A stretch of 64,000 nt of DNA from Isoetes taiwanensis. Its lineage: Eukaryota > Streptophyta > Lycopodiopsida > Isoetales > Isoetaceae. The stretch lies in assembly GCA_021234155.1 (NCBI GenBank), contig JAJEKV010000062.1:5518497-5582496 (forward strand), written 5' to 3'. Shown one piece after another: positions 1 to 64,000 of this stretch. The position numbers and the translations under genes were made by a program. The first letter of the stretch is position 1. Each line of letters starts with the position of its first letter. Under the pieces are notes generated by a model, which saw nothing but the letters and a program-made list of their open reading frames with translations, was not told the DNA's origin and did not search any database.

Positions 1-300
1 GACGGGTTCCTCCCATTCCTGCGAATGTCGAGTCTCAAATCGAGTGTCCCGTCGATACTTGATACTCCTAATCAAAGCCTCATATTTATTTGTTGGCATG
101 AGTCTCACTAGGAGCATGAGGAGCCGCGCGATAAATCTAGTGATGCGATGGTAGCATTCCCATGGCCCCTGATACAGACTGTCATATGGCTTGTCCAACT
201 CTCTTTGAATGTTTTGAACAACACAATTAAGTAGTATCTTGTATAGGGTCCAGCGTTGATAGTCGTCCAAGGGAAGTATATTCGAACTAGAAGCAGCCAT
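1..300 (-). CDS. Unrecognised ORF cut by the window edge
   Basis: An open frame of 100 codons runs from an ATG at 300-298 to the first base of the window without a stop, so its C-terminus lies outside. The protein begins MAASSSNILPLDDYQRW and is rich in Leu, Arg and Tyr, with a segment RFIARLLMLLVRLMPTNKYE that could be an amphipathic helix. I recognise no domain. The start is the first ATG after AT-rich sequence, and the GC palindromes at 390-443 lie directly upstream. It may be a host gene's first exon or the start of a transposon protein (for example the N-terminal part of a Harbinger-like protein), but neither can be supported from what is visible. Confidence 0.3.
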   Translation of the reverse strand, partial: MAASSSNILPLDDYQRWTLYKILLNCVVQNIQRELDKPYDSLYQGPWECYHRITRFIARLLMLLVRLMPTNKYEALIRSIKYRRDTRFETRHSQEWEEPV

Positions 301-384
301 GTGTAATGCACTAGAACGAGAGAAATTAACTAATTAGCAAATTATATTTCTCTCCCCAGAAAAAGATTCTAAATATACAAAATT

Positions 385-1060
385 CAAAACGCGCCAGGCG
401 CGTTCACTATAGTGTTTTCTTTCATAGAAACGCGCCTGGCGCGATTTCGTCCAATCTTATGTATGCAAGCAATCTTACGATATGCAAGCATATCTTATGA
501 TATTTCCTTGCCTAATGTTCTTTTCTGTTCTTGCATAGTCTGAACAGACTATTTTCCTTGTATCTAGAACAGACTATTTGTTTTTTTAAAACATTAGGGT
601 AAGAACAGATAGGCAAGGAATATGAACAGATAAATGAAATAAGATAGAGCAATAGCAGATAGGAATCTTTTTTTTCACAGAAACGCGCCTGGCGCGATTT
701 CGTCCAATCTTATGTATGCAAGCAATCTTATGATATGCAAGCATATCTTATGATATTTCCTTGCCTAATGTTCTTTTCTGTTCTTGCATAGTCTGAACAA
801 ACTATTTACCTTGCATCTAGAACAGACTACTTGTTTTTTTAAAACATTGGGGTAAGAACAGATAGGCAAGGAATATGAACAGATAGGCAAGGAATATGTT
901 CTTTTCTGTTCTTGCATAGTCTGAACAGACTATTTTGCTTGCATCTAGAACATACCATTTGATTTTCGAAAACATTAGGGTAAGAACAGATAAAAATGGC
1001 AATAACATTAGGCAAGGAATATGAACAGATAAATGAAATAGGAATAGCAATATGAAATAA
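385..1060. repeat. Tandem block with 13-nt GC palindromes and inverted repeats
   Basis: A unit starting AGAAACGCGCCTGGCGCG at 426 recurs at 679 (period 253 bp). The segment TTCTTTTCTGTTCTTGCATA occurs at 518, 771 and 899. The palindrome CGCGCC(A/T)GGCGCG occurs at 390-402, 431-443 and 684-696. Inside each unit CCTAATGTT and AACATTAGG face each other, as do TTCCTTGCC and GGCAAGGAA, so single strands could fold into long hairpins. It lies immediately 5' of the minus-strand ORF at 1-300. Confidence 0.75.
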
Positions 1061-1274
1061 AATCTGTTCATAATGCTATTCCTATTTCATTTATCTGTTA
1101 TGTTCCATATTTCTAAAACATAGCCTCTTCTTAATGTTAACCTGTTCTAATCTAAAGCATAGCCTGTTCTAAAACACTCAGAATCCTAAAACACTCAGAA
1201 TCCCTAAAACACATTCATTCTAACCCATTTTAAACATAACCCACTCATTCAGAATTATAAACCCATTCATTCTA

Positions 1275-1900
1275 ACCTGTTTGAAGCCGAGAAGCCGAGT
1301 TTGAAGCCAAGAAGCCGACAAATAGCCGAGTTTGAAGCCTTCTTTGAATCAGAGAAGCCGATTAGCCGAGAAGCCGAGTAACTAAGCACCTAGCTCATTG
1401 CCCAATAAACATAGTAAAACATAATGCACCATTTTCATTTTTAAGAAATCTTATAATGCCTACCTTGTGTCTCGTTTATCAAAGCTTTCTTTCCACTGGA
1501 AAGCCCTAGAATCGTAAGCAAGATCCCGCAAGAGGCTGTATCATAGTCAAAATTGTTATATCTGCATCCACATAAAAAAACAACTCAAAGACAAAAATCT
1601 TTACTTACATGCTAAACAGAGAATCGGAAGAAGGGCTTGGTAACGTCAACACCGGAAATTACCGGAAACACCGGAAAGAACGGCGAGAACACCGGAAAAA
1701 TTACCGAAACACCGGAAGAACGGGCGAACACCGAAAAATTACATGGAAACACCGGAAGAACTCGATGAAAAGGCTAAGGCGCCGGAGTGAAGAATGCAGG
1801 GTTTAGATTAGAAGAAGGCGAGAAGGCGCGCTTAGATTAGAAGAAGCCGACTTTAGATTAGAAGAAGCCGAAGTTTAGAAGCAAGAAGGCGAAAAGCCGA
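1275..1900. repeat. Minisatellite-like blocks (GAAGCCGA, ACACCGGAA, TTAGATTAGAAGAAGCCGA)
   Basis: Three successive short-unit repeats are visible. GAAGCCGA/TAGCCGAG units run at about 1285-1378. ACACCGGAA(A/G)A units run at about 1650-1760. A roughly 20-nt unit TTTAGATTAGAAGAAGCCGA recurs three times at about 1803-1875. The 65-codon ORF at 1609-1806 is a by-product of the second block. No gene is recognised. Confidence 0.65.
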
Positions 1901-2040
1901 AGGAAGGCTATTCTTGGCGAAAAGGCATGCAAAATGGAAGAGGAAAAGTTGAAGAGGCATTCGAACTGCCCGATTTTGTTCGAAAATTAATAATCGCCGG
2001 AACTATTAATACCTATAAACCCATATTTTCATATCTACTT

Positions 2041-5000
2041 ACTTAAATTGTGTTTGGGTGGTGTGTCCTCTTTTTCCTCCCGGTGGACATCGAATTCGGC
2101 CAAAAGCCAAATTTTGTGACCAGAAATTTGAAAATCCGGCAAGAAAAAGACTTTCCCCACGTTATGCATTTTTTTTAATTGGGGTTTTTTTTTTTTTTAA
2201 CGTGGCGTGGATGCGTTCTGAGGTGCCTTTGCCCGTTACACCTTTCTGCAAGTCTCGCAATTGTGGCGGTGGATCGGATCGCGCCATGCCGCCAGGTAAA
2301 CCACGCAACAAAGGTTCTTCTCGCAACTCTTGGGTTTCTTAGCTTCTCGGGTACTTCTTGACTCATCTTTGGTATGCCATTGTAGGCAACGAAATTCCTA
2401 TTCCTTTTTTCTCTTTTCAGCGAGCATGTTGAAATATTTACAGTTCATCATTATTTACCCTGAAGGCCGTCTTGCATGAGGTAAAATCTTTGATAATTCC
2501 TAAACTGCGATTTGTTTTTGATGCATCCATTTCGTTTCAGGCAGACACCTTTCTAAGTATGCCAGTTCAATTTGCCCTGGTTAATCTGCAAGATAAGCTG
2601 AGGTACTGGTGTTTTGCATTCTATTCCATTTCGGCCTGCCACAGAAGAAGATATGGATGGTAGATATACAGTTATGAAGCTATCTTCGAATGCTGGCTGC
2701 TGGGATGCATCCTGATGCGGCATTTCATAGGTTCTAGAGAAACGTGAGCTCTCAAAACTGTAGAGCGCCAAGGAAGAAGTTTCACAGGTCTAAGCTGGCA
2801 TCAACGTGGAACTTGGCATTTTTAGAGATGGATTTACATTTTTGGATGGGTTGATTCATGCTGCCCTAAGCATTGAATTTTGGATGAAGTAATCTTCAGT
2901 CATGAAACCGTTGGAATAGAGCAGTCATCACCGTTGGAACCCATCAATCTGGTTATTGTGGGAGAGTTAGTCTGCTCAGGCTCTTGGCACAACTACTATG
3001 CTCTTTTGGGTTGGATCCATATGAATAGGCATTAGAGGTAAGATATAATTGTTTTGTTTTGAATTTTAGGAATTCGAATCTTCCTCCAACTATGGCGATG
3101 GGCTAATTAGAGCAATTATGGCATGTTTTTTCTCTGATTGGATGGTTGCAGATTCGAAACGTTGGATTTCTGCCTTCTCCGACTTCCTAAGCTTTTATCA
3201 ATGCTTCTCCTTTCCGCCGCCTGCTCCTATTTCTTTTAATTTTATGGTAAAGCAGAGATGCCAAGCCCCTGTTCCAGTATACCCCAAAAGAAAGGAATGG
3301 CGTCTAATAATAATATCCTGGCATAGAGAAGGTTGATCTGCGCCTGAAGAAAAGCTATCTAAATACTCAATTTGAATGTAAGTTTTTTCAATAATTTGCA
3401 GGCTTATTAAGTATCTTAACTTTGTTCAGATCTTCTAAATATAGTAAAATTTGAGATTTGAGGTCATTTCATACTCTGTATTGTGTTTTTCCTATTTTCA
3501 TTTAATCCAAGCACCATATGTTGTATTGCCAATCCATTTGCCAATCGAATCTGTAAACCATGTGCCAGTTTTACCACTACCTGGTCCTGATCCTGAGCCA
3601 CCATTGGACTGCAAATCCATTGTGTGACTCATTATGATATCCATCTTGAAAAGACTTGGATTTATATGGACTTCTGCTTGCCCTGTGAATTATTATGATA
3701 TCCTTCACGTCCTGCATTTGTTTGGTAGCTTTTAAAGCTACAGCAGAATGCCTTTCCAAAAGAGCCATTGTAAAATTGCCATATGAAATACTTTGTTAAG
3801 AGTGCAAATGTAGGAATTTGGAATGGCAATCTATGAAGAACTAGAATCCATTTCTGCTACCAGGACTTGCTTCACATATAAAAAGCATGCAGGGTTTCTA
3901 TTTTGTAATTTGTGCCAATTTTGCTTCTTAAGAAGCTAAGGTTTTGTAATTTCGTGCAGGCTAAGGTGTTCCAATGCTTGAGCTTCTCTGTTGAGGCATG
4001 TTTTTTCGATGTGGACCATTATATGTTTCATCCTATTTGTATGCATGCGGTAATAGTCTTCAACACATTTTCTATTTATTCACCGGGGGTTTGTTTGGTA
4101 ATGCTTTCAAACGGGTTTTTTTTCCTTTCTTTGCTTCTATTTTGTTTTGTAAGCTCCCTCGTTGCTTCATAGGTCTGAACTTCCCATATTTTGCCCCTTC
4201 CTAGATATGTTGCAATTGTTCCATGCATGTGTCTTACCATGAGTACTTCCATATATGTGGTCCTTACCCTTATCTTTATTTCACTTTGTCATTGTAGTTT
4301 TTGCTAAAATTGCGACAATTGAGTTCGCTGTGAAACCACCTCTTCCACGTCAGGTTTCGTCCCTTGCAACATCTAAATCATTAAAAAGGTGAATGACCAA
4401 CTGTAACTTCTAGACTTTTTCTCTTACATAAAATCAATGCTACAGCAGAATGGACCTATATTGATGCAATTTTGAGAATGGACCTATATTATTTTGAAGA
4501 GCATCTTTTCAATGTTATGGCATACTTTAGAAGTGCTTTCCAATGCACAAGTTGATCTTCCATTTTAGATAAAGTAGGGTTGTTTATTTATAAGCATCAT
4601 TCCGGAATGGAGTTTGTCATCTATTGAGAGATAGGTGACATGTAATAGAGTTAGATATGAAGATGTTTTTGGGAATAAATACTGAAGCTGACGAAAAAAA
4701 TTCTATAAGTCTATACCACTCCCTATGACGAGGCATTGTATTTACAAGCATGTTAAGTCCTTAGTGCTAGGTTCCATATGTGCCAACTGATTGTTTGATG
4801 GATCAGTAGATGTATGAAATTGAAAAGTGACCAACTTATTCTATGGTTCAAATGACCAAAGCCTAATTTATGCATTTACAAAGTATAATTTGTTTGTTTG
4901 AGTTGACTTTAAACTCTATGCTATGCCTATAAGTAGAAGTTCAGATTTTAATTTGCTATTGAATTTTTGGACGTGTAAACTGTTAACAACATTTGAAGAA

Positions 5001-5390
5001 GTGATCGAAATGTTACCTCAAATGCACAATTCCTCCAACTATTTTTAAGGTAAAATCTAATTTTAGATGTTTTGTCCAATTTTTGTGTATTACATGTCAT
5101 AATATCAATGTTTTGCAATGGGGCATGGAGGTGCAAACTTTATGCTGATCAATGAATAAAATATGAGACGTGGTTTTTTGCACAATTTGTTTTCTACGTA
5201 GTGAAAGTCGATGTGATCATTAAACAAATGGCATTTTGGATAATTAGGGTAGAATTAGCATCATATTATTTGGTTGAATGGTTGTACTTAAGGATTGCTT
5301 CTTTGTAAATTGTGTAAGTGATGATTGTATTTAAGAATTGCTTACAACCCAGAAATACGCATATAATCCAGAAGTGATAACCATACATCA
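2041..5390. other. Intergenic stretch, no gene recognised
   Basis: AT-rich sequence with T-tracts. Short ORFs have no recognisable domains. Two places look faintly exon-like. One is a short + strand frame at about 2285-2341 (MPPGKPRNKGSSRNSWVS, then stop), followed by an AG-bounded frame at 2541. The other is a minus frame at about 3645-3503 ending in ...GNTTYGAWIK and a stop. Neither can be tied to a gene. Confidence 0.5.
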
Positions 5391-5639
5391 AAAGCCCATA
5401 TGTGCATTCCATACAACCAAGAAATTATGCCCATTACTCATGTTGGAAAGGACGGTATTTAAAGTTTTATAGATTTATGCATTCATGTCTACAATGCAGC
5501 TTGACTTATATGCACATACACGCGTATGGACACAATTATCAAGATACTCGCATGCGGCGGTCCTTATATCACGGAAACAATGTACATGCCTTGCTTATAA
5601 TTGGCAATGCCGGGATTGTTTTCACCCTCCTTATGCATA

Positions 5640-5664
5640 GCAATGCCAGGCACACATTTACTAG
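5640..5664 (+). mobile_element. Degenerate Helitron-type 3' terminus
   Basis: GCCAGGCACACATTTACTAG matches the terminus at 6024-6043 with one change, including the terminal CTAG. The hairpin before it has decayed (AGCAATGCCAGGC). The base after CTAG is A, not the T expected of an A^T insertion. It is probably the end of an old relative of the other two Helitron copies. Its 5' end was not found. Confidence 0.45.
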
Positions 5665-6013
5665 AGATGCGCCATTGTCATATGCACCATGTGGAGTATT
5701 CAGAGTTCCATTATGAACTAAAGAGTGCCAATGAACGATGACAAAAAATTATGCCTATCTGTACCTATCTGTTGTGATGTACTTAACTACTAGACATGAC
5801 ATTTTCAACATAAGTTTTGGGTCTATCTATCCACGTTTTCTACTTTAGGGAAAGGTTTACTTGGCCCCCACTTCACTTATAAAGCATTGTTTTCTCTACT
5901 AAAATTCATCCTTTAAAAATCATGTCCATTCTTGCAAGCATCAATCTGGGGTGTTGTCGGAAGTTGCACATATGAACGTTAAAGGCCAGGTAAAAACACA
6001 TGCTAGGACATTA

Positions 6014-6043
6014 GCCCGGCAACGCCGGGCACACATTTACTAG
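6014..6043 (+). mobile_element. Helitron 3' terminus (hairpin plus CTAG)
   Basis: A perfect 7-bp hairpin, GCCCGGC-AAC-GCCGGGC (6014-6030), is followed after 9 nt by CTAG (6040-6043) and a T. This is the standard Helitron 3' end: a subterminal hairpin, CTRR and host T. The stem is identical to that of the Helitron ending at 10522. The 5' end would lie to the left but could not be placed. TCTCTACTAAAATTC at 5894 has the right form but is preceded by T instead of A. Confidence 0.65.
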
Positions 6044-6051
6044 TGGTTTTT

Positions 6052-6345
6052 AAAAAAACATATTACCCATATGTTTGAAAAACCATACCCATACCGTTGA
6101 AAAACCATATTACCCATATGGTTTTTAAAATAGCATCTTACCCTAATGTTTTAAAGAAAAAACCATTCTAACCCTAATGTTAAAAAAAAAAAACAATTCT
6201 TACTCTAATGTTATTAAAAACCATTCTTACTCTAAAGTTGTTAAAAAACCACACTCTTAAATATTTTGAAAAACCATATTACCCATATGGTTATATTTTA
6301 AAAAAGCATGTTACCCTAATGTTAAAAAAAAAAAACATTATGTTT
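6052..6345. repeat. Low-complexity tandem repeat with TACCCTAATGTT units
   Basis: About ten imperfect units of roughly 30 nt built from ACCATTCTTACCCTAATGTT or ACCATATTACCCATATGG, separated by A-runs. The same core (as AACATTAGGGTAAGAACAG) occurs in the palindromic block at 590-1000. There is no coding potential. Confidence 0.65.
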
Positions 6346-6439
6346 GAAGGTTAAAAGTGTTAGATTTAATCTTCTTGGTAAGGTTCTTTAGAGGTCTTTG
6401 TACAGTTTCAAAAGTATGTTTTTCTTGAAAACATGTCTT

Positions 6440-9400
6440 CCAGATGTTTTTTGAATGTACTAACTTATTTTATGTTTCAGATGTTTTAGGTCAATGGTAT
6501 GCGAAGAAGCTAAAGAAAGTACCCCTAATGATGGTCCTCAAGGAAAGGAAAAATCCCCAAATGATGCATGATGCCCAAGGAAAGGAAAAGACACCCAAGG
6601 ATGACCCAAAGGGAAGAATAATGTCAAAGAAAAGGATGAAAAGAAATTGTACTTTATAATCGAAATTCGATTGGAAAAACAAGAAGGTCAACATCCTACA
6701 TGAATGCAAATGTAGAGGTAGTAGGAGAAGGGATTATTATTCTAGCAGATCCTATCAATGCGAAATCAATGATCAAAGATTAGGGGGAGGATAGGTTAGG
6801 TGTGGCAATCTCAAAATTATATGACAATTGGAAGAAAAAGGGGTCAGGTAAAGAGGAATGCCTTGCTTGTGTGAAGCAACTAAAGGTTGCAATGATTGTG
6901 GCATGGCCTAGGCACAGTATCCAATTGGAGAAAAACTACATGTTTCCTATGGATGCAGAACCATTGTCAATAAGGTTTACACAATGTAGCAAGAGGCCAC
7001 TTCCATCTTTCAAACATTATCCCACCAAAAGGTGCAAGTCAGATTATGATTGTTCTCCTGAAGCTATGATGAAGGTTAGAGGAGGTGAATGTTGTTGGGC
7101 TTAGAATGTTCACAATAGAGGAGTTGTTGGGAGCAAGAGCTACATATCAAGAACATAAGTGTGATAGTAGGAGAAATTTCATGTACACCATATTTGGCTA
7201 TGCAATTCAGGATGAAAGATCGAAGAAAAAAAGATTTCCATTGAACGGAAAGTGGATATGTTCGAAAGCATGGATGGCTATACAAGGAATTCCAACCTCT
7301 TCCTGGCACAACTGGCAAAAGAGATATGAAAATGGAACTAGAATTGCATTGCATGGGAACACTGGCCAGCAAAGACCAACCTCTAGGACTATAGCTGCAA
7401 AGGAAATATTTGAAACGTATGTGGAGTTCAATGCAGAAAACATGCCACATAAGAGTAAGAAGGATGAACAGGGTAGAGTTGTTGTTGAGAAGAGATTGCT
7501 CATCCCATTGTACCCAGAAGAGCATACTAGAGGAAATAAATGCATTGCTTCGGGAACTTGGAGTAGCCTCTATATCCCAGCCCAGTTTTAGTATGCTATG
7601 GAATAAGCATTTCAAGCATGTGACCATAGCAACTTCAAACAACTTTGCAAAGTGCAATTTGTGTGCTAAGCTGAAGGAGACTCTTGATAAGACTGTGCAA
7701 CCAAGTCTAAGGGCTAAGATAAGGGAACACATGAAGGACCATATGACTGATCAACTATCATGTAGATCAACTTATTGGATGTGGAGGACCTTGTCCGAAT
7801 GGAACCTAATAACCGCCTATGTATTATGCATGACAAGATGGACCAACAAAAAGACTTGTCTTCCACAATTCAAGTACATACCAAAGTCATGTGGAAGATC
7901 ATACCCTTTGCATTTCAATGGCTGGGGCAATCTTGCATGGCCAGATCTCAAACCTACTATGGGCATTACGGTTTGGAGTTGTGGAGTGATGGTCCGTGTT
8001 TTTCATATTGGGAGTATCATGAGGTGTTTAAGAAACTATGAGAATGGTTACAATGGTCACCTCCAGGGACCCTACAGACTAGCCACCACTACATAGTGCA
8101 TTGTTGGATGGAAACCGAATAATATTGAAAAGTTTAGCAAGGCAAGGTTTAGGAGGCATGGACCTAATGAACATGTTGGAGCTTCAACATCTCGTGCTAA
8201 ACCTCGAACTGCCTAGAAGGTTGCTCTTGCAACTTGATAACCATCTTTGGCCAAAATAAGAACAGTGGATGTTTTCTTTCTTATCCTACATAACATATTG
8301 TGGGCATTTTTGAAAGGGTTAATTTGGGGTTTCTAATGCCCTACATACTCATGAGGATGTGGATGCATTATTTGGAAAATATAGTCATGTTTTGAGACAA
8401 AGCAGACGTGACCAACTTTCCTAGGCTACTAGAAATATTCCATGGATGCACTACTCCATCTCCTATAGGATCTCTCATAGAAGAGGTGCCCATTGGAAGA
8501 GTTTTGTGGAAGGTTATAATTTTGAAGACATGGAAGGCCATTCTAGACCTCTTCAATTCACTTTTGGGTGAGAGATGGGATTCCAATCATGCAATGGAAG
8601 ATGAGACCTTCGGAGGAGAAGTGGAGAGGAGGGGCGAATCCGCATAGAGATGCGAATGGCAAGCCTATGATACCTCCAGGTCAACCAAAAGCTCTAAAAC
8701 CTACTACAGAAGTGAAGCAAGTGGGATTGACCCAGGATGGCATCAATGACTACATCAAGCATTGGCAAACTAATTCTGATGACATTAATCGTGCATTGAT
8801 AGATTACTGGAAGAAGGTGATTAACTTGTTGGATGAGGTAGACACATCCTCAGAAGAATTGACTGAAGGGTGGCTCCCTAAAAGCAGGTGGAGGACATTA
8901 GCAGGTGCTGAGGAAGATGATGGCACTCACTATTAGTAGCATTGTTAAGGCCCATGCTCCTCCTCAATCTGACAAACACTATGTTGGTCCCAAGAAAGAT
9001 AGGCCAAAATATCTAGGCCTAGATGTTTATGAACCAGCAACTGACGTGGAGTGCCACCAATTTGTGGTAGTAAAACCAGCAGATTTACAGACTTATCCGA
9101 TGTGGTTGGGATACACCATCTCAGATATTTGCAAAGAAGAAGGTGATGTTAACTTCAATAAGGTGCGTGTGGAATGGTGGTGTCCAGTGCACCAGTTGAC
9201 TAATGTCACCGATAAATAAAGATATTCAGATTGTTGGACAAAGAGGTGGAGGAGAAATCCTAGTGCTTTGGCTAGACATTGAAATCGTATTGTACTCGTG
9301 GACTCCAAAAACTATTCCAAGTAAAACAGCGAGAGTTACAATACCTCTGGATGTAAGGAATAAGGTTCTCATATCCTTGGGGATGCTGGTGGAAAAATGA
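6440..9400 (+). mobile_element. Transposase-like coding region, DUF7869-like family, frame-broken
   Basis: Consecutive + strand frames can be read through about 3 kb: roughly 6802-7104, 7085-7530, 7530-7765, 7765-8040, 8100-8410, 8410-8580, 8580-8936, 8905-9219 and 9203-9400. The order of motifs fits a large family known in plants and animals with an RNase-H-like core. HGNTGQQRPTSRT (about 7350) and LLIPLYPEEHTRG come first. A Cys pair in KCNLCAKLKETLDK (about 7650) follows. Then come IMHDKMDQ (about 7820), LLLQLDNH (about 8223) and THEDVDALFGKYSHVLRQS (about 8345). The Asp residues in the last three could form a DDE/D-type catalytic set. The C-terminal part contains VEWWCPVHQ (about 9165). 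The family name DUF7869 is from memory. No terminal inverted repeats were found. The frame changes may be decay or assembly errors. Confidence 0.6.
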
Positions 9401-9634
9401 AAAACTATGTAAATATGTTTTCTACATTACTATGTATCAATCACAATTAATAAAAGTTGTGTACTACTTGAGTTTCATGATATATGATGTTGTGATTTGA
9501 AGTTAAGGCGTGAATTTATATTAAGGTGTGTGATTGTATGTTAATGTATAGTGACTTTTATCAAGTTACTAAAAAATTGCAATATGAAATTTGTCCCAAA
9601 ATCAAGACATAATCCCAATTTAATTGAATGATGG
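9401..9634. other. AT-rich spacer, nothing recognised
   Basis: AT-rich sequence between the end of the transposase-like region and the point where similarity to the gypsy LTRs starts. No ORF, inverted repeat or terminator-like structure was identified. Confidence 0.5.
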
Positions 9635-9860
9635 TTTTAAGGTCTAATGGGCCATGTAGCTCGTATGGGGTATTGCCATGTGGCAATATAGAATATATTC
9701 ACATGTTGCATAACATGCGCATTATAATGGGTTCTAATGGTTGTGCCTCAAGGGACAACCCTTTATGATCGCCGTGTACGTGTCATCATATTCGACATGT
9801 ACTAGTGACGTGGTAGTATAATATACATATTTATACCGTATATTATGCCGAAACGTCACA
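9635..9860 (-). mobile_element. Ty3/gypsy LTR fragment (3' LTR of the split copy)
   Basis: GGTCTAATGGGCCATGTAGC and the following 200 bp are repeated at 18430-18653 and more weakly at 18800. The right boundary ...ACGTCACA adjoins a polypurine tract read on the minus strand, so this is the first part of a minus-strand 3' LTR. It is an old fossil and truncated on the left. Confidence 0.65.
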
Positions 9861-10521
9861 TTCTCCCCATCTTGAATTGATCTTTGCTGCAAATCATCGG
9901 AATCTTCTCACCTTGAAATCCTGCATTAACTTTACAATATATTTAATTACATACTTACTAGCTTACACAAGATTTAAACGATTATATTTACTCTAGGCTT
10001 TAACAATATTTATGACATTTACGTACGTCTTAGCGCGATTATATAAACACTAATCATAATTTAGACAATAATATTACATAGGTAAGGTTTTAATATCATA
10101 CACAAGAATTAGACATGTGCTTCTTATTCTCTTCCTTGGGTATTGCATTACAATTAGAAGTATATACCTAAGATGCACCCAAGTATATGTGAAATTAGTT
10201 TATTTTGTACAAGGACCATGAAGGTCGTACACCTATCATTGGAAGGAAATACATCCTTACCACGTTTAGTTAACATCTTAAATAAGCATTACCTTGGAAC
10301 CCTGCATGATCTCTGCTGGACTCCTTTAATACATGTAATTAAATTAGTTACCTTAAGGTAATATTCTCACATTAACATTATAGTAATATTGGATATATTG
10401 TTGATTCCAATAGTATTATATTTAACTGACGGTTCTATGATAACTTTAAGGCCTTATACATTCCCACAATTATGTCGAGGCAATAATTCTAATTCAGAAA
10501 ATATTTTAATTATTTATCATA
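9861..10521 (-). mobile_element. Ty3/gypsy internal region next to the 3' LTR, with polypurine tract
   Basis: The reverse complement of TTCTCCCCATCTTG (9861-9874) is the polypurine tract that primes plus-strand synthesis in this superfamily. The rest, non-coding by eye, is an inverted copy of about 29907-30335, for example around the words CACAAGAATTAGACATGTGC and CTTCTTATTCTCTTCC. It stops exactly at the Helitron 3' end, and the same gypsy copy resumes at 15516. Confidence 0.65.
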
Positions 10522-10678
10522 CTAGTAACATTGCCCGGCGTTGCCGGGCTTTAGTAACATGTTATGTTGGAGTGGGGATGTTGTGCTCGTAGTGTGATTT
10601 TTATAAATAGAGTGAAAGACTCACCAAATAATATTGCCTTAGGTCAAAATGCAAAAATATAACTCACAATTGTAAGAA

Positions 10679-10799
10679 ATGGGTGTTGTGCAATGGTGTA
10701 TTCATTTCCATGTGAATGAATTATTGTGCTGTCGGGCATAATGGGTGTTGTGCAATGGTGTATTCATTTCCATGTGAATGAATTATTGTGTTGGGCATA
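10679..10799. repeat. Two-copy tandem repeat, 62/59-bp units
   Basis: ATGGGTGTTGTGCAATGGTG starts at 10679 and again at 10741. The second unit differs only by a 3-nt loss near its end. It lies inside the Helitron, near its 3' hairpin. Confidence 0.85.
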
Positions 10800-11126
10800 A
10801 GTACAATATTTCTTTAAAAAACATAGAATAGCAAAGGGGGTCAATAGGAAGAGGGGCTCAATTAAAAATGCTATTATTATGCATTCTCAAAGTCTCATAA
10901 GAATGCTTGGACAATGAAAATGTATGACTTTAACATATTTGAAGGTTTTGTGTCTCTAGAAACCAGACTGCCATAATTAGCGTGTAGTTGCACCACTTCT
11001 TTTCCCTTGGTGACCCATGAAAACCTATTAGATCTAGACCCAAGTGTATGCTAAACAATAAATAAACCACGTGCGCAATCCTAAATGATTGGCATAGAAC
11101 CTTTTCTTTTATAAAAAATAGATGCA

Positions 11127-11180
11127 AGCTATAGACATAAGCACAATGTTGTCAGCTATAGACATAAGCACAATGTTGTC
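11127..11180. repeat. Two-copy 27-bp perfect tandem repeat
   Basis: AGCTATAGACATAAGCACAA followed by TGTTGTC occurs twice head to tail (11127-11153 and 11154-11180). A looser duplication of about 115 bp (GACC(C/T)CTTATTTCTAT... and CATGCCACTGTTTCAACA) follows at 11820-11965. Confidence 0.85.
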
Positions 11181-14100
11181 CATTTGGGCTCTATGTCTCA
11201 ACGATAGAAATTGTTTTGGTAGGCATTTAAATATCAATATACAAAGCTAGACAAACTGTCTCTTTTATATGAAAAAAGTTGTAGAAATTGCAAAACAAAA
11301 GTTGAACATCGAGATTATCACTTTGCATATGGTAGTGTGACACCTTATTAGCAAGACATAGTTGAGCATTTCAGATGTAAGATATATGAGACGAAATGCA
11401 AATGAGCATAATGCATTATAATCCACCAAATGGCAATGCCATATCCATTATTTGTTGTGGTAGCTACGTAACATGTTCTCCTATGTATGTTTTTAATGTG
11501 ATTATAATTTCAAATACCTAAAATGAATCTTACCAAAAAAGGAAACTATCCAAGAAAAACGTGATAAGAGTGTCCTTCAAACAAAGCTGTTTCTACATAT
11601 TGCAAATGTCCACATTCCAGAAATAAGATCGTTCATCTTGATAAAAATGTGCTTTGTTTTGAACTTCAACTTCCAATTTCGTTTCATATTCAATAATGCC
11701 CAAAGATGCAAAGCAAGCAAATAAATATTTCATAAATTGTACTCTAGAGTATATAAACTCTTTTTTACGAACACGTAATCTTAGCCATCATTCATGTTGT
11801 TGGGATGACTGAAGGTGTTGACCCCTTATTTCTATACATGCCACTGTTTCAACAGAATGAAAGATTTAACAGACATGTTGACCTCTTATTTCTATCAAAG
11901 GTGGTGAATGGAACTTTCAAACATGCCACTGTTTCAACATGATGAAAGATTTAATGACATGTTCGATTCGACACAAAGGAACACTTTGGGTGTTATCTAA
12001 ACAATGATGTGCAGAGGAAGGCCACTCCAATTCGGCCTCTCTAGGTGGGTTGTGAGCTTGACAAAGTACTACTGAAACACATTGATTGGCAGCCTAGAAT
12101 GGCATTCTTACCATTGGTGGAGTTTGCTTCGAACATCAAACATGAGTATCTGCAAAGGATCGAAAACCTAGGGTAATGCTATGCATAATAACAAAAGATG
12201 ATAATCCACAATTTCATGTTGACTGTAGCTATATGGATATTGCATGAATCAAGGTGCTGCCTTGGAAGCTTGGAAGCAGACTATATCACTGAAACATTAC
12301 TTTTTTTCATGCTGTGGCTTTGCCTTTAATAGAAACAATATGGCCATAACTAAAAATCATAAAAGATAGCCATATTTCATCACATTGATCTCACGGGAAG
12401 GAAGGAAAATAAAACACATTTAAGCTTGCAAGTTCTCTATCTTACCTTTCAACTAAGACTTTATCTCGAGGAAGCACTATTTATGGTCGTTTTGATAGAT
12501 CCATAGTCCGGAAGACATATAAAGCGTCAATATCTTAGAAATGGCATTTACAACATGATGCAAACATAAAGTTCGAATAAATGAACAAAGACAATTCACG
12601 AACTCTATACACTATGAGACCATCACGGATAACATAAGACATCTTAGATGGATAATATAAATACATCTAATGGACTTGTAATCTTGGGACAAACCTACAG
12701 ATTCTAGCCTCAATTCACATGGGAATAAAAGATGCTAGTCTAGTAGATCCCTTGATAGCTTCTAGGCATCTAATAATGTGAATAGTTTTAAGTTCATGTC
12801 TAACATATGGCCCTAGATACTTGAGAATGCACAAAAGAATAACCAAAGATGTAGCAAGAAGGAAGAAGTGTTCGATTTCATGCTTGCAACCGGAGAATAT
12901 AAAAGCCAGAAGGCTCGACATAAGTAAGAGCGGCATCATGTGCATGTCGGCACATATAGACAGACGTGGCCCATGACCATCTCAAATTTCTTAACTTCCT
13001 ATGAAAAACCAAGAGCAAAGCTTATCAAAAACTCTACATCTCTTTTTTCACATTCATAAGTCAAATAGGTCAAAGGAATTTGTTATCAAACTTCAATTCC
13101 AAAGAAATGAATCTATCCCCGAAAGCAATAGATGCATATGCACTGGGCTTTTTAGGGCATGAAGTGGCGTTTCCTAGTTTGATGCAGCAACTATAATCAT
13201 CATGCAACGGATCGAAAAGTATCATAGGCATCGGATGCAACCAAATATAGGCCCACTAAGGGGAACTCAAGAATCAAAAGCGACAAATCTTAGCAAGAAT
13301 AATACAAACCTCAAGAATGCTTGTAATGATTCCGTTATTGCGAAGATAGGAACCCACTTACGGTGCATATGCATGAGAAAATGAAAGATCCAAGTTCCTT
13401 CAAATTTTGCACACTCACATGTCCTCAAAAATCCGGAATAGAAACCCGTCATTCTTGCATCCGGAGGTAAGTGTGCAAGATATCCCCGAGATCCCAAATC
13501 AACAATCCCAAATCAACGATTATTAAAGGAAATAGACCTTTATCCGAACTTTCAATATGGCTGGTGACGATTTGAGCAATAATCCACGTTATACATGGAA
13601 AACATTTCTATAAGCGTAATAGAATATGTGATAAAAATCGGTTCAAAAACCTTATAATCCAAGGTATTTAGCGGCTTTGATGGAACTGAATGTGGCATTT
13701 GTGCCAGCGGTGAAACAATATTACAAATATTTCTAACAATACATGCATGTTCTCTATGATCCTTCATGAAGAAACGAATTTTGTGCCAGTTCTGGCAATG
13801 ATATGGCATTCCAACAGCAAAAGAACCAACCTCTTATGCCATGGAACACGCTTAAATGAGAAGGCGTCGTCTTTGTGCCCTTGGAAATTCTACATTGTAG
13901 GATAGTTTGACACCTCATGATGGTATAAATAAATGTCCAGCAAACTGTAAAATTCTATAATTTGCACATATTAAAAATCAAATGGCTAAATTCTAGTACC
14001 TCTAAAGTACCCACAACACATATTTGGACTACATGTGATATGCCCACCCCTTCTAGATGTGCACGAAGCTCCGAAGAAAGAAGGCACACATGTAGCCCCC

Positions 14101-14405
14101 GAAGGGAACACTTTCAAACATTATGGTGATTCTCAATCTATAACAAATAATACAAATAAAGGAACAAAGGCATCTGACATAGAAAGACCTAGGAGTAGAT
14201 TTGAAACAAATCTGGATTGATATTACAGTTATGGTCGGGCAGATCTTACATACTGAAAACCCCTATAATTTATCAATTCCACAGGAAATCCATTTACAGA
14301 AGCCGTCAAAAGGGATACAGATTCTAACCCTTCCACCCGTGTGCATCCGTGACAGAAGATATTCTGAGGCTAGAAACATCCATACATAGAACTCTCCGGA
14401 ACTCC

Positions 14406-14829
14406 GTATATCTCAAGCGGGATGTGGGTTAATGTGGCCAAAAAATTTTGGGTTAATGTGGCCGTGCCACATTAACCACTGGTTAATGTGGCCATCCGAT
14501 ATCAGCCAGGTGGTTAATGTGGCCAAAAAAGTGGTTAATGTGGCCAAAAAACCAGGCTTCAAACTGCGCGGCGGGGGCAAAAATTTCAATCGACTGGTTC
14601 TTTCTGCTCTATGGGCAGTTTGATTCGATCTAAAAACCATGCCAATCGCTTCATCTACCTCTTTTATGCTAGATCAGTGAAGAGAGGAAGAGATTTGAAG
14701 CAAAATGGAGCCGGATCGACCAAAAAACACCAAAAACGCCAAAAAAGCTTGGTTTTGGGCTTCAAAACCGCTACCGTTTCATGGTCGATACAAAGGGCTT
14801 ACATTAACCACATCCCGCTTGAGATATAC
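14406..14829. mobile_element. MITE-like element with 29/30-bp terminal inverted repeats
   Basis: The left end GTATATCTCAAGCGGG... (14406-14435) is the reverse complement of the right end (14801-14829) except for one extra G in a GGG run. Inside the left half, GGTTAATGTGGCC is repeated five times, plus one inverted copy. Such subterminal repeats can bind a transposase. There is no long ORF, so mobilisation would need a transposase in trans. The target duplication is uncertain. TA|TATCTC...GAGATA|TA would fit a TA duplication, but the palindrome extends one base further, so the family cannot be fixed. It sits inside the Helitron. Confidence 0.75.
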
Positions 14830-15515
14830 TCTACGTTCAAACTCCAATCTCTATGTGATAGCATGTAAAAACTCTATGTACCAGACATTCATACTCACAT
14901 ATTTGAATAGAAGATTACGTACTACGACATTCCTCGCATATGCAAGAACCCAAAGAATTTCATATTTCAAGCCTTTGAAAATAATCGATATGGGAGGAAC
15001 AAAGACTTCCTACTTAACCCGCGTATTGAACCCCGCAAAGAGTAAAATGGTATTCAAGATGTCGGATTCGGCTCCAAAATTCTTCAAGAAGCGTGAGCTC
15101 ATCAATCGACGGAAGTGAATCCGGAAGTCGTCTTTGAGGCAATCCGGACGGCGGCAGAGGGTCGAGGTGGGCGAGCTGCGGAAGAAACCGCTACGCTTGC
15201 CGAAACCCTTCCGCGGGACAAAGCCCGATCTAAGAATTTACGATATGGGCGCATTTTGGATAAGAGCTTCTACACTCCCCGCCATCGCCGGATCGAATGT
15301 TAAGAGCGTGTCTTCCATCACCCATGCAAAGACGCGATCGCCAAAAAGGAAATAACCCATCTACCCTTGCCAAAATCATGCAAAAGAAGTCCTTGATTTT
15401 TGGCAATCGTAAAAATTTTCTGGTGTCAAAAAACCCTACAACCTTAGACAAAATAGCTTAGTAAAAAATCCAAAAAGTTTTTGGGGTGCCGGAAAAACCA
15501 AATTTAAACAATAGA

Positions 15516-17400
15516 TAGCTATGGTTCTTTTATCCAAGTGTTAAACGTGTAACTCTCCTTTACCACTTGGTGATGCTTCAACCTTACAGATATATACTTT
15601 ACAATTGCTATACTTAAAATAAGACAATTTCTGATTATATTTACAAGGACCTTGAAGGTTATTTACATGCCTTTTGAAATGCATGCCACAATGATGTATT
15701 TTTAGATTATATAATTTATGTGCTTTTAAAGGGTCTACATCTCTGATTTATTTAATTAAGAGCTAGGCTATTAGCTCATTCCTACGTATGAATGCATGCA
15801 TTTGATCACGGCGTAAGAACATTATGCTTTTCTCATCATGGCTGATGACTTCATGCGTCCTGTCATGCCTACCCGACTATGCCCTTTTAGGGTGCCTATA
15901 CCGCTACAGATAGCGTATGAATGGCGAAAATTCTACCATGGCCACGGGTGCAAGTGCTTTTCCGATCATGCATCCGACAATTAACTAGATGATTTCTCTC
16001 CCCCCCTTGGCTCATTCGCTTATAGCTACAACGCACCTACCTATCAAGCCTACGTCGACTAACTTGAAGGCGGCCTGTCCGTTGCATTGCTTCTATGAAT
16101 TCCAAAGGTGGAACCTGCCTATGATGGTCAAGGTCGATTAACTTAACATCGATTGTCCATAAGATGCAAGTGCGCTTCAATCATAAGGTTGAGCCCTCAC
16201 TTTCTTCAAAAGAAAATGGTCATGTACCCTTCAATGGCGCTATCCAACGAACCCTATCCCCTCAATTGATGTTGCACCCAACATCACGCCTATTTTCTCC
16301 CCTTAAGAGGTTAGATGCTTCTTACTTAAAATTACCCATCTCTCACATGATGGATGGAGCCATCATGTAATATATCTATCCCTAAAGTGATGGATTAACA
16401 AATTATTTAGAGTAATTTCACCTGCTGTGGTTTTCTCGCCATGATAATTCTTTTTGTCTCAAAAGACTTTGTGACTAATATATACTTCTTATTTTAGATG
16501 TACTTAATTATCCTAGTAATGATTCCTTCTTAGTGAGGTATCAATCTCTCACTAAGTGGTTTCAATATGTTGGATGTCCATAACAACCGCTTATAATTTT
16601 AGTTACTCCTATGCATTTCCTTCCCAATCTTTGACGCTCAATCTTGGGGCAATCCTTTCAACGAGAATATCCGGGAAAGCCTTCTAATCCTATTATGGAT
16701 ATTATCATCCATATATTTATCCTACTAGACTCTATGACCTTAGATCCCCCGAGCTTTCTAGAAGCTCATCCACTCATTGCCCGCTTGAAGCAAAGGTAAC
16801 GTTCTTCCTAGTTGCTTGAGACTCCGGGCGCTCCTCGATGTAGAGGTCGACTTTCTTCATTAGATCCCATTGCTGGTGGTTTTGATGGCGAGTTCATGAT
16901 CTGAAGTTTCCTATATCCCTTCCTAAAGCCCTGAAGGTGGTGCCATTGAAAAGATTCTCCACGTTGGATTCTTCATCTTGGTGGTTAAAGGATGACTCGA
17001 TTCGATATTGTTGTGTCAACTCCATCAACATCTCTCATGTCGAGTCCTTATCTTGTTGGTATCGTGGTTGCCCGAAGAGTGTTGATGATGTTGATTGCTT
17101 CACCCCTTCAAATTGCCCTGGACATCTCTTCCTTTTGATTTGTTACACTATGGAAGGGAGGGAATAACAAGGGAATATAAGTGCAAGGTTTATAGCTTGC
17201 ACAATCACAATCACAATTACTATTAAAGTTACCCTTGGTGTCTCCTCTTGAGGTGCACACGCATTCTATCTATCCTTCTATTTGTGCACCAGTTCATAAT
17301 GCTTGTGCCGTCCGATATCCGCTGACTACAACACAATACGTTTTGCTTCACACTCTAACTAAAGATGTGACGACCGCTGATGCTTCGGCGTTTCCATCTA
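15516..17400 (-). mobile_element. Ty3/gypsy internal region with gag-like remnant (split copy, second part)
   Basis: This continues the gypsy copy interrupted at 10521. 15516-16371 is an inverted copy of about 28867-29906. 16372-17400 is a direct, diverged copy of 30735-31960. Read on the minus strand, the latter encodes short runs such as KTTKNGRSLMKKVNLYIKEK (clearest in the relative near 31430), which look like gag. No protease or reverse-transcriptase motif was seen between the gag-like part and the polypurine tract. The copy is old and broken in many places. Confidence 0.55.
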
Positions 17401-17924
17401 CTCCATAATCCTTGAATCTCTTGTTGCCGAGGTGCTTTGATTGCCATCTTTGTCGTTAAGGTATTGGATGCTTCTATCTTGGGTGTTGATCTCCTACATA
17501 TCGAAGATACAAGTGGCTTCTTATCTTATAATTACTAGTAGTACCACCCCGACGGCCATCACCTAGTTGTTGAATGACCATAGGCGAACCCATAGCGCAA
17601 GTTACCTTTATCTCCATCTAATACGATGTTACAAGCATCACCATACATCACCTCAGGCGGGATTATGGTCGCCGAGATGTTGCCTTCTTAGTTGGCTTTT
17701 TTTGATGTCGGGTCATCTCTGAGAATTTCTTGATGTTTGTCGCCTTGAGGTCATGGCTGCGCTTTTGAAGATGTCTAGCCATTCCTCCTTCCATTGTTGA
17801 TTACACAAGTATCATGAGGTCGCCAAGTGTTGTCGCCGCCACAAGAGGTAGAATTGCGGCCCAAAGATGTCATATTGCTAATGAACAATGCTATCTTTCA
17901 TCCTAACCAAGTGGGCTCCTATGC

Positions 17925-18653
17925 ACAGGTTGCATTAATTGGGAATTAATGAGCTAATATAGAATTATCAACTAAAGGCTCTGGGTCTCTACCCCCCGTT
18001 CCAATACACAAAAGGTGTGCACAGAGAAATATAATATCATCCAATGAACTGAAATAATAGAGTAAGGACCTAATCTATTTACTCTAATCATAAATGGTTA
18101 GGTTCATTCGTCGCTGGCTAAGGTTCTTTGGCTATATAGGTCATCTACAGCCAAGAACATATGCATTTATGGCCTAATGCCCATTAAAAAGCATGCATTG
18201 ACTAACAGATCAACCACCCACCCGGTCCTTGGACTGGCTCCTAGTCTTCTAAACGCGTCCATGCTGCTGGAATCTCTGGAGTTTCGAGGAGCTATATCGA
18301 AACATGAGCTTCACTGCTGTTGGGAGGTTGAATGAGTCGGGCGCTGGCAATGCACGCCCGAGGCTGGAATCTAAAAAAGGGACACTTTTAGGGTCCCTGC
18401 CTCCTTATGCCTACGTTTTAGGGTTAGGGTCTAATGGGCCATATGGCTCATATGGGGTATTGCCATGTGGCAATATAGAATATATTCACATGTTGCATAA
18501 TATATGCAATATAATGGGTTCTAATGGTTGTGCCCCATGGTACAACCCTTTACTTGGCTGTTTGTGGTACATGTCATCGTAGTCGATATGCATTAGTGAT
18601 GTGGCAATAATAATATATATATTGATACCGGTATATTATCTTTGAATGTCACA
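17925..18653 (-). mobile_element. Ty3/gypsy LTR, partial
   Basis: This segment corresponds to 26660-27402 of the 1.55-kb LTR and to 9635-9860. It ends ...GAATGTCACA, which on the minus strand gives the LTR start TGTGACATTC. Together with the fragment at 9635-9860 it brackets the split gypsy copy. It is a diverged, old fossil. Confidence 0.6.
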
Positions 18654-18689
18654 AGTTGCAGATCCGCCGATATCCTCTTTATCTAGCTA

Positions 18690-18860
18690 TTACTTAAAAC
18701 ACGAGCTTCATCGCTACTAGGAGGTTGGAATGAGTCCGCACTTGGGGCAATGACGCCCCGAGGCTGGAATTCAAAAAGGAGACACTTTTAGGTTCCTCGC
18801 CTCTAATGGGCCATATGGTTCATATGGGGTATTGCCATATGGCAATATAGAATAGATTAG
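18690..18860 (-). mobile_element. Second, shorter gypsy LTR fragment
   Basis: ACGAGCTTCATCGCTACTAGGAGG and the following ~170 bp repeat 18300-18490 in the same direction (for example TCTAATGGGCCATATGG, ATATGGGGTATTGCCATAT). The fragment sits 40 bp beyond the LTR end at 18653. Confidence 0.6.
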
Positions 18861-18869
18861 ATTTTGGTT

Positions 18870-19640
18870 ACCATCCACTCGGCCGAAAACGGTCCTTGGA
18901 CTCATGTTCAAAGCTATGAGTCCGCCCATTAGGAGTGGTTGCTAGCAAGGTTTGCTGCCCCCTCGCTTAACCGCCCCGGCTTGTATTTGGGAACTTTTCC
19001 TCCCGTGATCTTCTTTCCGATTGAAAGGTCAGAGATTTGGTATACAATTGTGTACCCTCAAATATTTATGGATTTAAGCTTCATTGGCAACATAGGTCTC
19101 CAATTTGATGTTTTTTTTTTTTTTATAATGCAATAGTATAAGTAAGTAGCATTAAAACCATTTACCATGACCACTCTCAATTAACAATACAGGAACTGAA
19201 ACACTTAAACCAATATGGTATAACCATATGGGTTAGATAAAAAATTAAAAAGCTAGAATAGCATAAACATTGTGTGACACTTAACATTTTTTCGTATGGA
19301 TAACTGATAATAAATAAAAAATAAAAAAGAAGGCAAGAGAAGAATGTCGAAACTGGTAGTTAGGGTTCCGGCTATTGCATGATGCAGCAAACGGCATCCT
19401 ATGGGCTTACGACCGATCGTGGATAACCCGCACAAAAAGATGGAGATGGATTTTAGCAAAAAGAAATTACAGAAATGCAACCTATTACTGACTGCAGTGA
19501 GATATAGGACCTCCAGTCTGAAAGGCATGCACAGACGGTATTAGGGACAGGGACTTGCCTGGAACTATTTAACAATGCATTCAGAAAGACAAGAAGCAGC
19601 ATACTCGGCCCCATGGTACGCTGTTACTCCCAGTCCCACC
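18870..19640. other. Intergenic, nothing recognised
   Basis: Mixed-composition sequence with a T-run at 19110-19122. A minus frame at 19253-19528 is hydrophobic and has no recognised domain. No RNA gene or element end was identified. Confidence 0.4.
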
Positions 19641-19641
19641 T

Positions 19642-19920
19642 GTGTTAAGCTTGCTTATGGGAAGGAAGAAGGGCGACCTCAATATGGCCACCAGAAGGAA
19701 GATTGAGGCAGAGAAGATGGGCAATACCAAGAGGAAAAAACTATTTGACTTCCATAAGGCCACCATAGGGCCTGCTGTAAGTGCTTGTAACAGCAATCTT
19801 GGTAAGGAAATGAGTGCTGACAAAGAGATGGAGAGATCTAAGGGTATGAATGAAGCAAAATGTAATGGGAACAAGCACAAAGGTGAAGGAAATTGCAGGC
19901 AACCAAAGATGAACTTATGA
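19642..19920 (+). CDS. Unrecognised Lys-rich ORF
   Basis: A 92-codon frame. The second Met (19657) begins MGRKKGDLNMATRRKIEAEK, and the whole protein is rich in Lys, Arg, Glu and Asn. After its stop, a second basic frame (MEDTSTKGKAQQSTGSSPKQ) runs from 19920 to 19992. Such composition suits a nucleic-acid-binding N-terminal region, for example a retrotransposon ORF1 or gag start, but no zinc knuckle or RRM is visible. It may equally be chance. Confidence 0.2.
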   Translation: MLSLLMGRKKGDLNMATRRKIEAEKMGNTKRKKLFDFHKATIGPAVSACNSNLGKEMSADKEMERSKGMNEAKCNGNKHKGEGNCRQPKMNL

Positions 19921-19992
19921 ATATGGAGGACACATCCACAAAAGGAAAAGCTCAACAATCGACCGGCAGCTCTCCCAAGCAATCGTGGTTTT

Positions 19993-22900
19993 AGATTAAA
20001 ATTCCTATATAAGTGGCTAATGATCTAAATTCTCAATTAAGAGCAATAGCTAGTATGATGAATCTGAAAAAGAAACCGGTTATTATGTTTGAAGAATTAG
20101 TAGATGCTTATGTTGGTAAGGTATAGTAGGTAATAAAATATAGATGATCTAGATCTTAAAATTAGGAGCGATCCGATCTAGATCTTATAAAATTAAAGGT
20201 CGATCTAAAAGATTACCGCAGATTATGGTAAGCCCGCTTGTTTAATATGATTTTCGCGGCAACTATGCACACATGCAGGGAAGAATGATGTCCGAGCTAT
20301 CACCCCGATCATAATGCTTTAGCGCGCACCGAATTCAAATCCCGACATGTCTTAATTATTAAATGCATCATGCAAAAGTGAAGGGGATAACCTAAGAAAC
20401 TTATCGCTTACCCGCTAGTGACTTGAACCGCTTACCCTCTTTGGCTAACCTGCTTCTTGGTTTCAATCGCAGTAACCAAGTTTCTTGCTCTATTGCTATG
20501 ATGTTCTTTTGGATAAAAAAAGATAGCAAAGACGAAGCTTTAAGAAGAATATTAACGCAACTATGAAGTAAGATCCGCCTAATTGTTATAAACTAAAAAT
20601 TGTAAGCTAGTCGCTCATTTCACCAAAGATATAAACTAGTTGGTTGTATTTGACATTATACCCAATTCCAAGAATGTATTAATGTTTACTATGACTATGA
20701 ATAATAATTTCTCGAATGTCACATTATCATGGCTTAGAGAAAAGTTCACCAGTATTTTTCTAAGGTCGCAAATTGTACTCTAAAGTACTTGAAAAAAAGT
20801 ACTAAGAGTAAAAAGGTCTATTAGACTAGGAAAGGTTTTTTTTTTTTTTTTAAGTGAATCTTTGCCATTATTATTTTTTGTGTCAAGAATATTTCAAACC
20901 ACCTATTGGGTTCTTTTGAAATTCAATTTTTCATGCGCCTAGAAAAACTATTTCTTGGTAGCTCTTTTCTTCCAAAGAAATTGCTTTTGTCCGAAACGAC
21001 CTTCCGCTCTCACATTAGGCGATTCTGAGATGTCTTCTAAACCAAGAGTGGTCGAGGCTTAACAGGCAAAGGAGCTGTGGGCTGAGAATTTTAAAACCCT
21101 ATCTTCTCAAGTTTCGGAGGACGTTAATCAGACCTCTATTCAAGGTATTTAATCAGCCTTTTCGCCACAAAATACAGACTCTGTAAAGAGTATTATGCTT
21201 TGCATGAATTTGAATCCTTTCCTTACAATATATACATCGATATTAGCTTTTATTAATGCTCGATTCTCTATTTTAAAATATAATTTTGCTCTATTTGTTA
21301 GAATATAGTTTTTAGTAGCTTTAAACAGAGAGGTACACACCCAACGTGAACTGGAGGTTTGACAAAGAGGGATAGCAGCCAATAAGGATATGGATTGTAA
21401 AGGATGGAGGTCTTGCTAGGGATGGATAAGGGGTCTATAAATGGAACTAAAAATACCAAGCGTGAATTATACTTTGAGCTTTAAATTCACGCCAAGCATG
21501 ATCTCATGTTCAAAAGTTTGCTAAATCATGTTCATCTTCTTTGCACCAAAGAGGAAGAAGACCCCTAATAATTCCGTGTCTATTCCCCGTAAGAAGCCAA
21601 GTAGATGACCCGTGATGTAATACCATATGATCTCAACTTAGATAATGAATGGGCCTATATTCTTATGGCAAACATCGACCGCATGCCCTAAAGACGAAAT
21701 AAATGAGGGTGCCGAAAGGCTTGTTGGCCTCTCCAAAACAAATGGCAAGCTCGACTTAACACTCTTCTCCGTGAAAAAAAAAAAATAAAGATGACCAAAC
21801 AAGGGATTATAATCTCTTATGAGGAAGAGGATCGACACCAACCGCAAATTGCTCTTGAGATAACACGTAGCGTAAGAAGGGATCCGCCGACTTACTCATT
21901 GTAGAGCTACCGCATATAAAGATACTTTCATGAAGATAGATGTGAACGATGAGATATGTTTCAAGTATAGTTGGTCCAAGAATGTAGCAGCTTATAACTA
22001 ATATCTATATGCCACTTGTTACAGCTTGTGCATAGAGGCATGTTCAATAAAACCGACACCAAGTCACTACACCGCAAAGAAGCTAGAGAATTAGTCGACT
22101 TGAAAGCTTCTAGGAGAATCCCGGATCTAGAAAAGATGTTCAACTTGGCGGTTGTCGAGGGTATAGAGGCTTCAGAGTTTGAGAATGAACAGATGATGGT
22201 GGTGCGCCTAGAGGTCATGAACAAGTCAATAAGTACTTTGACCATTATCCATAGTCTTAAGACAACCTTTCAGCCCGTGATGAAGCCCTCATCCGCTCAC
22301 CAAGCTCCATTTACATTAGCGACGATATGATCCAAAGACATGCTATGGAGATTGTTCGAGCATGATTAGTAATCCGGTCAAATGCCTATGCCGCCAGATG
22401 TGTTACCTTAGGATTCGATCATGAACAAGCCCGTTGTGTGGTCGAACGCCGGGAGTTATTAGGAAATAATGAGATTAAATTCGCCATCATCGACGACCAG
22501 CATTCGGGCTTGAGGCACAAAACCCCTCATTAGGCAAAAAAAGTAACAAACAGGCAACACAATATTCTACAAGCACTATGCATATAGAAGGTGTCGACTC
22601 TTGGATGCCAATACTTCACCGCAGATATGGTCGAGATTAGTGCTTTAATATTAAAAAGCACACCAGCCGTGGCTTTTTAAATCAATTCAATAAACGCTAT
22701 GCGCGTATTTTCCGTTTGATTATAAATGCCTTGCGTGAATTGGGCGCTAATGTGCATGCTTTAAATCAACTCAATACGCCATTCGGGCTGCCTTCTACAC
22801 AAAGATAAAGCACGCCCGCACGAATTGCATCGATTTAAAAGCATGCCCGGGCGTGATTTGCATTAACAGGTGTGCTTTTAAATCAATTCAATTCGTGCCA

Positions 22901-25854
22901 TACGTATTTCTATTCTAAGATACTGATCCCATTTTTGTACTATTGTAGCCCATACATGAAGCAACCGTGTCATGCTCGCCAACAATGGTGGAACAATGGG
23001 TGGAATATGGCTACCCATTATCCACCGCATTTGAAGCTGTCAAAGTCCGAGGCATTCAAGCCGGAGCAGATCTATCGCATAAATTATACAGAGAAGAAGA
23101 AGACCGCAAGAAAATCAAGAAAAAGGTGGCGATGACAATGCATCCTTCGATAGTACATGCAAAGCAGTCAAGTCCAACACACTGTGATAAGATTGTCTTC
23201 GTGAAGAAGGCAAAGATGGCTCAAGTGGAATGAATTCTAGGACGCTTATACACAAAAAGAAGTTGCCGTGATACCATGGATAGGGTGCCTCCTATTGATG
23301 TAAGCATCTTTGACTTGAATGTAAATGTAGATGAGAAAGACTCTGGGGCTAGACGACAATGAGACCATTTGGGTGTTAGACCGCTCAAGAAGAAGGAGGT
23401 CTTGTACAAGAAAAGTGCTTTCACTAAGGATAGGATGTCCTTCATTGAGTGTTGCAAACCATGTAAAGGATGTACATATAATGAAGTCACTATAGGAGCC
23501 GAGTTACAAATGCTATCTGGGGATGCATTATCCAAATTGATTACTAGATAAGTACAAAGTCAAGAATCGATGACATGAAAAGTTTATATTTTGGTCAAAG
23601 GACTTCCTAAAAAATTGAGGGCTAAAATGCAAAACATAAAGAGACTCTCGCCCCTAAGGTATTGATCGAAAGGAGAAGAAAATTGGCCCTTGTGAAGAAG
23701 ATTACTAGAAGAAGACATTGTCCAATATTTAGTCTCCATTGGGTACAAAGGTCTCTTTCCATAATCAACTACTTGCCTTAGAAACATATCACTCTTTGTA
23801 ATCGACATAGCGATGGGAGAGGAGACATAGGGACGAACCGTAAGACTATAGCATCTTCTTTACCACCATGATAGGTTTGACAACCGAGAGGTCCTTTACC
23901 ATTATCATCATATGTCCTTCGTGTAGCTCACATCTCGCATGCACTATCCGCTACTCATGATATGGAGTGCCCGAAAGTTATTAGGAGGGATGCCTAATAT
24001 ATGATGTTAAGGATAATGAGCTACTAAACGTAAGCTTCATGTTGAGGTTATATTGCCCGAGAGGCTTTGATGGATGTTAGAAGACGCCACTATTTTGTAA
24101 GTGATGAGCAAGCAAAAGACTTTCTTGAACCATTTCTCATATATGTACTTGCTAAATCTCCTAAAGGCCCTTATGGCAACCTGAAATCTTCAAAGAATCA
24201 AAAGCCTCGTGGACTTGTCCAACTAAAAATGGACGATGGTTCAGTGAGGGAACCAAGAATGCACAACATGGTAACGAAAGTAAAGAGCAACCGGTTGTTA
24301 AACCGCTACTAAAAGTAATGTGATAATGCGTAACATGGGGAATATCCTTGCCTCCCTTTGGCGGGTGATGCAACCATCCCTATAATAGATTCACAAGTTA
24401 ATAGGATTTAATTGATAAGGCAATCGAGAGATAAAGGAACATTGATAACCCAAGCGACTCTAGTGATTTTCAAGTTTGCCAAATCAACACTAAAATAATG
24501 TCGGCCAGAAGGACGAAGGCTTAATACAAATGTAAGAGCCGGAGATTAAGGGTAAACGGGGGGAGAATGACACCGACAATGATAGCAAAAATGAAGATGA
24601 AAGATATGGCAAAGACGCATTGTAATGCACTAGTATTGCTCGACTTGCGATGAAATTGCGCCGTGCATGATGTAGTTTTTCGGGCCAAATTAAATCGCGC
24701 TGCCGCGTTTTAATTATATTTCATTGTAATACTAAATCACGCCGAAATGATTTGATAAGCCTCACAAATCATGCCCGCACGCTTGTATTGTTGCAATGTA
24801 TGATTTAACCGGTAGGCCGACCGGATACATATTTGATGTTTCAACTTCCCCTTGCATTTCTAAGAAGGTTGTGGTGTTCGACCTAAGCTTTGTTCTTTGT
24901 AAGACTTTTTCAAAAAATAAAGTGGCTCCAGATCAGTTTCACCAGACACTAAAACAAGTCTTAATACTAATTTGAGGATTACCATCCAAGGGGTGCTCTT
25001 TCTTGCTTAATTCCGAGTTCCAATAATCATAATTCCATTAACACCAAAATCGACACCAAAATCAATATGCAATCGTTGATCAAGCTATTGCAAACCATCG
25101 CCATTGGGACAAGGTAGATTGCAAGTTAAAGAATTATTGTTTTTTTTGAGTATCTCAAGAAAACAAAGATGCATCATTAGGACTATTAAGGCATGATTGA
25201 AAACCTAGACACATGCTCATTACTGAATGCACAAAAGTGCCATATATAACCCCTAATGCAAAGAAATTGATTTCATAACTCCTAATGTGAAATCATGGCA
25301 TCAACATATAATATGAATAGATTGAATGTGGATGAAACTTGAAATTTATTGTCATAACCCCTAAAGCAATGATCGTGGCATCAACATATAATATATAGTT
25401 GCATCAATAAAATGAATGGTGTGAGAAAATTTAGAAAGCTCTTTGAAGACTAGGGCTTTCAAAACCTATAACCTATGTCCATCTATGTAATAAGTGCATA
25501 AGAGCCTAGATACAATTTCTTCTTGAAAGACCCAAATATAAGGAGAAACGTTCTCATTCCACTTTACTATTGAAAAGGGCCCATACAAATTCTCAATTTT
25601 AATATATAGCTCCTATTGTTGACGAATTTCTTTGCATAACATCTAAATTTAGGCATAAGGTCAAGTATGATTATGTTAGTTGCATATCTCACGCTACACA
25701 ACAACTAGAACTCCAATAGCTCCAAGCCTCCTTAAAGACTAGTCCTAAGCAAAGCCAATAGAAGAAATCAATCACGCCCAAATATTATCTAGGACTCCAA
25801 TTCAAGCAGTATTAGGCTTTGTAACTTATATCCCGCCGCTAGAAAAATCTATAG
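19993..25854. other. Decayed stretch with scattered + strand ORFs, no recognised gene
   Basis: Four moderate ORFs lie on the same strand: 22016-22330 (contains EARELVDLKASRRIPDLEKM), 22967-23233 (MVEQWVEYGYPLSTAFEAVK), 23369-23551 (CCKPCKGCTYNEVTIGAELQ) and 24067-24312. Their order and strand suggest remnants of one long coding unit, but I recognise no family. Short repeats TTTAAATCAATTCAAT occur at 22674, 22758 (imperfect) and 22873. AT-rich spacers separate them. Confidence 0.35.
20802..20851. repeat. 33-bp word plus T16, identical to the word at 32229
   Basis: CTAAGAGTAAAAAGGTCTAT and the next 13 bases (20802-20834) are identical to 32229-32261. Both copies abut a poly-T run (T16 here, T20 there). 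The sequences beyond are unrelated. Confidence 0.85.
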
Positions 25855-27402
25855 TGTGACGTCCCCTACTCATATACTGCAGACACTCACCGTGATACAA
25901 ACAGGAGTTCATCCCCATACCAGCTCCATGCTAATACACAGGGCTCTCCACGACATCAACGAACCTTGAAGAGTTCCAAAGGGGAAGAATGAAGGGTCAT
26001 TTTACCCCGCCTTCCTGGGGCCTACCTAGCTACTAAGCGTAACATACATGTCGTAAGAGTACATACATCAACATCATATGACCATCTCGAGGGATGGCTC
26101 ACCACATATCCGCATAGACAGAGATCAAGACATCACATATGGAAATCCTACCCAAGGCTCGGGACTAAAGGGGAATGACTGGACGGCTTGGGCCTCCGTA
26201 AGTCATTGCGCATTTAATTCATGGCAAATGGATTTGGCCGGCATAAGAACATGGCTTAGGGTAGTCCACTCCATCCGCCTCCCTGCACAATTTTGCAGAG
26301 TAGGTTGAAAAGTCTTGGGACTTGACTCAGAGCATGTCGGATGCATAGCCGTGAGGGGCTACTCCCCGGGTTGCATCTCCCCCGCCGATGGGGCGTGTAG
26401 GGATTGCTCCCACTAGAGGTTGGCATGCCGGGCTCAAGGTGACTAGAGGGCCACCGCCTGCATCGACCGAACTCCATGGAAGGTGTCCACCACCCCAAGA
26501 GTGTCGAACCCATGCAAAGCCCGCACGCAGCTGGGCAGAGCATTAGGTCTAGTGCAATCAGAAGTCCCCGATAGGATTTACTACCGTGAGGGACGGATCA
26601 TGAGCCATGACATGCACCTCCTTGTTTGTAAGCCGGGCCGTCCCTCCACCCACAAACCGTGTTTGGTTCTTGTACACAAGTGCCTAATTTAATAGTGCAT
26701 TAAAGAGGGCTAGCTAGAGCATCATACTACTAGGCTTTTAAGGCCTCTACCCCCTTCCCAATACAATGATTCCACAGAGATCATCATCACATACATATCA
26801 TAGAAGAACTAAATAATAAGATTTAATCTAAATCACAGAAGTTAGGTTCTTTAGTTAGGTTGGTATCTAGAGGTCTAGATGGTCAGCTATGGGCAATTCA
26901 ATAGGCTAAACCTACTTATTCTATGTCCGGGAGGCGATTAGACTATTGAATTGAAAATACCTGATCCCCGGCTTGCTCCTCCTGCTCTGAATGCATCCAT
27001 GCCGAAACCGCTTGAAGATGAGACTAGAAAGGGAAGCCGATGAGCTAGGGCTGCCGCACTTTCGGGAGGCGATTGGCTCTTGGAGCAAGCAAAACGGAGT
27101 TCTAGAAGGTCGGGACGAAAATGGAAAGTTAGGGTTTCATATACCTTATATAGACTAAGGGTTAGGGCTAGGGTTTCCATTAACCCTTGAGCATGTGGGA
27201 TAAATGGGTGTGGCCCACTTGCCTATATTAATTAAGTGGGCTAAAGTGTACACATGAATAAATGTGCACACACTTGCAAGTTGCCCCTAGGGTGCTACTT
27301 GCTTAGCTACACGCCGGCGCATTATCGCCAATCGGATGGCGGTACGCTGATTCGGGCAAAGACAAGATACGCCCCGAACCGTAATCGCGGCCGAACGCCA
27401 CA
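25855..27402 (-). mobile_element. Ty3/gypsy LTR, 1548 bp
   Basis: It is bounded by TGTGACGTCC at 25855 and GAACGCCACA at 27402, which form a short imperfect inverted repeat (TGTGACG / TGTGGCG). The polypurine tract, read on the minus strand, abuts the right end (27403-27416, CAAGGTGGGGAGAA), so this is a 3' LTR of a minus-strand element. The left half is similar to 59597-60413 (shared words such as CATCCGCCTCC and GGTTGCATC), the right half to 17925-18653. It is the most complete LTR in the window. Confidence 0.75.
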
Positions 27403-28866
27403 TTCTCCCCACCTTGAAATGATGTTGTCCGCAAAGATCGTGGGTCTCCCCACCTTGGGATCTTCTTTGTCCCGCAACCAACTTGATGCATACAATTTAT
27501 TATTATTATACTTACACAATTATTAGAATTACGCTAAGGTAATATTTTTAAAACATTATTAGGACATTGCATTATCCCAAAGAACTTATCAATTCATAAC
27601 TCTATTAAAGCAAGGTACTTATTAGCCTTACTTAATACCTACATTTAAGTTTATCAAGATTTAACAATTTCATATACAATTATACTGAGGTACTTTCATT
27701 CCTTGCAACACATTCCAACAAAACTTGTGTTGCAAGTCTTCGTAACTCGACCTCCTTGCCCTCCGGAGCGCTCTATTGGCCCGCAGGTCGACACTACGTT
27801 AGTACCATTTTAATTATTAATAAAATTATGGTTATAAGGTAACCACCCATCTAATTAACTAAATGGATGCATGACTAATCTCCCGGCGTAGGAAGAGGAT
27901 GCTTCTTCCATCGTGGCCGTGGAGACACTGTCCTATAATGCCTAGGATGACACTCATGCCTACACCTTTAGTTGCCTTTGGCGTGAAGGGTGGCGTCCTT
28001 CCCGTAGTAGGCATTGACTAGAGGTGCTTTCTTATCAATGCATGCCTGAATGGCCTCTTATCTCTCGAGGTCATCTACTTCCATTAATCTACCTTCCAAC
28101 TAATCCAAGCAAAACCGCGGTCATGTCTACAATGACATTACACCACGTCCTAGAGATCACCGTAGTGGTCTCATCATCGGTAATTACGCATGCAACCCAT
28201 ACCTAGCATAGGCTGCATGCGTAGATTAATCTTAACTACACATGAAATTAATCTAGACATAAATCGACATGCCTGAGCCGATTACTTCAGAGATGACCTT
28301 GCCATCCCATTGCTCCATGAACCATGGGTATCGCCTTATCGTGTCCTTCTTAAGTACCCATGTCGTTTTTCCATCGGCAAGTGTTTCCACTTGACCAAAT
28401 ATTGGAGGAACTCGATCTCCTTCTCTTCTTGATGGCCTTTTCAAGGATCAAGTCCGACTATCTCTAGTCAAGTTGTTCTCATCATTTCCAACAACAACGC
28501 TATGTCCAAGACTTCTTCTGGGTTTGGAGTATGCTTCTTTAGCAAACTCACGTGGAAGACTTTATGAATTTTCAAGTGAGCTGGCAGCTCTAACTTGTAG
28601 GATTGGTTACCTACTCTCTTGGCTATTCTGAAAGGGCCAGCCCACCTTGGAGCAAGCTTCTTACAATTTTCGATGCCAGACGTTGTCGCCAACCTGGAAC
28701 TCTCTGACCGTCCGGTGCTTGTCGGCGACGCTCTTTTGTCGACTCCTTGCTGCGAGAAGATATCCTCGGACCTCTTCTACCAGCTGCTGTATGTCGGCCA
28801 ACATTTGCTGCGAAACCTCTACCTTTGACACGAGATTGTGCCGTGTCTGGAGTTAGACATTGGTAG
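27403..28866 (-). mobile_element. Ty3/gypsy 3' internal region with integrase C-terminal remnant
   Basis: Minus-strand frames at 28253-28880 encode LAPRWAGPFRIAKRVGNQSY, LPAHLKIHKVFHVSLLKKH and a chromo-like WFMEQWDGKV segment. These are typical of the integrase C-terminus of chromodomain-bearing Ty3/gypsy elements. Between it and the polypurine tract lie about 850 bp without coding. The element is a fossil with several breaks. Confidence 0.75.
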
Positions 28867-30345
28867 CATGATGGCTCCACCCATCATGTGAGGCGCTTAA
28901 ATATGTTTAGATAAGGCTAATAAATTAAACGTTCTAAATAAGAAGCATGTAACCTCTTAAAGGGAGAGAATAGCTATGATGTTAGGTGCAACATCAATGG
29001 AGGGGCTAGGGCGCGTTGAATAACGCCATTTGAAGGGGTGCATGACCATTTTCTTTCGAAGAAATTGGGTCTCAATCTATGAGTGAACCTACCCGCATCT
29101 TAGGAGAAAATCGCCGTTAAGTTAACCGCCTCGACATGATAGGCAAGCACCAACCTTGAATTCATAGAAGCAATGCAACGCCGTGTCGTTTCCAAGTTAG
29201 TCGACACCGACTTGATAGGAAGGTGCACTCTAGCATGTAAGCCAAGGTGGAGAGAGAGCAACCATCTAGTTAATTGTCATAGGATGCATGATAAGAAAAG
29301 CCCCCGCACCCAAGAGCCACGCTACACTAATTTCGTCATTTCCTCACGCCCCTCGATAACAAGTGTAGGCACTCGAGAAGAGCATAATCGATCGCCATGA
29401 TAGGACGATGAAGTCATCGACCATTATGGGAAACGATAAATTCCTTTACGCCGTGATCAATTGCTAGCATTCATATTTAGGAATGAGCTAGTAGCCTAGC
29501 TCTTAGTTAGATTAATCAAGGATGTGGACCCCTTTAAAACCACATTGATCATATAATCTTAAGTATATTATTGTGGGTGCATTGGGAGCACTCCACATGA
29601 GGGCATGTATTATAACGTTCTAATAGGTCTTGTTGATAATCTAAAGTTTTGTCTTGTGTAGATATATTGGTTGAGATAAGGAAGAGAATAATCACATAAA
29701 ATGATAACCAAACCTTTAGGAGGATGTAATCCCATCCAAGGACACGTAATTAACTTTCAAGGTCCTTGTAAATATAATAAGAAACTATCTTATTTTAAGT
29801 ATAGCAACTCTAAAGTATATACATATAAGGTTGATACATCACCAACCAAGAGGCGAGCGAGAGTCACGCATTCAACACTTGGATCTGATGATATAAACCC
29901 TGGCTATGTGATTAATAATTGGAATATTTTCTAAATTATAATTATGGTCTTGATAATGGTACGAAGGTATATTTTAAAGGCCTTGAAGTTATCAGACCGT
30001 CAGTTAAATATAATATTATTGGAACTAATATATCCAATATTACTATAATGTTAACGTGGGAATATTACCTTAAGATAGTTAACTTAACTGCATGCATTAA
30101 AGGAGTCAAGAATCATGCAAGATTCCAGGGTAATACTTTTTTAAGATCTTAACTAAACCGTGGTAAGGATGTAATTCCTTCCAAGGATAGGTGTACGACC
30201 TTCAGGGTCCTTGTAAAAAAATAAATTAATTTCATGTATACGTAAGTGCATCGTAGGTATATACTTCTAAGGGTAATGCAAACCCCGAGGAAGAGAATAA
30301 GAAGCACATGCTTAATTCTTGTGTATGATAATTAAAACCATACAT
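28867..30345 (+). mobile_element. Ty3/gypsy internal non-coding segment, inverted relative to its neighbours
   Basis: The first kilobase is the reverse complement of 15516-16371, and 29907-30335 is the reverse complement of 10095-10521. In the copy at 9.9-17.4 kb this segment has the same orientation as the gag-like part, whereas here it does not. The uninterrupted junction at 29906/29907 is the empty site for the Helitron. The segment is old, AT-rich and has no long ORF. Confidence 0.65.
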
Positions 30346-30734
30346 ATAATCGCTGTCGAAGATGGCACACTTTGCGCCTTGCAGAACCACCGGCACAGCC
30401 TTGGATACAACGGCTCTCTTCACAAAGGAAATCTTCAGACTCCATGGTATGCCGAGAGAGATCATCTCCGACAGAGACCCGAAGTTCATGAGTGCCTTTT
30501 GGAAGGATCTTTTGCAACGATCCGCATTTAAGCCGCCCATGAGCACGCCTATCATCCTCGACGGATGGGCAAAAAATGTATTGCAATGCACCAAATGTAA
30601 TCTTGGAAGATATGCTAAGAAACTATGTCCGAACAAGCGTGAGTAAGTGGGAAGATTACATTCACTTGGTTGAGTTCGCTTATAATAGCACCAAGCAGGA
30701 ATCATCCCAGATGTCGCCGTTCATGATCAACTAC
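30346..30734 (+). mobile_element. Ty3/gypsy integrase core remnant
   Basis: The + strand encodes TTGTALDTTALFTKEIFRLH, GMPREIISDRDPKFMSAFWK and, further on, a Tyr-Asn-Ser-Thr-Lys run typical of the integrase catalytic core. The DRDPKF motif holds one of the catalytic Asp residues. It runs opposite to the integrase C-terminal remnant at 28.3-28.9 kb. Fossil, broken. Confidence 0.75.
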
Positions 30735-32228
30735 TAACATATCTATCCATAAAGCGATGGGTTACTAAATTATTTAGAGTAGATCCGGGAGGTTTTGTCA
30801 TCATGACAATTCCTTTTGTCTCAAAAGACTGTGATTAATGTACTTCTTATCTTAAATGTACCTTATATGTATTATTCCATTTTTGCCTTCTAGAGATTCC
30901 CCTTTCAGAAGTTATCTTCTCTCTTGAAATATTCCTACCAATTGAATTGATGCCATCATAACAAGTTGGCCGAGACTTGTTAGATTACTTCTTTCCATTT
31001 GATTGGATTATTCCTTGAAGGTACTAGCTTTATACACGGGCCAACAATTATCCTAGTAATGATTCCTTCTTAGCGAGGTGATCAATCTCACCAAGTGGTT
31101 TCAATATGTTGATGTCTATTAACAATCGTATAATTTTAGTCACTCCTATATATTTCCTTCCCAATCCTTGACGCTTTATTAGCCCAATCTTGGGGCAATC
31201 CTTTCAACGAAGAATATCCGCAATGCTCTCTCCACCCCTTATGGATGCTATCATCCATAAGCTTATCCCATCGACTATATGATCCTAGCTCCTCGATCTT
31301 GGTAGAAGCTCATTCACCCCTTGCCTGCTTCCGCAAGGTAACGTTCTTCCGAGTTGCTCGAGACTTCGACCTCCTTGAAGAGTTGCTTCTCCTTGATGTA
31401 GAGGTTGACTTTCTTCATTAAGGATCTCCCATTTTTGGTGGTTTTGATGGCGTAGTTGGCCACTTAAAATCTTCTATATCCCTTCCCAAAAAGCTTGAAG
31501 ATGGTGCCGTTGAAAAGAAACATCCTCCCGCTGTCAATTATTCATCTTGTTGGTTAAAGGATAGCTCCGGATCCGATATTGTTGTGTCACTCCATCCACG
31601 TCTCCCACCTTCTCTTGTCGATATTGTGTTGCCAGAAGAGTGTTGAGAATGTTGATCGCTTCACCCCTTCGAATTGCCCGACATCTCTTCCTTTTGATCT
31701 GTTACACTATGGGAGGGAGGGGATAACAAGGGGAGTATTCGTGCGAAGTCTATAGCTTGCACAGTTACAAGTGCTACTAAGGCTATTAGATTCTCTTGGT
31801 GCCTCCTCTGGAGTGCACACGTACTCGCTTGAAGATCTATATCCTCCTATTTGTACGTCAGCTCGTACACTAGGTAGACTCGTTGATACATTTGAGTTCT
31901 CCAATGGCTACGGCGTGGCATGCTCTAACTAAAGATGTAACAGACGTTGATGCCCCCAAGATTCGTGTCCTCTTCCTACCTTGTTGTTGGGCAGTAGTTG
32001 TCCTCCCTTCACGATGTTTGAAGCTATTTGGAGGTGCATTTTGAAGTTGTGTGCAATTCCTTTGGCTAGACTCCCAAGAGTTGTTCTCTTCCTTAGTTGC
32101 CCTTCGAATCGTTGATCCCTGGGTTCACTAGTTGCATGCGAGTTGCCGTATCCTGATGAGGTTTCTATTTGAACCCCGATTCTTCGGCTCGGTTTTCCTA
32201 GTCGCTTCTTCATCGAGCGTAGAAAGGT
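30735..32228 (-). mobile_element. Ty3/gypsy gag-like remnant
   Basis: From TAACATATCTATCC onward this is a direct, diverged copy of 16372-17400. Read on the minus strand, the part near 31400 encodes KTTKNGRSLMKKVNLYIKEK. Beyond about 31960 the two copies no longer match. It is broken and has no intact frame. Confidence 0.5.
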
Positions 32229-32261
32229 CTAAGAGTAAAAAGGTCTATTAGACTAGGAAAG

Positions 32262-33780
32262 TTTTTTTTTTTTTTTTTTTTGAGGAAATGGCAGAAAATA
32301 TATTACTATGTGAAAAAGATTACATGATCATACAAAAACCCAAAGGCAGGCAACAGCCAATAGTTGGGAAAAGGTATTGACGGCTGAAGGTAACCATCAA
32401 AGTCCTTCAGAAGTTAAGTCACACAGGACTGATGGATGATTATGCCTATAGGCTGCTTATAAAATATATGGTACTCCATCCAGAGTGATAATTGCAAAGG
32501 CCTCATCTGTATGGACAAACATCATATCATCAAGCTGATTGGGTCCATAACCTGTAGAGTCCAACAGATACATGATCCAGGAGTCCCGAACATCCTCATA
32601 AATCTTCATTTTTGCCTGGAAATACGACCTGATCTCTTGATTAAACCTCCAAATGTCTTCATCAGCAAGCAGACGAGCGAAAGTTATGCAGCTAATCACT
32701 TATGTCTTGAGCCAAAATAGAGCCTCAATGGCTTCCTGTTGGATAAATGGCCTGTGGTAGGATCCACCTCATGTACATATCCTCCCGCATGGTGCCTCTT
32801 CAGCAGAAATTCTGTCAAGCAAAGAGTCCAAATCGTTAAAAAGAATGGAGAAAAAGTGAAAGAACCCATTAAAGGTTCCTAGAGAATCCCATTGCCGGTC
32901 ATAATTCAATCCATTCTTTGCTCTATGAGCCATGGCAGCCTCGGCTAAAAGAATATGAAAGGAAGCTTTAAGTTCAGTTATATTAGGAGCCGACCCCCCG
33001 ATGGCCACTTCGTTTCTGTGTTTCCGAATAGCCCAGCAGCTTAAGGTTCTAATTGTCCCCTCAAAAGAGGAAGTTTGATTGAGATATTGGAAGAGAGAAG
33101 CATCATCAGAGGGAACTTGTTGCACAAGAGGCTGGATCCATTGCCAGAAAGGGGAAAGCCAGGAGCAAGTGAAAACATGGGAGCTAGTCTCCCTTTGCCC
33201 ACACCCCGTGGGCACACACCTCAGATGTGATTGTCAAATTGAGCCTTGAAGCTATTAGCTTTGAGACTTTGATTCAACAACAACCATCCTAAAAGACTAT
33301 TCTCATAGCACACCAAGCTTCCATCCCCTCGCTAATAATTTCTATGGCAATGTTCTGCCGACAGTTACAAACTTTGCTAACTTTCAACTGAGTTTTGTCC
33401 AGAAGCAAACTATATATCTGAGATACCTTATATCCTTGTCCACCACAATCCAGTTATGAGAACAATTGCCCGGTCCCATAGAATTTCTAGTTACTGCTAA
33501 ATAGATCCTTCTGTTTGTGTCTGTATCAGAGAGCCGAGTGGGAAGCTCACTCCATTTTTTCCAACTATTATTACTCCTTGAGGAACCTATGGTGTGCAGC
33601 CCAGCTTGATGCCATTCCTTATATTTGAGAGGGTGTTTTAAGGCCAGACAACCATCATTCACTACAGCCAGATCCTAGTGCCAGAAGAAGCCAAAGTTAT
33701 CATTGACAGAGTTCAGGGGCCTGGCTCGAAAGCATGTAGAGGCCAAGTTAAACACGTCTCAAGATTTTGGAAGTGCTAGG
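32262..33780 (-). mobile_element. LINE (L1-type), 5'-truncated 3' part with poly-A tail
   Basis: On the minus strand a poly-A tail (T20 on +, 32262-32281) follows a 3' UTR. Upstream are two coding blocks. One (33384-33662) has SWKKWSELPTRLSDTDTNRR, the linker before the zinc-binding domain of plant LINE ORF2. The other (32769-33240) has RCVPTGCGQRETSSHVFTCS, fitting the zf-RVT pattern of Cys, ...ET..H and Cys, then a helical C-terminus. The two blocks are separated by a frame break near 33240-33380. The reverse transcriptase itself is missing, so this is a 5'-truncated copy. No target-site duplication was found at about 33780, so that boundary is approximate. Confidence 0.75.
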
Positions 33781-36140
33781 GCAATTTGATGTTAAAAATA
33801 ATATACTACCATATGGTCCACAATTAGACGAATTGGGTATAGAAGTAAATTTCTCTAATTATCATTACAACTCTATTTATTGTTCATTTGTCACTTATAT
33901 AATGATATGGTGATTTTCTACTTTCTCTAACATAATTTTTGGAAGGGTGAGTGGAGATTCATATAGGTTCAGTTTGCTTGTGCTTCAACATTACCATTAA
34001 ATAATGCAATTCTAGCAATCAACTAATTTTTTCAAATAGAATAATATACATGAGATTTATATATTCTTAAGGTGAGTTTAAAACCAATTAAGATGAGGAT
34101 GTTCTGGCTTTTTGCATGATCCTAAGCCATATGGACCAGCAATGGAAAACAGACATAGCAATGTACCTTTATTTTTCATAGTTATAGCTTTCTATATTTG
34201 TTCTTCATTCTTTTGCATTGCTTCCACAACTTGAGAAGTTTGAAAATACAAGTTTTGAGTTTACCATTCAATGCATAGGTTTATAAAATCTATGGAATGC
34301 GTAATCTAACAGATCACTTGGAATGAACATAAGAAAATTTATTCGAAACCTCAAGATCACGAGCATTGATTATTTTTAATATATGAGGTGTTTATATATC
34401 GCAATTGAAACTGAAATCGATTAATATGAGGGAGTTGTTAATTTTAAAAAGAGGGTGGACCAGTAATGGTCTTCGATATACGAACATTTCTTGATTTCTT
34501 GAGAATAAACGCTATGCTTTTTTTACGTGTTTATTTTTGGAGTGATTCTATATCATGGTAACCTTTCATAATATGATTTTTTGGAGGAAAACTTCGAATC
34601 ATTTTACTCCTATGTAGACATAAGTTATCAATCATTTATAAATGAAAAAATAAAACAAAATCAAAACTTTATCATCAAGGCTAATGAACATTTTTCTTAG
34701 ATAAAGCAAGTTGTCTACTACTTAGATTCAAAATTTTAGGCCAAAATTCATTTCCCTACAAAAGTTAGAGATTTGATTTGGGAACAGCTTTTTGGAAACC
34801 AGTATTGGTTCACAAAAGACAAGCAACAATTTTGACCATGTCATATTCAAACAACCCTATCTCTCTTCTCAGACCTCGTATTGAGGTGTAGTTTTTTGTG
34901 TCTTACTCTCTAACTCGTGAAGAAAAATACAAAAATAATAAAAAAAATCATAAAAATCTTCTTACCAAGATAATTTTACTTTATCTAAACATGAAGCAAA
35001 ACATACTTGACCCCTTTGGGTTTACTCAAGCGTAACTCTCAAAACGGGACCAATAGATTTTTAGGTATTTTTCTCATGCAACATGACTGCCATATATTAA
35101 CATATAAGAAGGGTTTGACTGATAATTGAACTTTTGATTTTATATGAATTTTAAAGCAAACAGTGCAAATGCACTTTTTTTTATACATCATGTGACGACT
35201 CTAGTGTTAAAATGCATCCATATGTTGTTTTATACCCTTCCCCTCTCCCCCATGCTGGAATGCATCCCAAGATGCAACACCAATGTCTCGGTAGCAAGGC
35301 CAGATGAGATAAACGTATCCACGAGGTAGCAATGGAGCACATCAGAAAAACTTTCTGCTTTGATTCTTGGTTTGAAAGTTACCATATGGGATGATATGAT
35401 TATCGGAGGGGCAACAATTGCACCCACCGCCGGTTCTTACATATAAGGAATGCTTCTACCCTGCATTCCAACAGGGTCAACCATGCCTCATTGCAGAGTG
35501 GAATTAAACAATGTTATGTGGAGGTAAAAATTGTTGGAATGGAGGGTAGAGCTAGAATGCAAAGTAAAATTAGCAGAATGAAAGGTATATCTAGTGGAAT
35601 ACTTGGTAAGCCATTTGGAATATAAGGTAAATGAGAATCCACCAGAATGCTTGCAGCGCCGAAGCTTTCGGTCGAGTTTCAGAGAAAGAAACTTTGCCAC
35701 ATGGCATTGCTTGATTGGCTTAGGCTGCTAATGTTGATTAACCTACTAAGGCCCAGATTCCACTGAGCTAGAAGTTCTTACCTGGACGAATTGCAGAAGT
35801 CCACAATAACATTGTTTCTGAGTTTTGAAATTCCATTACAGCCTGACATTTCCTAATGTGGCGACAATTATTAAATATTTTACTCCCCGCAAGATCCCCA
35901 AAGAGTTTGTCTGGTTCTTTGACAAAAACTTGCCATCCTTATGTAGCTGTGTATTGCTGAAGAATTAACGGAATAGGATTGGAATAATGGCGCTAGGATC
36001 TAGGGTGGAAGATTGCAACTCGAAAGCTAATAGACAGCCGTTCAGTGGAATCTAGGCCTAAGAGTTGGCACTCCTCTTTGTATACATAAAAATGATATCC
36101 GACGTGTATGGTAATGTCCGAATATACCACAATCTTTCTA
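33781..36140. other. Upstream region of POL2A, no gene recognised
   Basis: AT-rich sequence without a recognisable ORF or element. Between 35500 and 35660 a loose repeat GGAATG-n-AGGTA recurs about eight times. The distal promoter of POL2A would lie at the right end. Confidence 0.5.
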
Positions 36141-36145
36141 AAAGA

Positions 36146-36164
36146 TGACGTCAGCTTTCCCGCC
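36146..36164 (+). promoter_or_regulatory. TGACGTCA (bZIP) and TTTCCCGCC (E2F) sites upstream of POL2A
   Basis: A perfect TGACGTCA palindrome at 36146-36153 is followed after 2 nt by TTTCCCGCC at 36156-36164, which fits the E2F/DP consensus TTTSSCGC. The ATG is 60 bp downstream. Plant replication genes are commonly driven by E2F at G1/S, so this placement supports S-phase regulation. The sites are seen; their use is inferred. Confidence 0.65.
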
Positions 36165-36223
36165 AAGTGAAGAATGAAGAGATTCAGAGCTCAGAGCTCA
36201 GACGAGAGCAATCCAGGTGAAGG

Positions 36224-39200
36224 ATGAGCGGGCGTCGTCGATTGAACGGGGATGGAGGAGGAAGGGGCAGGGGCAGGGGCAGGGGCAGAGGAAATGGTGA
36301 CAGTGTCCGGCGTGTTGGCAGATCCAGAATATGGAGGAGTTCTGAAGATGCCTTGGAGGCTCGCCTGGGATTTGAGCTGTTCACAGAGGGAGAACCTAGA
36401 CTCGGATGGCTTTTAAATATGTCACCTGTGAGTTCTGCATTGTGTTTTTTCTTTTTCCAACAGAGCATTCTCAAATTGTTTACTCTTATTGTCTGGATTT
36501 TCATTCAACCTGGCAGCTGCCATTTTGCCCAATGCTGTAATGTGGATCTGTAAGTTGGTGCAAAACAGTAGGAGAGAAATTAGGAGATCTCTTATAGTTG
36601 GATTTGCACGTAGATCAATATTACTTCACTTGGCGAAAATGTATTGGTAGTGATAACACTTACTGGATTAGGAATTGCTCTCTCGCACACTGGTAACTAC
36701 AGCGGCTATTTAATGGAACTCATACATGCTTCAGTAAAGGACTGTCATCCAGTTGCCGAGAGTATTGAGCTTTTTACATAACACAAAATATGGAGTGTGA
36801 AAACAGCATTAACTGACTCCTATTTAGAGTACAATCTCATCCCTTGCCCTGAACTGCAAAGTATCAGTCCAGATATTGGAAATGAATTATAGACATTCTT
36901 CTCGTTTGAAAAGTTTCAGTCATGTAATTGACGTGGACTAAGATGCTATTCGTATCTTGAATGACATGACTATCCAGGCATCCTTTGAAGATCAAGACTG
37001 CAATAACCAGACATTCAGCTGTATTCATTTGTACTTTATGTGCCAGGTAGTGATCCTTTTATGCTTTTCCTGTACATACAGCATATTTCCTTATTCCATT
37101 TGTGACGTGTCAGGATGGATCAACTTTCAAATCAAGAATAAAATTCCCACCCTACTTCTATGTTGGAACAAAGGTAAGTTTCTTAAGATACAGTGTTAGT
37201 AAAGGATTATTTTTTTGGACTATATGCATGAACAGCATTGATGTGGATTTTGTAACTGTCATCTTTATATCCTGTATTAACACATGATAATGCATACTTA
37301 TGCTCTACTGATAGGGCATGTGCCTAAGAAACAGGTTTTTTAGAAAGATTTAATAGATTTCTCATGTTCTGAACTCAATACCCAGCCAAATATGGAACTT
37401 GAAGTTGAGGCATATTTGCGGCGGCGTTATGAAGGCCAAATAGCAGATATTCAAGTCGTCAAGAAAGAAGATCTGGACCTGGTGAGAGACACTCCTGCTT
37501 ATGTCTATGTCTGGTTGTTTAATTCCTTGGATTTGGGAGAGCCAAAATTATGGGATCGATATGACTATAAATTCTATAGCTGGAGTGCTGAAGTCAGCTG
37601 ACTTATATAATCAGGGAAACAATGCTAGTTATACTCACCGAGTTCTTTGTGAATGGTACTGAATAACACTAAGAATTAGGATAGTATGCAGGATCACTTG
37701 CCTTACTTGCCAGCGATACTTACGCTGAACGTTGCGGATCATTGCATAATATACATTGAAGCACCCATCCAGAATGTTTTCTGGAATGCTGAAGCAACAG
37801 CAAGTGCAAAAATATCTCCCATTCCATATATTCCAAGGCTTTGTCCTCGCCTATGATGTCACATAACAGTCGAAATGTATAGCATACCATGTTTGTGTAG
37901 CACCCCTTTGCCTCATGGAACCTCTATATCAGTACGATCTAGAAGTGAACAGGATTACATGGGCACCATGTCAGTGTGCAAGTATTCCAAGTATTTGTAA
38001 TCGATCAGGCACAAATCAGACACATGCTTCTTTTTTTCCTTTCCAAGTATACTTTACCATGATTTTCTGTTTGTGCACTTTATCCGCATTATTGTACCAT
38101 CTATTCTTTTTTTTTTTTGATTGAAGGCCGTTCCATCTATTCTTGAAGCTGTGGGAATGTTTTTTAATATTATGGGGTTTTTAGGCGTCAGTACGACCTT
38201 ATTTTTCCTTCCTATTTCAAAGTTCCTTTCTGTCGTCAATCTTCATTCTATAATGATAGCAGTACTACCATGCAGAAAAATCATCTCTCAGGTTTACAAA
38301 GGTCATTTCTGAAGGTCAAATTCAACACTGTACAAGAACTGATGTCCGTTAAAAGTGATCTATCGCCCATAATAGAGCGTAATAAAGCAAAACTGGAAGC
38401 TGCACAAGCCTATGAGGTTCTTGTGCAGGATATGAGGTAATTATATTGTTTCTCGAGTTGTAATTGTCATTATGTGTCTCTCAGTTATAACAAGTAGGAT
38501 AAATTTTGCAATTCTTCATCCTCCGTCTTTTGAGGTTTGAATCTGTTGTTTTAGATATGGCTAGCTACTGTTTTGGATATGCAGGTTTTAATACCGTATC
38601 TAGTCCTTAGTGGAAATTGCTATACAATGGGCTGTAACCTCTCCACGCTTTATCCCATACCCATATTTAAGATGGTGTGCACTCTAGAAGCATCACAAAC
38701 GGAACTGGCTTGGCATATTTGATTTGTCCTATTTACATAGTTTTGTATCTGAATATGGAGAATCAATATTCTCCATATTGAGTATTGTTGGTGCTTATTT
38801 TGGGAGGATAGAAGCAGAGAAAGACGGTGCAAGTTTAGAATGATCACAAATGGAACTGGCTTGTGAGGATTTTGTGATCCCATATGTTTGGCACATATTT
38901 TTCTACCCGAGCATGGAAAATCAAATTGAGTATTGTCGTGCTGCTTATCATCAACTTGCTTTAGAGAAAAGTTTGAGAAAGAGCTTTAATGTATATTTAG
39001 TCGATACAAGGCTCATTTAAATGGTTGTTTCAAAATTTGCAGCTGTACAGCTCAAGGAAATCCCAGAGTGCAGGATTACAATGAATACATGATCGATCTA
39101 CGGGAATATGATGTTCCATATCACGTTCGCTTTGCCATTGACAATGGTAGGTGAACACAGTCACTATTCTTTAGATGTTATTTTCTGATTTGTAATAGAC

Positions 39201-41579
39201 TGCTTTTCTCCTCTTGTTCTGTCAAAGATGTCAGATGCGGGCAATGGTATACAGTAAGTGTTGAAGCTGCAAGAGTAAAAATCGAGAAGCGGACTGATCT
39301 CCTTCAACGTGCTGAAGCAAGAATTTGTGCTTTTGATATTGAGACCACAAAACTTCCTCTCAAATTCCCAGATGCATCTTTTGATAATGTTATGATGATA
39401 TCTTACATGATAGACGGGCAAGGATATCTTATAATTAATCGTGAGGTAAGGGGTGCTTTCTATGTATGGTTAGGATTGTGCATTGGGTTGTGGTTTTTCT
39501 GTCATTCGTATCTGTTATCTATGTAGTCTCTCCTGTATGTGGCGTGATCTGATTGTGTGTTGGGTGTGGTTTTTGCAACCCGAGAAGTTTCAAAGTTTAA
39601 AAAGATAACTGGATTTAGCAGCAATGGACTGGATTTAGCAGCAATGCATGGGGCCAAAACTTGACTATCATGGATGTAGACTCACAACCCTTAGAATAAT
39701 GAGGCGAATCAAGAAAAACTGGAGGGAATTGGAGAAGTATATGTTCTCAAATGGGAAGCTTGCTTTTTTTTTGTCCAAAGAAAGAAAGATTTAGTAACAT
39801 CTACAGAAGAACATATGGTCTATGGGACGAGGACATACAATTTTTGAATCTTCAAGGATGGTGATAGCCTCCAAGACATTTACATCTTCTATCACAAAAA
39901 CACCTAATCCTAGGAAGATGATCCATTCAAGAATCCTAGCTGGTCCAAAAGTGTCGTAATATCAGCAGTGATCTTGTGTACTGTCATGTTTTCCCCTTCT
40001 GATTGACTCCTTTGTTTTGTTGCCCATATTACGCTCTTAGAGATCGCTAGTGTCACTCTTTAGTATCACTAATGTTCAATGCCTGCTATCTTTTACTTTC
40101 TATTTGGTGATGCTTACACTATCATACTCTTTTTGCTGTGATTTAGTGTGTTGGTCAGGACATTGAAGACATAGAATATTCTCCAAAACCTGAGTTTGAA
40201 GGATATTTTAAAGTAACAAATGTTCCAAATGAGGTAATAATAGAAAAATGATAGTGTAATCTTTAGTTAGCTGCTTGGACATTTGAGATGAGCATAACTC
40301 ATAATTTACTCCCTTCTTCTTTGTACAGAAAGAGCTGCTTCAATGCTGGTTCAGCCATATGCGGGAAAGTAAGCCTGGGATTTACGTTACTTATAATGGG
40401 GACTTTTTGACTGGCCATTTTTGAACAGCTGGCTAAATTTCATAAGATGGACATGCATGAGGTGCGGGTTCTCTTTTAATCCCTTTCACTTTATGCAGAC
40501 CACAAATAGAAAGCCAGTTTCCTTCACTGTTATTTACTGTCTACTCTTTTTATAGTTGGAATACTAGCGTTATATCATCGATATTATGTCTAGCTCAGTT
40601 GTGACATGCATTATGTTTGTTTCAGAAACACTTTATTAAGCTAGCATTAGATCCGCTCAATATAATTTACATAAATGTGCAAGGAAGAGGTGCTCTTTTC
40701 ATGTTCAACAGGATTGTGTAACTTCCATATCTTTGTCATGTTTTTCAGGAAATTGATTTCGGTGTGATACTGCACAGGTGAATGCCTAAGTAAATTTGCC
40801 TGCCATTTAGATTGTTTTGCTTGGGTGAAGAGGGACAGCTACTTGCCCCAAGGAAGCCAAGGGCTTAAGGTTATAGAGTTTTGTCTTTCTTTTGCAAATT
40901 TGAAAATTTCAAGGTATCTCTCCATAAGTGTAAGTGGATTTTGTTAATTTTTACAGGCAGTAACAAAAGCCAAATTAGGTTATGATCCACTTGAGGTCAA
41001 TCCTGAAGATATGGTCCGCTTTGCCATTGAACAACCACAGGTTTGTGAACTAGTCACAGTCTCTGCTAAGCACTTCACGTTAACGAATTCAATCTTTGTT
41101 GCAGAAAATGGCATCGTATTCGGTTTCAGATGCTGTTTCAACATACTATTTGTATACAACATATGTACATCCATTTATTTTCTCCCTTGCAACTATCATA
41201 CCAATGCCCCCTGATGAGGTTTTGAGGAAGGGCAGTGGAACTTTATGTGAAATGCTCCTTATGGTCCAGGTAATTTTTGCTTCAGTCGTCTGTGTGCCTG
41301 ATGCCGCCATTTCTTTATATAAGATGCTGAATTCATCCATTGTGTTTCTTTATAAGATGCGGAGTTCATCTACTCTGAGACTAAGGTATTCCATTTTGAC
41401 AGGCATTTAAGGGTAACATTATTTGTCCAAACAAACACAAGGCAGAACCAGAGAGTTTTTTTAAAGGCCGGTTGCTTGAAAGTGAGACTTATATAGGAGG
41501 CCATGTAGAGTGTCTTGAAAGTGGTGTTTTTCGTTCAGATATTCCCACAAAATTCCGTCTTGTTCCAGAGGCATATCAG
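36224..41579 (+). CDS. POL2A: POL2A exons 1-13: N-terminal and exonuclease domains
   Basis: Exons: 36224-36427, 36978-37046, 37114-37173, 37386-37481, 38276-38436, 39043-39146, 39228-39445, 40147-40233, 40329-40461, 40749-40869, 40957-41040, 41105-41269, 41403-41579. Exo I FDIET is in exon 7, with Asp and Glu binding metal. Exo II YNGDF is in exon 9 and Exo [16 protein letters not shown] in exon 12, so proofreading residues are conserved. Exon 9 lacks one T in each of two T-runs (near 40405 and 40420). Exon 10 lacks one G in each of two G-runs (near 40757 and 40777). With those lengths corrected both exons match the family without gaps. Intron 10 has the weak donor GTTATA. Intron 7 carries a LINE-tail copy. 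Confidence 0.9.
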
Positions 41580-44500
41580 GTATTTTTCTGTTTTGAGAAT
41601 AAGCAAAATTATAGAGCTATTACTGTAAAGATCACCTTGTTGTAGCTTTATTTACTGTGTTTACTTGTTCCTTGAGGTCTGTTAAAAGAACATTTAAAGC
41701 TCGGAGCCATAAGACTGTAGTAATATCCACTAAAGATCTACATGGTCAAGTATAAACAACATTTCCGAGCCTGCAAGTGTTGAGAGGGAAAAAGAAAGAA
41801 AGACTGATTTGTCAATGTCTATAAAAATCCAGCAGACCAATAATACAACTAGAAACCATTAACAAGCACTGATTTATCAACATCTATAGAAGTCCAGAAG
41901 ACCAATAATACAACTAAAAATCATTAACAACTAGGAGCAAATAATAAATAAAATTAAACTATCAAGGGCTAAAAGTAAGTTAGGATTATCTCTAGCAGCT
42001 GGAGCAAAGTATAAGTAATATGTGTTCATCCCTTTCTTTTGGAGGGCCAATGCAAACTTCAGTTTAGGGGGCAAATTATCCATAGCATAACTCTCCCACA
42101 TTAGTTCGTTTGTTGGATGAAGTGTGCCTGTCGTCATATGGAACCTAAAAATGGAATCCATAGAATATTGCAGAGGAACTGCTTTTCCAATTTAATTAAG
42201 TGGCATGGTTTGGAACTCCTCTTTTTGATCTACAACAAGATTTGAGATCATGATGTAAACTCTGGACTTCTGAAAGTCATGGTGGCGTTGTGGCTTTTCT
42301 TCCTAATACTCTTGAGAAGTTTCGACCGCTCTTTATTAAGAGTTGCCTTCCCTCATAGAATCATATGACTGTTGTCCATGCCTCTTGGGACAAAGAAGGA
42401 AGGGTTTATTAATACCTACAGGAGACCTTTAGGGTCTATGAGACCAAATAAATACATCAAATCGTATGGAATAGGATTAGATGGTCCATGTAGAGGGCAC
42501 GCCAAGATGCAATCCTAGAAGAACTTCTTTACCCCCTAGCTGGTTTTTGTATGGCGAGTTTCTCCAAGCAATAGAAAGATCGACGGTAAAGCACGCGCAT
42601 TCCTTGTTTCTAAAGTCCTTTAATAGAGTTGAAAATCAACCTAATATTTTGAAATTCTCTAGCAGGATGATTTAGCCTATAACTTTTTGACATCTTCTGC
42701 AGAAGTTGATCGATAACTTGGACCGTGACCTTCATTATGCAATAGAAAAAGAGGGGAAACTGGATTTGGGTCTTGTTACAAATTACAATGACATAAAGGA
42801 GGAGATTAGGAAACAGGTAAGTCGACTGTTCCAAAGAAGAGCAGGGTATTGAAAGAGAAGCAGCTAATTATTTTTTTCATTTACAGCTTGAACATTTACG
42901 AGATGTTCCAAATAGAGAAGAGCGCCCAATAATTTATCACTTGGATGTTGCTGCTATGTATCCCAATATAATACTCACAAACCGCGTCTCCAGGTAGCAC
43001 TTTATGCTGGACTAAAGTAGTAAAATCTCTGTTAGCTAGCTATTCCACAGTATAGCTATTGGTGACAACGCTTTATGCTCTAAATTTTTACCTTTTCTAT
43101 ATTCTTTTGTTTTTTGTTGTATCTTCTTTTCTTCTTAGTAAAATATACCCTCTGCGTTTGGGAGGTGCATGTGTTACTGCAAGCCAAGGTCTCTATTATT
43201 GAGCAACCGACTAACCTGCACATCTGAGTTACTATTAGTTGCTCTAGTTGGCATTGTGGTTCCTGCTGGTTTATGTTGTTCAAATTGCTACAATATTCTA
43301 TGCAACAAACTTGAAAGTCCATAGGAAATTATAATTTTGTATCTTTATCGACAAATTTAGATCCTAGTACACTAAATGTTGTTGTTGCGCTTGTAGCCCC
43401 CATCCATTGTTACGGATGATATATGTGCAGCTTGTGACTTCAATCGCCCTGGAAAAACTTGCCTTCGCAAAATGGAATGGATGTGGAGGGGTGAGAATTA
43501 CATGGCAAAACGAAGGTTGGTAAACTTCTATTTCCTGAGTAGTTTAAGGTAAAGATTATCAGACTTGAACAGCACGAGTTACAACTGTCATTATTCTGTC
43601 CAAAATGACTGGACATGTCTCAATTAAACCAAATACAAGTTCCATGAAGAGTAGTTAGGGGATAATGTTTAGACATGGCTAGAGTCTTATGGTCTGTGCT
43701 CATCTTTGGACATAAGCTGCTTCTTTGTACATGTAAATTGTCAAACTAATATTCATAGTTGCGTTTAATATGTGATGTCACAATTATCTAGATAATCCCA
43801 TCTGAACGCTTTAGGTGGCTGTAAAATTGACCTTCAATCATCAACAAAAGGATAAATCCAGTAGTTGACGACGAATCCGGTGTGCTTTGTCTATTACGAT
43901 GTAAGAGAGTAATTTTAGTGCCTCTTGGCATTGCAATATACCATTAAGTTGATATGCGCGAATTTACATGCTAGTGAACTCCTCAAGCAGTGGGGAACAT
44001 GAAGAAGGCCTGCTTTTGGAGGTGATGGCATAAGCATAGTTTGATAGGCCAAAGGGCGATGAGATGATGGGGAAGCGCGAAAAAGTGGACTGCCAGTAGG
44101 GGATCAAGGAGATGGTAAGCACCCGTAGAAATCAAATGATGAAGAAGAGTGACGGGACAAGCAATAGAGGGTAAACGAGCTAAAGAAACAGTATGGTCAC
44201 AAGCAAGCTGGTCCCTTTTGGAATGATGGATAAAAATATCAACATGAGACATCGAAAAAGATGGCCTGTGGTCTATGAGACATCATTTTGGATCTACAAG
44301 GGGCAATGAGCCTCCTAGTCATTGAATGGAAAGAAATCTTTTGCGAAAATGTAACTGTTAAGCAAGAAACGGAGGATGTGGTGCTAGGACAGGATCAGGA
44401 CAGCACTGACCTGTACGTGATTTCATAATGTGAGGATGATAATAACAGAGATTCAGATTTGTTAGTGCCATATAAGAAAGAGGTTAGGCAGCTATAATGC

Positions 44501-47500
44501 CAAAGAGAAACAAGGCCAGAGCATATTTTAGACGTACTTGGGAGATGTACAGAACAGGTTTCCTGGGCATGAATGCTAAGTATTTATCTTTCTGAGACTT
44601 AACAAGTGAATTCTGAGTTCCCAAGGCTCACAAATGCTATCTGTGCTTATATCACTTTCTTCCTTTTCAATTTCAGATCTTTTCAATTTGCATGTAGATT
44701 TGACATCATCCGAGGTGAGATAACGTGTTTGCAAAACTTTTTGACAGTGAGTACTATCATCTGAAGAATCAAATAGAGTCAGAGTTGTTTCCCACTGGTG
44801 AAGGAGCTCCTTCTAAGTATTTTCGTGACCTCAACAAAGAGGAACAACAAGCGAAACTCAAAGATCGTTTGAAAAAATACTGCCAAAAGTATCCATTTTC
44901 TTATTCTGCATGTTTGTCTTTTCTACTCGATTAAAACGACTTCTTTTCTGATTATTCAATTTGTTTGTAATTAATGACAGGTCTACAAGCGTGTGCTTGA
45001 TAAAGCAACTACTCAGCCACGAGAAGCAAATGTGTGCATGCGCGAAAATCCTTTTTATGTTGACACGGTCCGTAGGTATGTCTAATGTGTGTAAAGCTGT
45101 TAACATCATACTAATCTAAACATCAAACATCAGAGCGTGCTTACCTTTTTCATAGAAACTACCTGACAGTGGTGATTTCCTTATGCTGACACAAGGTTGA
45201 GCAGAGCTTTGTTTGCTGATTTTTTATATAACCACATTATCATTTGCAGCTTCCGAGATAGAAGATAATGAAAGTATAAGGGTCTGAATAAGGTTTGGAA
45301 AGGGAAGTTAGGAGAGGCGAAGTCCAGTGGCAATCCGATTAAGGTGCAAGAAGCACAGGTTTGTCAAAGGCAACATCATTATGGAGCAAGTAGAACGTGA
45401 TTAAAATAATATTTACTGTCCACTGTTATACATGTGCATAATTCAGACTATTCTTGATAGTTTTATCTAAGGTGAAGGATGCTGGGGAGTCACTTATTTG
45501 AGTTTTATCTTATTTCTTGGATCATATCTGTTATCTTGGCAGGATATGGTTGTTTTATACGATTCGTTACAGCTGGCCCACAAGTGCATTCTGAATTCTT
45601 TCTATGGATATGTGATGCGAAAGTATGTGATCTGTTCATTCTGTAATTTTTTACTCTATATTTATATAGCTTTGATGGAGGTAATTAATAGTTCAAATCC
45701 AGGTCGTTCTTTTGTACATCTAACAGACATGATATAGTATATCACAAAGCTGAGGGCATACATGGTATATCCCCTACATTCTGATCCCAATATTTGTTGC
45801 CTATTTATTTGATGTCTATTTAAGAGGAGGAGAGAGCTACATGTTCAAAAACTATGGGCAGTAGTGCCATAGATGAGAGCTGAAAGAAAAAAGAACCCTT
45901 TTTATTAATGTCTGAAAAGACGAAAACAGAGAAAGATTTATTGACATCTACACGAAGACACAGGGTCTATGAGACCGAAGACATACAAAATTTTTTGAAC
46001 CAGAGAAATTAGTCTAAATGATGGGTACTATCTTAAATCTGGTTCTTGAACTCCAGTTTATGCAATATAAGCGCCATGTCATTTTGGCTTGATATCTTAT
46101 GGCCATGCACTGGTCCATAGTTGCTGGTATTGACACTTGGTTTACAAAAAGTATTTAATACTTTCCTAAAACCGAAGTGCATCTGTGTTCAGCTTTCCAG
46201 TCAGTCAATTTATAACCTTTCAAATTTTTAAGTCTTTTTAAAGGATTGGTCATGTAGACATTAATTTTCTCTTTTCTCTTTCTGGACCCTGCACCAGTAT
46301 GAAATCTGTGAATATCTCTATACAGGGGAGCCAGATGGTACTCCATGCAGATGGCAGGTGTTGTGACATATACTGGCGCAAAGATTATCCAAAATGCTCG
46401 GGTCCTTGTTGAACAAATAGGGAAGCCTTTAGAGCTTGATACTGATGGCATATGGTGTGCCCTGCCAGCATCTTTTCCTGAAAACTTTGCTTTCACTACC
46501 AAGTACGTTTTACTTTTGCATGCACACTTTTCTTATTCTGATTCTCATGTTGCAGGATCAGGTCTCATGCATTTCTTTGTTATTGCAGGGATCCTAAGAA
46601 GAAGTTGACAATTTCTTATCCATGTGTAATGCTCAATGTAGATGTTGCTCTTAACAATACTAACGACCAGTATCAGGTAATATTTGTGACTGAGTATTCT
46701 ATCTAAGTAGTATTCTATCTAATATTTGTGACTGTTGCATTTTCAGCAATAAGAGATTTTATTTTAAGGATTGGGTTATGTCATTTGCAGACTCTGGATG
46801 ATCCCGATAGTCGCACTTATAGGACATCAAGTGAGTGTTCCATAGAGTTTGAAGTTGATGGCCCATACAAGGTACTTCTGCACTCTAAAATTTTCAATAT
46901 GAGGAATGAAGAATACGAACTAACTCTCCATCATCTATGTGGTCTCAGGCTATGATCTTACCAGCCTCTAAGGAAGAAGGTATCCTTATCAAGAAACGTT
47001 ATGCAGTGTTTAATGATGATGGAACCCTTGCAGAGTTGAAGGGCTTTGAAATAAAACGTCGTGGTGAACTAAAGCTCATCAAAGTGTTCCAGGTATTTTG
47101 AACTTTGTGCATCTCTTCTCTAGTTCATATCCACAAAGCCATTCATCATTGATGGTTAAATGGTGCTCCACTTCTGCTTTCAAATATTGAGAGTTAATAT
47201 GAGGGCGGATTTCACCTGGTGGATTTATTGTAGGACCATCGGCTTCCCAATCAATGTTTAGTCAATTGATTTACTGGTCCAGTGAAGCATATGAATTGCA
47301 ATGACAGGAAATGCCTCTTGTATTTTCTGGATACGCTTGAGTCTGAGGAATGGATATAGTGTTAGATCAACAATTGTTGCAATATTTGAATAGAAAAATT
47401 ATTTGTTTTTTCTATAATATTATTTTGCGTGATATAAATTCCAGGCAGAAGTCTTTGAGAAATTTCTTCAGGGCGAGACTCTTGAGGAATGTTATGCTGC

Positions 47501-50500
47501 AGTGGCATCGGTTGCTGATCGATGGCTGGATATGTTGGAGGTGACTTATTGCATCCTTTAGAAAGATTATATTAACGTCTACGAGAGACCGCTTGGGTCT
47601 ATGAGACCAAATATACATCAATCATGTCCAGCTAGGGGCGCATTTGCAGCCACCTAGAGATATTGCATAAAAAAAGGAAAAAGAAAACTAAAACAATGAG
47701 ATTAAGAAACTTTATGCCATTAAATCCTTTAATGGAACTGCTTTTGTTTACGTGGAAAGAAGAGATTGCTAAATTGGCAGTTCTTGTTTGGAATGCAGAA
47801 TCATGGGCTAGACTTAGCTGATAGTGAACTACTGGATTATATTTCTGAATCAAGCACAATGAGCAAGTCCCTAGCAGATTATGGTGAACAAAAGTCTTGT
47901 GCAACCACTACAGCAAAACGGCTTGCAGACTTTCTTGGTGAAGCGATGGTGAAGGACAAAGGGTTAAGTTGCCGGGTACATCGTGGGTTGTGATCCACAG
48001 GTTTGTCCCTTACGTGTTGCAATTTATTTTGTCATAGATAAGTTCCATGGCTTTAATAGCGACGCAAAGATTGGCATTTGTTACAGGAGCTCCAGTCAGT
48101 GAACGTGCAATACCTGTGGCAATATTTGAAACAGATCCAGGTAAAGGTTGACACTTATAATGGCTATGTGTTGCATAATTCTCCATGACATAATGGTAGA
48201 CTTGTTGGTTTAGATGTTATGAAGGTGTACCTAAGGAAGTGGTGCAAGGTCTCACGAGATGTGGCCTTCAGATCAATTGTTGATTGGGATTACTATCGTC
48301 AACCACTAAGCTCAGCTATTCAGAAAATTATTACTATTCCTGCAGCAATGCAAAAGGTCAATATTGCTGATTATATTTTTGCTTTCTGTAATGTCATGTC
48401 AAGAGATTAATCTGCTGCCTGTACGAGTACTTTCCTCTCAAAATTCCTTTTTTATTCATGTTCTTTCCATAGGTTCCCAACCCTGTTCCACGAAGTTCCA
48501 CATCCAGATTGGCTTTGGAAAAAGATCCGCGAAAAGGATGATAAGTTTCGACAAAAGAGCATTTTAGATGTATTTTCTCGGAAAAAACCAGCTGCTACAG
48601 AGGAGGTTCCAACTGACGATGGGATAGTTGGAGATTTAGAGGATCTATGTGGTAGCAAGAAAGTTAAAGGCATGCCAGTTCTACAGAAAGCTGTAACTTC
48701 CAATGACCACCTAACTGCAAACTCTTCTCTTCCACCTAGCCCTGACAAACGTGCAGATTATGGCACTTGGCTTACTCACAAAAAACGTAAATGGAAGGAG
48801 ATTCGGGAGGCAAGGAAACGTTTCAGGTCTTAATTTTTTGAATTATTTAGTAAATGGTACTGCTTCTAAAGCCCAATCAATCAAATCTTGACCTTTATCC
48901 TACAGACAAGACTCAACTGGAGTGGAACAAGAGCTAGGACATCCAGGGAAAACCTCAAGAAGCTTGTATCCCAGAGCTGGTGTAGGATCCTTCTTTTCGT
49001 ACTAGAGAGAATGCACTGGTTGCATCTCACTGGCAGGTAGTGTTGCTGCTTCTTTCTGCTTTTTTAACGCCTTCCTCTGGAAACACATTTAACTAATATA
49101 ACATTGACATGTCACAGATATTGCAAATTTCGTCGACTCCACGCCTGGGAGAGTTCATGGCATGGGTTATTGCTGATAGGTACATGTTTCGTGTACCTTT
49201 GAAGGTTCCACGCATTTTTTATTTGAATACACGAGCAGCAGTTACAAACGACTATCCTGGAAAACGTGTTAATCGCATCCTACCACATGGGCCTTTGTTT
49301 AAACCTTTATTGAGGTAAATTCTTGGTATAAGTCAGTGTTTACATAGTATCAGGGCAGAGTATATCAATCAGAGTTGTCAAAGGAAAGGGACGCATCATT
49401 CAGGGCAGTAAAGTTGAGACAACATTCTCTGGGATTACCACAGGTTTCTATAACTAGTTTGAAGTGCTCATTATGACCATTGTTTGAAAATTGAGGGGCA
49501 GGCTTACATCACCAGTGCCTAAAGGTCATACAAACAAGATCCAGAGTGGTATTTTAGTTTGTAGCGCAGGTGGTATCATCATAGAGGGATAGAGGCATAT
49601 GTTTGCATAGATACGACTTGCTTCTTGTCCACGATTTCTATTCGCAATTGTGGAAGATTCCCTTCTGTTGCATGTTTTGGTTCTACTACATTATGCAACC
49701 TTATATTTGAAAGGAATGATCTTATTTCATATACTAACTATAATGATATATCCAGGTGATTCTAGACGAGAGGCAATTTAGGCTGGCAGGCAAGAGCATT
49801 GCAGCTCATCTCTCAGACCCAGAGGTTGAGGTTAGTAGACTTTCAGATTTTGAAGTTAGACCTTAGAAGGCATACATCATCTCTGATTCCTTTGGCATAT
49901 TTGTGATGTAGGGTGTATATGAAACAAAAATACCATTGGCTTTCCAGTCTGTGCTTCAATTGGGTTGTGTCTGCGTTGTTGATAAAAAGGCTAAAGATCA
50001 CAGTCTTTTGAATGGATGGTCCTTGGAGCACCTGCACATGAAAACGACGACGGAATGCTCGTATCTTGCAGAACCAGTTTCATTCTTTTTTTTGTACCAC
50101 AGGTGGTTGATGCATCTTTCATATTTTACGGTTGCAGTATTTGTCCTGCCAAGTTATAATTATTGCTATTTTTTCATTTTAAACTCATGCAGTGCTTCAG
50201 ACACAAGAGGGCTTTATGCCTTAAGTATACCAGCACTGAACACTATAGCTGTGATTGTTGTTAGTCCTTTCCACAACAAGGAGTTATCTGCAAATCAGCT
50301 CGAAAAGCAATTTCGGGATACTGTTCAAAATATTGGGACTCCTACAGAGGTCTATTGTGATTATTCACGAACCTCTTTTAAGGTTTGTGCCCTATTTCTT
50401 CTGGGTTTTTGGAAACTCATGATATCACTCCATCTTCTTTTAAAACTTTTAACAAGTTTTTCTTCTTCAGTAAACTAGTTGGTCATGGACTATTAAATTA

Positions 50501-53500
50501 GCAAGTTTCAGTATTGAGCTAGGCTTCTGTTATCTCTCTAAAACTATGTTTTATCATTTAGGTTGACTATGTTAGTAGCAATGTTGATGCTGCTCGACAA
50601 TTACAAAGGACTCTCAAGAGTACAGGTATTTCATGTTACATTTTTCAGTTCTCTTCTTATAGCTCTATTAGTTTAATACCTATCTGAATAATAAGCTCAA
50701 TAAAACAACTTGACGAAACTTAATTGTTATATTACCACCCTCCTGCCAGCAAGCCAATCCCGATTTGTTGATTTTAAACATGAGGATGAATGTTTCAAAT
50801 AGCCTGAAATTGTTCAAAAATCTATGTAGGTGCTGGTATGCTCCTAATACATTTTATTTTTATAGTTCATTTTGTCGAATGTGGTTGGATCATCCAGCAC
50901 TTCTATCTGGATACTTTTTACCATAGGATGACAAATACACGTCTAGATATCTTAACATAATACCCACAGAGGCTGCTGGTCAGAATTGCTTGAGCAGCTG
51001 CACTTGCTTTTTTGGTCAGGACCTGTGGACGATTGATTTTAGGCCAATTAGTTATAAGTTCCTATGTAGCTTTTGAAGGGCATCTGTTTTTTTTTTCTGA
51101 TGCAGAGATTTACATCAGGGACCGACAATATCCGTGGTTCAATGTCCTTCTGTGGATGAGCTGATAGGAAACGTGCCTGCAATTTCCGAGTTTCCTTATG
51201 TCCAAGTTCCCTTTAACGCAAGCGATAATCATTACCAGGTTTGATCCTTCATAACAGCTATCTACTTCTCAATTGGTGAGCAAATAATTAACTTTGATTT
51301 GAATTTACAGGCTCTCGGATGGCAACCATTTGCAGCAAAGATTGCCATCCAGCGGTGTGGATCTGCAGCTACATGGCTTAGCGACAGAATTGTTCTTTCA
51401 CGCTATGCACATGTATGTGAGGATTTATTCTCAATTGTAAAGGTGTTTCTTTGATGAAAATCTCCAACTATAAGGATTTATTGTTCTCAGGTTCCTCTGG
51501 GGAATTTTGATTCGACTGGGTCTTATTTACGCCCGACGCTTTCTATGCACGTGCATTGAGGGATAACCAGCAGGTTTGTTTCAAACAATGACCTACAAGC
51601 TTGACGTGTGAAGTTTCAATCTGTCATCTGATTTTATTGTATGATTTCAGATCCTTTTGATTTCAGATAATGGAATTCCTGACCTTGGTGGCATTCCCGA
51701 AGAGGAGCCAAGTTTTGCTGATGAAGTAAAGCTCATCCTTACTTAAGTGGCTATTCGACAATCTGTCAGGCTCATTGGTCTGTTATTGCAGGTACACCAG
51801 CCCACATTAAACTATCCTGGTGCATATAGGAGTGTGACCATTGAGTTGAAGGTGAGATTTTTAGATCTGCTCTAGCTTATGTATTACAAGCTTTACCAAC
51901 ATTAGGCGTATTATCATTGATCATGATTGAAATGTTAGGTAGTAAAACAAATTATTGCTTGTTCTTATCGGTTTCTGTTAGTTGAGCAGGTGCATCATTT
52001 GGCAGTGAATGCTCTCCTCAAAAGCAGTCAGGTCAATGAAATGGAAGGAGGTGCTCTATTGGGGTTTGAGTTAGATGCAGGTGCAGACAGCATCCAGAAG
52101 TCAGAACTAAGCTGTGATGAGTCCACAGCTTGTGCATCTGCATTTCGTGTATTGAAACAAATGGTGCAAGGCTGGGTTTCAGATGCTATTTCATTTGGAA
52201 ACATCTTTGCAGATGGTTTAGTACAACATCTTTACCGGTGGCTTTGCAGGTGAAATTGGAAACCTTTTCTGTGGTTTCCCTTGCTTGATTAGTCTTTATA
52301 GTTGTGATGTTGTTTCCTATTATCTAGTATGAAGCTTAAATGCGATATCATTAAGATGATGTGTTTCTTGAAGCAAGCAGTGTTGATTATGTTATTATCT
52401 CTCATATCCATTTCTTACCGTATCTTGTGCATAATTTTATAGTCCTCAATCGAAACTCCATGATTCTGCATTACATCGCATCCTATCCTACAAGGTAACA
52501 ATCAGATCCTGTTTTAAGTTCCTCTCATGCCATAAGTAATTCTGTCTAATATTCGCCTTGCTAACAGGTTATGCAGAAGGTATATGCTCTGCTTCTGGCA
52601 GAGCTTCGGAAACTTGGTGCCACTATCGTTTTTGCTAATTTTTCTCGTGTCATTATTGCTACTGGAAAGAAAAACCGTTTCTTCTGCACAAGGATATTGT
52701 GATTACTTGCTAAAGACAGTTAGTTTTCTAGGTACTTTTAGCATTCCTTTTCTTCGGTTCTATATCCTCTTCATGGTGATTATTTATGCTGTCTGTTCTT
52801 TCCTGCAAATCAGAGAGCTGTTTGAATGGATAGAGCTAGAGCCTCAACGCTACTGGTACTCTCTGTTATTCATGGACCAGGTATTAGCATGGTATCAGCA
52901 CTAGAAATACTGATGCTCATGCAAATGATTTAGGTATTGCTAGCGGGACAAGTAACAATGTTTACAACTTTTTTCTTTCTGCAGTACAACTACGGGGGCA
53001 TTCAAGCTGATGCATCAGGCCTAAGGCATTCAGACGGACCATGTTCTCAAGAAGATGATTTGAATGTGGATCAACCTGATATTGTTTCCAGCTGGAATAT
53101 TGCTGATTACCTACCAAAGGCTACACAAGATTATTTCATAGTCATAGTATCTGAGTTTATATACATACCCTGGAAACATGGCATTGAACATGCAAGGAAC
53201 CTAGCCATGTCTCGTACTGCTGGTAAATATATGCACACCATCAATTACTTTAGCTGCCGCGAGCTGACGTTGAAGCAGAGGAAATCTCGTTCCTGAAAGG
53301 ACAGGTCATTGTACATATTTTTATAGAAGAATCAAGACAAGCATTTTTAAACATTAGTAGAAAGTCTGAGCTTTATTTTTGGTTTGCCATGCAGATAGCA
53401 TCATATTTTACTGACAAGCTACTGCGATAGTGCTGCGAGATATCCAACGCCATTTTACTCCAAAAAGGAATAGAAGATAACGTTGACACAAAGGCAGCTC

Positions 53501-54408
53501 AGGAGTTCCCACAGCTTGCAGGATCACACCTTCCCTTAGGTGATGCTGCACTTGAATTTATCAAATATGTTAGCGCAGTGCTCTCTCTGGACTACCGTGT
53601 GCAACATACTGTTCAGGTCTTATGATGCTTCATTTTCTAACCTGTGAGTGCTACATTCTCAAATGGGCATTAATGATCTGCAGGTTATGCGAAAGAACTT
53701 GTTAAAATTAGTTCACGTGAAAGAATTTTCGTCGGAAGCTCAATTTCATGATCCCTGCCTATCCTTCACACTACCAAATGTGATTTGCAGGTATCTGACT
53801 CATCAGCATAAAAACACAGAGAAAAAGATTTGGTTATAAGATAGATTGTTATCTGTATTTGGTTATAAGATAACTTGTATCTGCATGGTATTTTCTAGCT
53901 ATTGCAATGACTGTCGGGACCTGGATCTATGTCGTGATGCTGCACTGCTTGAGCATGATTGGCGTTGTGCAGTACCACAATGTAAGGCAACCTACGATCT
54001 TCAACAGATTGAAAATGCATTATTACAAATAGTTCGCCAGCGAGAGCGTCTGTTTCATCTTCAAGATCTGATTTGCTGTAAATGCCGCCAGGTAAGCTGG
54101 GCCAAGGCATTGTGCAGATTCTGCTTCAGGGTATTTTTTTTTCTTGCTAAGAGTGTTAATTGCAGATTAAAGCATCTCATATTGCTGAACAATGTGGGTG
54201 TGGTGGAGCATTTGTCTGCTCAGACAAACCTGAAAAGTTTCTCGCAAGAATACAGGTCTTCCTCAACATTGCTGTATATCACCAATTCGAGTTGTTGAAG
54301 GAGTGTGTTGCCTGGATACTGGATGATAGAAAGTACTTTGTAATCCGTCTTCGTGTTACATCGAAATTTCAACAAATCAGCTTCTTTCTCTTAAAGGCTC
54401 AGCCCTGA
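36224..54408 (+). CDS. POL2A: DNA polymerase epsilon catalytic subunit, 49 exons
   Basis: The gene encodes the leading-strand replicative polymerase with 3'-5' proofreading, catalytic subunit of the nuclear Pol epsilon holoenzyme. Forty-nine exons totalling about 6.7 kb align in order with plant POL2A from start to stop (about 2,230 codons; family about 2,160-2,290). The start at 36224 gives [12 protein letters not shown], matching the MSGRR start of plant orthologues, followed by an RG-rich tract encoded by a (GGGGCA)n repeat. Exonuclease, polymerase A/B/C, iron-sulphur and C-terminal zinc motifs are all present; see the three block entries for exon coordinates. About 17 small length changes break the frame in exons 9, 10, 15/16, 17, 19, 26, 27, 29, 30, 31, 38, 43, 44, 45 and 46. 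Most are single bases in homopolymers and look like sequencing error, though recent pseudogenisation is possible. The TGA is at 54406-54408. Confidence 0.93.
39763..39850 (-). repeat. Intronic LINE/SINE-type tail (copy 1, intron 7)
   Basis: Starts at a T-run (39763-39772), followed by GTCCAAAGAAAGAAAGATTT, AGTAACATCTACAGAAGA and TGGTCTATGGGACGAGGACA. It is read as the 3' end of a minus-strand retroposon with its poly-A as the T-run. The core GGTCTATGAGACC is palindromic and recurs in introns 13, 20 and 25. Confidence 0.6.
41803..41930. repeat. Two-copy 65-bp tandem repeat in intron 13
   Basis: ACTGATTTGTCAATGTCTAT... (41803-41867) is repeated at 41868-41930 with a few differences, both ending AACTA(G/A)AAA(C/T)CATTAACAA. 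The word ATTTATCAACATCTATAGAA resembles the retroposon tail found in other POL2A introns. Confidence 0.75.
42385..42460 (-). repeat. Intronic LINE/SINE-type tail (copy 2, intron 13)
   Basis: GGGACAAAGAAGGAAGGGTT, TATTAATACCTACAGGAGAC and GGGTCTATGAGACCAAATAA. Same order and orientation as the copy at 39763, without a clear T-run. Confidence 0.6.
42703..48356 (+). CDS. POL2A: POL2A exons 14-28: polymerase palm, fingers, P domain, thumb
   Basis: Exons: 42703-42816, 42887-42993, 43397-43515, 44748-44889, 44981-45075, 45250-45358, 45543-45622, 46326-46502, 46589-46676, 46791-46871, 46949-47092, 47445-47540, 47799-48000, 48087-48140, 48214-48356. Motif [13 protein letters not shown] is in exon 15, motif [12 protein letters not shown] across exons 20/21, and motif C ELDTDGIW in exon 21. 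[13 protein letters not shown] (exon 16) and VCMRENPFY (exon 18) supply the Cys set that binds a 4Fe-4S cluster in Pol epsilon. The exon 15/16 junction is 1-2 nt out of register. Exon 17 ends one G short of a GT donor. Exon 19 has TAA TGA at 45266-45271, where relatives have a Tyr-Glu pair, and is 3 nt longer. Exon 26 has one extra G (GCCGGG). Exon 27 lacks a G at its start. Confidence 0.88.
45905..46000 (-). repeat. Intronic LINE/SINE-type tail (copy 3, intron 20)
   Basis: AGAGAAAGATTTATTGACAT, CTACACGAAGACACAGG and GGTCTATGAGACCGAAGACA. Same order and orientation as copies 1 and 2. Confidence 0.6.
47556..47625 (-). repeat. Intronic LINE/SINE-type tail (copy 4, intron 25)
   Basis: AGAAAGATTATATTAACGTC, TACGAGAGACCGCTTGG and GTCTATGAGACCAAATATAC. 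Same order and orientation as the other three. Confidence 0.6.
48473..54408 (+). CDS. POL2A: POL2A exons 29-49: inactive B-family half and C-terminal zinc fingers
   Basis: Exons: 48473-48826, 48906-49036, 49118-49314, 49756-49830, 49912-50102, 50193-50382, 50562-50625, 51108-51238, 51311-51412, 51491-51573, 51651-51725, 51792-51851, 51990-52249, 52443-52494, 52568-52718, 52814-52880, 52985-53304, 53395-53616, 53684-53790, 53899-54091, 54166-54408. This half scaffolds the holoenzyme and contacts the B subunit and the CMG helicase. C-terminal Cys pairs are in exons 47-49 (VIC/SYCNDC, CAVPQC, CCKC, CGCGG). Single-base gains lie in exons 29, 30 and 43, losses in 31, 38 and 45, and one of each in 46. 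Exon 44's acceptor is uncertain by 1-2 nt. After WILDDRK the frame runs about 25 residues beyond the Arabidopsis end, or a last intron is unrecognised. Confidence 0.87.
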
Positions 54409-54470
54409 GGAAAGTGCAAAATGTAAATTCTCGGGGTTGTCCAATCGAAGCTTCATTGTTTTGTCTGTAC

Positions 54471-54476
54471 AATAAA
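54471..54476 (+). terminator. Poly(A) signal of POL2A
   Basis: AATAAA lies 62 nt after the TGA and is preceded by TTGTTTTGTCTGTAC, a TGTA-type far upstream element. This fits a plant 3' end, with cleavage expected 15-30 nt downstream. Confidence 0.6.
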
Positions 54477-57400
54477 TCCATGTACACTAGTTATTCTTCA
54501 AGGACTCTTTATGGGGAGATTACTTAGCCCATCAACCAGATAGTAGTATCTGATTAACTACTGCTGCATCTTTGCTTGAGATGAAACGAAGTTCCAGTCT
54601 CTCAAATATGATCCAGCGTCTCAGCATGTTCAATCCAACTGTAGTTTGTTTTTCGTGGACGTGGCTTAGGCTGGAACTATTGCAGTCGATGGGTCGATAT
54701 ATTATTTGGCGCCGCTGTGTAAGCTCACTGTATTATAGCACTGTTTATCAATGTCCAATGCTGGACTTGGTTTTAGTCAAGTAAGAAATTTAACAACACC
54801 ACATATTTGTACATTGTTGACATACAGTTCCAAACGAGCGTTTGAGAACATGTTTTTTGCGACCAGACAAGCTTAAAAGAGTACATTTGTACATTTGTTC
54901 CAAAGATGTTTGTGCGAATATCTATGTGTAACACCTCTAGCATATATATTATTAAGTAACGGTGGTTTTCAAAAAAGGATGTGAGGTTTTGAGATGTAAG
55001 CAACGTGATATAAAATTTGGATGGATGTGTTGGCCTATTCTTGGCTCTATGACAGACCCATGACCTAGTTTTTGTGCCTTTTCAAAATTGGCCTGCTATT
55101 CTAAATAGGATATCATAAAGATAAACTTCCACGATTTTAGTTTGGTATTTGGAAAATCGCTGGTCCGGGCTTTGATTGGTGTACGATCGGAAACCGTGAT
55201 AATTTGAGGGCATTTGAGGAGCTTATTACGCTTAGATGTCCCCTTGAGGAACGAGGGAATTTCTCCTCGCCATTTGTAATGTCCGAAATGGAATGAGGAG
55301 ATGTCACGTGATGGATTTGGCTTAATGAGACAACGAAGTTGCTTCATCTTTGATGAAGACGGGTTCAAATCCCATATTCTGCGGTGGATGTTTTCTTGTA
55401 GAGTAGGGGCTTCGTGGGCTTCCCGATTGAGTCGCAGGTTTGCGATTCAAGCCTTTTTAGTCCGATTTTTGTTCCTTTTTTTCTAGCTCCAAGCTATGTG
55501 AATACTGAGTTGCTCTCTTTTACTTTTTGGGGCCATGTAGATATTGGCTTTTGAGACTCAATTTGCAAAAGAAAGGATAATATCGGATTACGCCCTCTTT
55601 CATGGATTCCGCCCTCTTTCATGGTGGTTTTCATTTTGGCATCTCTGATGTTACATGCTTTCCCTTCTATCTCCTTTCCGCCATCTTCCCCGATGCCAAG
55701 CCATCTTCCGACCATGCAATAGTAATCCCAGCGAGATGTTGTTCGGAATCAGAGTCTGCGATAGTTGATTAGAAACTCTTGAACAAGGATTATGGATTAA
55801 GCGGGCAGCTCATTGCGGCGGCTACCATTAGGTTTTATTTGGTAAATTTAATGAATGGTGAAATTAAATGTCTCCGTGTTGGAAATGGACCTTAGAAAGT
55901 GGCGAAGCATTTTTTGGGAAAAAAATGTGAGCCATTGATTTGGTATGATGCTAGGGATATACTGAAAATCAATGGTTCATATTGAATGTTAAAAACAAAT
56001 CCCATAAACATTGAAAATTGAATCAAATTCTACCAGATTCAAAATGGAGAAAATTACTAATGCCTCTATATTTTTCGTGTTTTATAAAAATAGCCCTTTG
56101 TATTTCAATTATTTCTTTAAATAACTTTGGTCAATAAAATATCACCGTATAAATGGTGCATTTACCTAAACACCACCTCGTAATTATTTAAATTACCAAA
56201 AGCGGCTAAATTAGAATTTATCAATGCCCCCGCTTCCTGAGAAATTCCTATCTTTGATTTTTGACCATTGATCTTGAAATATTCTCCGCTTTGTGCCAAA
56301 TCAACGGCCATTAAATTTCTTGCCGATGGTTAAGCCCGCCACTTCCAATGGTCAAATGCCACACATGGTTAGAAGATTAAAAAAAGAAAAGAAAGGTGAA
56401 GGGGCGTTGCTTTTGCCGCGATCATTTACAAATGGGAACCGAGGCCAATGCATAAAGGACCAAGGCCATGGTTCACGATGCTCCGGCCCAATCCTCGCCT
56501 AATCAGAGCTACTGCAAAATCTACACCACGCTCCACAAGACACCGAAACAAATGCAAAATTGAAGAAGAAAAACCCAAACACCCAAATGCAAAGCTCGCC
56601 AAGAACCTCCCGTGCCATCTGCCGGGCCAACCTGGTCCTCCTTCCCATCCGCAATTCCTTCCCCGCCAAACTCTTCAAATCTGCCGCTATCGAACTATAT
56701 GCCTTGCCGGATTACGCAAGATTCAACCGGCGTACTCACGGATTTAATCGGCAGATTCACCAAATGTTCCTCAATGCCTAGCCTCCATCTCTGCGTCAAC
56801 GAACCTCGCGGTTGCATCTGTGGAAAAAATCAATTCCGACCCTCAAGGAGGAGTTAAATGACAAGCCTCAACAAAGCGCCCACAGGTTTCCTCCTCATAG
56901 CAACGAATTCAGCCCTCTCTCTTTGACACTTCCATGCGCCCTTTTTCTATCCTTCGCCGGCCCCCGTGGCTCGGACAACAATGGGATTGCTTACCTTTCT
57001 CACGGACTCACAAGAATGGCATGCCATCCACACTGCCACGCCGCAACGACATGCCCATGTCGCATTCCATGCCTTCTATCCTTGTACCATTCCTAGAAAC
57101 GCCAAGAAAACACATGCCCACAGCCCCAATTTGGAACATCTACCTTTCTTTCACGAGCCAACAAGCGGCAAAATCAGCTAAAACTACAGGTTTCACTACG
57201 TTTTTTGCATACAATACAGGGCAAAATCTTGGCAAAACCATGTCGAAATACCGCCCCCAAATACCAAACAAAATAATTAGAACATTATGGATGCCCTCTT
57301 AAGAGAATTTATTACTAGAACATACATTTTTGAACCAAATGGCGCATATGGGCACGCTCCACTCTTTTGGCGCTCTCTTCTTATCCCTCTTTTGGGGCTC

Positions 57401-58614
57401 TCATCTTTCTCGTCATTTGAATGGGATTGCTAGTGCTCGAAGGGCATCCACAACAATGTAGTACATGCTTGCTTTAAATTACTTAGCGAGAAATTAAGCC
57501 GCATTCTTTGACTTTAAGAGGTTTGTACATATTCGTCCCCTTTTCCCTCCCTTGCTTTTTCGCTTTTGTCGCTTCTTTTGTAGTTTTCCCCTTCCCCCCC
57601 TTTTTTCCCTTTCCCTAAGGTTTGTCCACGATTCTTTGCCATCTGATCAATCATGGCCGCTAATCTTATAATATAAAAGATTCCGCCCAAGATAATGTAA
57701 TAGGTAACATCCTGATGTGCACTTTTTGCTCCAAAAAGTGCTTCCGACACCGTGACGTGGCAATACGGGAATGAGCTGCAAAGATGCAAGCGCCAGCCAA
57801 AGAAACCGCGGCACCACAAGCACTTTTCGTGTTCATGAGCGAAAATTGGATGGCCAACACGAAGGTAATGGAGGCTAGATTTCGACAGGTGTCTAACTAA
57901 AGAATTTTTCCCCATCTTCCGATAGTAGAGCTATAGAGCTACTGGAGCTCTACCTCATTACTTATGGCATCGATGAAGTACATATCCTCGGTTATGGCTG
58001 GCACTTGACATTTGATGACAATAGCTACATTTTAGCCGTATACGGCGAGAGATAAAAATTATACCGTATGCGTTGAGAGATGGACGAGAGACAAATGTCT
58101 TTCGTCCTCTAACTGGCCCGTTAGGATAGTTTTCGACCGGAAAGGAGGAGATCCACCGGGATTTCTCTTCCCGCCTCTTCCTCTGTGCCAGTTCGCCTCC
58201 TGGTGAGTTCCGAAATATCCCGTATCCTTGTTTTCCAGTTTCTAGTGTCCCATATTTTGTGTTTGGAAGCCATTTGCATTCAATCCTGGCTCTAGAATGA
58301 GACTTCTCGGCCCGTATTTGCATTATTTTGATGGATCTGATCATTTTGGGCATGATTGCCATGCTTTTGAGGGCTATTCAACTCGGGTTGGCTTTCCAAA
58401 GCTACTGTCTACATTTAGTACAGGAGAATGAATGAGAAAGGTCAATGGACATTTTTATCTGTCCATTTTTTCTCTGATTGTGCATCTCTGATCCACGCAT
58501 TTTTTTACCCTCTCTACCCCACCTTCTCCCAAATGCTCTAAACAGAGTTCGAATCTTAGAGCAGAGTTTCAGAGCTTTGCCGAAATCGAATAACTCAGAC
58601 CAGAGTCTCAGAGC

Positions 58615-58646
58615 TTTGCACACGCGCACACACACACACACACACA
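58615..58646. repeat. (CA)n microsatellite
   Basis: A run of CACACGCGCACACACACA type at 58615-58646, followed by three imperfect units of ACACA...ATCATGCAAATCAGTC type up to about 58722. Confidence 0.85.
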
Positions 58647-58649
58647 AAA

Positions 58650-59596
58650 TCTGCAAATCAGTTCAACACACACAAAAATCATGCAAATCAGTCCAAACAC
58701 ACATGAATTCTGCAAATTAGTCTTCAAGTACGAAATTTTCAATAAGCGGCGGCTTACGATTAGGAGCCAATTGCGTCGTGGTATCCAACCATAAACCTGC
58801 AAGAGACGGGCTGCCTGCCATTTTACGGTCGTAAACCACTCCAACCATTTGGTTCCTAGGCACGAAAAGAACTATCCATCAACTGAATTACTACTAGTTT
58901 TAAAATTGCATGCAATCCTAAGAAATCTTGCCTCCTGTTTATTTTATATCGTGGAAATGTGACTCGTGGTTTTCAGAGTGGTGCTATTGTCGCTTTCTTC
59001 AATTTTGTGAAAGCAAAGGAGGGTAAGACAAACAGATTTAATAGCAGGAGAGCTAAAAATGAAGGTATAGTGCATGGCTATGGTATAGATTTGGCAACAT
59101 ATCCGATATCAGAGGAGGAAAATAATGGAGCTCTGGCGCAGATCACCTATGGTTATGATGCAGATTGAATTCTTAATTTTAATAGTTGTTTTAAAAACAA
59201 ATTATCGGACAAGGATGAATCTTCATAATTTCTTCCTTCTGGGCTGTCTAACAAATTAGAAGAAGAGATACACTATAAAGCTTTCCTTGCTGCAATATTA
59301 CTACTGCCATATGAAACTGGATTCTAAGTTCCAGACCTAATTACATTTTGATACGGGAAAAAAGGGGCCAATAGAATCGACCATTAAGAAATCAATAATC
59401 AGAAGCAAAAATAGAAACCAAGAAAGTAAACCTGCAACTGCGAAGCTGAAGAGAAAATTTGAAGTAAGATGTGTATTTTGTCCTATAGTGTACTGGTCGA
59501 ATACATTCACCCACAACAATTTTTCTCGGCTGCATAGCCAGCTTTCGCAGTATTGCAGCTTCACCATCTCAAAAACGCATTGGCCAGAATGCCATT
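58650..59596. other. Spacer, nothing firm
   Basis: A 69-codon + frame (58959-59168) has no recognised domain, and the 110-codon minus frame at 59337-59669 crosses into the LTR. Nothing else is identified. Confidence 0.4.
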
Positions 59597-60413
59597 TGTG
59601 ACACTCCCTGAACCTATACGATGTTCCCATCGTATAAATTTGGGAACTTCCCCTCCCATGGCAACTCAATCACCAACGAAATACCCTCCGTCTGACTCGG
59701 ACCACTTGTGATGACCAAATGTCCGAGTGAAGGGGACGGAGGTGTCATTTGTCCCACGCCTTCTATAGGATATTCTATATGATGGAAGCGTACATACATG
59801 TTATCACCGCAACAAACATATAAAAATAATATACCATCCCTCGGGTGGCCCCATCCATCATCGGCATGACCAACAACATAACACCAACATACACATAAAA
59901 TACATCATAAATGAGGGTTCTACCCCGGGCTCGACTCAAGAGGGTCAATTGACTATGTGGTCTCCTGATAACAATAGAAGGAATCATAGCAATGGCGCTG
60001 GGACATAGAACAATGTATAGGGTCGCCCACCCATCCGCCTCCTATGCACACTTTGCTGGTTAGGCTGAAAAATGCTATGGCGCGATTGTAGCCTTTCAGA
60101 GACGTAATCTCATGGAGTCATCTTATGAGACTATTCCAGGTTGCATCGTCTTGGTTCGATGGGGCAGGAATGAGGCGAATCTCCTCTTCTCGGAGCATAA
60201 TAGTTCCATGGGTGGCTAGAGACCAGTGGCACCCACACATCTGTAACTAACCTACCCCGCAAAATCCATAGGTCGACCCCAACCGCACCTATCGACTCCA
60301 GAACATGCCTATAGGCATATATCCTGTGACCGAGGGGGTGTCAGACTCATACCCGGCCTCCACGCAGTGGCTAACCTAAACCCTTTTGATTTACTCTCTA
60401 ATGACCCAAAATA
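59597..60413 (+). mobile_element. Ty3/gypsy LTR, interrupted by the copia element
   Basis: Begins TGTGACACTCCC, a typical LTR start, and is related over its length to 25855-26700 (both contain the CATCCGCCTCC and GGTTGCATC words and ...AGGTTG/AGGCTGAAAA). It stops at 60413, where the copia LTR begins. Old fossil; the rest may lie beyond the right edge. Strand is assigned from the TG start only and is uncertain. Confidence 0.6.
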
Positions 60414-60956
60414 TGTTAGAATGTATGGTATCATCACATATGTATAATGAAGACAAGTTGCAGAACATCATGATCATGTTGGCTAAATCTCTTTCGAGTT
60501 CAATGGTTATAAGGGATATTAAGGCAAGTAAAGGTTGAGCTTATTACTTTAAATTCAAATTCAATGGTCGAAGGGGTCGTGAAAATTGAACAATGCATGT
60601 GGGATATTTTGATAGAAATGCAAAATTAGAAAGGCCAGATAATCCGGCTTGCCGAGCTCTTGCATCCAAGCCTGCACCGACGGATTCACAAGATAAAATG
60701 GAGTATTGTGCAATGTGACGATGAGCTCCTGTGGATTCGAAGTTTAGATCGGGGAAAATGCGCCTTTATGTGTGTGAAACATATTCATTTGAAAAAACCT
60801 TGATATGCTCGTTCATTTCTCAATGGTTTAATAATACTATTGGGTTTATACAATAACCATTGTTGGTGTATTGTTTGTTAGTTCATAAATTGATCATTTT
60901 ATCTTGATCATTTCTTGGATTGATTTGTTGTTGCTAAAGTACTAAATAATTCAACA
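60414..60956 (+). mobile_element. Ty1/copia 5' LTR, 543 bp
   Basis: Starts TGTTAGAAT and ends ATTCAACA, which form a short inverted repeat. A tRNA-Met-like primer binding site, TGGTATCGAGC, follows at 60960. The LTR lies directly inside the gypsy LTR sequence. The 3' LTR is outside the window, so no age from LTR divergence can be given. Confidence 0.75.
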
Positions 60957-63900
60957 TTTTGGTATCGAGCAGCTTACACTTGATATTAAATTATGTCAAG
61001 TCGATTTGGAGCAAGCCTTCTCGAAAGTACAAATGTTGAGGTATACAAAGGAGGACCTGGGTTTCGTGTGTGGGAAGGATGCTATTAAGCATATTTTGAA
61101 GTGGAAGAGTTATGGGATCTGGTTGATCCATTAGGAGCAGGAAGTGGTCAATCTGGTGCAGACAATGTTACACCAACAAGGTCAGTAAATGGTGGTTCCT
61201 CAAACACTCAAAAGTTATGTCAGAGTCAGAGCAAGGTTCCGAGGCGCAAGTTCGGAGCAACCTGAACAAATAAAGGAGCGGTGGTGGAGGAAGATCTTTC
61301 TATGCACGGCAAAAGGAGGCTCAAGGCATTATTACCTGTAAGGTTAGTGCCACTATAAGATTAAAACTCAGAAATAAAAGTGCCAGAGAGATGTGGATGT
61401 TATTGCTTAAACATTATGAAGAGAAAAGCTCTTCCCAGATTGATTTGTTAGAGAATGAGTTAAGGAAGCTAAAATTGAAAGAGGAAAATGATGTTTCAGA
61501 GTTCTTTAATAACTTTGATAATATAGTAGCAGACCTAAGTGGTGCAGGAGTCAATTTAACTCGAAAGATATCAAGTCTTGGCTATAGCAAGGTCTCAAGT
61601 TAGTGAAAATGAGCAGCTTGCAATGTTTACTAGAAACATGGCAAAAAATAGGGAGGAGGCAGAAAATATCATAAGGACTGAGGCAGAACAAAAGAAAATG
61701 CTAAAGGGTGATGATGATGAATCTGTAGAGCAGAAATTCTTTTTGCTGGAAAAAAGAATAAAGAAACATGCTTTTACTGTCATGAGCCTGGTCATTACAA
61801 GAATGCATGCCCTAAATTAAACAAGGAGTTCCATTGCTTCAATTGTGGAGGAAAAGGGCACTCAGCTGCAAAATGCCCAACTCCTAAAGATTATGGGAGA
61901 GGAAGAGGTAGTTCAAATAGAAGGGGGAGCTAGAAATCAAACTCAAATCGAGGAGGAAAAAAAGTGATGATGAGTTCCCCGAAAATTCTTTTTGGGGAAA
62001 AAGAATAAAGAAACATGCTTTTATCCGCCATGAGCCCCGGGTCATTACAAGAATGCATGCCCTAAATTAAACAAGGAGTTCCATTGCTTCAATTGGAGGA
62101 AAAAGGGCACTCACCGCAAAATGCCCAACTCCTAAAGATTATGGGAGAGGAAGAGGTAGTTCAAATAGAAGGGGAGCTAGAAACCAAACTCAAATCGAGG
62201 AGGAAAAAAAGGGCAAACTGAACTTTGTGGCAACAGAGATAGAAAAGAAGGAAAAGGGGAAACTCAAGATGAAGAAGAGGTAAAATGTGCTTTGTCTATC
62301 TCTTGTAGAAAAGAAGCCAATATTAAATCGGTGTGCTTGTAGTTGATAGTGGAGCCGAGAGATCGTGAGTTCAAAACTCTAATCGCTCAAGAACCTTGAA
62401 GGATCTTATGCCAAAAATATCCAAGTGGGAAATGGAGAACCCAAAGCATAGAAGGAAGGGACTTTTGCCGTAATCGATAGATCTTCAAGGAAAAATAGTA
62501 GATATTGAAAATGTTTTTGTGTGTGCCAACTCTCATAAAGAATCTTATTTCTGTAGTCAACTTGTTGATTTGGGATCTGGTCACTTTTGACACCAAAGCA
62601 TGTACTATTTTCTTTGGAAATGAATTAAAATTTTATGCAAAATGTTTGGAAACTTGTTTCAATTGAATTGCACACAAAATGACAAAGTGAGAAAGTAATG
62701 CATGTTTCAGAAATGAGAATTTGGCATAATAGGCTCGGCCATACTCATTGCAATAACATTAAGTTTTAAGCAAAAAAGGATGGTCGGACTATGAGCAAGG
62801 TGAAATCAAAAGTTCTTTGTGAAGGGTGTTTGCTCGGGAAGATTAATAGACTACCTTTTCCAAAATCCGCAAAAGAGCAAATGATATTCTTGAGCTTGTA
62901 CAATAATCGATATTTGTGGACCTCTAAATGTGAGAGGGAAGAACAAATAAGAGATATTTCATCTCTTTTATAGATGACTATAGCGCGTAAAGTGTAAAAC
63001 ATATTGTCTTGAGAAGAAGTCACAAGCATTTATTGCATTTAAACAAGATGTGAAATAAGTTGAAAGAGAAACCGGAAAGAAAATTAAATGTAAGGTCGAA
63101 TGGGGGAGGGGAATTCTCCCTACAAAATTCAAACTCTTCTCGATAGCAAATGTAATCAAAAGACAATTGACATGCGGTATAGTCCTCAACAAAATGGAGT
63201 TGCAGAAAAGGAAAAATAGGATTGTTCTTGATGCCATAATATCTATGATCAAACATTCGTGTGGTTGCCAAATTACCTATGGGAAGAGGCTTTAAAACCC
63301 GCCATTACTATACAAAACAAGTTGCCATCAGCTAGTCTAAAAGGAAATGTGCCAGACTTAATTTGGTTAGGCTCAAAAGGAAAAATAGATTTCAGCATGC
63401 TCAGAACCTATGGTTGCCTAGCAAAAGAGTAATATGTACCTTCCGAACTAAGATGTAAATTGGATGACAAAGGCCAAATGGGTTTTCTGATTGGATATGA
63501 TGATGAATCAAAGGGTTATAGGTCAAGTATTCCAAAGGACAAGTTCATAATTATAAGGTGGATGTAATTGTCTATGAAGAAATTTCAGCATAAAGACAGT
63601 ATATAATGTCAAGCCGCCAGAAATCAAGACCGAAAAAGAGGTCACTTCAAAGGAATGTAAGGCGTATATGGATGGTCAAACAAAGGAGACAACACATTAT
63701 GATTCTGAGTCAGAAAGTGAAATTGCAGAAGAAAATAATGATCAAACACACATGGAAGAGCAAGAGAATAAAGAAGTAGTTGAGGATACGTTTGTGAAAA
63801 GGAGAAAGACACAGGTAGAAAGGCTTCCTCGAAGATGCACAAATAAATAACAATGAATATGGAAGGTCAAAGAATTGGAAAAAGCAAAAAGACTTGAAAA

Positions 63901-64000
63901 TTAGAATTGCTAGACACCGAGCATGAATATGAGCAGATTATGGCCGCCTTAGAGGATGTAATAATTCCTAAGTCATATGAAGAAGTACTAGACTCGAGAT
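60957..64000 (+). mobile_element. Ty1/copia internal region, cut by the window edge
   Basis: Parts in order on the + strand: primer binding site (60960-60970); gag at about 61100-61950, with a coiled stretch near 61440 and two CCHC zinc knuckles, of which CFNCGGKGHSAAKC (about 61836) is clear; the pre-integrase HNRLGH region and CEGCLLGKINR zinc-binding segment (about 62720-62860); integrase to about 63420; the linker with an acidic tract (about 63660-63850); and the start of the reverse transcriptase near 63920-64000. The order of integrase before reverse transcriptase marks Ty1/copia. A segment of about 250 bp around the zinc knuckles is tandemly duplicated (61754 and 62001). The coding region is broken in several places. 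Confidence 0.8.
61754..62206 (+). repeat. Tandem duplication of the copia zinc-knuckle segment
   Basis: AAGAATAAAGAAACATGCTT starts at 61754 and again at 62001, and the following sequence stays similar to GAGGAAAAAAAG-type ends, a period of about 247 bp. The second copy is more diverged. It may be real or a local assembly artefact. Confidence 0.7.

Follow-up and report, generated by a model that had tools for sequence, protein, structure and literature searches.

The locus examined here lies in a window of 64,000 nucleotides of Isoetes taiwanensis DNA (C1070:5518497-5582496), and it raises the question of whether an interruption of some 5 kb on the minus strand is a Helitron with ends that can be fixed to the base, and what sequence in the genome represents the site before insertion. 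A preliminary description had proposed both, with an empty site inside the window itself. Read on the minus strand from 15515 to 10522, the element has the layout A^TCTATTG...GCCCGGC-AAC-GCCGGGC-N7-CTAG^T, that is, host A, then TCTATTGTTTAAATTTGG ... AAAGCCCGGCAACGCCGGGCAATGTTACTAG, then host T. The termini, orientation, A and T flanks and 7-bp hairpin followed by CTAG were thus all found as they had been described (Table 1). The GC-rich hairpin has a stem of 7 and a loop of 3, with its edge 11 nt from the terminus. DNA folding of the last 50 nt gave a z-score of -4.44, and when the window was resampled 40 times under a first-order Markov model, a hairpin-CTAG-T arrangement with a stem of at least 7 never arose. 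One T at the junction could belong to either side; we follow the TC / A^T convention in placing it. As expected of Helitrons, the element has a 5' TC and a 3' CTRR end, carries its hairpin within the usual distance of that end (about 10-15 nt), sits between A and T without target duplication, and is multicopy with conserved ends and variable interiors.

Table 1. Coordinates of the features discussed, numbered from the first base of the window.
Feature	Position	Strand	Remark
Non-autonomous Helitron, 4994 bp	10522..15515	-	Host A at 15516, host T at 10521 (element sense)
5' terminus TCTATTGTTTAAATTTGGTTTTTCCGGCACCCC, 33 bases	15483..15515	-	Genome-wide pattern count
3' terminator hairpin GCCCGGC-AAC-GCCGGGC	10533..10549	-	7 nt before CTAG
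3' terminal CTAG	10522..10525	-	Read in the sequence and genome-wide pattern count
Nested 444-bp MITE-like element, inverted ends	14398..14841		Absent from L039
Second Helitron, 4010 bp, A^TCTACTTACTTAAATT...GCCCGGC-AAC-GCCGGGC-N9-CTAG^T	2034..6043	+	Also absent from the segmental duplicate
Diverged (79%) paralogous empty site	29906..29907		Reverse complement of the Helitron flanks

The flanks of the element were said to be contiguous at 29906/29907. They do join there in a 375-column alignment with 25 gap positions, and the junction itself is gapless, the nearest gap (6 bases) lying 17 bases away; but the identity is only 79%, and judged by its sequence the site is a diverged paralogue of the insertion site. 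It would fail the empty-site criterion of at least 90% identity given in the consulted part of PMC4067079. A better empty site was found by searching the window's own assembly (1,658,258,908 bases in 1110 contigs) with the 3' flank, which matched C1070:5207287-5207533 at 98% identity. At the junction C1070:5207533/5207534, about 321 kb from the window on the same contig, the 60 bp on each side are identical to the window flanks, with no target duplication or deletion. The surrounding sequence, C1070:5201010-5216000 (L066, L067), is collinear with window positions 1-2034 (K2P 0.023), 6044-10521 (K2P 0.012) and about 15516-23965 (K2P 0.037). Over window 1-23965 this duplicate is 93.7-97.7% identical, and the window copy is interrupted by two Helitrons. 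The duplicate measures about 15 kb as far as compared, 5216000 being the end of the stretch fetched (17 kb read). Since a collinear duplicate identical over 60 bp on either side lacks the element, the insertion accounts for exactly 4994 bp, with neither duplication nor deletion.

Eleven non-self paralogous loci of the flanks were fetched. In five of them (L055, which is the duplicate locus, and L056-L059) the two flanks adjoin without gap or overlap at the insertion point, the downstream flank of L055 lying at 1747 and the upstream flank at 1748. In five others (L060-L062, L064 and L065) the upstream match stops 16-17 bases short and the two matches are 23-24 bases apart, so there is no 5-kb insert there either; for the eleventh, L063, no upstream match passed the filter. 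The locus had been presented as a rare clean case. The site is indeed clean and exact, but its rarity was overstated, as Helitrons are regularly studied by means of paralogous empty sites and vacant-site PCR, according to the sections seen of PMC4067079 and PMC2267711. The label "gypsy" given to the flanking sequence is plausible: an integrase SH3 domain of Tf2-1 type, found at 28474-28776 next to the paralogue of the Helitron flank, lends it indirect support, and the flank is probably gypsy-derived.

A second whole copy of the element, L039 (C1056:23300016-23304537, 4522 bp), has the same ends and is flanked by A and T in other surrounding sequence. Its K2P distance to the window Helitron is 0.022 over 3822 sites and 0.047 over the first 662. 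L039 lacks the nested MITE-like insert. In the window, this insert carries the 4-bp CTCC on both sides (14394-14397 and 14842-14845), whereas at that point L039 has GGAG (plus-strand CTCC) just once, which indicates that the insert entered the window copy later. Among the best 40 of 903 candidate matches scored genome-wide, the insert itself included, the other 39 are 87-96% identical to it. The length of 4994 bp is therefore exact as the length now occupied, but it is not that of one original unit, because it includes the nested 444 bp and the 4-bp duplication, both missing from the other whole copy.

The termini recur throughout the genome. Host A followed by the 33-base 5' terminus was found at 155 places with at most 2 mismatches (64 exact), and the last 28 bases followed by host T at 120 places with at most 1 mismatch (47 exact); the reversed patterns gave 0 in both cases. 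When the first 150 bp were used as query (best 40 of 1324 candidates scored), at least 41 matches were obtained, and all 41 start at element base 1 or 2. With the last 179 bp (best 40 of 148 candidates scored), 37 of at least 41 matches reach the last or next-to-last base. Similarity running past 10522 or 15515 in other copies would have spoken against the proposed boundaries, which these matches bear out. Some alignments continue beyond the element, by as many as 8 bases at the 5' end and 13 at the 3' end, probably by chance. Thirty loci, the window's among them, were fetched by their 5' end; 29 have A^TC (some TCC), and L016 follows T. Distinct 3' ends read CTAG^T in 10 of 11 cases, the remaining one, L041, reading CTAT^C, and L045 has lost part of the hairpin. 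Shared flanks show that L014/L029, L026/L027 and L042/L046 are not independent. Among the 133 5' and 100 3' places listed, at least eight same-strand 5'/3' pairs are separated by no more than 30 kb. These pairs, to which the window and L039 belong, span 4.5-23.5 kb, and their number rules out that only two elements retain both ends. At L040 (C1053:7131811-7133022), two whole 3' termini of this family stand 486 bp apart, one with 1 mismatch, suggesting a duplicated or bypassed terminator.

No Rep or helicase was found in the element by a Pfam scan of 10 of the 38 open frames (at least 50 aa) that overlap it, none of which scored over the cut-off, or among the best 150 of 1813 Helitron_like_N candidates in the genome. 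The longest open frame has 139 aa. The Rep/helicase coding capacity of an autonomous Helitron was thus not detected, and we take the element to be non-autonomous. Termini, exact empty site and this coding result together support the preliminary description of a non-autonomous Helitron with base-exact ends. A captured host gene was likewise sought, and none was recognised in the 10 of 38 frames scanned. Many loci match the interior near 13182-13836 in part; inspection by eye of the eight fetched loci that match there showed no obvious conserved frame.

Helitron_like_N domains are abundant in this genome, all 150 of the best 150 scored (of the 1813 candidates) being over the cut-off. Comparison of these 150 with the 100 3' and 133 5' places listed placed no Rep domain within 25 kb of the family's termini. 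A 16.2-kb relative, C963:10972783-10988936, with a 5' end (1 mismatch) and an exact 3' end of the family, was considered as a helper and rejected, as a cation-efflux gene fragment and a reverse-transcriptase frame were found in it instead. The former (L052:7742-8404, minus strand; PF01545, E 8e-22) lies between the two ends and is a possible case of gene capture. The latter (L053:4516-6699, minus strand), an open frame of 728 aa, resembles reverse transcriptases weakly (RVT_1 E 3e-5, below cut-off); it had no match over the cut-off in Pfam or NCBIfam and no convincing one among PDB sequences. With 4796 first-look candidates in the genome, of which 61 were scored, the frame belongs to a very large family and probably represents a nested retroelement. 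Endonuclease-deficient Penelope-like elements occur in lycophytes, and no paper on them was found in our literature search.

The second Helitron of the window reads host A, TCTACTTACTTAAATT ... GCCCGGCAACGCCGGGCACACATTTACTAG, host T on the plus strand, opposite in orientation to the first and with the same hairpin core. The segmental duplicate lacks it, to the base. Its last 25 bp are repeated, at 92% identity, some 380 bp upstream of its end. Its 5' end preceded by host A occurs at 228 places with at most 2 mismatches, the reversed control giving 0. Among the 76 places listed with their letters, the preceding base is A in 65, G in 10 and T in one. A G/T junction is the signature of head-to-tail Helitrons in the consulted text of PMC2267711. 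Five of the ten G-preceded ends sit 1.6-9.3 kb downstream of a same-strand A-preceded end. G-preceded ends were noted at C1018:33456294-33469735 and on C908, C911, C671, C445 and C1001, 1.6-17 kb from another on the same strand, and such ends are probable head-to-tail tandem Helitrons. Between the two G-preceded ends on C1018, a Rep domain is encoded in a 1979-aa open frame, a candidate helper for the second family. When the 5' ends of that family were compared with a subset of the 150 Rep places, one Rep other than that on C1018 was found 26 kb downstream of such an end (C1089).

Relatives of the first Helitron are only partly alike. Four siblings sharing its 5' end were read through to their 3' end (L012 and L013, 5374 bp each; L016, 5479 bp; L011, 5112 bp), and all four have the same hairpin core with different bases between hairpin and CTAG. 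The interior matches other loci mostly piecewise, L039 apart. One might ask whether the element is a chimera in which read-through of a terminator, or recombination, has fused the 5' part of one Helitron family with the 3' part of a second. This would fit the siblings' differing bases after the hairpin. It would also fit the extent of similarity at other loci: 28 other 5' loci (L011-L038, about 1.6 kb of element each) match the window Helitron over no more than its first 120-495 bp, and in the eight 3' loci (L040-L047) only parts of its last 2.2 kb recur. We nevertheless consider such a chimera unlikely. L041 and L045, in which parts of the 3' half recur, themselves appear to start A^TC, and their apparent 5' end, although diverged, can still be aligned with that of the window Helitron; the alignment scores were 76 and 77, against a maximum of 62.5 in 500 shuffles of the 80 bases of L045, with both starts chosen by eye and the shuffle control made on L045 alone. 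No buried hairpin-plus-CTRR-T was found within the element, and six other 5'/3' pairs of the same termini are found among the places listed. Conserved ends with labile or divergent interiors are, moreover, usual for Helitrons. A chimeric origin by module exchange is possible and not needed. A broader proposal for this genome is that Helitron lineages with different 5' ends use one near-invariant 17-nt terminator hairpin and diversify by swapping modules of the 5' region and the interior. The window element, with one set of relatives for its first 0.5 kb and another for its last 2 kb, would then be one product; this proposal seems to us similarly doubtful.

The reading we hold to be almost certainly correct is that one of two segmental duplicates about 321 kb apart received a non-autonomous Helitron, which inserted between an A and a T within a repeated sequence of probable gypsy origin. 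The same arrangement would be produced by precise excision from the duplicate, and clean Helitron excision is discussed for a maize case in the part consulted of PMC2267711. The more distant paralogues L056-L059 and the site at 29906 are also uninterrupted at that point, so that, as far as these sequences can tell, the empty state looks ancestral and excision is hardly credible. The "duplicate" might also be the other allele, through an assembly artefact or a misplaced haplotype, given that nanopore reads underlie the assembly and that haplotigs were purged from it (PMC8566536, as far as seen). This too we regard as very improbable, with the two stretches 321 kb apart on one contig at K2P 0.012-0.037 and with the termini repeated at many other places independent of the window locus; even an allelic empty site would be exact. 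For the insertion itself, Helitron biology suggests that a Rep/helicase from another element would act in trans at the 5' TC end, that one strand would be peeled off and copied, that the 3' hairpin and CTAG would serve as the termination signal, and that the copy would then be joined into an AT dinucleotide.

Among known systems, the element is most readily set beside the maize HelA type of plant non-autonomous Helitrons, with which it shares the TC start, CTAG end, A/T insertion and absence of its own transposase, as well as the 3' palindrome, described there as 16-20 bp, often with a double A in the loop, 10-15 bp from the end (PMC2267711, consulted in part). Unlike in that type, no gene fragment was recognised in the Isoetes element, and its host is a lycophyte rather than a grass. 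Helraiser of bats is a resurrected autonomous element, whereas the element described here has no recognisable protein. The terminal logic is the same, with an AT target and no duplication; for Helraiser, experiments indicate that the hairpin is a terminator, and insertion at A^T without target duplication with plus-strand transfer via circular intermediates is reported (PMC5876387, sections seen). Helentrons and HINEs are rolling-circle kin likewise delimited by paralogous empty sites, but they prefer a TT target and carry subterminal inverted repeats (PMC4067079, as consulted), whereas the present element has an A^T target and a CTAG end.

Elsewhere in the window, open frames at 52536-54292 match domains of DNA polymerase epsilon weakly, DUF1744 scoring just under the cut-off and zf_DPOE_2 reaching it, and are probably a host POL2 gene or a fragment of one. 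The word "Helitron" does not occur in the main text, as consulted, of the Isoetes taiwanensis genome paper (PMC8566536), and no paper devoted to lycophyte Helitrons was among the best 12 of 151 matches of a literature search with lycophyte terms. We regard the element as a clean but ordinary example of a well-known class, which leaves knowledge of Helitrons unchanged. What the window offers is two base-exact Helitron insertions in a lycophyte genome, both time-ordered against the same segmental duplication, and their use lies in annotation and in the terminus consensus sequences for this genome.
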